Shown piece after piece: positions 1 to 45,300 of a stretch of 45,300 bases of DNA; position 1 is the first letter of the stretch, and every line of letters begins with the position of its first letter. The DNA comes from a virus: IMG/VR virus record IMGVR_UViG_3300025446_000247, positions 1 through 45,300 of that record; one strand, written 5' to 3'. Below the pieces are notes generated by a model. That model was not told the origin of the DNA, did no database searches, and worked only from the letters and a program-made list of their open reading frames with translations. The translations under genes and the position numbers were made by a program.

Positions 1-236
1 CCCCTCCGCGCTCGTCAGGCCGCTCAGGTCCAGCCAGCCGGGGATGCTCGTGGGCAGCACCAGCCCCTTCGCGCTCGTCAGGCCGCGCAGGTCCAGCCAG
101 CCGGGGATGGTCGTGGGCAGCACCAGCCCCTTCGCGCTCGTCAGGCCGCTCAGGTTCAGCCAGCCGCCGATGGTCGTGGGCAGCACCAGCCCCTCCGCGC
201 TCGTCAGGCCGCTCAGGTTCAGCCAGCCGGGGATAA
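1..236. repeat. 63-bp in-frame tandem repeat
   Basis: The block GCGCTCGTCAGG starts at 8, 71, 134 and 197, an exact 63-bp period, and the array continues past the left edge. Copies differ by only a few substitutions (for example AGGTCC/AGGTTC, CCGGGG/CCGCCG). Each copy encodes 21 residues of the minus-strand gene. Near-identity at DNA level suggests recent expansion or gene conversion. Confidence 0.9.
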
Positions 237-549
237 CCCCATTTCGCGTCTCGACATACTCTTTCAGGAAGTCGAGCAGGGCCACACGCGGACCAAGGAT
301 AACCTTGTCTGCCTTGGACTTGTTACCTTCCGGGTCTTTGTAAGTTCGGGCATCGTCAGGAATCGTAACCTCGCGCACCCACGCACCTATGCCCAGGAAC
401 TCGCAGATGTGATCCTCGTCGGCATAGTAGATGCCGCCGGACTGGCAACCGCCGCTCGGATTCCAGGCAACAGGGTCTATGTTCAAGCCATCTTTGTACT
501 GCAAGCCGTTGTGCTTCTCGGCTGCGTTGGTCACTTTGAAATAGCGCAT
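1..549 (-). CDS. Solenoid-repeat protein with giant-virus-like N-terminal domain (partial, C-terminus off window)
   Basis: An open frame of 183 codons runs from ATG at 549 off the left edge with no stop. Residues 1-103 contain KVTNAAEKHNGLQYKDGLN, then NPSGGCQSGGIYYADED, a REVTIPDDARTYKDP segment and KADKVILGPR. From memory this order (xITNxxExHNGxQYKDGLN / SGxCxSGGIYF / REVxIP) is typical of the N-terminal domain of mimivirus-type ankyrin and leucine-rich-repeat proteins; this needs a profile search. From residue about 104 a 21-residue unit repeats (GWLNLSGLTSAEGLVLPTTI plus one residue), probably a beta-solenoid. A purine-rich SD (AAGAGGTAAG) precedes the start. Function is unknown; it could be a binding or tail-associated protein or a moron. 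Confidence 0.75.
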   Translation of the reverse strand, partial: MRYFKVTNAAEKHNGLQYKDGLNIDPVAWNPSGGCQSGGIYYADEDHICEFLGIGAWVREVTIPDDARTYKDPEGNKSKADKVILGPRVALLDFLKEYVETRNGVIPGWLNLSGLTSAEGLVLPTTIGGWLNLSGLTSAKGLVLPTTIPGWLDLRGLTSAKGLVLPTSIPGWLDLSGLTSAEG

Positions 550-595
550 TGGGTTCTTTTCTTACCTCTTTACCTTGTGTTCGTTCGATAGACAA

Positions 596-623
596 GGGAG
601 CTTGATTTTTCGGTCAAACTCCC
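596..623 (-). terminator. Intergenic stem-loop, possible weak terminator
   Basis: The arms 596-605 (GGGAGCTTGA) and 614-623 (TCAAACTCCC) pair over 10 bp including one G-U, with an 8-nt loop. It sits between the stop of the 649-1272 gene and the start of the gene at 549. In minus-strand transcripts it is followed by UUGUCUAU, not a clean U-tract, so it may only attenuate or stabilise RNA. Confidence 0.4.
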
Positions 624-648
624 ACTTCCAGGAAAGATCGGGGAAGAG

Positions 649-1272
649 TTACTTGGATTGCTTGCCGCGCCGGTAGGCTTCAATCTTCTCCGCGTTAGTC
701 AACCGTACAACCGCTTCGGGCGTTGATGGGAGTTTGGTATGAATCAAGTCTTTGATCTCCTCCGGCACATCCGGCTCAGGCTGCTCCCCACACTCATGTT
801 TGGCCCAGTGTTCTGGCGTTCTGAGATGCTTCATTAGAACCGGCCCGTTCCAGTCGTACAGCCGAATCTCGCCCGGCGGAACTCGGTTGTCGATCTCGAA
901 GCGGCCAAAGGCGGTGTCAAAGAATTGCACTGTCGGCTCCGGGGCGAGGTACATCCGGCGAACCCACTCAACCAACATATTTCTCGCTTGTTCTTTACTA
1001 ATGCGGGACGGGTAACGCACAAGCGATCTTCCATTTGCTCCGATCATGTTAATCAGTTCGTCGCACTGCTCATCTGTCGGCACGATCGGGTTCTCCGACT
1101 GCCAGCGCAGAGCCGCTTCGAGGGCGATAGACTCTTGTGCGGTAATCGACGCTTCTGCGGACACACCCATCCAGCTATTGCGATAGCCGTCGTTGGCGTG
1201 TTCCCATATCGCCATCCGTGCGTCTACCGCCGCCTTCAACATCCCATCCGGCACTACAATCCGCTCGCTCAT
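649..1272 (-). CDS. Hypothetical phage protein, 207 aa
   Basis: I do not recognise a family. The protein is soluble, with no signal peptide or membrane segment. Its first half is helical and tryptophan-containing (ALRWQSENPIVPTDEQCDEL), a style seen in many phage accessory proteins. A central FDTAFGRFEIDNRVPPGE segment and a basic C-terminus (EAYRRGKQSK) follow. Its ATG overlaps the TGA of the preceding gene by 4 nt (1269-1272), so translation is probably coupled. It is the first intact gene after the left-edge solenoid gene. Confidence 0.75.
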   Translation of the reverse strand: MSERIVVPDGMLKAAVDARMAIWEHANDGYRNSWMGVSAEASITAQESIALEAALRWQSENPIVPTDEQCDELINMIGANGRSLVRYPSRISKEQARNMLVEWVRRMYLAPEPTVQFFDTAFGRFEIDNRVPPGEIRLYDWNGPVLMKHLRTPEHWAKHECGEQPEPDVPEEIKDLIHTKLPSTPEAVVRLTNAEKIEAYRRGKQSK

Positions 1273-1613
1273 CTGTTTCTCCAGTCATAAATTTTGTTGC
1301 GCACCCAATTTGACGGCCACTCCCAAAACAGAATAACCGGCCAATACCACCAGACTGCATCGCAACCAAAAAGAGTGATCCATCCGCGTTTGTCGCTCAT
1401 GCCTGCCTCCATCACTTCCATAGCTTCCATCGCCGCTGCCTCGGCTGCCGCTGCCTCGGCTGCCGCTGCCTCGGCTGCCGCTGCCTCGGCTGCCGCTGCC
1501 TCGGCTGCCGCTGCCGCCCGCAGCTCCGCCCACCAGCCGCTCAGCGCTTGCTCTTGCTCTCGCTCTGGCGCTCTCCGAAGCATCTTCGCGCCGCTGCCGA
1601 TTCCTTTGCTCAT
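1269..1613 (-). CDS. AAAAE-repeat protein with aromatic hydrophobic tail, 114 aa
   Basis: A short basic N-terminus (MSKGIGSGAKMLRRAPERE) is followed by five AAAAE pentapeptides (about residues 33-58), predicted as a continuous alpha-helix, then a degenerate MEAMEVMEAG stretch. The C-terminal part contains WITLFGCDAVWWYWPVILFW, hydrophobic enough for a membrane anchor. Both ends overlap neighbours by ATGA (1610-1613 and 1269-1272), supporting this frame over the two others that are also open through the 15-bp repeat. Function is unknown. An internal start at MSDKRGW could make the membrane part alone. Confidence 0.6.
   Translation of the reverse strand: MSKGIGSGAKMLRRAPEREQEQALSGWWAELRAAAAAEAAAAEAAAAEAAAAEAAAAEAAAMEAMEVMEAGMSDKRGWITLFGCDAVWWYWPVILFWEWPSNWVRNKIYDWRNR
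1432..1515. repeat. 15-bp tandem repeat coding AAAAE
   Basis: Five exact copies of TCGGCTGCCGCTGCC occupy 1441-1515, preceded by a partial copy (GCCGCTGCC, 1432-1440). The unit is a multiple of 3, so copy-number change keeps the frame of the minus-strand gene. It reads AAAAE in the chosen frame and GSGSR in another. Confidence 0.95.
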
Positions 1614-1798
1614 GCCTCGACCTCCCTGCGCTCACTCTTCTTTACTGGACACTTGACTCGCTTGGCGTACTCATATTCGAGTCCGCAATTCCAGCAGTTA
1701 TGTGAGTGAACGTTTCCCATAACTGGCTTACCGCCCGCCCGCCTTCCTATTCTCTTGCGAACGGTAAAAACATGACTATCTAAATTCTTCTTGCTCAT
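1610..1798 (-). CDS. Small cysteine-containing basic protein, 62 aa
   Basis: A basic protein (KRIGRRAGGK) with CWNCG followed by a third cysteine in RVKCPVKK, resembling half a zinc ribbon. The start and stop both form 4-nt ATGA overlaps with neighbouring genes, which supports its being translated. No family is recognised. A role in nucleic-acid binding is only suggested by the charge and cysteine pair. Confidence 0.6.
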   Translation of the reverse strand: MSKKNLDSHVFTVRKRIGRRAGGKPVMGNVHSHNCWNCGLEYEYAKRVKCPVKKSERREVEA

Positions 1799-2010
1799 GC
1801 CATTGCCCTCCGTGCATTGATGATATCCCTGGCTTCATCGAACAGGCGAGACGGCTGTAAATCAACTGGGGAGGTTGAAAACGATACCAATCCGGCACGC
1901 TTCAGAGCATTTGCCACAATAACTTTTGTCGAGTCCAGCAACTCAGGGTGATCAACAATATACATGACCTTCTGAGTCCTCGTACTGCGATGCCTTCTGG
2001 ATGTCTCCAT
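1795..2010 (-). CDS. Hypothetical protein, 71 aa
   Basis: A small soluble protein with a basic N-terminus (METSRRHRSTRTQK) and a helical remainder (STKVIVANALKRAGL, LFDEARDIINARRA). It begins immediately after the integrase stop (2011) with no spacer and overlaps the next gene by ATGA. A position directly downstream of the integrase is where excisionases are sometimes found, but no MerR-like or winged-helix motif is evident, so that role is not claimed. Confidence 0.6.
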   Translation of the reverse strand: METSRRHRSTRTQKVMYIVDHPELLDSTKVIVANALKRAGLVSFSTSPVDLQPSRLFDEARDIINARRAMA

Positions 2011-3159
2011 TTAAGCCGTCGCCCTCCGTGGCAGCATCTCCACAATCTTAGCGTTCTCGGGGCGCAAATGCTCTGCGCTGTCCCGGCCGCCGTAGGTGTT
2101 GATTGTCGTTGCGATCTTGGCGTGACGCATCAGGCCGCGCTGCGTCTCCATGTCGATGCCGAGAGTGCGCATCATGGCGCGGTGCGTGTGGCGGAAACTA
2201 TGGAAGCCAAGCCCAGGCAAACCGATGCGCTCGCCAGCAGGTTGCAGGTACTCGCTTCGCAACCAGTCCCGATCCAGCGGCCTCCCCGTGCGCTCCGAGC
2301 AGAACACCCAGCGGCTCTTCAGCGCCTCATGCGCCTTCCAGCCGCGCAGGATCTCGATCAGGTTCTCGTGCAAAGGCAACGTGGCCGCCGAGGTCTTGCT
2401 CTTCGTGTCGTTGGCCTTGCCGTGAACCACGCTGCGCTGAATGTGGATGGTCTTGGCCTCGAAGTCGCAATCTTCCCACTTCAGGCCGAGAATTTCGCTG
2501 ACCCTGAGACCGAGGCCGGCGGCGAGCTGCACCATCACCTTGACCGTCTCCGGCAACTGCGGGTCGTCCAGCAGCGCCTGGTACTGCGGCAGCGTGAGGA
2601 TGACGAGTTCCTTAGCGCGCGTCGAGGAACCTTTCAGCCGAATCAAGTCCATGGGATTGCGCTCGACCTGGGCGTGGCCCCAGAGCATCGCCTTCTCGAT
2701 GAGCAGGTGGAGCAGGTTCCGGACCTGGCCGCGGTAGAGAGATGACACCGGCACGGCCGGGCCGCGCTTCGGATGGCGCCCGATCACCGGCAGGTCTTTC
2801 AGCCAAGCCTCGACAGCCAGCACTTCGCGGCAGAACTGGTCTATGCGTAGACTGCCCCACTGCGCCTCGATCCGCTTGAAGATGCTGCGGTAGGATGCGG
2901 CGGTCGTCTCGCGCTCCGGTGGGGATTCTTTCCAGAATTTCTCGATGAGGTCGGCCATGGTGATGCACTCGACGTTGGAGTTGGCCAGCCTGCGAAAACG
3001 CTCGGCGGCCTTCTCGGCCTGGGCGCGCAACGGGAACTGCTTGACGGTGCCAACCCACTCACTACGCTGGACGCCGTTCTCACGCCACCTAAATCTCCAA
3101 GCCGCGCCGCACTTGCGCTCGACTCTGACAATCGATCCTTGCTGGAAACTGGTACGCAT
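2011..3159 (-). CDS. int: Tyrosine-family site-specific integrase
   Basis: A 382-residue tyrosine recombinase that would integrate and excise the phage DNA at att sites. Catalytic residues are visible: Arg219 in GLRVSEILGLKW, His320-x-x-Arg323 in HSFRHTHR, His346 in MRHAKIATTINTYGG and the nucleophile Tyr356. The N-terminal part holds an SH3-like or AP2-like arm-binding segment (RVERKCGAAWRFRWRENG) and a SAM-like core-binding domain around residues 65-165. ATG 3159 is preferred over an upstream codon at 3213 because GGAAAGGAACC lies just before it and a TATAAT promoter overlaps the longer reading. No attP core is identified. It indicates a temperate life style. Confidence 0.95.
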   Translation of the reverse strand: MRTSFQQGSIVRVERKCGAAWRFRWRENGVQRSEWVGTVKQFPLRAQAEKAAERFRRLANSNVECITMADLIEKFWKESPPERETTAASYRSIFKRIEAQWGSLRIDQFCREVLAVEAWLKDLPVIGRHPKRGPAVPVSSLYRGQVRNLLHLLIEKAMLWGHAQVERNPMDLIRLKGSSTRAKELVILTLPQYQALLDDPQLPETVKVMVQLAAGLGLRVSEILGLKWEDCDFEAKTIHIQRSVVHGKANDTKSKTSAATLPLHENLIEILRGWKAHEALKSRWVFCSERTGRPLDRDWLRSEYLQPAGERIGLPGLGFHSFRHTHRAMMRTLGIDMETQRGLMRHAKIATTINTYGGRDSAEHLRPENAKIVEMLPRRATA

Positions 3160-3183
3160 TTGGTTCCTTTCCTTACGGTTCCC

Positions 3184-3213
3184 ATTATAAACACAAGGCG
3201 GAAGCAATTGCAA
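3184..3213 (-). promoter_or_regulatory. Integrase promoter
   Basis: Minus strand: -35 TTGCAA (3208-3213), 18-bp spacer, perfect -10 TATAAT (3184-3189). Transcription would start about 18-20 nt before the integrase ATG at 3159, just leaving room for the SD. The -35 box is part of the recurring GCTTGCAATT element (3206-3215). Confidence 0.65.
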
Positions 3214-3218
3214 GCTTG

Positions 3219-3297
3219 AAATTCAAGCAGCGGACAACACGTGTCGGATACCGTGCCGCCCGCTGCTGTTCCGGATAATCTGGGGTGAGATCCGGAA
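3219..3297. repeat. Cluster of inverted repeats upstream of the integrase
   Basis: Two perfect 8-bp inverted repeats lie here: AGCAGCGG (3226-3233) with CCGCTGCT (3260-3267), and TTCCGGAT (3269-3276) with ATCCGGAA (3290-3297). A near-palindrome GCTTGAAATTCAAGC begins at 3214. The region separates the ribbon-helix-helix gene (stop 3304) from the integrase promoter. It may hold operator sites, attP arm sites or a terminator; the sequence alone does not decide. Confidence 0.5.
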
Positions 3298-3303
3298 ACC
3301 AGG

Positions 3304-3618
3304 CTACTCCAGGACGATAAATTGGAGGAAATTGTCCTCGACGCAGGCCTTGATGTGGTCGGCCACACTGCGCCGGCCCTTCTTGGCCGCGGATTCGAGC
3401 GCCTTGTGCTGCTCTTCGTTCAACTGAAGCAGGATGCCCTTCGTGCCGGGCTCGCGGTTGGAACTGCGCGGCTTTCTGGCACCGGCCGGTTCTGCTGGAG
3501 GTGGTGCTGCGGGTTGATTCGCCTGTGGAAGATTCGCCAAACGCTCATTGGCTCTGGCGATCGCCTCGTCGCTGAGTTTTTCCGTGTCAAACGATGTTGC
3601 TGATCCGTGTCCTGCCAT
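3304..3618 (-). CDS. Ribbon-helix-helix-like DNA-binding protein, 104 aa
   Basis: The C-terminal 45 residues (ILLQLNEEQHKALESAAKKG, then RRSVADHIKACVEDNF) fit a ribbon-helix-helix fold: a short beta strand, helix, turn, helix, with a basic neighbourhood. The N-terminal half is Pro/Ala-rich and probably disordered. ATG 3618 has a strong SD (GAGGAGAAAG). The longer frame to 3675 lacks one. It lies directly upstream of the inverted-repeat cluster and integrase promoter, so it may regulate integration; that is inference from position and fold. Confidence 0.65.
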   Translation of the reverse strand: MAGHGSATSFDTEKLSDEAIARANERLANLPQANQPAAPPPAEPAGARKPRSSNREPGTKGILLQLNEEQHKALESAAKKGRRSVADHIKACVEDNFLQFIVLE

Positions 3619-3786
3619 TGTTTCTTTCTCCTCGTCTTTGGATTTGTGGTGCTGTGAAAGTTTTGCGCGGTCCATCCTTGATCCGAACGCGCCTCAGCGA
3701 GTTCAACTCCACGATGGCTATGTGTACATGACAGGTTGCCCTGCCGCGCATTCCCTGCCGCATTACCCGAAGGTTGGGCAGAGAAG

Positions 3787-4110
3787 TTAAACCTGATCGA
3801 CGGTGACCGATCCGTCCCGATTGATCGTAACCGGCGTGTCGTCCTTGGAATTGAGTATCTTGTCCAGTTCGGCAATCGTCGGGCGCGCCATCGCGCCGAC
3901 ATAACAGGCAATCGCAAGATTGGCCTGCATAACCGAGTTGCGGATCGTGCGCATTGCCGCCGTCTTGTCGGCCCCGTCAGGCGTGTGCTTATTGACCGTC
4001 TCGGCGTAAATCTTCGCCGCCTCTCGAATAGCGTTGTAATGCTCCACTTGCTCAGGTGTGGGAGCGTGATACACAAACCAGTTGTCAATGTCGTGCTGGC
4101 CTATCGCCAT
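3787..4110 (-). CDS. Acb2/Tad1-hairpin-like protein, putative anti-CBASS/anti-Thoeris factor, 107 aa
   Basis: Residues 8-70 (DIDNWFVYHAPTPEQVEHYN, then IREAAKIYAETV, TPDGADKTAAMRTI and VMQANLAIACY) follow the helical-hairpin pattern of a widespread phage family (xxNxFxYHxPxxxQxxxYxxIR...A...TPxSxxxxxA....AVMxANAAIA). I recall this being grouped with the Acb2/Tad1 hairpin domain. Acb2 and Tad1 sequester cyclic-nucleotide immune signals. The C-terminal 35 residues are an extension. Two bases separate it from the acyl carrier protein gene upstream, whose end supplies its AGGGG SD. Whether this member binds nucleotides is unproven. Confidence 0.55.
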   Translation of the reverse strand: MAIGQHDIDNWFVYHAPTPEQVEHYNAIREAAKIYAETVNKHTPDGADKTAAMRTIRNSVMQANLAIACYVGAMARPTIAELDKILNSKDDTPVTINRDGSVTVDQV

Positions 4111-4112
4111 AG

Positions 4113-4349
4113 TTACACCCCTTTCAATCGTTTCACTGCGTCCACAACCTGTCCAACCGTCATCGCCGCAGTAATAGCGTTGTCGGAAATCTCGATGTCA
4201 AACTCCTCTTCGAGATCCTGCGCGAACTGGACCAATTCTATCGAGTCCAGGCCGAGATCGTTCACAAGAGTATTGTCATCCGTGACGCTTGTAATGTCAA
4301 TACCGAAGTCGAAGAGAATCGTGCGTACTTGCGTTGCGATTGTGTCCAT
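4113..4349 (-). CDS. Stand-alone acyl carrier protein
   Basis: A 78-residue acidic protein matching bacterial acyl carrier proteins along its full length. It has an N-terminal helix, the 4'-phosphopantetheine attachment motif DLGLDSIELV (Ser36), recognition helix QDLEEEFDIEIS and a C-terminal helix MTVGQVVDAVKRLKG. Charge and length fit holo-ACP carriers. The SD is GAGGAG. It lies in the early operon between the replicative helicase and the Acb2-like gene with 2-nt spacers. No ketosynthase, acyltransferase or phosphopantetheinyl transferase is present, so it would rely on host enzymes or act by mimicry or binding. Confidence 0.9.
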   Translation of the reverse strand: MDTIATQVRTILFDFGIDITSVTDDNTLVNDLGLDSIELVQFAQDLEEEFDIEISDNAITAAMTVGQVVDAVKRLKGV

Positions 4350-4351
4350 GG

Positions 4352-5818
4352 TTAGCTCCTCGCTAGGTTGTCGAAACGAGTTAGTTGACCTACAAACGCC
4401 AGTTTCACGACGCCGGTAGGACCATTCCTGGCTTTGGCGATAATCAATTCAGCCAGTCCAGCAAGATCGGGATTGTCGGGATCGTAGTAGCCGGGACGGT
4501 GAATAAACGTTACAAGGTCGGAATCTTGTTCTATTTGTCCTGATTCGCGTAGATCGGATAAGATAGGCCGTTTGTCGTTGCGCTGCTCTGGTTGGCGATT
4601 CAGTTGAGCGAGAGCAAGTACCGGAACTTCCAACTCCTTCGCGCACGCCTTCAGAGAGCGAGAGATGTGGGCAATCTCCTCCTGTCTGCTCCCGGTCTTT
4701 ACTCCGGCAGACATAAGCTGCAGGTAGTCGACGATTACAAGGTCTAATCCACCTTGCCGCTGCTTTAGCCGGCGCGCCTTCGCTCTCAACTGAACCGGCG
4801 TCAAATTGGCCGAATCGTCAATGAAGATGTTGGCTTCAACTAATTCTCCCAGGGCTATCTCCAGCTTATTCCGTTCATCCCGGTTGAGGTAGATGCCCTC
4901 CATCGCCTTGCGCACATTAACCCAAGCTCTCGACGCCATCATCCGACGTTCTAGGGAAGAGCGGGACATCTCCAAACTGAAGACAGCCACAATTTTCTTT
5001 GTGCCGATCGCGACATTCTGGGCAATGTTGATGGCCAGGGCCGTTTTTCCCATCGAAGGGCGTGCGGCAACGATCGCCAACTCCGACTTCTGCAGCCCGC
5101 CGGTCATAGCATCGTAGTCCAGGAACCCCGTTGGCAGTCCCGGCTTCATCTCAGGATCTGTGTACGCCTTCAAGTAGGGCTCAGCGCCGCCCGCTTCCTT
5201 GACCGATTCGTAAATCGTTCGCAGCGCGCCGGCTTGGGCATCCTGCGCGATCTCAAGCAACTGCGACTCGGCCGCTTCGAGTATCTCCAGCGCAGTCTCG
5301 CTCTGATCGGCGGCGCGCGCGATGCCCGCGGAGAAGATCAGCATCATCTTGCGCAGGCGGCTCTTATCGAGGACCAGCCGGATATACTCGCCGATCACCG
5401 GGCGCCGGGGAAGTCCTTCTGTGAGACTAGCCAAGTACGCCACGCCGCCGATGGTGTCGCGCTCCTTGTAGCGGTCCAGCTCGGCGGCCAGCGTCACGAT
5501 GTCAACCGCCTGGTTGGCGTCCACCAGTTCCGCCATGCGCAGGAAGATGCGGCGATGGCTGTCGAGGCTGAAGTCGTCCGCTGTCAACTGCTCGGCGGCC
5601 TCGGAAAATGCCTGAGCATCAAGCAAAATCGCGCCCAGGATGGTCTTTTCGGCGTCTATGTTGGCGGGCAGACCGGCGTCCAAGGTAAGATCGGGTATTG
5701 CGCGACCGCGGATCGCCTTCCGCTCATAAGAAGGCGGGGCCGCAGTAACGGGCACATCTTCGCTCGGCGGCGGCTCCGGCACCTTGTCGTCGAGGAAATA
5801 GTCGCGGGGATCGGTCAA
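4352..5818 (-). CDS. dnaB: Replicative DNA helicase, DnaB-like
   Basis: A ring helicase for replication-fork unwinding, probably loaded at the phage origin together with host proteins. The N-terminal DnaB domain starts at NIDAEKTILGAILLDAQAF. The RecA-like domain has Walker A ARPSMGKTA (Lys258), Walker B LDLVIVDYLQLMSAG, and SLEMSRSSLERRMM. There is no primase domain. The start is uncertain: an in-frame ATG at 5989 would overlap the whole upstream KTSC gene, so TTG 5818, 4 nt after that gene's stop, is preferred. It heads the ACP/Acb2-like gene pair. Confidence 0.9.
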   Translation of the reverse strand: MTDPRDYFLDDKVPEPPPSEDVPVTAAPPSYERKAIRGRAIPDLTLDAGLPANIDAEKTILGAILLDAQAFSEAAEQLTADDFSLDSHRRIFLRMAELVDANQAVDIVTLAAELDRYKERDTIGGVAYLASLTEGLPRRPVIGEYIRLVLDKSRLRKMMLIFSAGIARAADQSETALEILEAAESQLLEIAQDAQAGALRTIYESVKEAGGAEPYLKAYTDPEMKPGLPTGFLDYDAMTGGLQKSELAIVAARPSMGKTALAINIAQNVAIGTKKIVAVFSLEMSRSSLERRMMASRAWVNVRKAMEGIYLNRDERNKLEIALGELVEANIFIDDSANLTPVQLRAKARRLKQRQGGLDLVIVDYLQLMSAGVKTGSRQEEIAHISRSLKACAKELEVPVLALAQLNRQPEQRNDKRPILSDLRESGQIEQDSDLVTFIHRPGYYDPDNPDLAGLAELIIAKARNGPTGVVKLAFVGQLTRFDNLARS

Positions 5819-5822
5819 GGTC

Positions 5823-6050
5823 CTATCCGATCTTGTTGTACGCCTTGCCAGCCTTCTTGAAGTAAGTGTCGTAGTGGCTGCCGGGGCTGTCGGCTCGCTC
5901 CCATGCAAGAGCTTCGTCCTGCGATGTGCCTGGGTGAACCCCGGAGTGTCCCGATTTGAAGACAACACGCAAATCGAGAGTCTCGTCATCCCAAAATGCC
6001 GATTGGATATTGGAGCTGGTTTTTTTGAACTGCAATTGACGCTCTGCCAT
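5823..6050 (-). CDS. KTSC-domain protein, 75 aa
   Basis: A single KTSC domain: KTSSNIQSAFWDDETLDL, VVFKSG, then SPGSHYDTYFKKAGKAYNKI, the usual SSxIxxxxYDxxxxxLxVxFxSGxxY...SxGxxFNxxI pattern. The KTSC motif is named for residues shared with Lys-tRNA synthetase; its role is unknown and it is common in phages. The start directly abuts the stop of the cold-shock gene (TAA then ATG, 6051/6050). Confidence 0.8.
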   Translation of the reverse strand: MAERQLQFKKTSSNIQSAFWDDETLDLRVVFKSGHSGVHPGTSQDEALAWERADSPGSHYDTYFKKAGKAYNKIG

Positions 6051-6269
6051 TTACGCCACCGCCTTTTTGGTTACAAGAACTCTGACGGCGACTGGCCGCC
6101 CTTTCGGCCCATCCTCAACTTCGTACTCAACCTGGTCGCCCCTGTGAAGTGTCCTGCGGCCTTCCATCAGGATTTCGGTTTGGTAAACGAAGTTGTCGGG
6201 ACCACCTGCTGTGGGGCGAATAAATCCCCATCCCTTACGGTCATCAAACGATACTACTGTTCCTGTCAT
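6051..6269 (-). CDS. Cold-shock-domain nucleic-acid-binding protein, 72 aa
   Basis: A CspA-like OB-fold protein that would bind single-stranded RNA or DNA. It begins MTGTVVSFDDRKGWGFI with RNP1 KGWGFI. The RNP2 position reads NFVYQ instead of the usual (D)(V/I)FVH. The remainder (GDQVEYEVEDGPKGRPVAV) follows the family. The last six residues are a basic extension. It overlaps the upstream gene by ATGA and abuts the KTSC gene downstream. Confidence 0.9.
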   Translation of the reverse strand: MTGTVVSFDDRKGWGFIRPTAGGPDNFVYQTEILMEGRRTLHRGDQVEYEVEDGPKGRPVAVRVLVTKKAVA

Positions 6270-6556
6270 GTCGTACTGTTCCTTTCGTGAACAAAGTCGG
6301 CGAACCGCAAGAGCATTGCCGCTTCTTTGTCTAGTTTTGCTGCAATCCGCTCTTCGATCTTATAGCTCTTTTCTTCTTCATCCCTGCTCTGCATCTTGAA
6401 CTTCCGGCCCATCATTTGCTGTGCCAGCTGATGAGCCGCTTTACGTTCTGCGTCGGAAGCAGGTGTCCGCGCATAACCCCTGCGAGATTCGGCGTACTTT
6501 GTTTTCTCTCGCGCTTGTTCGCGGAGCCATTGCTCCAATTCGGTTGCCGTATCCAT
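6266..6556 (-). CDS. Hypothetical charged helical protein, 96 aa
   Basis: A highly charged, probably all-helical protein (LEQWLREQAREKTKYAESRR, then IEERIAAKLDKEAAMLLRFA). No family is recognised. The SD (GGAAAGGG) is well placed before ATG 6556 and the stop overlaps the cold-shock gene start. Its place between recombination and replication genes suggests early expression. Confidence 0.7.
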   Translation of the reverse strand: MDTATELEQWLREQAREKTKYAESRRGYARTPASDAERKAAHQLAQQMMGRKFKMQSRDEEEKSYKIEERIAAKLDKEAAMLLRFADFVHERNSTT

Positions 6557-6568
6557 GCAAGCCCTTTC

Positions 6569-7993
6569 CTACGACTTCTTTCTCCGTCCCCTGCTAACCC
6601 GCAACGTCGTCGACGGTGCCGCCGTGAGCCCGGGCACGTTGAACGCCGCCATGAGCGCGCCGGCGAGTTTATCACAGGCCGCGAAATCCCACGACAGCAG
6701 CGGAGCTGCCTGATCGATCGGGTACTTCCCGTCGCGCACAGCCTTCAGGAGCGCCGTGATCGAGGAAATATAGGCTTGGCCGGTATCGTCGGATTCCACA
6801 GCATCCCGGTCCACCTTCCAGATCGTCGAGGTACTCTGCCCTTCGATCTTGGGCGCAGCCGGCGGCACATACGTAGGTGGAATATACGGGCGTGGGACTT
6901 CGATCACTGGTGCATCGAAAAGGGTCTCAGCGCGCTGCACGTCGCCCTCGTCGAGAGCGTCCTGCACGTCAAGAAGTTTGAGCCGTTCAGCCTCAGCCTC
7001 CTGCAGACGACGCGCCTCAGCCTCAGCCTCTTCGCGCGCCTTGCGCAGCGCTTCCTGCCGGATGCGCTCCTGGGTTTGATCCCAGGTCAAGATCTGCGCT
7101 TTGACATGCTTGATTCCGGCCTCCAGCGGCTCGACGCCGGCCTTCACCTTGCCGCCAGTCTCCATGTAGACCTCGTAGAGAACCTTGCGGAGCGGGTCCA
7201 GGGCGGCGATGGTCGTATCCTTCTTCGCCACCAGCCGGTTGAGTGTCTCGCTGGCTTCCACGCGCTTCTCGGCGGTGTCAATGCGCACGGTCAGCGCCTG
7301 CTGGCCAGTCTCGACGTTCTGAGCGATGATGGCCTTGATCTCGCCTTCACGCTCGGAGAGCAGGTCCAGCGCCTCGGCCGCGGACTCGGGCGCGCGCCAT
7401 GCGGCAAGAACTTCGCCGACGGGCTGGCGGACGATGGCGGTCTGCCCAATGTCGATTCCTCCGTCAAGAAGCGTGAATGAGCCGTCTGGGTGCTGGCTGT
7501 AAACATCAACCCTGTCCACCTGCGGATCCAACTGCCCTTCCGGAAACTTCTCCGGATCGCCGGATTGCTTCGACCAGTAGAGATCTCCCATCTCTCCTGT
7601 CCCACACTGGAAGGTTTGATCGGCGGGGATCGACGACGGTGCCGGGTCAATCCCATGCCCGTTCCATCCCGGCTCGCACAGTTTGATGTCCTCATCCATC
7701 ACGCTCAGAGACTCGACTGGCTTCGTCTTCGGCGGCTCCGGCGTCTGGCTAGGGTCGGCGCCGAGCACGTCGTACTCCCAACTGGCGTTGCCTTTGATGT
7801 GCTGGTTCCACCAGGAACCGATGCTCTTCGCGGTCAGCGCCTCGTCGGCTACTTCCGGCGCAACGTTTTTGTATCTCCGGATTTCGTGCGTGCTCTTGAA
7901 CTCGTAGAGCAGTCGCCATGTCGCCTCGTCGTAACCGGCGCGCGAGAACATCGAACTCTCGACCGGCTTCAATGCTGAAAATTCATTTGGCAT
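6569..7993 (-). CDS. KTSC-domain and coiled-coil phage protein of recombination module, 474 aa
   Basis: Residues 10-80 form a second KTSC domain (PVESSMFSRAGYDEATWRLL, YEFKSTHEI, IGSWWNQHIKG). The middle is acidic and linker-like. A long coiled coil (ALRKAREEAEAEARRLQEAE) follows about residue 300. The last 80 residues (STIWKVDRDAV, SITALLKAVRDGKYPI, FNVPGLTA) resemble the conserved C-terminal domain of coiled-coil phage proteins found beside RecT or exonuclease genes. ATG 7993 is chosen over the frame start at 8053 because of the GGAAAGGAA SD. The exact function is unknown. Confidence 0.75.
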   Translation of the reverse strand: MPNEFSALKPVESSMFSRAGYDEATWRLLYEFKSTHEIRRYKNVAPEVADEALTAKSIGSWWNQHIKGNASWEYDVLGADPSQTPEPPKTKPVESLSVMDEDIKLCEPGWNGHGIDPAPSSIPADQTFQCGTGEMGDLYWSKQSGDPEKFPEGQLDPQVDRVDVYSQHPDGSFTLLDGGIDIGQTAIVRQPVGEVLAAWRAPESAAEALDLLSEREGEIKAIIAQNVETGQQALTVRIDTAEKRVEASETLNRLVAKKDTTIAALDPLRKVLYEVYMETGGKVKAGVEPLEAGIKHVKAQILTWDQTQERIRQEALRKAREEAEAEARRLQEAEAERLKLLDVQDALDEGDVQRAETLFDAPVIEVPRPYIPPTYVPPAAPKIEGQSTSTIWKVDRDAVESDDTGQAYISSITALLKAVRDGKYPIDQAAPLLSWDFAACDKLAGALMAAFNVPGLTAAPSTTLRVSRGRRKKS

Positions 7994-8216
7994 CTGGATT
8001 CCTTTCCTTGTTAGACTTCGTTGCTTCGTTGACCCGAACATATCCATCAGCAAAGTTCACACTCTTGATAGCTGACTCGATAGCTTGCACGGCAGTATCA
8101 AAACACTGCGATGCTTGGATGTTTTCGTGGAGATACTCCTCGCCGTGGGATTGCGCAGCGCACTTCCTGTGAGCGCGGAGTAGCAAGCCGATAATGCTTT
8201 CGTCTGTGTCGCTCAT
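7983..8216 (-). CDS. Hypothetical protein, 77 aa
   Basis: A small protein starting MSDTDESIIGLLLRAHRK, helical throughout (CFDTAVQAIESAIKSVNF), with no recognised family. ATG 8216 overlaps the nuclease stop by ATGA, and the GGAGGCGG in the nuclease end serves as SD. It ends 11 nt inside the next gene. Confidence 0.65.
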   Translation of the reverse strand: MSDTDESIIGLLLRAHRKCAAQSHGEEYLHENIQASQCFDTAVQAIESAIKSVNFADGYVRVNEATKSNKERNPDAK

Positions 8217-8866
8217 GCTGCCACCGCCTCCCATAGTTTTTGGTTGTGGTTAAGCCTCCACCAAACCAGCCTCAGCGCCGCAATCGCAATCGCCTCATCC
8301 TCTTGGCTGTTGGTATACGAATGGAGCTTGTAAGTCCCATCTTTCTTCAACTGCAAAGCATGACGACGGACTCGGCCAACGTGGTTCGATTTGTGGACTC
8401 CGAGTTCCTGAAAGGCTGTCTGAATAGACCATGAAGGCTGCACAGAGCTTGCCGCCTTGACCTCAACCACCGCCTTGTCGCGTCCGAACTGACCAAACAT
8501 ATCCAACTTCATCCCGATTTTCATGCCGCATATCGTAGCAATAATCGGGGCTTCCGTCCAGGCCGGGTCCGGCTTAAAGTGCGTGTCGCCGAGGAACTTC
8601 AGGTAACCCATGAAGTATCCTTCAATCTCCGGCAATAGCCAGTTCGGATCGTAATCTCCTTCACGGTTGTAGCACTCAACAAGTTCATGGAGTTCTGTTC
8701 CGCGTTCGGCTGCCGCTTCCATGTCTTCGGGGCGCGCGCCGTCGAAGTTACTCAGGCCTGCGAGTTTGATAGTTTGCGTACAGCTCGGCACCCAAAGTCC
8801 ATCGCTATCCCGATACTCATGCGGGTCGTCGTTGAAGGTGCCGCCGGGGATTTGGAGGATAGCCAT
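8213..8866 (-). CDS. PD-(D/E)XK family nuclease, RecB-like
   Basis: A 217-residue protein that likely acts as the exonuclease partner of RecT. The early ERGTELHELVECYN segment fits the RecB-like motif I helix, and the core reads GMKIGMKLDMFG (acidic residue), then VVEVKAASSVQPSW (E-x-K) and SIQTAFQELGV (the Gln helix of RecB-type nucleases). ATG 8866 is fixed by the 54-codon gene that ends at 8868, one base upstream; the longer frame to 8944 would run through it. A host-range or Cas4-like role is possible but less likely in this context. Confidence 0.75.
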   Translation of the reverse strand: MAILQIPGGTFNDDPHEYRDSDGLWVPSCTQTIKLAGLSNFDGARPEDMEAAAERGTELHELVECYNREGDYDPNWLLPEIEGYFMGYLKFLGDTHFKPDPAWTEAPIIATICGMKIGMKLDMFGQFGRDKAVVEVKAASSVQPSWSIQTAFQELGVHKSNHVGRVRRHALQLKKDGTYKLHSYTNSQEDEAIAIAALRLVWWRLNHNQKLWEAVAA

Positions 8867-8867
8867 A

Positions 8868-9032
8868 CTATGCGCACCCCGATAGCGTAACCTGTGTCGC
8901 TGTGTCCGTGCGATGGAAAAACAGCCAGAGGATAAAGTCGCCAAACCAGCGCGGGATGAGCTTGCGCGGCTTGAGTTGGATACCCTGGCAGAGATAATTA
9001 CCGTTGGCGGTTGTGATGGTGATTTCGCTCAT
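8868..9032 (-). CDS. Small hydrophobic protein, 54 aa
   Basis: A 55-codon frame with ATG 9032 overlapping the upstream stop by ATGA and TAG at 8868-8870, one base before the nuclease start. The protein begins MSEITITTANGNYLCQGIQL and carries a hydrophobic stretch WFGDFILWLFF about residues 29-39, too short for a confident membrane span. No family is recognised. Precise fit between both neighbours is the main evidence. Confidence 0.6.
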   Translation of the reverse strand: MSEITITTANGNYLCQGIQLKPRKLIPRWFGDFILWLFFHRTDTATQVTLSGCA

Positions 9033-9208
9033 ACGCCCACCTCGACAAACTCCACCGCTTTGTACTTGAAGCGCGACCTTCCCTGCCAGCCGTTCATCTT
9101 GTCCGCGGCGGCCGTCGCCTTGTCATGGTCCTTGTAGAGATGGTACGGCGCGTGGAGACCCCAGGTTGCGCCGCCGTCGCGGGATTGTTCGATTAGCCAG
9201 ATACTCAT
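9029..9208 (-). CDS. Hypothetical protein, 59 aa
   Basis: Begins MSIWLIEQSRDGGATWGLH and ends VEFVEVGV. It is a compact beta-rich protein that looks complete at 59 residues. ATG 9208 overlaps the ASCH gene stop (ATGA, 9205-9208), which is preferred to the long out-of-context extension to 9349. No family is recognised. Confidence 0.6.
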   Translation of the reverse strand: MSIWLIEQSRDGGATWGLHAPYHLYKDHDKATAAADKMNGWQGRSRFKYKAVEFVEVGV

Positions 9209-9618
9209 AAGCGCACCTCGATTTCGTGAGGCACGTCGAAGAATCCGAGTTGGCCCTTGAGTGGAATTGGAACCGGAAGAATGACAGGGTTGCGCAGAAC
9301 AAACCCGTACTTGCCGACAAAGAACTTGCTCGGATGCGCGGTGACGCAATCCACGATCTCGACCGTGCCGACGATGCAGCCGCCCGCCGCTTTCATGGCC
9401 GCCGTCGCATCCTTGTCTACCAGCGGAAGCGTAATCCCATCACCCTCGGCCATGTGAAGCACGTCAAGCCAATCTTCCCGAAGTTCTTCCCATTTCCACC
9501 ACTTGCTCGCGTGCAAGGCGATGCGCCCGCGCTGGCTCGTGTACCAGTCACGATTTTCAACAGGCTTGCCATGCAAGATTGCCCACCACCAGGGCGCTCT
9601 GACGCTCAGTGCTTTCAT
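9205..9618 (-). CDS. ASCH-domain protein, 137 aa
   Basis: The opening KALSVRAPWWWAILHGKPVE is the typical start of ASCH/PUA-like domains, followed by GRIALHASK, GCIVGTVEIVDCV, FFVGKYGFVLRNPV and GQLGFFDVP. ASCH domains form an RNA- or nucleotide-binding pocket and include N4-acetylcytidine amidohydrolases; the phage role is unknown. The SD GGAAGGAAAGGAAAG is strong. Two small genes follow by 4-nt overlap. Confidence 0.85.
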   Translation of the reverse strand: MKALSVRAPWWWAILHGKPVENRDWYTSQRGRIALHASKWWKWEELREDWLDVLHMAEGDGITLPLVDKDATAAMKAAGGCIVGTVEIVDCVTAHPSKFFVGKYGFVLRNPVILPVPIPLKGQLGFFDVPHEIEVRL

Positions 9619-9719
9619 CTATCTTTCCTTTCCTTCCTCGCCACCCGGCCAGAATCCTGCTGCCCCATGAAGGCGAACAAGACTCTGACCCGCAGCGCAC
9701 TCCGCCGTTGCCGGCAAAG

Positions 9720-10136
9720 CTAGTTGTCGACTTCGATCTCGTACCGCTCCAGGTCGCTCTCCAGTTCCTCGGCCCGCAGGCTGTGGTACTGGTACTCGCG
9801 CTCCAGAATGGCCTTGAGGTCGTCAACCGCGTTCTCCGCCTTGTCGAGCGCGGTATCGAGGTTGTCGATGCGCTTCTTGGCCTCGTCGAGCTGCGCGGCC
9901 AGGGTGACACTCTCCTGAACGCCGTTGAGAGCGTTATAGGCTGTCGGAATGTCCAGCGTGACCGTGCGCTTCACTCGCTTGGCCACCCTCGCCTTTTTCT
10001 TCGCGGCCTTCTTCGCCGGCTTCGCACTCGTCTTCTTGCCGGCCTTGACTGCCGCCCAGCGCTTCTTCTGCGCGTCTGCAATGCGCTGCCTGGCCTCGGG
10101 GCTCAGGACGCGCTTCGGTTTTGTCTCGTCTGCCAT
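9720..10136 (-). CDS. Basic DNA-binding-like protein with coiled coil, 138 aa
   Basis: The N-terminal 25 residues (LSPEARQRIADAQKKRW) match a short motif common in bacterial DNA-associated proteins. Residues 33-60 are Lys/Ala-rich like histone H1 tails (KKTSAKPAKKAAKKKARVAK). The C-terminal half is an acidic coiled coil (DEAKKRIDNLDTALDKAENA). This layout suggests a nucleoid-type or scaffold DNA-binding protein (inference). The 100 bases downstream, before the ASCH gene, show no gene. Confidence 0.7.
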   Translation of the reverse strand: MADETKPKRVLSPEARQRIADAQKKRWAAVKAGKKTSAKPAKKAAKKKARVAKRVKRTVTLDIPTAYNALNGVQESVTLAAQLDEAKKRIDNLDTALDKAENAVDDLKAILEREYQYHSLRAEELESDLERYEIEVDN

Positions 10137-10163
10137 TGTTTGATTGTCCTTTCTGGGTTGATG

Positions 10164-11087
10164 TTACGTTGTTGGAAACTGCTTGATGTTGAGGTCGTCC
10201 GGCAGGTCGTGGCCCTTGCTTGGCCCGAATACGCTGCCCATTTGTTTCATAAAGAACGGCACGCCGGCTGACATACACTGATCGCGCAGGCTCCGCGCCC
10301 AGTCCGGATGCATCGGCCGCGCGCCGGGTCCACTCTCGCCGCCGCAGATTGTCCAGTCGAGGTATCTTCCTAGTTGCGCTCCAGGAACTTTGTCGTTCCT
10401 GATGTAGCAATTTCCACGAAGCTCCACCGGTCCCAGCAGCGGCTCAGCCGAGACAAACCGCACCGCCGCCGACGTTTGCAACAGCAGAGGAATCCGCACA
10501 TCCGCCGCCGCCTGGTTCTCCACGCTTACTCCCAACCAGACGTTGGGTAATGGCTGAGTTAGCCGATGATCCTTACGCGGTATGTCGGCGATACCTTCGT
10601 CGTGCCATCGAACCAAAATCTCTGCCTCGCGCAAGCCCCAACAAGTACTCAAATACTTCAGCATCCGCTCCGGCCTCTTCGTCAACACCTGAAACACGTG
10701 CTGAGGACACAACGCCATCACCGCGAAAATCTGGTCAATCCACTCATCCGGCACATTCTCATGGAAGAGGTCACTGACTGAGTTGACGAAGATGCGGCGT
10801 GAGCGATAATTCTGCCATCTACCAATACCGCGACCGCTGCCCGTCGTAAACAGTGACCCCCATTTCAGTGGGTCCAGCAGATGCTTTTCGACCAACTCAA
10901 CTTTGCCGGTCCAGTGAGCGCCGTCGCTCTTGATGACCGCCAAGCCATTGCCCCATTGACCAGGATCGCTGAAGCGAGCTGCCATCGTTTCCGCATAGCA
11001 GTGACGGCAGCCCTCGCTTACGCGCGAGCAGCCGCGAATAGGGTTCCAGGTTGAGTCCGTCCATTCGATACCTGTCTTCGTTCCCAT
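10164..11087 (-). CDS. Phage Gp37/Gp68 family protein (DUF5131)
   Basis: A 307-residue member of the Gp37/Gp68 family: GIEWTDSTWNPIRGCSRVS then EGCRHCYAE, with the conserved C-x6-C-x2-C cluster near residue 20, DPLKWGSLF, FVNSVSDLFHENVP, ALCPQHVFQVLTKRPERM, NVWLGVSVENQ, FVSAEPLL and WTICGGESGPGARP. The cysteine cluster resembles a radical-SAM-type iron-sulfur site, but the reaction is unknown. ATG 11087 has GGAAAGGAAAG as SD; an in-frame ATG at 11132 lacks one. Confidence 0.9.
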   Translation of the reverse strand: MGTKTGIEWTDSTWNPIRGCSRVSEGCRHCYAETMAARFSDPGQWGNGLAVIKSDGAHWTGKVELVEKHLLDPLKWGSLFTTGSGRGIGRWQNYRSRRIFVNSVSDLFHENVPDEWIDQIFAVMALCPQHVFQVLTKRPERMLKYLSTCWGLREAEILVRWHDEGIADIPRKDHRLTQPLPNVWLGVSVENQAAADVRIPLLLQTSAAVRFVSAEPLLGPVELRGNCYIRNDKVPGAQLGRYLDWTICGGESGPGARPMHPDWARSLRDQCMSAGVPFFMKQMGSVFGPSKGHDLPDDLNIKQFPTT

Positions 11088-11204
11088 GCTTTCCTTTCCT
11101 TGAACTTCAATGCGCGGTCCTTTGACGCCCATTGCTCTCCAACGTGTAAACACGCTCCGAGGGGCGGGCCACCAAGCCGCTGTTCTTCACAGTCTCCCGC
11201 GCAT

Positions 11205-11220
11205 CTCCCCTTGCGGGAAG
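11205..11220 (-). other. GCAA tetraloop hairpin after stop codon
   Basis: In minus-strand RNA, CUUCCC-GCAA-GGGGAG forms a 6-bp stem (one G-U) with a GNRA tetraloop, starting one base after the stop of the SSB-tail gene. No U-tract follows. It could protect the mRNA 3' segment or bind a protein. The surrounding 11088-11221 gap shows no gene. Confidence 0.45.
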
Positions 11221-11221
11221 G

Positions 11222-11572
11222 TCAAAATGGAATGTCGTCGTCGCTGACAGGCTTCGCCGGTACAAGTACAACCTCTGCTGGAATCTCCTCGTTTTGAGAG
11301 GCTGCTTCAACCGCTGGTTCTGGCTCCGGAATTGGAGGTCCGTCAACTTCTTCGATCAGCATCACATTGTTGTATGACGCAAACCGTACAAACTCCATAC
11401 TCTCGCTCTGACGGAACAAATCAGCCGTTCCGTCGCTGCTCGCGTGGTAGTAGTGGCACTGTCGGACAACCACTACGGCTTCAAGTTGACTCTTCATCAC
11501 CACCCGCACCCACTTGGGTTTCAGGTATGCGGTAGTCAATGTGGATGGCCCGATTCTGGGAACGTTTAGCAT
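11222..11572 (-). CDS. Small protein with SSB-like acidic C-terminal tip, 116 aa
   Basis: The protein ends VSDDDIPF, the signature C-terminal tip of bacterial single-stranded DNA-binding proteins, which recruits repair and replication partners. A Pro/Glu/Ala-rich linker (GPPIPEPEPAVEAASQ) precedes it, as in SSBs. The first 70 residues (VRVVMKSQLEAVVVVRQCHY, ESMEFVRFASYNNVMLI) could form a small beta-barrel but do not show a canonical SSB OB-fold. The gene lies between RecT and Gp37/Gp68. It is probably a divergent SSB or a tail mimic. ATG 11572 has the SD GAGAAAGGA. Confidence 0.65.
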   Translation of the reverse strand: MLNVPRIGPSTLTTAYLKPKWVRVVMKSQLEAVVVVRQCHYYHASSDGTADLFRQSESMEFVRFASYNNVMLIEEVDGPPIPEPEPAVEAASQNEEIPAEVVLVPAKPVSDDDIPF

Positions 11573-11672
11573 AGCATCCTTTCTCAGCGGTCTGGTTTGC
11601 CGGACGCCGCCGGCTGGCTCATGCCCACGAGCCAAGATTAAACCCGCACCAGTCTATGCGTGGATTGCTCGC

Positions 11673-12635
11673 CTACTCTCCACGCTGTTCCTTGTCGCGC
11701 CGCTCGATCTCGGCGGCAAGCTCCTTGTCGACCGTGGCAAAGTCCTTGTGTGCTGTGAAGAACGCGACGCGCTCGTCGTGGGTAAAGCCCAAAACATCGA
11801 ACTTCTCGTTCACCGCCTTCTTGATCGGCGACAGCGAATCCGCCCAGGCGAAAGCCAAATCCTTCTTGCTGACCGGAATGTCTTTGGAGTTCTTGTCGTT
11901 GTGCGGCTGGCCGATCTGAAGGTTGTCGCGGAGCCACGCCTTCGCTTCATCCGGCGTCCACCCCGAGGCCTTGTACCGCTTGTAGAAGTCACTGCCCCCG
12001 CTCTGCCCGATCGTTTCCTCAGCCTTCTCGACGACCGGCGCCGGAGCACTGGACTGCGGCTGCCCTTCGATGGTCTCGCCGGGGTAATCGCGGAGTTCTT
12101 CGACAGTCTTGAGACCTTTGAGCGCGTCGGGGAATTGGTCGCGCATGGCAAAGGCGCGGGCGCGCATCTGCATCATGCGGAACGGGGCGGTTGTCCAAGG
12201 TCCAGCTTTCTTCCAGAGTCCGGCGGTAAGGGCGTCATCTTGCCCGAAGGTTGCCTTCACGTCTGGCTGGCCACGACGCTTGATGATACAAGTCGCCTTG
12301 TTGTTTTTTTTGATCGTATCCGGGTCGTCCTCGTGGATACTTACGAAGTCCGGATGAGTCTTGATGATGGCAAGCGCACCGTCGCCCCACAATGCCGGAC
12401 GATTGTTTACCGTGTAGATGGATTGAAGTGCCTGGATAGGAGGCAAGCCGACCTCATAACCTAGCTGGATCGCTACCACGATCGCTCCCGGTTTCCCTGC
12501 GTAATCACGCGGAATCATTCCTGAATCCGCGATAAGTGTCGCAAACTCGATGGCCTCTTTGAGTGTCCGAGGAGCGAAGGTATTCGTCTGCTCAAGTTGC
12601 GCCGACGATTGAACTACAAGAGCGTTATCTGCCAT
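11673..12635 (-). CDS. recT: RecT-family single-strand annealing recombinase
   Basis: A 320-residue RecT-like annealase: GAIVVAIQLGYEVGLPPIQA, ALWGDGALAIIK, KKNNKATCIIKRRGQPDVKA, FGQDDALTAGLWKKAGPW and MMQMRARAFAMRDQFPDALK follow the family order. It would anneal strands produced by the nuclease at 8213-8866 during phage recombination or replication. The C-terminal third (from about residue 200) is a variable helical extension. The strong SD GAGAAAGGAAAGC and a divergent promoter region lie just upstream, making it the first gene of the leftward operon. Confidence 0.9.
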   Translation of the reverse strand: MADNALVVQSSAQLEQTNTFAPRTLKEAIEFATLIADSGMIPRDYAGKPGAIVVAIQLGYEVGLPPIQALQSIYTVNNRPALWGDGALAIIKTHPDFVSIHEDDPDTIKKNNKATCIIKRRGQPDVKATFGQDDALTAGLWKKAGPWTTAPFRMMQMRARAFAMRDQFPDALKGLKTVEELRDYPGETIEGQPQSSAPAPVVEKAEETIGQSGGSDFYKRYKASGWTPDEAKAWLRDNLQIGQPHNDKNSKDIPVSKKDLAFAWADSLSPIKKAVNEKFDVLGFTHDERVAFFTAHKDFATVDKELAAEIERRDKEQRGE

Positions 12636-12667
12636 GCTGCTTTCCTTTCTCGGTTATTAGTTCTAAC

Positions 12668-12718
12668 AATTGTAAGCGTAGTCTACCGGACTGCCGTTGT
12701 CAACCCCCGCTTGCAATT
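12668..12718. repeat. Inverted pair of CGCTTGCAATT-type elements at divergent promoters
   Basis: AATTGTAAGCG (12668-12678) and CGCTTGCAATT (12708-12718) are inverted copies matching at 10 of 11 positions. They cover the leftward -10 and the rightward -35 boxes. GTTGTCAAC (12696-12704), a 4-bp dyad, covers the leftward -35. The layout fits an operator for a divergent switch. Confidence 0.6.
12675..12703 (-). promoter_or_regulatory. Leftward early promoter (recT operon)
   Basis: Minus strand: perfect -35 TTGACA (12698-12703), 17-bp spacer, -10 TACGCT (12675-12680, weak). It would transcribe recT and the early operon, with a leader of about 35 nt containing the SD. The weak -10 suggests a need for activation or low basal output. 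Confidence 0.55.
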
Positions 12719-12739
12719 ATTTTTGAGATTCCCTATAAT
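12711..12739 (+). promoter_or_regulatory. Rightward promoter, leaderless
   Basis: Plus strand: -35 TTGCAA (12711-12716), 17-bp spacer, perfect -10 TATAAT (12734-12739). The ATG at 12747 begins only 7 nt after the -10, so the transcript should start at or next to the start codon, that is, be leaderless. No SD is present. Confidence 0.7.
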
Positions 12740-12746
12740 CGGCCTC

Positions 12747-12977
12747 ATGGCGAAGAAACCCATCACGTCGAGAAGGCATCTCAAGGCTGGCCGGAAGGCG
12801 AAGTTGACGAAGGATATGCCCGATTTTTACGCCAAACTGGGCAGCCGCGGCGGCGAGAACACGCTCAAAAATAACGGCACGCTCTTCTTCCGCCGAATTG
12901 CCTCTCTTAGCCACCAGAAGCGCCGCGAGAATGCCGCCGCCCGCGAACTGGAGAACGATGCCCGAGCCGCCCGTTGA
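12747..12977 (+). CDS. Small basic KGG-like protein, 76 aa
   Basis: Begins MAKKPITSRRHLKAGRKAKL; the core KLGSRGGENTLKNNG then FRRIASLSHQKRRE recalls the GG-repeat motif of stress-induced KGG proteins and small phage DNA-binding regulators. It is strongly basic. ATG 12747 sits just behind the TATAAT box, so it would be translated from a leaderless mRNA; a longer in-frame start at 12597 lies upstream of the promoter. It is the first gene of the only rightward operon. Confidence 0.65.
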   Translation: MAKKPITSRRHLKAGRKAKLTKDMPDFYAKLGSRGGENTLKNNGTLFFRRIASLSHQKRRENAAARELENDARAAR

Positions 12978-13755
12978 GTCCATCTCCCTCGCCGATCTGG
13001 CAAAGGAACTCGGCGTCAAGCCTGACCGGCTCCCCCTGCTCGTCCTCGAAGGCTACCTCCGCCTAGTCAAGTCCGGCTGCTACGCGGAGGATACCTTTGT
13101 CGAGAGGCCGGGAGCCGGCGCGCGTGAATGGCTCCGCGCCATGTTCGCGCCGCTCAAACAACGCCCCATGCTGCCCATTAAGGACGTGGCCAAGTTTCTC
13201 CAGATGAGTCTGCTGGAACTGCGGCGCTGGTGCCTCCACTTCAACATCCCGATCTATATGGACGCCGCCTTCGGGGAACTGCTCACCCTCAAGAACTTCT
13301 ACAGCCTGCAAAATGGGTTCTTTGAGATCCAGAGTCCGCTGCGCACTGACCGCCAGGCGCTGTTTGTCTTCTTTACCCGCGTCAAGCAGCTTGGCCGACA
13401 TGAACTTGTCAAGCTAAAACGATACGATCTTCGTCTCGAAAAGGAGATCAGGCGCATTGTCGCCCTGCCGGAACCGCAGAGAACTGTCCAGGCTACATCG
13501 TTTTGGTCAAGTTATCGGGACGCGAAGACATTAGCCGAGTGCATCTTCCACACGAATAAGAAACCATCGGTGTATGCAAAAAGTGTTGATAATAAGATGA
13601 GGATCGTCGAAGTTTCTCTAAGTAAAAAGATGAGGAGTCGTTGGAATCTCAGGGCGCGCTCACTTGAATCCCTGCGAAGAAATCGTCTACTATCACCTAC
13701 TGCCGCGACAGAGAACGGCGAACAGGCGCACGACGCTTCGGCTTCCGCGTCTTGA
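12958..13755 (+). CDS. Putative regulator with two helix-turn-helix-like segments, 265 aa
   Basis: Residues 9-36 (SLADLAKELGVKPDRLPLLV) and 72-100 (LPIKDVAKFLQMSLLELRRW) both look like helix-turn-helix or excisionase-type DNA-binding segments. The remainder is basic (HELVKLKRYDLRLEKEIRRI, KKMRSRWNLRAR). ATG 12958 has the SD GGAGAACG and overlaps the KGG-like gene by 20 nt. Divergence from recT and control by the leaderless promoter make it a candidate lysogeny repressor or switch protein (inference). No peptidase (LexA/CI-like) domain is seen. Confidence 0.7.
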   Translation: MPEPPVESISLADLAKELGVKPDRLPLLVLEGYLRLVKSGCYAEDTFVERPGAGAREWLRAMFAPLKQRPMLPIKDVAKFLQMSLLELRRWCLHFNIPIYMDAAFGELLTLKNFYSLQNGFFEIQSPLRTDRQALFVFFTRVKQLGRHELVKLKRYDLRLEKEIRRIVALPEPQRTVQATSFWSSYRDAKTLAECIFHTNKKPSVYAKSVDNKMRIVEVSLSKKMRSRWNLRARSLESLRRNRLLSPTAATENGEQAHDASASAS

Positions 13756-13807
13756 CCGTGCGCCCATTCTTCTTGTTGTAGGACCAGCGTCCTTTGCTGC
13801 GCGCCAT
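13697..13807 (-). CDS. Tiny arginine/lysine-rich protein, 36 aa
   Basis: MARSKGRWSYNKKNGRTVKT continues to a basic C-terminus RRAPVRRSLSRQ; about 40% of residues are Lys or Arg. An SD (GAGGCAGC) precedes ATG 13807, and the gene begins 6 nt after the stop of the 13814-14422 gene. Its 3' end overlaps the convergent plus-strand gene by 59 nt. Likely a small nucleic-acid-binding peptide, otherwise unknown. Confidence 0.5.
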   Translation of the reverse strand: MARSKGRWSYNKKNGRTVKTRKPKRRAPVRRSLSRQ

Positions 13808-13813
13808 GCTGCC

Positions 13814-14422
13814 TCAGTTCTTCCCGGTCTTCGCCTTGAAGTCGTTCACCGCCGCTTCCAGGCCGGCCACGTGCGCCACGAGCTTCTCGATGACGTTGGC
13901 AACGATTGTGCCGGGGTATCCCGCCGCTGAACTCGTCTGCAGGATGGACAGCACCTCTCGCGCATGGTCAAGCTCGTCTTTGGCTGCGGTGAACAGCGTC
14001 TCGCCGTGGACCAGGAGCGTACTGATGGCGGCCTTGGCTTCGGCGACGGCCGTTTCTGTCGCTTCGCTGACCTGCTCGACTACCGCCGTGGTACTGGTGC
14101 TGGCCGCAATGGATTGCTCGGCGGCCACGGCGTCGAGGTCGGCGGCAGACGGGGTTCCTGTCTCAGAAGGCTCCTCGGCGGCTGCAGGAGTGGGTTCGGG
14201 GACCGTGGCCGGGATTGCGCTTGGATAGGGGGCTGCTTCGGATGGGGATGGGAGGTTCTGTTCGTTCGATGCCGCCGTAGTCTCCTCCGCCGCGCAGCTC
14301 GTGTCCGGGAATGAAGAAGATTCCGCTGACCAGATCGTAGAGCTGATCGTAGGGTCCGCCGCTACCGGCTCGCTCTCTGTGGTGAGTGTTGCCGGGGTCT
14401 CCAGCGTTGTCTCGTCTGGCAT
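13814..14422 (-). CDS. Acidic low-complexity protein, 202 aa
   Basis: The N-terminal 110 residues are rich in Thr, Ser, Glu, Pro and Ala and probably disordered. The C-terminal 80 residues are helical (VSEATETAVAEAKAAISTLL, IVANVIEKLVAHVAGLEAAV). No family is recognised. A promoter (14462-14490) with the CGCTTGCAA element sits upstream, so it may be transcribed on its own with the 36-aa gene. It has the same ATG(G/C)CAGACGA start context as two other genes here. Confidence 0.7.
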   Translation of the reverse strand: MPDETTLETPATLTTESEPVAADPTISSTIWSAESSSFPDTSCAAEETTAASNEQNLPSPSEAAPYPSAIPATVPEPTPAAAEEPSETGTPSAADLDAVAAEQSIAASTSTTAVVEQVSEATETAVAEAKAAISTLLVHGETLFTAAKDELDHAREVLSILQTSSAAGYPGTIVANVIEKLVAHVAGLEAAVNDFKAKTGKN

Positions 14423-14461
14423 AATGGTGTCCTCTTTTGGCTTGGGATACTGCTTGCACTT

Positions 14462-14490
14462 ATCCTATTCCAAGCCAGACATTATTGCAA
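14462..14490 (-). promoter_or_regulatory. Promoter for the 13814-14422 gene
   Basis: Minus strand: -35 TTGCAA (14485-14490) inside TTGCAAGCG, 17-bp spacer, -10 TAGGAT (14462-14467). An inverted GCTTGCA copy lies at 14452-14458, and GGCTTGG/CCAAGCC dyads lie between. The -10 matches consensus at 4 of 6 positions. Confidence 0.5.
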
Positions 14491-14507
14491 GCGGAATCAG
14501 AACCGGA

Positions 14508-14876
14508 TCATCCTACTTTTTCCAACATGAGAATTTCCTGATGATATTCGGGTGATCCACCCAGCCAAAATTGTTGTTCTTTGAAAACTTCTTCTTTGAA
14601 GTCCTCAAAACTGTAAAGTCTTGGTTTTTGACTTCTCGGTAACCTTATGGTAAGAAAATGATTTTCACACGCACTGTACATTTCGTGGTTATAATCTTTA
14701 CACAGTGGAATGCACGCCCGAAGCCCATCGTTACGACCAAACCAAACGCACTGAAAACCGGCGGTCTTTTCGATGTATCTACCAATTATTCGACGCTGCT
14801 CCGATAACACTTCCGGCGCAGAAACCGCCACAACCGCTACCGCTAGTGCTGCTTTCCCAAAATCTCGTCTGTTCAT
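14508..14876 (-). CDS. Protein with twin-arginine (Tat) signal peptide, 122 aa
   Basis: The N-terminus MNRRDFGKAALAVAVVAVSA has the twin-arginine pattern (RRDF) followed by a hydrophobic core and SAPEVLS as likely cleavage site, so the mature part of about 95 residues would be exported folded by the host Tat system. The mature part has four cysteines (CVWF, ACIPLC, SACENH) and a C-terminal LYSFEDFKEEVFKEQQFW. No family is recognised. The SD is GGGAG. Base composition is AT-richer than its neighbours, suggesting an acquired accessory gene. Confidence 0.7.
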   Translation of the reverse strand: MNRRDFGKAALAVAVVAVSAPEVLSEQRRIIGRYIEKTAGFQCVWFGRNDGLRACIPLCKDYNHEMYSACENHFLTIRLPRSQKPRLYSFEDFKEEVFKEQQFWLGGSPEYHQEILMLEKVG

Positions 14877-14903
14877 GGATTTCTCCCTGCTTGCAATTGT
14901 ACA

Positions 14904-17900
14904 TCAGAACCGGCTGGTTGCCTTGTGTCGCCGCGCATGGTGCGATGGCTCCACTTTCTTCGGCTTGACAACGTACCGGCTCAATGGAACTTCCTCATTC
15001 ATCCATTGCCTTTTGATCTTCTCCCGACGCTCGGCAGGGGATTCCTTGTGCGGACCGGTGTCCTTAAACGTGGACAGATAATCGAACAGACCTTTTCCCG
15101 TATTATAGGCGTCTCTGGGCGCAACGCCTACGATAAGATCAGACGTGGAGGAAAGCGCGCGACGCTGCTGAACCAATTTCCCTGCATCCTTCGCGTTATG
15201 AGTTGCAACTATCTGAAGCATCTGGTTTATTTCTTCGTTGCCTGACGCTAGGGCGAGGTAGGACAGATCCAAGGCGATAGCATTCGAGGATGCCGGATTC
15301 TCCTCGCACCATTTATCGCGGCGTTGTTCGATTCCTGCCTCTGAAGAGTGCGCCCATTCGTGCATCTTCTCGCGCAACTTGTTCAATCCATACCCAGCCA
15401 TTCCGAAAGCAATACCAAATCTGGCTATCAGTTTGTACGGCTCTGCACTCTTCCAGTAATCAGAATCCGCTCTCATGAGTTCATGCCAGACAGTCCTATT
15501 GATAAAACTATTTGTCTTAAACATGAATCCATGCAAAGACTGCGAAATACGAAGAATTGTCGTCAAGCGGTCATAGAGTGGATCACCCGTGGTTCCGCGC
15601 AACACCGGCGCAAGCTCTGACGGCCTTCCACTCCCTGTTGTCCAATTTGCCGATCCAACCTCGATACGTCTCACATCCGCTGCGCTGATGTTATTCTTGG
15701 AAATGTTGTCTATGTGCTCATCTGACATACCATAAAGATTCCCAAGTTTGCGGCGGATTGCTTGATACTTCTGGCTTGTTACGTGAGTAGTAGGATCTAT
15801 AACTCCGGCGTTTAACTTCTCGTTTTCCAGATACACTCTCCTTAATTCAGGGTAAGCGTACTTTTCAAACCAAATGCGTCCCGCAGCCGACGAAATCGCC
15901 CTGCTGAAATACAGTATCGCGGTGAAACCGTTCCACTTGAGGAGCTTTTGGTCAACTGTTTCCGTTTTCAATCCGTACTCTCTCATGAAAGACTGTTTTA
16001 CGTATTGCGCCATCACTCCGCTATCTACTGCATTTGCCTTTAGTTCTTTTGGGTTTGTCACCCCTTCGACTATAGCCAAGGCGAGGCTTCGCGTGTTTGT
16101 CGCCAACGGAACCTTAGCTAAATGGAAAGGTAGTTTTAGCGCGCTTGATCCCATCTTACTTAGAATCAGCCATTGGTTTACTCTCCTTAACGCCCAGCGG
16201 TCGCTATCGTGCAATCTGGCGGGATCAAGGTCTGATGTGATGATATGATTTACCATATCCCGGTCACGCTGAGTTGGCAATTTATCTATAAGCGCATCCG
16301 TCTTCTCGCGGAACTGTCCATGAACCTCGGCGGCAGCCAGGGTTTGCGCGACTTCTTGGACGTATCTTTCGAGCGTTCCTCGATTTCGTCCGTAAAGAGG
16401 AATATCAAACTCACGCGTCCTCTCTATGTTCCCAGCCAGACGAATTCCGCGATTGTTCCTGTCAAAGAATGCTTGCGCCTGAATCTTTGAGATGCCGCGT
16501 TGCTTGGCCACCATGTCTATCAGTTTTTCGCGGCGCTCACTTCCGTTGGGCATATTCAAGATTTCCGATAGAGTGGTGACCTCTGTTTTCCCGTCCGCCC
16601 CTTTTATTTTGATCGGCTCGTTCCATTCATAGATGCGCGGCCAATAGTGCGGATCGGATTCAAACGAGTCGAATGGCCTGTCGATCTTGAGTCCATCATC
16701 ATAGGAACGCACCACTATACCAGCATCTGCGCATCTTTGATGGACTGTGGCAAAAAATTTAGCGAGCTCATCCGCCGCTTTCTTGATGCGCGGATTGTTG
16801 GTTGTTGCCGATCCCTCAACAATTTTTGATACTAATTCTAACTCCGGCGCTGTGATTTTGTTTCTTGAGAGCGCCCTCTCAACCATACCACCAAATTCGC
16901 CGATGTGATTTCCCATCAGTTGATCGTACTCAATCATTCGGCGGCTTGCTTCCTTACCCTCTTCCGGCATTCCGGCGTTCCGGAAGATCTTCTCAACTGC
17001 AACATCTCCAGCCGTGCCAAACATCCATACAGTTGATTTGACAAGATGGGCGGCTGAACTAGCACTCTTCTTGGCTTTGTACTTCGGAATAGCCAACTTG
17101 TCCTCAATCGCATCAATCCACAACTGAGTTTCATTTGCTCTGCTGCGCATTGTCCGCGCAACGGCATTCTCGACTGACTCCCCGGTCCCCATCGCGGCCC
17201 GGCCAGCCTCTTCCGCCTCCAGGCGAATGACTCCCTCGTTGGCGGTGACGGCGCGCGCCTTTGGTGCCGGCAGTTTTTTGAGTTCGCCAAAGAGTCCATC
17301 CCACGCGGCGCTGCCCAGGCGCTCGAAGGGGTCTTCGTCCTTCGGGCCTTGGTAGAGCTTCTCGCCTTTCCCTTTGTACTTCATGCCCTTGTTCTTGGCT
17401 TTGGCTGCGTCCGGAATCTCCACATCATCAATATGTGTGTAGCTGACTCCCTTACCGTCCTGCTCGAAGTCCGCAGCATCCGGCTTCTCTTCGTCCTGCA
17501 TAAAATCTCTCACTTCGGCAGGGATTCCAGCGGCGTCACGAAACGCCTTAGACACATCCGATTCATACTTCTCGCCATAGACCGCCGCCTTCAAAGAGCG
17601 CATCCTGGGAAGAGTTTTTGTCGCCAGCGTCTTCATCTCGGGAAGCGAGTCTGATGTGAAGAAATACATGGCCACATTCGACTTCGATCCGTAGCGCCAC
17701 GGTCTAGCTGTGCCTTGCTCTAGCATCACTGGAGACCACGGTACGTCGATAAATAACGCCGCGCGAGGTTTTGTGCCTATTTTGTCTTGAGCATTAGCCC
17801 CAATGGAACCAGCGGCAAAGCTCATATACATCGCATCTTTTTCACCAGCCTGAAAAGCCTTCAGTTCACCTGCGCGAACCGCGTTATGCGGCCCAGCAAA

Positions 17901-20900
17901 GATAGCGATCTTGTCCCCAAAAGCCTCTCTCATCTTCTCTACCACATTCGGCAGGGGCGGCAGCATCTTGTTAATCTCCGCGCCCAGACCGGCCGGCAAT
18001 TCGTTAAAGAATTCCATTCCCTCCTCGGCCGGCGAGCGATACTCGGTGAACATGATCGGCGACCATCCTTTTGCGGACAAATCTTTTGCCAGTTTGATGA
18101 CATTCGGGAGCCTCGCCGCCGTCAGGTATCGCTTTAGATAAATAACCTCATGTCCCTTGACCGGGGTAATGTATTTGCTCATTCCCGCCTTCTGGAATGC
18201 GGCGCCTGCTTTGGCGAACGCGGCACGAATGCTGCGCACCCCGGCGCGAACTTCTTCCGTCTGAGGAACGAGCGCTACGCGCGCCTCGACTCCAGTCATA
18301 TCTTTATATAGCGTCTGCCACTGGCCACGCTCGATGAGTTGCTGACGCAATTTGGCGAGTTGCTCTGGCGTGGATCGGCTGCTGTATTCGTTTGGTCCGC
18401 TCTCGACCAATCCGAATTGTTTCGCCCATTGAGTGAATCCCCCTTTTGGCCACAAACCGAGCTTGTGCATATAGCCGATCTGCATGATCTTGGAGTATGG
18501 CGTTGCACTTGAGTAGACCACCTTCTTCGCCACATGGCCAAGGAGTGTCACAGCTTTCCCTTGCTCGGCTTCTTCCCAATTACTCGCCTCTGCGCTCTCG
18601 TCAAACAAGACAAAATCCCACGGCACGGATAGAACATCTTTGTCGCCCCTTATCGACGTATATGTTGTGGCGTACATCCCCGTCTGCAGTTGCGACATAT
18701 CGGATGGGAGATTATCCACATCAATTCCAAACTTGCGGGCTACGTCCATGAAACCGTCATCATCCTCAATCAAGTTACGACTTTTGGTTACAAGCAAACC
18801 AACCTTTTCACCGCCATCTCCGAGAAGATGATGAGCTATGGCTGACAGAAGCCACGTCTTTCCTGATCCGGCAGGAGCTGCGAGAATCGTCGCATCCTGA
18901 TGTTGAAGAGCCGAGAGAACACCTTCAGCGGCTTCCGCCTGCCCTAGATAGATCATCATCTCGCGCACGTCAGGGTCCAGCCGAACTGTAGGTGGCGGTG
19001 TGCCCTCCGGCAAGCCGAGAGCTTCTACGTATCCGCGCCATACGTCAGGGTCTACCACAGGGGTTCCGCGCGGCTTCTTGGGAGCCTGCAGACTTGCCGC
19101 CGGCACATCTGCCAAGGGATTTTTGCTCGGCTCCGCTATCTTCCCTGTTCTTGTCTTTCTTGGAGAACTCTCCCCAAGCGAAACCGCCGTCGGGTCTCCG
19201 TGTACTTGTTGCACGGTCACTGCTTGCGCCGGCGTCGTCGGCTCGTCCATCCGCGGCATCTCGCTGACGCCGTGAACAAGTTGAATAATACTGGTATCCT
19301 TCAGCTCCGGTTTTCCGGCACCAATAATACTGGTGGAGCCGCGCAGTTTATCTTCGATGTTATTCAACTGGCCGCGCAGTAATGCTCGACGTTCGGGATT
19401 ATTTTCCCGCTTCAAATCATCTTCAATAGACTTGGCCTTGCGTGCCAACTCGATTACTTCATTTAGCCCAGGTTGACGCAATTTCATTGATAAGCTACCA
19501 ACCCTTATGTATATAGTCTCCTCTCCTTTAACTTTTAACATCTCATAAAATCCAATCTTCTTGGCATTTCTCTTGACAAACGCCTTGGCGAGTTTTTCGT
19601 CCGTAAAAACCACATCCTGCGTCTTGCCAAACACGGGTCTGGCTGACTTCTCGATCACCTTCGCTTCTTTAGGAATTTCTACCTTGTCGGCGAACTCAGC
19701 AATAGCATCAATGTCCACTCTCTTTATGAATGGTTTGCGCTCAGCCGTACTCCAATCATGCCACTCATCAAACATGGCATCAAGTTCTTTGTTTCCCGGA
19801 CCATTCGCAAACGTGCGAACTGAATTATAGATGGACTGCATCGCCCGGCTTATGTGGGCAAACACACCCTCCATTTTCTTCGTACCCTCCGCGTTGCCGC
19901 GCTTAATTCCTCCATCGTGATAGTAGTGAACAAAAGCATCCGCGAATCTCTCCTCTTGCTCCCGCGACCACGGTTTACCGGGTTCCGCTCCAACAAATTT
20001 GTTGGCGATCTTCTGGTATTCAGGCTTCATAAACCTGCGAATGTGGTGCGCCATCTCGTGAAGATAAGTTGAAGAGTCTGCGGTGTCGCACAGGTGAATC
20101 ATCGCTTGCGCCTCGTTGAGCATTTGGAAATACCCGCCGCTCTTCGGAGCACTAGGATCTTCGCCGCCAAAAATATAGGTCAACCTGCGATTGCCGAGGA
20201 TGCTTTCCATGGATTCGCCCAACGCGGTCGGGAGAATGTGCTCAAACATCTGCGTGATCTTCTCGGTAGTCTCAATATCCTTGCTGATTTCCGGGTGTGC
20301 GGCCAGCGCCTTGCGCAACTCCCGCACTGTGCGCGGTCCTTCCGGCAGCGCATCGACCACGCTCGACGAGTCCGGCTGTACATCCGCAATCACCGTCTCC
20401 TGGTGCTCTTCCGGCTCAACCGGAAGCGGGCCGCGTCCATCCTCGATCGCCGCCTTGACCGAATCGGGAATAGGGGCAACTGATCCCCATTCTTCGGGAA
20501 TGACGTGCAGTGTATTGCCTTCGCCATTCTTGAACTTGCTGGCAATCTCAGCGTTAAACACATCCGCCGGATGTTCTGCGCCAAACATGTTCGGCTTGGA
20601 CCTGTCAGCATACTTCGCCATCATCAGAGCGTATTCGCGAGGAGTCTTCTCAAGCGCCATTGCCAAGGCAACAACCGCATCGGTTTCTGGATGCCCTAAC
20701 GATTGACCCTCAACAAAGGAAAAAGTATCTAAGCCAAGATCACCTTGCTCCGCTCCGAACCCTCTCTCGTCCTGATAGTTTCCAGTGTAGAGATACTTCT
20801 CTATAAGCGAAGAGCTTCCCGCTCCCTTTACTACAACATCCGGCTTCCCTATAAGGCGAGACAGCCTATAGGAAATATCTTGAGCTTTTGTGATAAGACG

Positions 20901-23900
20901 CACGGCATCTGAGTTATAGGAAGCGAGATTCCAACTATCCCCGGCACTCTTTGCCTTGACAAAGAATATCCCGGCGCGTGCCAATTTGTTCCTCACATTG
21001 TCCGATATGCCGTCAAGCGCCTTGGGGTCGCTCACAGTCAAACCGACCAGCATATTCTCTATGAGGTTCTTGGCTTTCGGAGTGAGGTCGCCCGCCTTGT
21101 CGCCATCCTGAACAATAAACTCAGACCTCTTGTTTGGCGCGATAATCCCCGCATCTGCCAGAAGGTTCGCAATATCGGCTGACCGCGCACGCATTGCCGT
21201 GCTCAGGGAAATAGAGCTTTCTTTCCCTTGCTTATCTATTTCGACCTGGGGCAGTGAAGAGAATATATCGTCGAGACGGTCGAGGTATTCCGGCGTCAAT
21301 AGCCGCGCCATCGCCACGCCTTCCTCTTCTGCGCTCGATCCTTTCATTAGATCGCGATTTGACTCTTCACCAAGTCTCGTCCATTCGATTTCGTCGGTAA
21401 CAGGTTCATCCAGGAGCCTGTACACATCGTATGGTTCCGTCCCAAACTCTACCTGCCCGGCAGCGTCGGAAAGTCCAAACCGGTCAATGCGCGTTGATCT
21501 GAAATTCAATAACTTCTGGTAAGCGTCAGGATGGAGGAGCCGCGCTCTTTGCCGGATCATCTCCCGGCCATTGCCGCCAAAGACTTCAAGAACTGTTACA
21601 TTTCCATCCGCATCCATGCGCCATGCGAGAAGCGGCGGACCTTCCATCGTTCCCGGTGTATCCGAATACAAAATCCTACCGTCTGGGTTGGCCCCCTTTA
21701 CGGTAATATCTGTCTGATCTCCCTTGTTATTTTCGTAGCGCCGTTTCTGAACTTTCTGGTCGTATCCCTCAGTGGGCTCGAAAGTTATAGGGTGGTGAGA
21801 CGTGCGCACAGCCTTTGATGGAAGCAGAACATAGTGGGCCTTTAATCCATCCGGGTGATTCGGCGTGACGATTTCCGTCGCAGCGCCGAGAACCAACTTC
21901 GGACGGGGACGACCAGGGGGCGGGGGCGGAGCCGGATTTACTACCGACTCCGCTCCTGCTACGACAGCTTCCGCCTGTTGCCGGGCGTTGTCTGCCGCCT
22001 GCTGTGCGGCCTCGGCCGCAGCCGTCTGACCTTGCGTGTGAAGGTCGTCGGCGGCTTGTTGCAGGTCACTGGACTGAATTGATAACCGTGCTACCCTCTC
22101 AACTGCATCGGCGCGCGCTTCTTCAGGATTGTCTCTGAAACTGGCCGCCGTCTTTTCCGCCAACTCCCTCGCAATATAATTCTCCCCCGCCGCGCGCACC
22201 TGGCGCATCCGGGTCAGAAACTCACTCATCGCTGGGGTACGCTTGGATTCGGAAACCTTCTTGACGACCTCTTCGAGTTTGAACGGATCGTCTGTATGCT
22301 CCAGCATGACCGCGCTGAGGTTCTTCGTCTGCTCCGATAGCCCCCGTCTAACCCGGTTCACTTCATCGAGAGACGGCGATCGCCCGGTCTCCGAAGCAGT
22401 GATTGCCGCCGCGAGTTCTTTGTGATGGCTATCACGCTCCTCTGTGACCATGCGCGCGGCAAGGTCTTCATCCATCGCCCGGCGAATCGAGTCGCGCTGG
22501 TCCATGCGTAGACTGGCACGCTGCCGCATCATGCCCTGGGCGTCCATGTTGGCAATGTCGATATGCTGACCGGTGCGCATTCGCTCGATGAGGTCCACCG
22601 TCATAAACGAGCGAACCTTTTCCGGCTTCGTGCGCAGGTAGTCGGCCAGCGCCGGCGCGCGCATCTCGGCGGGAAGTGAGTCGAAGGATTTTCCGAGGAG
22701 GCGCTCCGTGTGCGCGTTGAGGTCGTGGGCGGTCGCCGGGTCCGCCTTGAGAACGGAGTCGATGTTGCTGCGGTTGAGGATGAGCTTGGCGGTTCCGGCG
22801 GCAAGGTCCGCGCCCGGCGCCAGCGGCTGCTCGTCGCCCGTGGCGTTACGCTCCAAATACTGCTTGACCGCGGCATCGATCATGTCCGCGTGCTTCACGT
22901 CGGAGAGGTGGCACACGTATGCCGGAGTCTTCTTGAAGGCTTCCCACTGTTCGGGATGGTTCTTCTCCAGCCAGGCCGCGGCGAACTTCTGGCGATCGAC
23001 AGGCAGCGAGGTGAACAACTGGCCAAACTGCGCTTCGGTGCGCTCTTGCACGGCGCGCTCGGCGGCCGTGACCTGGGCGTGCTCTTCGGGTGTTGGCTCC
23101 CCGGAGGCTCTCGCTATCAAAGTCTTTCCGTACTTGTTCCATTCCCTATGACGTTCCTGCCAATCCGTGGGCATGAAATCTACAACTTCTTGATGTATTC
23201 TAGCTGTGCTCCAGTCAGGGTTACGACGGGCCACATTGCCATAAATTCTCTGATACCGAGCATCATCTTTGGGATCAGTTAGTTCTTCAGGTGTGGACTC
23301 TGCGGCAGCGGCGCGGCGGTCGACGACCGGGATGACTGGCTCTGCTGGTACAGGTTCGTCTCTCTGCTCCGGTCCCGCCTCGCGCTCTGAGGTTTTTACG
23401 GTGGTTCGGCGTTCGAGGAGTTCCGGGTCTTCGCGATTTTCGGTGACAGAAAATCCACGCTGCTCCTCGGCGGAGACGATCATATCAGCACGCTCGGCGG
23501 CGTGGCGAGCGTCCTGCTGCTCGTCGATTGCTTTACGGGCGGCGGCTTCGCGCTGGGTCGCTTCGTGCTTGTAGGCCTCGGCGCGCGCCTTGCGCTCAAC
23601 GATCTGGCGAATAAGTTTCTTGGCGGCCTCCAGGCGCTGCTGGCGAACCTCTTCCGTGGTCAGCTCGGCGGCCTCCGCTCCAGCTTTGGCCGCACGCGGG
23701 TCGATGCCAACCTTTTTGAGTAGCGGACGCCCCTCTGCGTCTTTCCCTACACCGTGGAAGAATCGCGGAGTCACTCGCTTTTGATTAAGCTTCGCTACTT
23801 CCTGGTCCACGCGCTTTTTGAATCGCGGGTTGGCATCCTCAACCGCCTCATAAAGAACGGATGCTTTCTCGTTTGGAGTCAGGTCACCAAACTTTTTCTT

Positions 23901-25115
23901 GTAGGCTTCCTGTGCCTTGTCGTTGAGAATGGCGGTAGTGTCGCGATTTTGGAAGACATCTACCCCGGAACGAATTGCGCGCTCTCCAGTACCCATCGCG
24001 ACAATGACGGCGATGTTTCCGAGCATCCCGCCCCAGGCTTCCGAACTGGCACCTGTATCGCCCTTTGCGGCAGCCTCTGATGCTCCCGCAATTCCTTCGA
24101 CGCCGCTCTTCGCAATGTCGGCTTGGAACACCAATCCCATCGGCTTCGAGATAGACTCCGGAGCCATGTAAATCGCGGCCAGGGAATAAATGTTCTCAAT
24201 GCTGGTCATGCCCTCGACAGACTTGGTGAAGCCGGTCACGCCGCGAGAGAATATGTTCTTACTCTTCGGATCAAAGACTTTCTGGAAGGCCGCACTTTCA
24301 GCAACTGGTGTCAGTGTAGATCCAAAGTTTTCCTGAATGCTCTTCTGGAGACCAAGGGTTTGTTGAGCTTGCGCATTTCCCTGCGCTGCCCACTTCTGTA
24401 AGAACACCTGTGGGTCTACATCGGTCCCGCTGATAAGCGCAGGCGGTATGTTGGGCATCCCCCCAGGTCCACTGCCACCAAGAAACAAATCGTACATGGC
24501 GGAAGAACCCTTTTTAGTCCAACGCCACCATGTAGGCTCATAGCTGGGTTTTGGCTGCTCTGTCGCGGTTGGTTGAGCAGTCTGCGCTTGGGCCTGCATA
24601 TCCCAACGATCTGCGCTGTATACCTCCTTATCTATCCTCTCATCTACGCCACGAACTTGCCGCAACTCATCGTCAGTAAAAACCGGCTGCAAATTAAATC
24701 CATGATTAGGCTTGGGCAGTGCGCTACGAAGATTTTCCTCGTAAGCACTCAAGTCTTTGAGATAGCGCAGTTCATCCGCCTCATTCGCAAAGTTCGTCGA
24801 TCCAACGGCCATCATCGGGGCTATCGCGGCGACGTGCGGAACTTTAGAGAACGGAACCTGCTTCACTTGGCCATTAACCTTAACGGCGTAGGTTCCCTCG
24901 CGGTCTGGATTCTCTTCGATCTTAGCGAGATTGTCGGCGGCTTTTGGCACACTCTGCGGCTGATGCACGGACACGGAGAACTGCTTCCCGCGGACAGGAA
25001 TCTTGAACGTCCTGCCCTGGTGCTCGTGTTCTTCCGGGGCAGCGTTCCTTACGGGAATCTTGAACGTCTGAAGGGAAGGCGCTTCGGTCGTCGTAGTCGC
25101 GGTTTCGTCTGCCAT
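14904..25115 (-). CDS. Giant polyvalent protein: ddrB/ParB-like, zincin and SF2 helicase domains
   Basis: A 3403-residue multidomain protein of the DarB/polyvalent type, probably packaged and ejected with the DNA to protect or process it in the new host. In order: two FKIPVR motifs near the N-terminus; a coiled coil about 490-550; a ddrB-type ParB-like domain about 1075-1210 (VLLPSKAVRTSHHPITFEPT, VLEVFGGNGREM); zincin HEMAHH (His1686, Glu1687, His1690); SF2 helicase with Walker A APAGSGKTW (Lys2086), Walker B VLFDES (Asp2172), YSSATP and motif VI QGTARPWR about 2470; and a long helical C-terminus (about 2650-3403) typical of these proteins. It starts 5 nt after the previous gene; its SD AGGCGAG overlaps that stop. 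Confidence 0.85.
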   Translation of the reverse strand: MADETATTTTEAPSLQTFKIPVRNAAPEEHEHQGRTFKIPVRGKQFSVSVHQPQSVPKAADNLAKIEENPDREGTYAVKVNGQVKQVPFSKVPHVAAIAPMMAVGSTNFANEADELRYLKDLSAYEENLRSALPKPNHGFNLQPVFTDDELRQVRGVDERIDKEVYSADRWDMQAQAQTAQPTATEQPKPSYEPTWWRWTKKGSSAMYDLFLGGSGPGGMPNIPPALISGTDVDPQVFLQKWAAQGNAQAQQTLGLQKSIQENFGSTLTPVAESAAFQKVFDPKSKNIFSRGVTGFTKSVEGMTSIENIYSLAAIYMAPESISKPMGLVFQADIAKSGVEGIAGASEAAAKGDTGASSEAWGGMLGNIAVIVAMGTGERAIRSGVDVFQNRDTTAILNDKAQEAYKKKFGDLTPNEKASVLYEAVEDANPRFKKRVDQEVAKLNQKRVTPRFFHGVGKDAEGRPLLKKVGIDPRAAKAGAEAAELTTEEVRQQRLEAAKKLIRQIVERKARAEAYKHEATQREAAARKAIDEQQDARHAAERADMIVSAEEQRGFSVTENREDPELLERRTTVKTSEREAGPEQRDEPVPAEPVIPVVDRRAAAAESTPEELTDPKDDARYQRIYGNVARRNPDWSTARIHQEVVDFMPTDWQERHREWNKYGKTLIARASGEPTPEEHAQVTAAERAVQERTEAQFGQLFTSLPVDRQKFAAAWLEKNHPEQWEAFKKTPAYVCHLSDVKHADMIDAAVKQYLERNATGDEQPLAPGADLAAGTAKLILNRSNIDSVLKADPATAHDLNAHTERLLGKSFDSLPAEMRAPALADYLRTKPEKVRSFMTVDLIERMRTGQHIDIANMDAQGMMRQRASLRMDQRDSIRRAMDEDLAARMVTEERDSHHKELAAAITASETGRSPSLDEVNRVRRGLSEQTKNLSAVMLEHTDDPFKLEEVVKKVSESKRTPAMSEFLTRMRQVRAAGENYIARELAEKTAASFRDNPEEARADAVERVARLSIQSSDLQQAADDLHTQGQTAAAEAAQQAADNARQQAEAVVAGAESVVNPAPPPPPGRPRPKLVLGAATEIVTPNHPDGLKAHYVLLPSKAVRTSHHPITFEPTEGYDQKVQKRRYENNKGDQTDITVKGANPDGRILYSDTPGTMEGPPLLAWRMDADGNVTVLEVFGGNGREMIRQRARLLHPDAYQKLLNFRSTRIDRFGLSDAAGQVEFGTEPYDVYRLLDEPVTDEIEWTRLGEESNRDLMKGSSAEEEGVAMARLLTPEYLDRLDDIFSSLPQVEIDKQGKESSISLSTAMRARSADIANLLADAGIIAPNKRSEFIVQDGDKAGDLTPKAKNLIENMLVGLTVSDPKALDGISDNVRNKLARAGIFFVKAKSAGDSWNLASYNSDAVRLITKAQDISYRLSRLIGKPDVVVKGAGSSSLIEKYLYTGNYQDERGFGAEQGDLGLDTFSFVEGQSLGHPETDAVVALAMALEKTPREYALMMAKYADRSKPNMFGAEHPADVFNAEIASKFKNGEGNTLHVIPEEWGSVAPIPDSVKAAIEDGRGPLPVEPEEHQETVIADVQPDSSSVVDALPEGPRTVRELRKALAAHPEISKDIETTEKITQMFEHILPTALGESMESILGNRRLTYIFGGEDPSAPKSGGYFQMLNEAQAMIHLCDTADSSTYLHEMAHHIRRFMKPEYQKIANKFVGAEPGKPWSREQEERFADAFVHYYHDGGIKRGNAEGTKKMEGVFAHISRAMQSIYNSVRTFANGPGNKELDAMFDEWHDWSTAERKPFIKRVDIDAIAEFADKVEIPKEAKVIEKSARPVFGKTQDVVFTDEKLAKAFVKRNAKKIGFYEMLKVKGEETIYIRVGSLSMKLRQPGLNEVIELARKAKSIEDDLKRENNPERRALLRGQLNNIEDKLRGSTSIIGAGKPELKDTSIIQLVHGVSEMPRMDEPTTPAQAVTVQQVHGDPTAVSLGESSPRKTRTGKIAEPSKNPLADVPAASLQAPKKPRGTPVVDPDVWRGYVEALGLPEGTPPPTVRLDPDVREMMIYLGQAEAAEGVLSALQHQDATILAAPAGSGKTWLLSAIAHHLLGDGGEKVGLLVTKSRNLIEDDDGFMDVARKFGIDVDNLPSDMSQLQTGMYATTYTSIRGDKDVLSVPWDFVLFDESAEASNWEEAEQGKAVTLLGHVAKKVVYSSATPYSKIMQIGYMHKLGLWPKGGFTQWAKQFGLVESGPNEYSSRSTPEQLAKLRQQLIERGQWQTLYKDMTGVEARVALVPQTEEVRAGVRSIRAAFAKAGAAFQKAGMSKYITPVKGHEVIYLKRYLTAARLPNVIKLAKDLSAKGWSPIMFTEYRSPAEEGMEFFNELPAGLGAEINKMLPPLPNVVEKMREAFGDKIAIFAGPHNAVRAGELKAFQAGEKDAMYMSFAAGSIGANAQDKIGTKPRAALFIDVPWSPVMLEQGTARPWRYGSKSNVAMYFFTSDSLPEMKTLATKTLPRMRSLKAAVYGEKYESDVSKAFRDAAGIPAEVRDFMQDEEKPDAADFEQDGKGVSYTHIDDVEIPDAAKAKNKGMKYKGKGEKLYQGPKDEDPFERLGSAAWDGLFGELKKLPAPKARAVTANEGVIRLEAEEAGRAAMGTGESVENAVARTMRSRANETQLWIDAIEDKLAIPKYKAKKSASSAAHLVKSTVWMFGTAGDVAVEKIFRNAGMPEEGKEASRRMIEYDQLMGNHIGEFGGMVERALSRNKITAPELELVSKIVEGSATTNNPRIKKAADELAKFFATVHQRCADAGIVVRSYDDGLKIDRPFDSFESDPHYWPRIYEWNEPIKIKGADGKTEVTTLSEILNMPNGSERREKLIDMVAKQRGISKIQAQAFFDRNNRGIRLAGNIERTREFDIPLYGRNRGTLERYVQEVAQTLAAAEVHGQFREKTDALIDKLPTQRDRDMVNHIITSDLDPARLHDSDRWALRRVNQWLILSKMGSSALKLPFHLAKVPLATNTRSLALAIVEGVTNPKELKANAVDSGVMAQYVKQSFMREYGLKTETVDQKLLKWNGFTAILYFSRAISSAAGRIWFEKYAYPELRRVYLENEKLNAGVIDPTTHVTSQKYQAIRRKLGNLYGMSDEHIDNISKNNISAADVRRIEVGSANWTTGSGRPSELAPVLRGTTGDPLYDRLTTILRISQSLHGFMFKTNSFINRTVWHELMRADSDYWKSAEPYKLIARFGIAFGMAGYGLNKLREKMHEWAHSSEAGIEQRRDKWCEENPASSNAIALDLSYLALASGNEEINQMLQIVATHNAKDAGKLVQQRRALSSTSDLIVGVAPRDAYNTGKGLFDYLSTFKDTGPHKESPAERREKIKRQWMNEEVPLSRYVVKPKKVEPSHHARRHKATSRF

Positions 25116-25120
25116 CTCGC

Positions 25121-26824
25121 CTACTTGTCTACCGGCTCATAGCCTTGTTCTTTCAGTTGCTTCTTCATGGTATCCCAATGGGCATCAGTTGCGCCCTTGT
25201 TTTCCTTTATGAAGTCGGATTTCCAAACCTCTCCCTTGGATTGCTTCTTACCGCCCGTCGCCGACGGAGACGAGGCCGCCGGCGCGGACGCAGCACCCGC
25301 CTGTGGCGATCCAGGCGTCGTGGTGCTTCTCTTCTCCCTCACATTCACGGGCTCCGGCGCTGAGCTATCGCCAATAAACGGATGGAATCTGCCTTGTTGA
25401 ATCTCGTCTGCCAGCGTGCTAGGAAGCGCGAACTGTTTGCTCTTCATCGTCTCCTCTATTGCATCTTGAAGAGCATTCTCCATATCTTTCACTTGACCCT
25501 GACCCGCATTTCCAAAAAGTTTCTTCGGAGCATACCTTGGAGACCCGTATTGGAGATATTTTCCATTGTGACCAACAATGTTTGATAGAGCCTTGTCAAT
25601 ATCAACCTGGTCACCGTCTTGATTCACTGCATCCTTAGAGTTGCTTCTAACAACACTCATCGCGTGTTCAAGAACGGCGCTCTCGTACTCCATGGCTTTT
25701 TCTTCGCTGCTCAAATAGGAACTGGCTCTCGCGGCACTATCTTCCGCATCCTTTGGACTTTTCGCCGCCACGTCCGCTAAATCTTTCAGATCGCCTTGAG
25801 AGAGGTTTGTGTATCTCTTCGACAAGTCTCTGTACACTTGGAGGGAATGTTTTCCTTCAGGGGTGTTGGAAAACATCGGCGCTCCGCCACCAGACTCACT
25901 ACCGCCGCCGCCAGACCTATGTCCGCGAGTCGATTCCTCGGCTATCCACTCTTCATAAGATCCCTTGTATCCTTTCTTGAGGGCATCATCGTAATCCTTC
26001 CGCTTCAACTCGGATGCAGTTGGAGGCTTGGTCGGAGGCTGGAAACCTTCAGGAACTTCAACAGGTACATATCTTCCATCTTGCAATTCAAAAGGCTTCT
26101 TCTTTCCGTCCTCCCCGGCAAGCCATTCGACTTTTCCTGTGCTTTCCGAAGGCTTCGGCGGGTTCACCACGGCATACGCTTGGTTGTACTGCTCGCGCTG
26201 CGCCTGCCCTGCCGGTGACTCATACCATTTGGTCATAGAACTCATCGGCGAGCCAACCAGTTTACGAATTTGCAGCAAGGCTGACGCTTTCTCTTGCGGG
26301 TTGCCTGTCTGCATAATCTGTTTGAGTTTTTCTATCTGCTGCTGTGGAGTTTGAGGTTGGTCTGTCGGTTGCTGGCTTTGTGCGCCCTTCTTCGACGACT
26401 TTTTAGGCTTGCTGCCACCGTCTGGACCGTTTACCATTTTTTCCTGCCAGTCCAGCATTGCCCCATAAGAAGTCTGCTCTGCCAACTTGGCTGTCTTGTA
26501 ATCATCGCTGTTGGGGTCAACACCAGCCTTTATCAATTCGTTAAGTTTTTGCTCATCGTTTTTATGAGACGCAACCAGACCGTCGCTCTTCGCCTTGAAC
26601 TGCCCGGCCACCTTCTGCGCGGCCGCCGCCTTGCCGTTCATGTAGCCCTTGAAGATGTTGTCGAGGAGTCCGGCTGCGGCTCCCGCCTTTGAGATCGGCA
26701 AGCCGGCGAACTGAAATGGCTGACTTTGCGGAACTGGGGGCGGGGGTGGAGCTGGCTCGGGCGGCTGGTACGCCTGGTAGGTTGGCTGCGAAATGGTTGG
26801 ATCGTATTCGTTCTTCGTCGGCAT
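25121..26824 (-). CDS. Probable internal virion protein, 567 aa
   Basis: Proline-rich N-terminus (PPEPAPPPPPVPQSQPFQFA), then helical Ala/Lys-rich segments (AAAAQKVAGQFKAKSDG), a Gln-rich linker (QQPTDQPQTPQQQIEKLKQI), a Ser/Gly linker and a C-terminal helical part ending in MKKQLKEQGYEPVDK. No enzymatic motif is seen. Its position between the tail-hub region and the giant polyvalent gene matches where podoviruses keep ejected proteins. ATG 26824 with SD GGAGACG is preferred to the longer frame to 26998, which overlaps the upstream gene. Confidence 0.65.
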   Translation of the reverse strand: MPTKNEYDPTISQPTYQAYQPPEPAPPPPPVPQSQPFQFAGLPISKAGAAAGLLDNIFKGYMNGKAAAAQKVAGQFKAKSDGLVASHKNDEQKLNELIKAGVDPNSDDYKTAKLAEQTSYGAMLDWQEKMVNGPDGGSKPKKSSKKGAQSQQPTDQPQTPQQQIEKLKQIMQTGNPQEKASALLQIRKLVGSPMSSMTKWYESPAGQAQREQYNQAYAVVNPPKPSESTGKVEWLAGEDGKKKPFELQDGRYVPVEVPEGFQPPTKPPTASELKRKDYDDALKKGYKGSYEEWIAEESTRGHRSGGGGSESGGGAPMFSNTPEGKHSLQVYRDLSKRYTNLSQGDLKDLADVAAKSPKDAEDSAARASSYLSSEEKAMEYESAVLEHAMSVVRSNSKDAVNQDGDQVDIDKALSNIVGHNGKYLQYGSPRYAPKKLFGNAGQGQVKDMENALQDAIEETMKSKQFALPSTLADEIQQGRFHPFIGDSSAPEPVNVREKRSTTTPGSPQAGAASAPAASSPSATGGKKQSKGEVWKSDFIKENKGATDAHWDTMKKQLKEQGYEPVDK

Positions 26825-26832
26825 CTCGTCTC

Positions 26833-27375
26833 CTATGTAAATAGAGCAGCCAGTCCCGTCGCTCCGCCAGCGGTTGTGGTATCGCCGATCATCCCAGCTA
26901 TGTCGCCGCCTAAAGAGCCGAACGCGCCTAGACTCTGCCCTTTCTGCTGGGCGGCCAACTGCTGTCCCTCGATCTGTTGCTGGCCGACTTGACCCCATCC
27001 CTGATTTGCCGTTCCGAGTCCGGAGATGGCCGCTCCAGCGGACGAGATTCCCTCGGCGGTTCCTTGGCCGGCGAGCTGCGAGAGAGCTGAAAAGCTATTG
27101 AGGTACGACCCGGTTGCCGCACTTCCCACCTGCGCGCCTTGCGCCACATCGGCGCTTTCCAGAGCCAGCGCCGTCGCGCCGCTGGCCGGCGCATTGTTCA
27201 TGATGTTCTGTTTGGCTCCGGCTGTGGCCTTGGCGATCTGTTGGGTTGCAGGAGATATTGCGCGAGAAATGGCGTAGGGATCTCCCGACGCCAAAGTTTG
27301 ATTGTAATTTTCACTTTGCTGAAAGCCGGGATTTGACTCGTTGAAGAGCTGAGAACTTTGCTGTTGTTGCTGCAT
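26833..27375 (-). CDS. Gln/Ala/Gly-rich virion-type protein, apparent 5' frameshift
   Basis: A 180-residue frame (ATG 27375) rich in Gln, Asn, Ser, Ala and Gly: QQQQQSSQLFNESNPGFQQS, ATAGAKQNIMNNAP, ALSQLAGQGTAEG. The ATG has no SD, and the open frame extends upstream without another standard start (IFTGKSATGVSPQVQNSGIQ). A strongly initiated short frame at 27431-27514 in another phase leads into it, so the real gene probably starts at 27514 with a one-base shift in the A5/T5 run at 27457-27461. It is probably a small structural or ejected protein; no family is recognised. Confidence 0.65.
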   Translation of the reverse strand: MQQQQQSSQLFNESNPGFQQSENYNQTLASGDPYAISRAISPATQQIAKATAGAKQNIMNNAPASGATALALESADVAQGAQVGSAATGSYLNSFSALSQLAGQGTAEGISSAGAAISGLGTANQGWGQVGQQQIEGQQLAAQQKGQSLGAFGSLGGDIAGMIGDTTTAGGATGLAALFT

Positions 27376-27430
27376 CGCAATTTGGGTCAGAGCATCGTTG
27401 TTCTGGATCCCAGAGTTCTGAACTTGAGGG

Positions 27431-27514
27431 CTAACGCCTGTGGCTGATTTTCCCGTAAAAATACCCTCCCTCTACTCTGCTTGCGCCAGTTGATGTTTCT
27501 GAATTTTCCATCAT
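27431..27514 (-). pseudogene. 5' fragment of the 26833 gene (frameshifted start)
   Basis: ATGATG at 27514 has an excellent SD (AGGAG, 7-nt spacing) and encodes MMENSETSTGASRVEGGYFY before reaching TAG at 27431. Removing one T from the five-T run (27457-27461 on the plus strand as AAAAA) joins it smoothly to the Gln-rich frame. Either sequencing or mutation broke the gene, or a +1 shift joins the parts. Confidence 0.55.
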
Positions 27515-27583
27515 CGCCACACTCCTACGGCGAAATGATAGCAGGAGAGACGGGTCGGGGAACTGGCTTGCGGGAAATGATTT

Positions 27584-27865
27584 TCAGGATTTTGCGCGCG
27601 GGATTCCGCTGTATGCGGGGGTGCTGGCGCACTGCGGTCCATCCGCGAGCAGGCCGTCGAGAGAAATCGAACCTGTCGCCGCCCCGCAAATGTCGCACGG
27701 CCCAGCCCAATCTTCTGGTAGGGAGTTGTGGCATCGGACGCACCAGCGCCCCATCAGGTAGTCCGGCTGGCGGCCTGGACGCGGCGTACCGAACCTGTCA
27801 TGGATGGTGTCGATGGCGTTCTTGAGGCGATCGGCGATGAAGAGATCTACAGAGAAATCGGTCAT
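27584..27865 (-). CDS. Small zinc-ribbon protein, 93 aa
   Basis: After a helical N-terminus (LFIADRLKNAIDTIHDRFG) comes WCVRCHNSLPEDWAGPCDIC, a C-x2-C...C-x2-C zinc ribbon near residues 43-62. The C-terminus is Ala/Ser-rich. ATG 27865 overlaps the upstream stop by ATGA. It probably binds nucleic acid or a protein partner; the family is not recognised. Confidence 0.65.
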   Translation of the reverse strand: MTDFSVDLFIADRLKNAIDTIHDRFGTPRPGRQPDYLMGRWCVRCHNSLPEDWAGPCDICGAATGSISLDGLLADGPQCASTPAYSGIPRAKS

Positions 27866-28323
27866 GGCTTTTCTTGATGGCACTCGCACTCGCAGGGGGC
27901 GTAGAGGTTGTTGGGGAGCCGGCGCATACCAGAACACTTTTCATGGCTCTTTAGACCAAGCTGGCAGAGAGTAGAAGCCAGAGGGTTTCTCGCCTTTTTG
28001 GGCCACTTTTTAATCTCTATTCCCTTTCCGATGTGACACTGACATGAGCACAATATCCCGTTTACCACATCTCCCTCATGTCGTCTTCCCGTGCATGAGC
28101 CGTGACAAAAGCGCTTGCATAAAGAAGAAGGGTGACTTCCGAGTTTATACACAGGGTAGAGTCTTTGTTTTATCTGAATAGGTATTAAGGAAAACCTTAC
28201 TCCATGGCATAAACTATATCTTTGTTTAGGCCAACATCCATCCCCTATTGCTGCATGGCACTTTGGGCACTCGAACTGCAGCCAGGGTTGAGTAGTCAGC
28301 CGCTTTTTTTGCTCTTTATTCAT
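27862..28323 (-). CDS. Cysteine-rich protein with CxCxCH motifs, 153 aa
   Basis: Contains FECPKCH, DGCWPKQRYSLCHG, LCKRFCHGSC, then ILCSCQCHIG and a second copy near the C-terminus, APCECECHQ. The two C-x-C-x-C-H motifs, each preceded by an outlying HxxC or KCSG, look like repeated zinc-binding knuckles seen in phage proteins. ATG 28323 overlaps the stop of a 10-codon mini-ORF by ATGA. The longer frame to 28617 lies inside the GNAT-like gene and is rejected. Confidence 0.6.
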   Translation of the reverse strand: MNKEQKKRLTTQPWLQFECPKCHAAIGDGCWPKQRYSLCHGVRFSLIPIQIKQRLYPVYKLGSHPSSLCKRFCHGSCTGRRHEGDVVNGILCSCQCHIGKGIEIKKWPKKARNPLASTLCQLGLKSHEKCSGMRRLPNNLYAPCECECHQEKP

Positions 28324-28352
28324 TTTTCTTCGGTAATCTCGCAAGGTTTCAT
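28320..28352 (-). other. 10-codon leader ORF
   Basis: ATG AAA CCT TGC ... AAA TGA (peptide MKPCEITEEK) has a stronger SD (AAGGAG, 28361-28366) than the gene that follows, and its TGA overlaps that gene's ATG. It may couple or regulate translation of the CxCxCH protein. Confidence 0.4.
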
Positions 28353-28369
28353 TCTTATTCTCCTTTGTT

Positions 28370-29551
28370 TCAAAACGGCAACTCCGGCTGTATATCGTCC
28401 TCGATCGCCGCCACAACTTCGCACCTGCAGCCGGGGAATTGGCGCTCGAAGACCTCGAATTGCACGGCAACCGCCTCGGCCGTCCGCTCCACGAGCTTGT
28501 CGTGTAGCAGCGCGCCGTTGGCGTCAAATGCCTGGACGACGACCCAATCCTCAACGGCAAATGGCGCGGCGCGTTCCGCCTCGGGAATGACTTCATCGAC
28601 CTCTGGCCACTGCACATCGATCACTGGCGCGGCAACGGGCGGCGCGGTGCGCGGCTGTGGAACAATCTTGAGCGGCCCGACCTGCGCCTCTTCGACCATT
28701 CTCGGATTGAAGAAGTAGATCCCGGCGCCGTTCTCCCCTTGCGCGATCACCTTCAAGTCCATACCATCGGGGATCCCCGGCACGTAGGTCGAGGTGTACG
28801 GGAAGTAGACCACCGCAATCTCTCCGGCGGCCAGGCGTTGCACCTGAGCATCTATCGCTTCGCGTGGAGTGTCGGTCAGCAGGGGGAGAATCAGCGGTTC
28901 TTCAACCTCTTCCGCCCGGTACTGCTTGACCAGGAAGTCGGCCACATACTGCTCGAAGTCCTCGCGCATCAGCGCCGAGACCACCAGCGGAACGAGTTTG
29001 GTCTCGCGCAACTGGAAGCAGGGAATCTCGCCGCAGTCCTTGAAGCCGAAGCGGCCCATGAACTTCGCGGTGAGCGTGTTGTCGGTATATCGGTTGCCTA
29101 TGATGGCGCGCAGGTCAAATTCCTTGAAGATGTAGGCAAGGCCCAGCATGGTCACAATCTGCTGGTCTTCGGTTCCCCAGGCTTCACGAAAGAAACCATA
29201 CCCGGCGATCATCGACCTTTCCGTGCTGTTCGTCCCGATCATGACGGTCGGGAAAGCAAAACCGAGCTCGTGAAACTTGTCGCCTTCCCACCGGCCAAGG
29301 ATAAGCAGGAAGGCGCGGCTGGAAAAATAGGTGACGATGGAATTGAAGTCGGACGCGGGGTTGCCGCCAAAAAGAGCGTCGAGTATTCCGTTCCCAGACC
29401 GGCGCTTGGACTCGCGACAGCGATTGTACAGATGGCCAAGATAGTCGTCGGGGAAGAGATCGGCGTTCTTCTTGTCGTAGCGGATGGCGGCCAGATCGCC
29501 GAGGCGATAGCCGTCTTCTTTCAATGCCGCCAGAACGTCAACCTCACTCAC
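28370..29551 (-). CDS. GNAT-like virion-module protein, 393 aa
   Basis: The first 180 residues look like a GNAT acyltransferase-type fold: an acceptor-side region MIAGYGFFREAWGTEDQQIV, then LRAIIGNRYTDNTLTAKFMG and RFGFKDCGEIPCFQLR, the usual N-x(4)-A...xxGF ending. A clear acetyl-CoA pyrophosphate loop (Q/RxxGxG/A) is not seen, so activity is uncertain. The C-terminal half (VYFPYTSTYVPGIPDG, QFEVFERQFPGCRC) is unassigned. It ends with QPELPF. ATGA overlap links it to the membrane protein upstream. Similar GNAT-like proteins occur among podovirus late genes. Confidence 0.65.
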   Translation of the reverse strand: MSEVDVLAALKEDGYRLGDLAAIRYDKKNADLFPDDYLGHLYNRCRESKRRSGNGILDALFGGNPASDFNSIVTYFSSRAFLLILGRWEGDKFHELGFAFPTVMIGTNSTERSMIAGYGFFREAWGTEDQQIVTMLGLAYIFKEFDLRAIIGNRYTDNTLTAKFMGRFGFKDCGEIPCFQLRETKLVPLVVSALMREDFEQYVADFLVKQYRAEEVEEPLILPLLTDTPREAIDAQVQRLAAGEIAVVYFPYTSTYVPGIPDGMDLKVIAQGENGAGIYFFNPRMVEEAQVGPLKIVPQPRTAPPVAAPVIDVQWPEVDEVIPEAERAAPFAVEDWVVVQAFDANGALLHDKLVERTAEAVAVQFEVFERQFPGCRCEVVAAIEDDIQPELPF

Positions 29552-30018
29552 CGTCCAACCTCCATCGCCAGCAACACCGTGCCGGTAATCAGCAGCGCCA
29601 CCGAGGAGAAGCCAAGCGAGAGAATCAGCGCGTATTTGTTGAGGGTGTAGTTGGACGGGCCGATCTTCTCGTACACACCCCGCGCTTCACTGAACTCCTT
29701 GCCGGGGTACTTCACTGTCATGTACCCTTCGTAGAAGAACACCAGCAACCCGTTGAATAACAGCGAGCAGAGCGCAGCAATTAGAAACACTCCGCAGACC
29801 CACAGATTGCCGGTGTACCTGAAAGTCCACGACGCGCCGTAGAAGCCTAGACCGGCGACGACATAGAAGAAGACCGAGTAGAGAATCAGCAACGGAAAGA
29901 AGGTTCCCGGCTTAGTGCCGTTGCCGTGGTCCATCTCGTAAGGGCCAGCACGCAGGGCGAGGCGAAAGAAGATCCACAAGATCAGTGGCAGAGCGACGGG
30001 AAGCAGGGTGTACATCAT
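29548..30018 (-). CDS. Four-helix membrane protein, 156 aa
   Basis: Hydrophobic segments near residues 3-22 (LLPVALPLILWIFF), 41-62 (FFPLLILYSVFFYVV), 72-95 (VCGVFLIAALCSLLF) and 128-152 (ALILSLGFSSVALLI) predict four transmembrane helices. It overlaps both neighbours by ATGA, so its stoichiometry may be coupled to theirs. It could be a holin-like or superinfection-exclusion protein, but four spans with large loops do not match a known holin class. Function is unknown. Confidence 0.7.
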   Translation of the reverse strand: MMYTLLPVALPLILWIFFRLALRAGPYEMDHGNGTKPGTFFPLLILYSVFFYVVAGLGFYGASWTFRYTGNLWVCGVFLIAALCSLLFNGLLVFFYEGYMTVKYPGKEFSEARGVYEKIGPSNYTLNKYALILSLGFSSVALLITGTVLLAMEVGR

Positions 30019-31004
30019 TTGGTCCTTTCTTCTTGCAACGGATACTCGTAGTATCCATTCAATTTTGGGTTATCAGGCCAGGATTCATTCAGCAAGACAA
30101 CTGTTTTTGTTCCTTCGAGCCGGTCGTCTTGTAACCAGACCGCGTTATTGAAGAAGAACCCATCCTTCGTATTGTAGGTCACGGGCTTGATCTGCGAAGG
30201 AATCATGCGGAATAATACATCATCCATTACCGCCTTCGACGAGTAGATAAGAGATGGTTTTGTATTACCGAGCACCAGGCTTCCGAATGCTCTTTGAAGC
30301 CCGTTGAATGGTGGACACCCGTGAGTAATCTCGCTCAAATCAGATAAGACATAACCTTCTATAACGGGCGCAGTGGATATCGCCTGAATCTTTTTCCTCT
30401 TTTCTTCGATGTGGTCGAGTGCCGCGGCTGCGCGCCCCGCTCGTCCCGTTCCGCCATCCTTGTTCGCTTCGTCTGCCTTCTTCATGGCATTTACTATCTG
30501 ATCGAAGCCGTCCTCAACTTCCGCTCCTCTTGGGTTTATTTTTTCAAGCGTCGCTGCCGCGCGTTTCTGGCCCGAATGGTCACTCCAGGCGTCCGGCATA
30601 CCTGCCGACTTCCATTTGGTGAACTCACCCCAGAACGGCGAATTGAGATTGACGGGTCTCTCAACCCTGCCAGCATCCATCTTCTTCTGCTGGTCTATCA
30701 TCTCTTGCGTAATAATCTTCAGCTGTGGAGTAGCCTGCCGAAACTTCTTACGCAATAAAACGAAGCGGTGTTCGCCAACGACGACGGCAATGCTCGACTC
30801 TAACCACACCGCCGACCAGGGATACTTCCACCGCACCTCGAAGCAAAGAGCCTTCAGAATAAAACCTTGAAAGGGTTCCTTGTCTGGATGCCTGATGGGA
30901 ATATCAAAATGATATCCTTTTCCATCAAAGGAATCGGCTTGTATATCTGTTCCACAGATCATGCTCTTGTGGACAAGACCTCGCCTAAATTGAAAGATAG
31001 ACAT
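30015..31004 (-). CDS. Hypothetical late protein with GRAAAALD motif, 329 aa
   Basis: N-terminal half with HFDIPIRHPDKEPFQGFILK and WSAVWLESSIAVVVGEHRFV is beta-rich. A helical middle ends in GTGRAGRAAAALDHIEEKRK, a motif shared with the probable scaffold (44308-45027) at protein and DNA level. The C-terminal part has GCPPFNGLQRAFGSLVLG. No family is recognised. ATG 31004 is backed by GGAAAGGAAACGG as SD although it overlaps the preceding small gene by 46 nt. Confidence 0.65.
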   Translation of the reverse strand: MSIFQFRRGLVHKSMICGTDIQADSFDGKGYHFDIPIRHPDKEPFQGFILKALCFEVRWKYPWSAVWLESSIAVVVGEHRFVLLRKKFRQATPQLKIITQEMIDQQKKMDAGRVERPVNLNSPFWGEFTKWKSAGMPDAWSDHSGQKRAAATLEKINPRGAEVEDGFDQIVNAMKKADEANKDGGTGRAGRAAAALDHIEEKRKKIQAISTAPVIEGYVLSDLSEITHGCPPFNGLQRAFGSLVLGNTKPSLIYSSKAVMDDVLFRMIPSQIKPVTYNTKDGFFFNNAVWLQDDRLEGTKTVVLLNESWPDNPKLNGYYEYPLQEERTK

Positions 31005-31186
31005 TTCCGTTTCCTTTCCGCGATGACATCCAGGTCATCCCCGGTCGCCAGCATAAGTTGCATATCAATGGCTCGATGGGCATTAAGATTCCTTTCTCCT
31101 CGGGGCCAGACGTGTTGTTTCAGGAGACCCATAGGGCTGCGTCGCAGGATTTCCCTGCGCACCATAGCACCCGGCCCCAAGCTCAT
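30959..31186 (-). CDS. Small hypothetical protein, 75 aa
   Basis: Basic N-terminus (MVRREILRRSPMGLLKQH) and a helical DLDVIAERKRKCLSFNLGEV end. It begins 4 nt after the TAA of the upstream gene but without a clear SD, and overlaps the next gene by 46 nt. The spacing is what supports it; the family is not recognised. Confidence 0.45.
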   Translation of the reverse strand: MSLGPGAMVRREILRRSPMGLLKQHVWPRGERNLNAHRAIDMQLMLATGDDLDVIAERKRKCLSFNLGEVLSTRA

Positions 31187-31190
31187 AAAA

Positions 31191-31469
31191 TTACCGAACC
31201 CGTTGCGGCCCAGGAGCCGGCTGCGGAAGAGCTAGTCCGGAGGCATTCGGCCCGGCGTCAAAGGCGTCCGCCGAGGCCTTGAGTTGGATGGATGCGTTCA
31301 GCATCTGGCCCAGGGGCGGGTCGGCGACGGAGTACGAGCCATCCAGAATGAGTGCGCCACCAATGCGGCCCAGGAAGTTGCTCACATCCCGCAAGGTATT
31401 CACAAGTTGGCTTTTGGTGGGGGCTTGGTTGAAGGAAATTGCGTCGAGTTCCAGATCTTTCACGTCCAT
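31191..31469 (-). CDS. Hypothetical protein, 92 aa
   Basis: Starts MDVKDLELDAISFNQAPTKS and contains LVNTLRDVSNFLGRIGGALI, followed by a Pro/Gly-rich C-terminus (ALPQPAPGPQRVR). The SD is GAGGAC. It is the first gene after an internal late-region promoter carrying the CGCTTGCAA element, so this group may be controlled separately from the tail genes. Confidence 0.6.
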   Translation of the reverse strand: MDVKDLELDAISFNQAPTKSQLVNTLRDVSNFLGRIGGALILDGSYSVADPPLGQMLNASIQLKASADAFDAGPNASGLALPQPAPGPQRVR

Positions 31470-31498
31470 GAATTGTCCTCGTCTCTAAGCGTTGGTTA

Positions 31499-31543
31499 CG
31501 CTTGCAATTCAAATGTACACCCGGCATCCGATTCTTGCAAGCG
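31499..31543. repeat. Perfect inverted pair of CGCTTGCAA elements
   Basis: CGCTTGCAA (31499-31507) and TTGCAAGCG (31535-31543) form a perfect 9-bp inverted repeat with 27 bp between them, in the only sizeable gap inside this part of the late region. The right copy supplies a -35 box. Confidence 0.75.
31512..31540 (-). promoter_or_regulatory. Internal late-region promoter
   Basis: Minus strand: -35 TTGCAA (31535-31540), 17-bp spacer, -10 TACATT (31512-31517). It would drive the 31191-31469 gene and those downstream, possibly including the ejected proteins. Confidence 0.5.
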
Positions 31544-31548
31544 GAAAA

Positions 31549-31791
31549 TCATACCCTCACTTCACGAGCCGTAAACTGCTTCATTGTCTCGGGAAAATCG
31601 CGTTCATCATCAGAGAGGCGGTAGATTCTGTGCTCGTCAACATAGTTCGTCTCCATAAACCTCTCGTAGCAGGCAAAGCATTTGACGTGCCCATCCACCA
31701 TAAACACCCCTTTAGGGTGTCTCGACCTGCATTTTTTGTCTTCGCATTGTTTTGGCACTGGAGATCGTCCTCTGTTACGTTTGAAGTTCAT
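31549..31791 (-). CDS. Small zinc-ribbon-like protein, 80 aa
   Basis: CEDKKCRSRHPKGVFMV and then HVKCFACYERFM give a C-x4-C...C-x2-C cluster near residues 16-41, a probable zinc site. The rest is charged (DEHRIYRLSDDERDF). It overlaps the end of the large tail gene by 17 nt, and its stop lies just before the inverted CGCTTGCAA pair. Family not recognised. Confidence 0.6.
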   Translation of the reverse strand: MNFKRNRGRSPVPKQCEDKKCRSRHPKGVFMVDGHVKCFACYERFMETNYVDEHRIYRLSDDERDFPETMKQFTAREVRV

Positions 31792-34700
31792 ACGGCTTGA
31801 ATGTATTACCCGCCCCTACCGGCTTCCATTCGATCTTGATTGGCGCCCACATCTGGAAGTGTTCCGGCGGGACCGCTCCAGTTGACAGCGCAACCAGCCT
31901 CCATGTCCTGAAGGTGAACGCCGTCGTCCCTGGGTTGTTGTTTCCAAACCTCTGCCGGATCACCGTGCGCGTCGCGGCGGCCGGCAGTGTGAACGTAAAG
32001 TACGGAATTGCGTTGTTGTCGGCGTAGAGGCTCACATCAATTGCCACCGGGGAACTGTAATCGAAGTAGGCTTGCTTGGCAAACTTCGACTCGTCCGTCC
32101 CGAACTTGATCCAGTAAGAGTCGATGGTCGCCGTCAGCTCCGCCAAGACCGCCGCGTAGATGTCCTCCTGGTAGAGAATCGGCGCAACCGTCACCGGGAT
32201 GGTGTGAACGATCGACGCGCGGTATGCTTCCTGGCCGAGCCCGCTGTTGACGAAGAGTTCTACCTTCTGCCTGGTCGCCGTCGAGGCGTTCGCCAGTGGA
32301 ACTGAGATCGCTCCGTCCTCGAAGAGCAACGTCGAGGTCATCACCTGGCCCTGCGTATTCACGTCCGTCTCGTAGGCATTCCATGATTTCGTATTATGCG
32401 GCTTGCCAAGGTCGCGGTACGGATGCTGGACGGTTATGGTGATCGGAGTCTGGACTAGAGCTGGGGGTGTGGCTGTGTTCCAGCCGCCGTCGTCGTAGTC
32501 GCCCACCTGGTCCTGTACCACGGCGTACTTCCCGGTCCCGATCTGCTTGCCGACGAGGAAGACGTTCGTGTCTTTCTCCCAGAACATTGCGGTTGCCGCC
32601 ACGTCGTCGTAGCGGAAGCGCTGGTAATTCGTGTCGTACACCATGCGATACCGCGGGCTGCCGACGTTGAGGCTGATGTACGACCCGAAGACCATGTTGT
32701 TGTAGTAGGCGAAAACGTCCTGGCCGGCTTGGGTTGGATCCGCTTGCGGCGGGATGCACTGCGGGTTGCCGCGGAAGATCCATTCGATCGGCAGCGTTTT
32801 GTACACACCGTCGGCGCCGGTAAATTCGCGCCAGCCGTCGGCAGCACGATACCAGACAGCGCCTTCAACCTCGACCCAGCCATTGCGCGCCACGATGCCA
32901 TGCACAGAGCCTGTCGGCTGAGGATAGGGATTTGCCCCGCCCACGATGATCTTCCACGTCTTCAGCGTGCCGACAATAAGCGTCCCGCGCCAGTTGATGA
33001 CCGCATTGATTATGTCGTCCGGAGTTGAGACGGGAATGTAGTTCTGCGGCCCGAAATTCTCCGGCAATCCCTTCTTTGAGTAGTAAAGGTTGTTGGGATT
33101 GTTCGCGTCGCCGGCCAGCCATACCTGACCGTAGGCCTCGGCACACAAACTGCATGGCTGCCGGGGGATGGCGTAAACGCTGACCGGCTCGCCCTGGTTG
33201 TGCTGCAGACGGAGAATTGCTGTGAAGGTTCCCGTTCCGCCCGTGATGACCGCCACCACCTCTTCGTTCGACGGGTTGCCGATGATGGCAAGTTGGTTCT
33301 GTACGAACACCGCGCCGGTTTGCGCCACGGTCACAGTCCGCGGGCTGAAGGTGCTGTAGATTGAATTCAAACTGGAAAGCGTGGTCGCCGCCGCCAGCGT
33401 CGTCTGAATCGGCGTGACAAGGGAACTGGTCACCGGCGGGTCATTGTCAAGCACCAGAATCTGCGCCTGTTGAATGTAGGAATCCGCGATCACATCCTTG
33501 AAGACAAACTGGCCGGTTCCCGTCACATTCGGTATCTGGCCGACTTGGACCCAATTCGACGAAAGAGTCCCGCCGCGGCGATACTGGCGCACATGAGTCA
33601 CCTGGGGGTCCGGAGAATACTGCCCCACTACTTGCGCGGCCTGCCGCAAGAAGATCGGCGCGGCCGTCGAGGCCAGATAGCCGTAGTCTTCATTGAACAT
33701 CTGCTCCGGGTTCGGCGACGATTCGGTCCCGGTGTTGGCATTGTAATATGTCTGCCGGTAATCGTAGCCCACGCCCGCAAACGACGATGGGCCGTATCCC
33801 CATTGAAGATAGAGACCGTTGACCGAGAACGACACCCCGCCATTCGAGTTTGTCGTAACCGTCAACTGCCACCCCGTGACGTTCGACCAGTCGACACCAG
33901 CCTGCCCCGCTTGACCAACCGGCAGAAAGTTTCCGCGCGGAATGTAACACGCTTGCCACGACCCCGAGCCTGTCGAGATATTTGTCGGTTGCAACTGCGC
34001 GCTGATTGTTCCTGCGGGCTGCCCCGTAATCAATCCGAGATTGTCCGCAAGTATCTGGTTTTCCGTTGCCTGATATGCAGTCGTATTTCCGCTTATGGCT
34101 CCTTGATAGTAGGCCGGGGAAATGAACGCAGAATAGTAGTTGGCTGTTCCTGAATTTGTGAAGAACTGTAACTCTATTTGGCTTATGTTCGCCGGATTCG
34201 ATACCAGCAATGTCAGAACTATCAAATCCGCATCCGTCACTTGATTGTTTTGATTCAAGTCCAGATTTACTATCTTGCTCACCGTCGCAGTTGAGCTTGC
34301 CCCCGCAATCGTCCCGCTCCATGCTCCCAGAGGAAACGCGGTAGTCGATGGGGGAACCCACTCATAGAAACCCCATGCGGACATCTGTGACGGATACGGA
34401 GAAGCGTACTGATCTGTAAGAACACATGCGGAAGGCGCATCGGCGTCGCCTGAACCCGCGGTTGTATAAGTAACATATCCTCCAATCGCTCCAATTTGCA
34501 CGGCGGACTGGAAGGCAATCGTAAGAGATGTGGTGGACGGCGCCGAGATCACTTCATAGAATCCGTCAACTAGATCGCTCGACGACGCATAGATGGCCAT
34601 CAGGTCGTTCGCAACGAGACCGTGCGCGGTCGTCGTATTCACAAGCAGTTGAGTATATACGCCTCCAACAAGAGTCTGCGATGTGACGCTGGAGATCGGA

Positions 34701-35896
34701 ACGACAACCTGCGTATTTGTATTCAGCAGGGCTATCATACCGTTCGCGATAGGTCCAAACGCTCCGGGGCTGCTCACTACCGCGTAGGGATTTGTAATCG
34801 CTGCGGTCATGGAGCAGGATGGAGATCCCGCTGGAAAGCATGTTGCCGTAAGAACTATTCTGAATTGAATCAGGTTAAGGTTCGACGTGTACACAGGAAA
34901 CGATATTGGGGTGCTGGGGTTTGATCCCGATCCGGAACTGGCATTTGCGGTATAAAATCCAGTCCAGGTCGTTCCTCCATCCACGCTATACTCATAAATT
35001 GCGGAAACATACCCTGCCCCGCTTACAATCCAACTGCTGCTGACATTGACATAAATAGTGACAATCTGCCCTGTCGATGGAACTACGGATGCAAATCCAC
35101 TTCCCGCGGTCGTCGTCACCGTATTGGTTCCCGCTCCGGTTTGAGATACGCTGCCCGATGAGCCGGTAACATATCCGGATGAAGGATACCGGGTTCCCCC
35201 TCCGGTTGATAGAGTTATTCCGTAGAACTGGCTGAAGTCTGTAATGAGCGCCCCGTATGTGGCGTCCAAAGTGTCCAGCGCCCCATAACCCCATGCGCTC
35301 ATTCCTGAATTAGAATAAACGTTCCCCGATGCAAAATTATCGATCATAATAAGCAGCGGAGCATAGGGAAGAACATTGAGCGTGTATGGCGACGGGTCGA
35401 TTCCGGTCAGTTGCGGACTGCCTGTTCCCTGATCTTTGATCGATGCGCTCTGGTCGTAGATAAATAGATAGGCTTGGCTCGTCTCGAAACAACTTTGGAC
35501 AATAGACTCAAATGGCTGGCCGGAGAGAACGATCTGCGTCCCGGTGACGGTCGCCGGCAATGTGAGTTCCGTGTATGTTCCTTGAGTGTTGCCCGCGCGC
35601 CGCCAGAGTGAGCCGTCAGATAGACCTGCATACCGCCATGCGCTGCCTTGAAAGGTGAGGCGTGAAAGAGATGTGACGGGCTGAGTAAAGTAGTAATTAC
35701 TGGTTCCTGTTCCGGCGGGATCGCGGTTGATAATCTGAGTGCCAAAGCGTGAAGACATCGCGTTCTCCTCGCGCTCCAGGCAGTTTAATAATTGAAGATA
35801 GGTGTACTCTGGGGCTTGGTCCTCGATATTGCGCGCGACAAGGCCGCGGCTTTTGTAGATGAATGGTACGGGTTTGTACTCAGTGTCCTGCGCCAT
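31775..35896 (-). CDS. Probable tail hub/nozzle protein, 1373 aa
   Basis: A large, beta-rich structural protein. The N-terminus (MAQDTEYKPVPFIYKSRGLV ... RFGTQIINRDPAGTG, FQGSAWRYAGLSDGSLWRRA) and the region RAADGWREFTGADGVYKTLP ... MVYDTNYQRFRYDDVAA resemble blades of the beta-propeller found in podovirus tail hubs (T7 gp12, P22 gp10). Its length is well above those, because of inserted beta-domains, including a TTAHGLVANDLMAIYASSSD module about residue 430. The tail identity is inferred from style and gene order. The 34000-35400 part looks AT-richer than the 3' half. Confidence 0.65.
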   Translation of the reverse strand: MAQDTEYKPVPFIYKSRGLVARNIEDQAPEYTYLQLLNCLEREENAMSSRFGTQIINRDPAGTGTSNYYFTQPVTSLSRLTFQGSAWRYAGLSDGSLWRRAGNTQGTYTELTLPATVTGTQIVLSGQPFESIVQSCFETSQAYLFIYDQSASIKDQGTGSPQLTGIDPSPYTLNVLPYAPLLIMIDNFASGNVYSNSGMSAWGYGALDTLDATYGALITDFSQFYGITLSTGGGTRYPSSGYVTGSSGSVSQTGAGTNTVTTTAGSGFASVVPSTGQIVTIYVNVSSSWIVSGAGYVSAIYEYSVDGGTTWTGFYTANASSGSGSNPSTPISFPVYTSNLNLIQFRIVLTATCFPAGSPSCSMTAAITNPYAVVSSPGAFGPIANGMIALLNTNTQVVVPISSVTSQTLVGGVYTQLLVNTTTAHGLVANDLMAIYASSSDLVDGFYEVISAPSTTSLTIAFQSAVQIGAIGGYVTYTTAGSGDADAPSACVLTDQYASPYPSQMSAWGFYEWVPPSTTAFPLGAWSGTIAGASSTATVSKIVNLDLNQNNQVTDADLIVLTLLVSNPANISQIELQFFTNSGTANYYSAFISPAYYQGAISGNTTAYQATENQILADNLGLITGQPAGTISAQLQPTNISTGSGSWQACYIPRGNFLPVGQAGQAGVDWSNVTGWQLTVTTNSNGGVSFSVNGLYLQWGYGPSSFAGVGYDYRQTYYNANTGTESSPNPEQMFNEDYGYLASTAAPIFLRQAAQVVGQYSPDPQVTHVRQYRRGGTLSSNWVQVGQIPNVTGTGQFVFKDVIADSYIQQAQILVLDNDPPVTSSLVTPIQTTLAAATTLSSLNSIYSTFSPRTVTVAQTGAVFVQNQLAIIGNPSNEEVVAVITGGTGTFTAILRLQHNQGEPVSVYAIPRQPCSLCAEAYGQVWLAGDANNPNNLYYSKKGLPENFGPQNYIPVSTPDDIINAVINWRGTLIVGTLKTWKIIVGGANPYPQPTGSVHGIVARNGWVEVEGAVWYRAADGWREFTGADGVYKTLPIEWIFRGNPQCIPPQADPTQAGQDVFAYYNNMVFGSYISLNVGSPRYRMVYDTNYQRFRYDDVAATAMFWEKDTNVFLVGKQIGTGKYAVVQDQVGDYDDGGWNTATPPALVQTPITITVQHPYRDLGKPHNTKSWNAYETDVNTQGQVMTSTLLFEDGAISVPLANASTATRQKVELFVNSGLGQEAYRASIVHTIPVTVAPILYQEDIYAAVLAELTATIDSYWIKFGTDESKFAKQAYFDYSSPVAIDVSLYADNNAIPYFTFTLPAAATRTVIRQRFGNNNPGTTAFTFRTWRLVALSTGAVPPEHFQMWAPIKIEWKPVGAGNTFKPYELQT

Positions 35897-35906
35897 GTCG
35901 TTCTCT

Positions 35907-36416
35907 CTACGTCGGTGCCGTGAAGGCAGTTATCAGTCCTTTGGTAAAAGTCAAACTTCCATTTGACCCACCGACAGTTAACTTGACCAGAGTCACCGTG
36001 CCGCTCACTCCAGTCGCCAGTGCCGCTTGAATCGCGGCAATCGATGTTGCCTGGGAGTTCGAGGTCATCTGCAGGCCGGTCAGACCTTTCAGGGCATTAG
36101 ATCCGCCAATGTCGAGTTGCGGCCCGAGCGACGCGGCGCTGTATTGGCTGGCCGCATGGCCCGCGGAGATTGCGTCTGCCGGGGAAGTGGGAGCGGCCAG
36201 GCCTGTGACCGTGCTGCCGGCCACGTCGATACCCGAAGGGAGTACGCTCGGCCCACTCGATCCTTGCAGGGCTTGAATAGCTCCGATGATCTGGTTGAGC
36301 GTTACGTTGACGCTCGCCGTGTTCTCCGAGAAGTCTTTGGAGGTGAACTGGACGCGCTGGATCGGCAGCGGCGTGGCAGCCGGAGGCGTTGGGCGAGATG
36401 TGGGATTGTTGGCCAT
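35907..36416 (-). CDS. Tail-associated protein, 169 aa
   Basis: Low-complexity N-terminus, then VQFTSKDFSENTASVNVTLN, a GSTVTGLAAPTSPADAISAG segment typical of phage fibre or baseplate-like proteins, and a C-terminal VTLVKLTVGGSNGSLTFTKG beta segment. It abuts the next gene with no spacer (36416/36417) and precedes the tail hub gene by 10 nt. Probably a small tail or fibre-attachment protein. Confidence 0.6.
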   Translation of the reverse strand: MANNPTSRPTPPAATPLPIQRVQFTSKDFSENTASVNVTLNQIIGAIQALQGSSGPSVLPSGIDVAGSTVTGLAAPTSPADAISAGHAASQYSAASLGPQLDIGGSNALKGLTGLQMTSNSQATSIAAIQAALATGVSGTVTLVKLTVGGSNGSLTFTKGLITAFTAPT

Positions 36417-37514
36417 CTACTTCGTTCCCATCTTCATTGCCTGAATGTAGCGCCCGGTCGCCATGACCACCTGGGCGTACCGCTTGAGCGCAAACTCGGC
36501 CATCTGCGGCTGTTGAGCTACAGAATCCTTGGACCACGCAAAATTTAACGCTAAATACTTGATTCCATGAAGACAGCAATCTGGCACTAGGAAACCGTCC
36601 AAAAGGCCCAGCGTGTCCGTATCTCGCACCGCGCAGAGCAACTCGACCGGGAAGTTCGACGACGGCCGCCCGCCAACGCCCCAGCGGTAGAGCCCAGCCC
36701 GGTCCTCGAACCAGCTTTGCAGCGGCCCGACGTAATTAGACTGCCAACTACGATCTTGCTGGACCAGCTCCTCTTGCGTCAACTCGTACAATCTACGCAT
36801 AGACTGGATTGTGCCGCCTGTCGTCGAACCATCGGCGCCGACCTGCCGGTAGGTGATGACGTTGGGCGATGGCGCGCTGATGACCGCGAAGACGCCGGCG
36901 AAGGATGAGTCGGTCGGACTGACCACGGCAAAGGTGTTGTACTGCGACAGGTTTGTCGGCCCGCCCGCGGTAAGCGTCACAACCCCGCCCGAGCGCACCA
37001 TGCTGGTGATGCCGATAGCGATGGCTGAAGACGCGATACGGTCAATCAGGATGGCTGTCGGCGGCGTGGCCTGGTAGATCAGGCCCATGCTCACGTTTTG
37101 GAAGAATCGTTCGTAGAAGCACGGCACGGCCGTCAGGAACTCGTTCTGCGCGCGTGACAGGTACTGCAGCATCTCCGCCTGAGTGAAGATCGGGTCCGTG
37201 GCCTCCTGTGTCGGAAAGGTGGCTCCCCAGACCGGAGCCGCGGCAAGATGATTGTTGGCGAAGTTGGCGGTGAAAGTGGTAGGGGTTGGAACGGTCAGGA
37301 CGGTGACGACCTCTTGCGCGGCGTTGCCGGGCACCTCTACTACGAGTTGCGCGCCGGGATAGACGTAGGTGGTCGAGGCGATAGTGGCGGTTTGCGCCGC
37401 TCCCGCAGTGACAGGGTTGACGAGGGGCTGGTAGACGGCGGGCTGTGCGAGGTGAGCTGCCACCTCCATAAGTACGTCACCTGCCGTCCTGTATCCCACA
37501 CCTGGAATGCTCAA
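36417..37514 (-). CDS. Connector-like structural protein, 365 aa
   Basis: Helical N-terminal and C-terminal parts (FTQAEMLQYLSRAQNEFLTA; LALNFAWSKDSVAQQPQMAE and ALKRYAQVVMATGRYIQAM) flank two beta insertions (VYPGAQLVVEVPGNAAQEVV; GGVVTLTAGGPTNLSQYNTF then FAVISAPSPNVITY). This layout is like podovirus head-tail adaptors or tail tubular A proteins (inference). The second insertion resembles beta-modules in four other virion proteins of this window. Confidence 0.55.
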   Translation of the reverse strand: MSIPGVGYRTAGDVLMEVAAHLAQPAVYQPLVNPVTAGAAQTATIASTTYVYPGAQLVVEVPGNAAQEVVTVLTVPTPTTFTANFANNHLAAAPVWGATFPTQEATDPIFTQAEMLQYLSRAQNEFLTAVPCFYERFFQNVSMGLIYQATPPTAILIDRIASSAIAIGITSMVRSGGVVTLTAGGPTNLSQYNTFAVVSPTDSSFAGVFAVISAPSPNVITYRQVGADGSTTGGTIQSMRRLYELTQEELVQQDRSWQSNYVGPLQSWFEDRAGLYRWGVGGRPSSNFPVELLCAVRDTDTLGLLDGFLVPDCCLHGIKYLALNFAWSKDSVAQQPQMAEFALKRYAQVVMATGRYIQAMKMGTK

Positions 37515-37562
37515 CCTTCACCCCTCAATGTTCCACGATTCACCTTTTCCCTGTTTGTTCCC

Positions 37563-37865
37563 CTAAGCCGTGACGAGCGCTTCTTCCGGCGCGGCAACCA
37601 AGTGCGTCTCGTCCCAATCCGCCGGCTTGTTGACGCCGAACATTCCGTTGCCTCCGCACGCGATACAGGTTGCCGACATGAAGCCCGGCCCGCCCGCCAT
37701 CTTCTGTGTGGTCTGTCCCTTGCCATCACATGCGGTGCATTCAGCCACAAAACCTCTGCCAAAGCAAGATCGGCAGGCGCGCTCGCCCGTGCCTTCGGGA
37801 TGGTCTGCGAGACCGCAAGAGCATTTGCTGACTACGCCGTGGAACCGCTGAATTCCGTTCGCCAT
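37563..37865 (-). CDS. DnaJ-type zinc-finger protein, 100 aa
   Basis: Three C-x2-C-x-G-x-G-like knuckles: ACRSCFGRG, CTACDGKG and CIACGGNG, with an earlier KCSCG, matching the cysteine-rich central domain of DnaJ without any J-domain. Such free zinc domains bind unfolded protein or nucleic acid. The SD is TAGGAG. It lies between two connector-like genes, so a role in folding or assembly of virion proteins is possible. Confidence 0.75.
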   Translation of the reverse strand: MANGIQRFHGVVSKCSCGLADHPEGTGERACRSCFGRGFVAECTACDGKGQTTQKMAGGPGFMSATCIACGGNGMFGVNKPADWDETHLVAAPEEALVTA

Positions 37866-37874
37866 GGAAATCTC

Positions 37875-38564
37875 CTATCTCTTGGTTGTTGGGTTGACGT
37901 TTTGAGCCGCGCCATAGCCGCCCGTGAAGAGCAGCGGGTCGCGCAGATCCTGTATGGCCGTCATGCGCTTCGCGCCCTGCATGTACTGGTCGAAGAGTTT
38001 CATGCCCTCCTGGAACTCTCCCCCGAGTTCCTTGATCCGGCAGTAGAACGCTGCGTACTCCTCGATCAGTTGGAAGAAATTGTCCTCGAAAACCACGCTC
38101 TCGCTTCCAGTGTACGGCCAAACATCCGTCGTTGGATACTGAATTGCGGTCACGTTGACGCTTTGCGGTGTGGACGGCGCCGGATGGACCACAAAGAGGT
38201 TGAATCCGATCGGCGCCCAGCGCACAGCAACGTCGTCCACGTCCTGAGTCCAATCCGGTCCCCACGAGGTCATCAAAAAGTCGAGATCCCACAAGTTGAC
38301 TTTGTAGAGAGGTGAGCTCGCGCCCTGGATGTCCGTGATCGCAAAGTAGCCCTTTGGCACGGCCTGCCATACCGAGTTGGCGGTCAGCGTCAGTGGAATG
38401 TTGACGATCTGCGTAGGCCGGCCAATAAGCAGAAGTAGATCGTTTTGGGCTTCCATGATCGCCGAGTAGATCTCGTATTGCAAACTCCACCATACGCCAG
38501 AGCCGCTCGGTTCTTCCAAGCGGCTCTGGACATTCGCGGCGAGCGTGGAGATCGGTGTCGTCAT
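37875..38564 (-). CDS. Connector-like structural protein, 229 aa
   Basis: Helical start (STLAANVQSRLEEPSGSGVW, YEIYSAIMEAQNDLLLLIG), a beta middle (IVNIPLTLTANSVWQAVPKG, GFNLFVVHPAPSTPQSVNVT) and helical end (FFQLIEEYAAFYCRIKELGG, MKLFDQYMQGAKRM). The same helical-beta-helical plan occurs in 36417-37514 and 40019-41023. Head-tail adaptor function is inferred from this plan and position. Confidence 0.6.
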   Translation of the reverse strand: MTTPISTLAANVQSRLEEPSGSGVWWSLQYEIYSAIMEAQNDLLLLIGRPTQIVNIPLTLTANSVWQAVPKGYFAITDIQGASSPLYKVNLWDLDFLMTSWGPDWTQDVDDVAVRWAPIGFNLFVVHPAPSTPQSVNVTAIQYPTTDVWPYTGSESVVFEDNFFQLIEEYAAFYCRIKELGGEFQEGMKLFDQYMQGAKRMTAIQDLRDPLLFTGGYGAAQNVNPTTKR

Positions 38565-38571
38565 TCATCCC

Positions 38572-38703
38572 CTATGCGGTTCCGCAGGGTAGCGCACTAC
38601 TTTGGACCGCATACCAGCAATAGCCAAGACTGGCGGGTGGAACCTGCCCAATCAGCGGCAAACTGAAAATCGTAAATGCTAAAAGCAAGATGAGTTTCTT
38701 CAT
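38572..38703 (-). CDS. Small secreted peptide, 43 aa
   Basis: MKKLILLLAFTIFSLPLIGQ is a clear Sec signal peptide (KK then a long hydrophobic core), followed by a short mature part of about 24 residues with two cysteines (GYCWYAVQ, LPCGTA). The SD is GGGAG with 7-nt spacing; the stop TAG is at 38572-38574, 7 nt before the next start. Family unknown; it could be an exclusion or envelope-acting peptide. Confidence 0.6.
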   Translation of the reverse strand: MKKLILLLAFTIFSLPLIGQVPPASLGYCWYAVQSSALPCGTA

Positions 38704-38715
38704 GCCAATGCTCCC

Positions 38716-39288
38716 TTAAATCTGGCCGAGCGCCGCAACGAAAGTGTCGCTCGATGTTCCGTAGGCCCAAAACGTTGAGGTGTTCCAGGATTGGCTGGTG
38801 CCGATCGCGCCCGAATCGAACAAAGTGCTCGGCGCCAGCACATCAATAACCGAGAGATCGGTTGAGTTGACGGTGGACGCATTGGCAATATAGAGCACGT
38901 TGGACCCAAGAAAGCGGATGCGGATGCGGCCGGCGGTCTCGGCCAGCACACACCACTCGCCGCTGGCGGCATGGGACTTCTTCAAACCCTGCACTACCAT
39001 CGCAGTTCCGGAGGTGATCGATTTCACCATCCCCTGATCGGGAATGGAGCCGGCGGCCACGATACCCGGCTTGAACGCCGCGGTCAGCCCGACAGCCACG
39101 CGGTCGCCCGGCAGAAAGCCGTTGGTCGAGGTGACGGTCAGCGTACACTGCGTCTCGTTGGAGCCCGGCGTAAGGTTGCCGCTGAATTGATCCGGCGGCG
39201 GCGTGACAGCGGCGGTGACGGCCGTGCCGAAGACGGGCTGCGCGCTGCCTGAAACGGTTTGAACTCCATAAAACGGTCTGAGCGACAT
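38716..39288 (-). CDS. Beta-rich virion protein, 190 aa
   Basis: Begins MSLRPFYGVQTVSGSAQPVF. The middle TVTSTNGFLPGDRVAVGLTA ... GMVKSITSGTAMVVQGL matches the beta-module seen in several structural proteins here, and SNVLYIANASTVNSTDLSVI and LGTSQSWNTS-like segments follow. ATG 39288 with SD GGGGGA is preferred to the longer frame to 39519. Probably a tail or decoration component. Confidence 0.6.
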   Translation of the reverse strand: MSLRPFYGVQTVSGSAQPVFGTAVTAAVTPPPDQFSGNLTPGSNETQCTLTVTSTNGFLPGDRVAVGLTAAFKPGIVAAGSIPDQGMVKSITSGTAMVVQGLKKSHAASGEWCVLAETAGRIRIRFLGSNVLYIANASTVNSTDLSVIDVLAPSTLFDSGAIGTSQSWNTSTFWAYGTSSDTFVAALGQI

Positions 39289-39290
39289 AA

Positions 39291-39653
39291 TCAATCCCCC
39301 TTGAGTCTGGTCAGTGGATTCTCGGCATCGCGGCCATACGGCGACGGCGGACAGCATGGCCCTTCCGTGTTGGTCGGCTTGGCCGGCGCGTGAACGCTTC
39401 GGTAACTGGACTTGTAGCCGATTCCGCCCATGGCGCCCCGGCAATTGTCCATGATCGAGTTGGGCCGCTCGACGGACTTGCCCTTGCCGCCCCAGTCGTT
39501 CGGCTCGTTCTCGTCCCACTCGGGATGCGTGCCCAGGCGCGCGCGGTCGATATGGAAGTCGTCGGTGGCGGGATGGGAATTGGTGGAGATTTCCACTTTT
39601 CCACCGTTCTTGCTCCGGAAAACTCCGCCGGTCTGTTCTGATGGTTCGCTCAT
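39291..39653 (-). CDS. Hypothetical late protein, 120 aa
   Basis: Hydrophilic, probably partly disordered: SKNGGKVEISTNSHPATDDF, WDENEPNDWGGKGKSVERPN, CRGAMGGIGYKSSYRSVHAP, and CCPPSPYGRD near the C-terminus. No family is recognised. ATG 39653 overlaps the upstream stop by ATGA, and its stop is 2 nt before the next gene. Confidence 0.6.
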   Translation of the reverse strand: MSEPSEQTGGVFRSKNGGKVEISTNSHPATDDFHIDRARLGTHPEWDENEPNDWGGKGKSVERPNSIMDNCRGAMGGIGYKSSYRSVHAPAKPTNTEGPCCPPSPYGRDAENPLTRLKGD

Positions 39654-40000
39654 GCGTACCTCCGTCTCAACTGAGAGAACTTCCTCTTGACAAGATCGCT
39701 CACAGTCACCTCGCGCTGTTGCGGCGGGTCGTCCCAATTCTGCCGGTCTTGGTTCAAAACAACGTGCTGAAATCCAAGCCGCGTCTCGGCTGCCGATAGT
39801 TCACGGATGCTGGACACATGGAGCCTCTGGCCAAATTCGTCATAGACGTGATCCAGGGTCAAATCGAACGGATTGGCACAACTCTTCGGTATCCAATCCG
39901 CCGCCAAGCATCCGCAATCATAACCCAGCCATCTCTTCTGCTCGGCCATGTACCGCCGCCGAAAAACCACCGTGCCGCAAGCATCACAAGTCTGACTCAT
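39650..40000 (-). CDS. Zinc-ribbon protein, 116 aa
   Basis: MSQTCDACGTVVFRRRYMAE and then YDCGCLAADWIPKSC give two cysteine pairs about 25 residues apart, a zinc-ribbon pattern. The remainder has HVYDEFGQRLHVSSIRELSA and a basic C-terminus VKRKFSQLRRRYA. No family is recognised. Position between structural genes suggests late expression. Confidence 0.65.
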   Translation of the reverse strand: MSQTCDACGTVVFRRRYMAEQKRWLGYDCGCLAADWIPKSCANPFDLTLDHVYDEFGQRLHVSSIRELSAAETRLGFQHVVLNQDRQNWDDPPQQREVTVSDLVKRKFSQLRRRYA

Positions 40001-40018
40001 CTCGTCTCCATCTTACCA

Positions 40019-41023
40019 CTACCAATCGTTCGCCGCGCCGCCGGACATAACGGCATGTTGTGCGTCCCAAAGCGATCCCCCCGGCGTGTAATACGGCAGA
40101 TCCTCGCCCTGAATCGTCGCACTCGTCCGGTACAGGTTCTCATCCTCGTTCATCATCTCGACCAACAGGCCTTCGTACTCCTGGTGAAAGGTGTTCGCCA
40201 ACTGCAACGCCGTCTGCGGATCGTAGCCGGGGTTTTCCTTCGGCTTGTAGCGCAGCGCCCAGCACATCGCTTCTTTGATGACCACATCGCAGCGAATGTA
40301 CGGCGGAAGAGAATCGGTGTCGTTGACGAGGTTGGCCGGCTGCGTGTAGGCCATGAAGGGCAGCGCCTGTTGGGTGAAGGGGGATGGCCATAGTTCCACC
40401 AGATAGTTTCCGTTCGGATCTGCCGGCATCGGAGCCAGCCCCCAAGGGAAGTTCACGGTGATGCGCCACGGGTCGCGGTTGTCCAGATAGTCCTGTGTGA
40501 GATTCGTCCACAACTTGAATCCCATCTGCATATTGACGCACGTCTTAATGTATTTGATGTTTGGCCCGAAACTGTAGTACATCTGCACGATGTAGTAGCC
40601 GGTCGTCTGCGTCGTCTGCCCCGGCGGGAACGGGCCACCCCAAGGAAGCTCCAGCGTCAGCACCTGCGCGAAGGGATCGACTCCGGTGATCGTGTAGATG
40701 GGCGTGTTGAGGCCGGCGCGAAACTGGCGGCCGATGAGCGTCTGGTCCCAGGTCGTGTTGTTGCCCTGCACGGTATTGGAGTTGTAGGTGACCGTCGCCG
40801 TGCCGCCGCTGACTGAGGCTGGGCAGATGATCTGGCCTTTAGTGAAGAGGCCATACCAAGTGCGACGAGAATACAAACCTCGAACAATGTTATTGATCCA
40901 TCCAGGTATCTGAGCTATGCAGTTAGGATTCCAAGAGCTAACTTGCCCAATCATTCCTCCGAAGTTCATTTGCTGGACAAACGGCAGCACGCCAGCGTTC
41001 GGCTGGACCTGCTGGGGAATCAC
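40019..41023 (-). CDS. Connector-like structural protein, 334 aa
   Basis: N-terminal helical and aromatic segment (GWINNIVRGLYSRRTWYGLF), a beta insertion (SVSGGTATVTYNSNTVQGNN, FRAGLNTPIYTITGVDPFAQ), then YIKTCVNMQMGFKLWTNLTQ and a helical C-terminal part (VIKEAMCWALRYKPKENPGY, LANTFHQEYEGLLVEMM). It resembles the head-completion or adaptor style of podoviruses and shares its plan with two other proteins nearby. Identity is inferred. Confidence 0.6.
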   Translation of the reverse strand: MIPQQVQPNAGVLPFVQQMNFGGMIGQVSSWNPNCIAQIPGWINNIVRGLYSRRTWYGLFTKGQIICPASVSGGTATVTYNSNTVQGNNTTWDQTLIGRQFRAGLNTPIYTITGVDPFAQVLTLELPWGGPFPPGQTTQTTGYYIVQMYYSFGPNIKYIKTCVNMQMGFKLWTNLTQDYLDNRDPWRITVNFPWGLAPMPADPNGNYLVELWPSPFTQQALPFMAYTQPANLVNDTDSLPPYIRCDVVIKEAMCWALRYKPKENPGYDPQTALQLANTFHQEYEGLLVEMMNEDENLYRTSATIQGEDLPYYTPGGSLWDAQHAVMSGGAANDW

Positions 41024-41071
41024 GATAGGTGGAATGATCGGAATGTAACTACCCTCCGTTCTTCAGGAGGG

Positions 41072-41106
41072 GAGGGGCGCGGTAACCGTCTGTGACCCCG
41101 CCCCTC
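41072..41106 (-). terminator. Strong stem-loop after the 415-aa gene
   Basis: Arms 41072-41083 and 41095-41106 pair at 11 of 12 positions (GAGGGGCG core) with an 11-nt loop. It follows the stop at 41119 in the transcription direction and precedes the 41023 start. No U-tract follows, so it may partially terminate or protect the upstream mRNA. Confidence 0.5.
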
Positions 41107-41118
41107 TGTGATCGATCC

Positions 41119-42366
41119 TTACTCTCCGCTGGTCAGGAACTCGGCGAACCAGGTGCATCCGCTGAGATCGGTGCCTGGAGAAACTTGCGGCGCGCTGGTT
41201 GGCGTTCCGGTGACAAGAAGCGTTGCCGTGCCGGTGTCAGCCCCAGAGGAAATAGCCGCCATCTTTCCATTGAACTCGAAGGCAGAGCCAGTCAGTCCGG
41301 TCGAGATCACGCCGAAGATGCCGCCATCCAAAACAGATCCGAGAACCATGCTTTGAATGAGAACGATGTTTCCAGGGACAAAGGCGTTGGTGGCTGTGAT
41401 GGTGGCCACTCCTGCCGTGCCGGCCGAAGATGCTGTTGCCGAGGAATTGCTCGCGGTTGCGACAGCTCCGAGCGTAACCGGAGCGCCGCCGGCGGTGACC
41501 AGCAATGTTGCTGTTCCGGTGTCGGCAGCGGTGCCGATCGTTGAGCCTCTCCAAACAGCGGTGAACTGTGAAGTGGAAGCCGTCACAATCTTGAGGATGT
41601 AGCCATTCAACGTAGTGGCTGTGGTCACGCCTTGGATCACCACAAACTGCCCGGCGGAGAACGAGTTGGCGCAGGTCACAGTAACAGTAGACCCAGAAGT
41701 TCCGGGATTGGCTGCTGTCGCGACAAGATGCGTGATGGTTGCCGAAGCTCCCGTGGTGAGCAGGTTGCCTGTGGCGGCCTGGACGAGCTGGAAGGTTCCC
41801 GTAATGTCTGCCGTGGCTGCGGTGATATTGGCTTGGAGTCCCTGATACGCCGTGAACTGCGTGGCGCTCGCGGTAACCACTTGAACGATTTCGCCGTTGA
41901 GTGCGCCACCCGCGGTGAACGACTGCAGGTAGACAAAATTCCCCGCCGCAAGAGTGTTGGCGACCGTAACGGTAATGAGCCCCCCGGTCGTAACGCCAAT
42001 CTTGGTCGAGGTCGCTGAAAGAGGTCCAAGGCCCAGCGGGATACCTGCGGCGGCTTGCGCCGGCCCCAAGGTAACGAGCATGGTCATGGTAGTCGACGGG
42101 CTGGGAGTCGTCGCGAATGAACTGGTTGCGGGAACAAAACTGAGTCCATACAGAGACCCGGCGGAATTTGCTGCTGTTTCCCATGCTCCATAGGCGAACT
42201 CGCCCTCGAAAGAGCCGGTAACACTGGATCCTGTCGCCAGCGAGCCGGGAATCACATACCCGCCTGAAGGATAGTCCGCAGATCCTGGCTGCAATTGATA
42301 GCCGCGCAAATACTGTGACTGCCCCAAAACAGCCTTGCAATCCGCAATCGGTGTAATCGTCAACAT
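41119..42366 (-). CDS. Repetitive beta-domain virion protein (decoration or fibre), 415 aa
   Basis: After an N-terminal domain (YLRGYQLQPGSADYPSGGYV) come three tandem modules of about 85-95 residues, each with a pattern T(V/I)T..N.(L/F)..G.(F/I)V.(L/I)QS or QG, then LNG.I..VVTAS..QFTA, then A.DTGTA.LLV. Examples are NTLAAGNFVYLQSFTAGGAL, NSFSAGQFVVIQGVTTATTL and NAFVPGNIVLIQSMVLGSVL. This fits an elongated Ig-like or beta-sandwich surface protein. It is flanked on both sides by GC-rich stem-loops. Function is inferred from capsid proximity. Confidence 0.65.
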   Translation of the reverse strand: MLTITPIADCKAVLGQSQYLRGYQLQPGSADYPSGGYVIPGSLATGSSVTGSFEGEFAYGAWETAANSAGSLYGLSFVPATSSFATTPSPSTTMTMLVTLGPAQAAAGIPLGLGPLSATSTKIGVTTGGLITVTVANTLAAGNFVYLQSFTAGGALNGEIVQVVTASATQFTAYQGLQANITAATADITGTFQLVQAATGNLLTTGASATITHLVATAANPGTSGSTVTVTCANSFSAGQFVVIQGVTTATTLNGYILKIVTASTSQFTAVWRGSTIGTAADTGTATLLVTAGGAPVTLGAVATASNSSATASSAGTAGVATITATNAFVPGNIVLIQSMVLGSVLDGGIFGVISTGLTGSAFEFNGKMAAISSGADTGTATLLVTGTPTSAPQVSPGTDLSGCTWFAEFLTSGE

Positions 42367-42387
42367 GGTTGCTGCTCCTTGAGTCTA

Positions 42388-42416
42388 CGCCTGCGCACTA
42401 TTTCAGCACGCGGGCG
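42388..42416 (-). other. Stem-loop before the 415-aa gene
   Basis: In minus-strand RNA the arms 42406-42416 and 42388-42398 pair at 10 of 11 positions (two G-U) around a UGAAAUA loop. It sits between the stop at 42422 and the SD of the next gene, so it may separate the two messages. Confidence 0.45.
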
Positions 42417-42421
42417 TCCGG

Positions 42422-43102
42422 TTAGAACGTGGGATCGCAGTTGACCCAGATATCCGAAGTTCCGTTGGTGGCGATGGCTGTCAAAGTTATCGCGTTACGC
42501 TGCGAGATCATCGAACCGCCGGAACTGACCTTCTGGCAGGCAAAGTTGCCGCTTACGCCGTACTGCTGGTCGCCAACAGCCGATCCTGCCGTCACAATCG
42601 CCGCCGGCACAAATCCCTTGGTGGCGATGAAACAGAAGTTCCCGTTCAGAAGAGTGGTGGCCGCGGCTCCGGCGGTTTGGCCGAGAGAAGTATAGTTCGG
42701 CAACAGCCAGCCGGCCAGGGAGTTCAGGTTGCCGGTGCCTGCCGGAAGCCCTTCGGAGAACGTTCCGGTAACTGTCGTGAACGTCTCGTCCGTCCAGTAG
42801 ACCGGAGCGGGATACGCCAGCAACGCAGAGGCGGTCGTCGACTTGTAGCGGACGTAGCGCACGATCAGCGGCGCGCCCCAGCCGTTCGAGTTCAGCGACC
42901 CGCTGGCGCTCGGATAATACTGAGCCGGCGAATACAGCGAAGACCCAGGAGCGATCAAAAACGCGGCTCCAATTGGGTTCAGCGCGCCATTCGGCCAGCT
43001 TGGCGTATTCGTTGGCGGCTGCGTTGAAACTGTGCTCGCGTAAGTGTCGATGGCGGTGTACAGGTTGCCGGTCGAGACTACCGGAAATTCATATTGAATC
43101 AT
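42422..43102 (-). CDS. Capsid-proximal structural protein, 226 aa
   Basis: Begins MIQYEFPVVSTGNLYTAIDT and is rich in Ala, Thr, Ser and Pro with beta-type segments (GAPLIVRYVRYKSTTASALL, ETFTTVTGTFSEGLPAGTG). The C-terminal stretch GNFCFIATKGFVPAAIVTAG and ISQRNAITLTAIATNGTSDI recalls small capsid-decoration proteins found after the major capsid gene. The role is inferred from position. Confidence 0.6.
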   Translation of the reverse strand: MIQYEFPVVSTGNLYTAIDTYASTVSTQPPTNTPSWPNGALNPIGAAFLIAPGSSLYSPAQYYPSASGSLNSNGWGAPLIVRYVRYKSTTASALLAYPAPVYWTDETFTTVTGTFSEGLPAGTGNLNSLAGWLLPNYTSLGQTAGAAATTLLNGNFCFIATKGFVPAAIVTAGSAVGDQQYGVSGNFACQKVSSGGSMISQRNAITLTAIATNGTSDIWVNCDPTF

Positions 43103-43134
43103 TGTTAAGTCCTCCGGCGCCGATGCGCCCGAAA

Positions 43135-43278
43135 CTACTTTGCTTCCAACATCAGTTCCAGCGCGGCTACTTCATCTTCGCGCCTTCGATCGCCGCTCAA
43201 TAAATCGAGCGGTTTCACATTCAAAAAATCCCAGCGGTCTTCGCAGTTGCGCACGGCGCTCGTAATTGCGTTTAACAT
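43135..43278 (-). CDS. Small hypothetical protein downstream of the capsid gene, 47 aa
   Basis: MLNAITSAVRNCEDRWDFLN then KPLDLLSGDRRREDEVAALE, a compact charged helical protein. The SD AAGGA precedes ATG 43278, 22 nt after the capsid stop. The longer frame to 43458 lies inside the capsid gene and is rejected. Function is unknown. Confidence 0.55.
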   Translation of the reverse strand: MLNAITSAVRNCEDRWDFLNVKPLDLLSGDRRREDEVAALELMLEAK

Positions 43279-43300
43279 AAATCCTTTGCTTACAAAAAGA

Positions 43301-44275
43301 TCACCCAGTAATTCCTGACAAAATGAAGCCCAGGCGCGACGCGCTGACCACGATGTTGCCGCCGAAGCAGAGCTGGCCGGCGGAGTCAACCGAGTTCGGC
43401 AGTTCCTTGAAGCCGGTGAACCCGAAGCCAAACAGTTCGTGATCCGAGATGTGGACATTCACGAAGTCGGTGTTCATGCCGAAGACGTATCCGGTCGGGC
43501 AATACTGGTCAACGACGAGCCGCTGGTTGTTGAACCGGATGGCCGTGAAGCCGATGTTCTGCGCCTGGTCAACCATGATGTTGTCGTTGACGCGCTGCGC
43601 CGGAATCAGCTTGTTGTAGAGCTGGTTGTAGATCGACTGCGTGGTTGCGATCAGGTTCGGTTGGCGGTTGCCAAAGGTTCCCTGGCCATAGGCCTTCTGC
43701 AGCGCGGTGATCGACAGCGGCCCGGCGATGTTGGCGTAGTAGCCATTGATGCCGGTCGAGGCACCCGAGCCGATCGCGGCGCGGGGGAGGCCGCCATAGG
43801 TCGGATAGTTGGTGCCATCATCATACCCAGCGAGCAGGCCGTCCAACGCAATCTGCGAGGACACGGTTCCCTGGCCGTCGTTGTAGATGTCGGTCGCCAA
43901 CGCCTGAGCCAGCGCCTGCGAACCGTTGATCATCTTCTCTTCGACGAAGCTCATTACCGCGTTGTTGCCCATGTTGATCGGCAACTGCGTGCCCTGAATG
44001 GTCACGTTCGCGTAGTAGAACTTCACCGCGAAGGTCATCGCCGTGTCCGTCTGGACATAGGAGATGTCGAAGGTGGAGCCTGGAGCGAACGGGCCAGCCT
44101 TCAGCGGCGCGTACTGAATCGGCTGCTGGATGTAGAGGCCACCCGGAAAAGGCTTGACCGTCTCACCTTTGAAGATCTGAACGAAAACCGGAGATACCTT
44201 GTAATACTCGTCCACGATCTCGGGGACAATCTCCTGCTTCGTTACTGCGCTGATGTCATTGATGTTAAGCGCCAT
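43301..44275 (-). CDS. Major capsid protein
   Basis: A 324-residue protein with the marks of an HK97-fold capsid subunit: NINDISAVTKQEIVPEIVDE, a spine-type helical region (EEKMINGSQALAQALATDIY), GLLAGYDDGTNYPTYGGLPR, an A-domain part with FGNRQPNLIATTQSIYNQLY and RFNNQRLVVDQYCPTGYVFG, and a C-terminal FGFTGFKELPNSVDSAGQL. It follows the probable scaffold gene directly. ATG 44275 has SD GGAGG with 6-nt spacing; an adjacent GTG at 44278 is less likely. Confidence 0.8.
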   Translation of the reverse strand: MALNINDISAVTKQEIVPEIVDEYYKVSPVFVQIFKGETVKPFPGGLYIQQPIQYAPLKAGPFAPGSTFDISYVQTDTAMTFAVKFYYANVTIQGTQLPINMGNNAVMSFVEEKMINGSQALAQALATDIYNDGQGTVSSQIALDGLLAGYDDGTNYPTYGGLPRAAIGSGASTGINGYYANIAGPLSITALQKAYGQGTFGNRQPNLIATTQSIYNQLYNKLIPAQRVNDNIMVDQAQNIGFTAIRFNNQRLVVDQYCPTGYVFGMNTDFVNVHISDHELFGFGFTGFKELPNSVDSAGQLCFGGNIVVSASRLGFILSGITG

Positions 44276-44307
44276 CACTGGCCTCCGTTGTTAAAGTTTG
44301 TTGAGTC

Positions 44308-45027
44308 CTAGCTCGCCAATTCAACTTGGCGGGCCTGAAGCCTGTCGAGTGCCGCGGCCGCACGCCCCGCGCCGGTCGTTGGAGTTCCGTCCGCGCTGGT
44401 CTTGCCGCGGTTGATGAACATCCGAATGTTGCTGTTGGTTGCCGGCGGCGGAGTGGTTCCTGGAACCGCAGAGGATCCAGACCGCGCCTTGATGCCGTCC
44501 GCAATTCCTTTTTCAATGGTCTTCTGCTGAACAACCGGCGCCACGTAATCGTTGTAGGCATCGGTGATCGAGCGATAGCCGCGCGCCTTAACTTCCGGCT
44601 TCTCCAGGAACGCAGTGAAATCGGCAGAGTCAAATGGCGTACCAACCTCGCGCTCGTGGCGTCCGTAGATGCGGTTCAACTCGTCGGCCCGCGTGATCGA
44701 AATCTTCACAGCATTGTTGACCAGTTCGTCGCCGCGCGTCTTCACCACATCGGCAATTCGGGCGTCAACCGTCTCGTTGATCTTGCCGAGCTTCGCGTCG
44801 AGCATCCGGTCGATCGCACTCAAGTCAAACTGTCCAGTGACGGGTGGAGGTGTGCTGCGCGCCGGAGGTGGTTCGGTTACCGTGGCCGGAGGTGTCGTCG
44901 AATCTCCGTCCCAATACTCAATCAATTCCTGACCGCGGGCAAGGCGGGTCGCCACCGCGCTGTTGCCCTCAATCTTCGCGAATTCTGCCGGGCTCAGTAT
45001 GCCCTTCAAATCGTCAAGCAATGCCAT
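44308..45027 (-). CDS. Probable scaffolding protein, 239 aa
   Basis: Acidic and helical with a long Thr/Pro linker (TVTEPPPARSTPPPVTGQFD), central coiled segments (RMLDAKLGKINETVDARIAD) and FTAFLEKPEVKARGYRSITD. The C-terminus is basic and ends with GAGRAAAALDRLQARQVELA. Placement directly before the capsid gene, acidic helical body and basic C-terminus fit podovirus scaffolding proteins. The GRAAAALD motif is shared with the 30015-31004 protein. SD GGGGAG precedes ATG 45027. Confidence 0.7.
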   Translation of the reverse strand: MALLDDLKGILSPAEFAKIEGNSAVATRLARGQELIEYWDGDSTTPPATVTEPPPARSTPPPVTGQFDLSAIDRMLDAKLGKINETVDARIADVVKTRGDELVNNAVKISITRADELNRIYGRHEREVGTPFDSADFTAFLEKPEVKARGYRSITDAYNDYVAPVVQQKTIEKGIADGIKARSGSSAVPGTTPPPATNSNIRMFINRGKTSADGTPTTGAGRAAAALDRLQARQVELAS

Positions 45028-45045
45028 ACACTACTCCCCTTCGCA

Positions 45046-45300
45046 CTAAGCTGCGTGCGACTCGTCTGTTTGGGATGGTGGAGGTGATGGAGGCCCGCCA
45101 GCCGGCGGCTCCGGTGGTGCTTCTGCCGGCTTGTCCTCGCCGGAATCCAAATCTTTCGGGTCTTTCTTCAGACCCTGGACGACCATGGCTTTGATGTCTT
45201 CCTTCATTTTGTCAAAGCCAGGCTTTAATTCCTTCTTGAGCTTCGCCATCTTGCTCAGGACACGGTACACGCCCGTCAACCCCTTCATCAACTCTTCATC
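45046..45300 (-). CDS. C-terminal end of an upstream late gene (possibly portal), partial
   Basis: The frame is open to the right edge; the visible residues continue upstream of the TTG at 45291 (DEELMKGLTGVYRV). Helical basic part VLSKMAKLKKELKPGFDKMK, then a Pro/Glu-rich tail PAEAPPEPPAGGPPSPPPSQ. Portal genes usually sit directly before the scaffold and may end in such tails, but no portal motif is visible in this piece. Confidence 0.5.
   Translation of the reverse strand, partial: DEELMKGLTGVYRVLSKMAKLKKELKPGFDKMKEDIKAMVVQGLKKDPKDLDSGEDKPAEAPPEPPAGGPPSPPPSQTDESHAA

Follow-up and report, generated by a model that had tools for sequence, protein, structure and literature searches.

The giant gene, its neighbours and its relatives

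The window analysed here is the entire IMG/VR record IMGVR_UViG_3300025446_000247, 45,300 bases in length. Its minus strand carries an open frame from 14904 to 25115, exactly where a sequence-only reading had placed it. The frame holds 3403 stop-free codons, takes up 22.5% of the window and has a log10 chance probability of about -66. Eight relatives of the encoded 3403-residue protein, here called the giant, were found, seven on IMG/VR contigs (L002, L003, L004, L010, L012, L017 and L042) and one, L035, on CAILAZ010000285.1, a contig of 10 kb assigned to the bin of an uncultured Acidobacteria MAG, which is a weak hint at the host. L010 and L035 are 5'-truncated, the other six (L002, L003, L004, L012, L017 and L042) are full-length; counts out of nine comprise the window giant and the eight relatives. 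In alignments with six relatives the dN/dS of individual segments was about 0.02-0.5 where dS was measurable. Thus, the frame is under purifying selection and constitutes a real, maintained gene.

The architecture was common to all eight relatives wherever their sequence is complete; conservation along the protein was uneven. Identity of the window protein to L002 was 98% for the SF2 domain and 93% for the putative zincin; it dropped to 41% for the C-terminal region and to 27% for the N-terminal one, and DNA identity fell in step, from 94% via 51% to 41%. Such sharp switches within the gene (14904-25115), seen against L002 and L003, would fit an exchange of modules. Most distant was L042, with 31-53% identity from residue 1260 on and 29-32% in the ddrB domain and in residues 690-1060. 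When the window protein was compared directly with phages by tblastn, the sole match was one of 28% in the SF2 part, to two Ruegeria phages, and among 50,697 phage records tblastn detected no full-length relative. An initial genome scan with the SF2 alignment recovered no relative, and PDB sequence searches with four domain alignments gave chance matches only.

The giant gene is the last of a cassette of three on the minus strand. It is preceded by the gene of a 567-aa protein (25121-26824; GGAG Shine-Dalgarno sequence, start at 26824) and, before this, by that of a 180-aa Ala/Gly/Gln-rich protein (26833-27375). The order small-medium-giant equals that of genes 14-15-16 in T7, 35-36-37 in phiKMV and 52-51-50 in N4; an ejection operon has been described (PMC8954989). 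The equation of the small and medium genes with gp14/gp52 and gp15/gp51, respectively, rests on their place and composition and not on homology. In every relative in which both were seen, the medium and giant genes are adjacent. A major head protein is encoded at 43301-44278, upstream of the giant and in the same direction. Downstream, on the same strand, follow an integrase, a DnaB-like helicase, a RecT-like annealing protein and an exonuclease. Searches of seven records with portal profiles of the T7 and P22 types were negative; the T7-type search had no positive control.

Further genes of the window deserve mention. The minus-strand gene at 31775-35896 codes for a 1373-aa protein without Pfam or PHROG match, probably a tail or fibre protein; a gene for 1368 aa is at the corresponding place in L003. 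A 393-aa protein (28370-29551) has a very weak acyltransferase-like match (phrog_4470), as in three relatives, and in phage TPWB-05 an annotated acetyltransferase immediately precedes the small internal virion protein. A 329-aa protein (10164-11153) matches phrog_2045, a family of unknown function, at 7e-103.

The cassette proteins are strikingly poor in cysteine. The giant has 4 in 3403 residues, the 567-aa and 180-aa proteins have none. Over the giant family, 23 cysteines were counted in 28,278 residues (0.08%), compared with 0.99% in 16 other window genes; control genes on the same contigs had 0.28-0.81%. Cysteine is also absent from T7 gp15 and gp16, N4 gp50, gp51 and gp52, phiKMV gp35-37 and the large and medium ejection proteins of P-SSP7. 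For N4-like vRNAPs the absence of cysteine has been linked to passage via tail and periplasm (PMC3715699; PMC2784036). The property is not unique to ejection proteins; it is met in some other proteins of the virion region, and several other proteins of the Pseudoalteromonas phage vB_PalP_Y7 have no cysteine, e.g. one of 1385 aa.

Domains of the giant protein

The N-terminal region (residues 1-470; 23706-25115) is fast-evolving, with 27-72% identity across relatives and Ala/Gly-rich, weakly hydrophobic stretches. Hydropathy of the giant revealed no clear membrane helix; the peaks of T7 gp16 are just slightly higher.

A ddrB-like ParB domain occupies residues 1079-1258 (21342-21881). PF18763 was matched by four of seven family members (best 1.1e-17). 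The window copy by itself was missed in this search because it is too divergent; an insertion precedes its GNGR motif (residues 1181-1184; 21564-21575). In this motif N1182 and R1184 are kept in all nine proteins, and R1184 may be the active-site arginine. A family HMM retrieved DdrB of phage P1 (1.9e-14) as well as proteins of Y7, TPWB-05 and ABMM1; L042 found P1 DdrB directly by tblastn (2e-7). The structure model agreed, with DdrB-like phage models as BFVD match (2.1e-7), at a mean pLDDT of 56 for the model covering the domain. VIA-align of the 1070-1960 model listed ParB N-domains (5k5d, Z 5.9; 6sdk, Z 5.6), yet the ParB chains, at Z 4.9-5.9, are middling and stand amid many unrelated rows from one helical hairpin (model residues 811-864). 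Foldseek of the same model had no PDB match at E <= 0.001. The ddrB/ParB-like domain of the sequence-only reading is borne out.

A conserved helical region without family match (residues 1260-1590; 20346-21338) leads to a putative zincin metallopeptidase (residues 1600-1800; 19716-20318). Its HEMAH motif (residues 1686-1690; 20046-20060) contains Glu1687 at the position proposed beforehand. HExxH is present in eight of the nine members, i.e. the window copy and seven of eight relatives, and is followed by a conserved segment, QEE.F...Y..DGG. E1721/E1722, candidates for the third metal ligand, are conserved. Five of seven members matched phrog_9880 (best 1.4e-7), a family without annotated function. 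The HExxH context and these matches agree with the metallopeptidase claimed earlier; among the matches listed for the 1070-1960 model there was no zincin fold. L012 has EEVGH instead (L012:8465-9211), and about 49 extra residues stand right behind it, signs of a degenerate peptidase; either the first histidine was lost or there is a sequence error. That the zincin processes virion proteins, as the earlier reading had it, would follow from the HExxH motif only. Autoprocessing by the peptidase has been proposed for P1 DdrB and N4 vRNAP (PMC5512222). A small beta-beta-alpha-beta-beta unit without family assignment is predicted by the model at residues 1819-1874 (19494-19661).

An SF2 ATPase follows (residues 2040-2540; 17496-18998). 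AAA_34 and ResIII scored above curated cut-offs for the window protein, in line with the earlier SF2 assignment, and both were found in all six members scanned. The motifs are Walker A (GSGKT, 2083-2087, with K2086 where it had been predicted), DESA (2172-2175), SAT (2203-2205) and QGTARPWR (2467-2474); motifs I, II, III and VI are present in nine of nine members. The closest families are AAA_34 (strawberry notch) and ResIII. Because the strawberry-notch AAA_34 and SNF2-type families are mostly dsDNA translocases, translocation on dsDNA appears more likely than unwinding, and the earlier suggestion that the protein unwinds DNA is doubtful. A match to Terminase_6N, below cut-off, was confined to the giant's own Walker region and is an artefact.

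The C-terminal helical region (residues 2600-3403; 14907-17318) is a proposed gp16-like ejection region. It ends in a basic tail with a net charge of +6 over the final 20 residues. In four of seven members this region matched, weakly, phrog_342, 'internal virion protein with endolysin domain' (best 9.4e-8). A motif Y-x-P-[RH]-x-Y-[DE] was shared by all nine giants (YWPRIYE in the window, residues 2824-2830; 16626-16646) and T7 gp16 (YVPHVYD at 665). A T7-type gp16 profile, queries with phiKMV gp37 and P-SSP7 gp16, and hhalign against the giants gave no significant match. Because the T7-type profile fails, we do not file the giant as a T7 gp16 homologue. The structure model, with pLDDT 43, was too poor for a fold search. 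Phrog_21376 is common to the C-terminal regions of L035 and of the Y7 giant. The sequence-only reading had supposed that residues 2550-3300 may hide further domains; at least part of this stretch would be gp16-like ejection region. Its long helical arms are consistent with the models, which are mostly helical at low confidence. Family searches of the giant returned no lytic transglycosylase, RNA polymerase or tape-measure family, and the unassigned regions had no methylase match.

A candidate ejection protein and the alternatives

Two hallmarks of polyvalent proteins are found in the giant: a single polypeptide that combines several dissimilar catalytic or effector domains, and a late (virion) gene neighbourhood formed by the head gene and the cassette. 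Cassette and cysteine depletion further suggest that the protein is injected with the DNA. We favour, at a probability of about two in three, the reading of the giant as an ejection protein of a podovirus-type phage, the third and largest in its set, which occupies the position of T7 gp16 or N4 vRNAP and carries polyvalent enzymes as cargo. Cassette order, cysteine depletion, the phrog_342 match, the basic C-terminus, the cargo domains and the comparable placement of the TPWB-05 protein argue for this assignment; the failure of the T7-type gp16 profile and of hhalign, the poor C-terminal model, the missing lytic transglycosylase, the want of a clear membrane helix, the negative portal profiles and the cysteine depletion of some other virion-region proteins argue against it. 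The N-terminal lytic transglycosylase of T7 gp16-type proteins is absent in the P22 type; membrane helices near the C-terminus are a further trait of the T7 gp16 type. The sequence-only reading had made its functional proposals conditional on ejection, and gene order, cysteine depletion and the gp16-family match now lend support to this condition. Judged here from the genes alone, the particle would be short-tailed and contain the giant.

Under the ejection-protein assignment, the operon suggests that the giant is produced late, alongside the two smaller cassette proteins (180 and 567 aa), and is packed into the head. After adsorption the small and medium proteins would form a channel across the envelope, through which the giant would be threaded largely unfolded, as N4 sets a precedent. 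We propose that the giant avoids cysteine because of this passage. The N- and C-terminal regions may remain at the channel and membrane, and the domains between them may regain their fold in the cytoplasm. There, the zincin might trim a host target or the giant itself, the SF2 ATPase might travel on the dsDNA as it enters, and binding or cutting of DNA might fall to the ddrB-ParB domain. The outcome would be protection or handling of the incoming genome during the initial minutes of infection.

A more speculative extension, to which we give little credence, would anchor the ATPase where the ejection channel opens into the cytoplasm, there to act as an ATP-driven motor pulling the genome into the cell. 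T7 gp16 is thought to ratchet DNA into the cell; to our knowledge no ATPase domain is known for this mechanism. Were the motor real, the ejection protein would bring its own ATPase. How genome entry is powered in short-tailed phages would become testable with a dsDNA ATPase tethered to the channel.

The most serious competitor, which we consider unlikely though well ahead of the other alternatives, is that the giant is a polyvalent antirestriction protein of the DarB/DdrB kind, packaged and injected outside the channel, with a C-terminal region that serves for packaging or as a linker only. The domain kit is that of polyvalent proteins, through its ddrB-ParB domain the giant is connected with P1 DdrB and with Y7's 4675-aa 'DarB-like antirestriction' protein, and phrog_21376 joins the C-terminal regions of L035 and the Y7 protein. 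However, gene position and the phrog_342 match indicate a channel-associated ejection protein, and no adenine methylase was found, the domain with which ATPases of this type are usually paired in DarB-type proteins. In polyvalent proteins this methylase hardly ever occurs unless fused to an ATPase of that type (PMC5512222). Antirestriction by the giant, as envisaged in the sequence-only reading, is thus possible and, because no methylase was found, unsupported.

Great length, a mostly helical make-up, low cysteine and a virion gene neighbourhood would also suit a long-tailed phage's tape measure, or another long structural protein, with acquired enzymatic domains. Yet the giant ends the structural block and is followed by recombination and replication genes instead of baseplate genes, no tape-measure family matched, and 3403 residues would make an exceptionally long tape for a record of 45 kb; we regard this origin as very improbable. 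Equally little speaks for an intracellular enzyme that is produced during infection and never packaged. The ATPase and peptidase domains and the replication genes downstream would be in line with such an enzyme, but the coupling to two cysteine-free cassette genes is tight, and cysteine depletion extends to the SF2 domain, which has none in nine of nine members compared with 7 in 606 residues in the free SNF2 helicase of DSS3P8.

If the ejection-protein assignment is true, the ejection channel is a general vehicle for the delivery of large enzyme cargo, and near-absence of cysteine is a cheap sequence hint for proteins threaded into the host. Two groups that are seldom considered together, the ejection proteins of podoviruses (T7 gp16, N4 vRNAP) and the polyvalent conflict proteins (P1 DdrB/DarB), would meet in one polypeptide.

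Comparison with known systems

The class of polyvalent proteins and the ejection protein as a vehicle are known, with TPWB-05 and Y7 as precedents. New is a full-length family in which ddrB-ParB, zincin and SF2 ATPase are set on a gp16-like C-terminal region, and new is that the ejection-protein and polyvalent-protein lines of evidence are brought together.

Polyvalent proteins that are encoded by late genes and contain MPTase, ddrB-ParB and SWI2/SNF2 domains have been described (Iyer et al. 2017, PMC5512222). The giant similarly unites ddrB-ParB, a zincin-type peptidase and an SF2 ATPase in a single late-gene polypeptide; it differs by its gp16-like C-terminal region, and neither a methylase nor an LPD36 module was detected in it. 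DdrB of phage P1 (995 aa), annotated as a possible metallopeptidase, has the homologous ddrB-ParB domain, whereas it is a separate, smaller protein in another context and has no SF2 ATPase. The giant of the isolated phage Y7 (L049:126-14153, 4675 aa, 'DarB-like antirestriction protein') shares ddrB-ParB, Walker A and, via L035, the C-terminal phrog_21376, and with zero cysteine it resembles the nearly cysteine-free window giant; it is longer and has a DNA methyltransferase module, and HExxH was not found in it.

On the side of the ejection proteins, T7 gp16 and phrog_342 have in common with the giant the cassette position, the tyrosine-proline motif, the basic C-terminus and a weak profile match. 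The giant is 2.6 times longer than T7 gp16, has no transglycosylase and is missed by the T7-type profile. N4 vRNAP (gp50) and its Schitoviridae counterparts correspond in size (about 3,500 aa), in being last in a small-medium-giant cassette, in carrying enzyme cargo in mid-protein and in the scarcity of cysteine, which is few in the giant and zero in gp50. Instead of an RNA polymerase domain, which was not found, the giant has an SF2 ATPase and ddrB-ParB. In TPWB-05, finally, a ddrB-ParB protein stands at the gp16 position, after an 'internal virion protein' and a 'head protein'.
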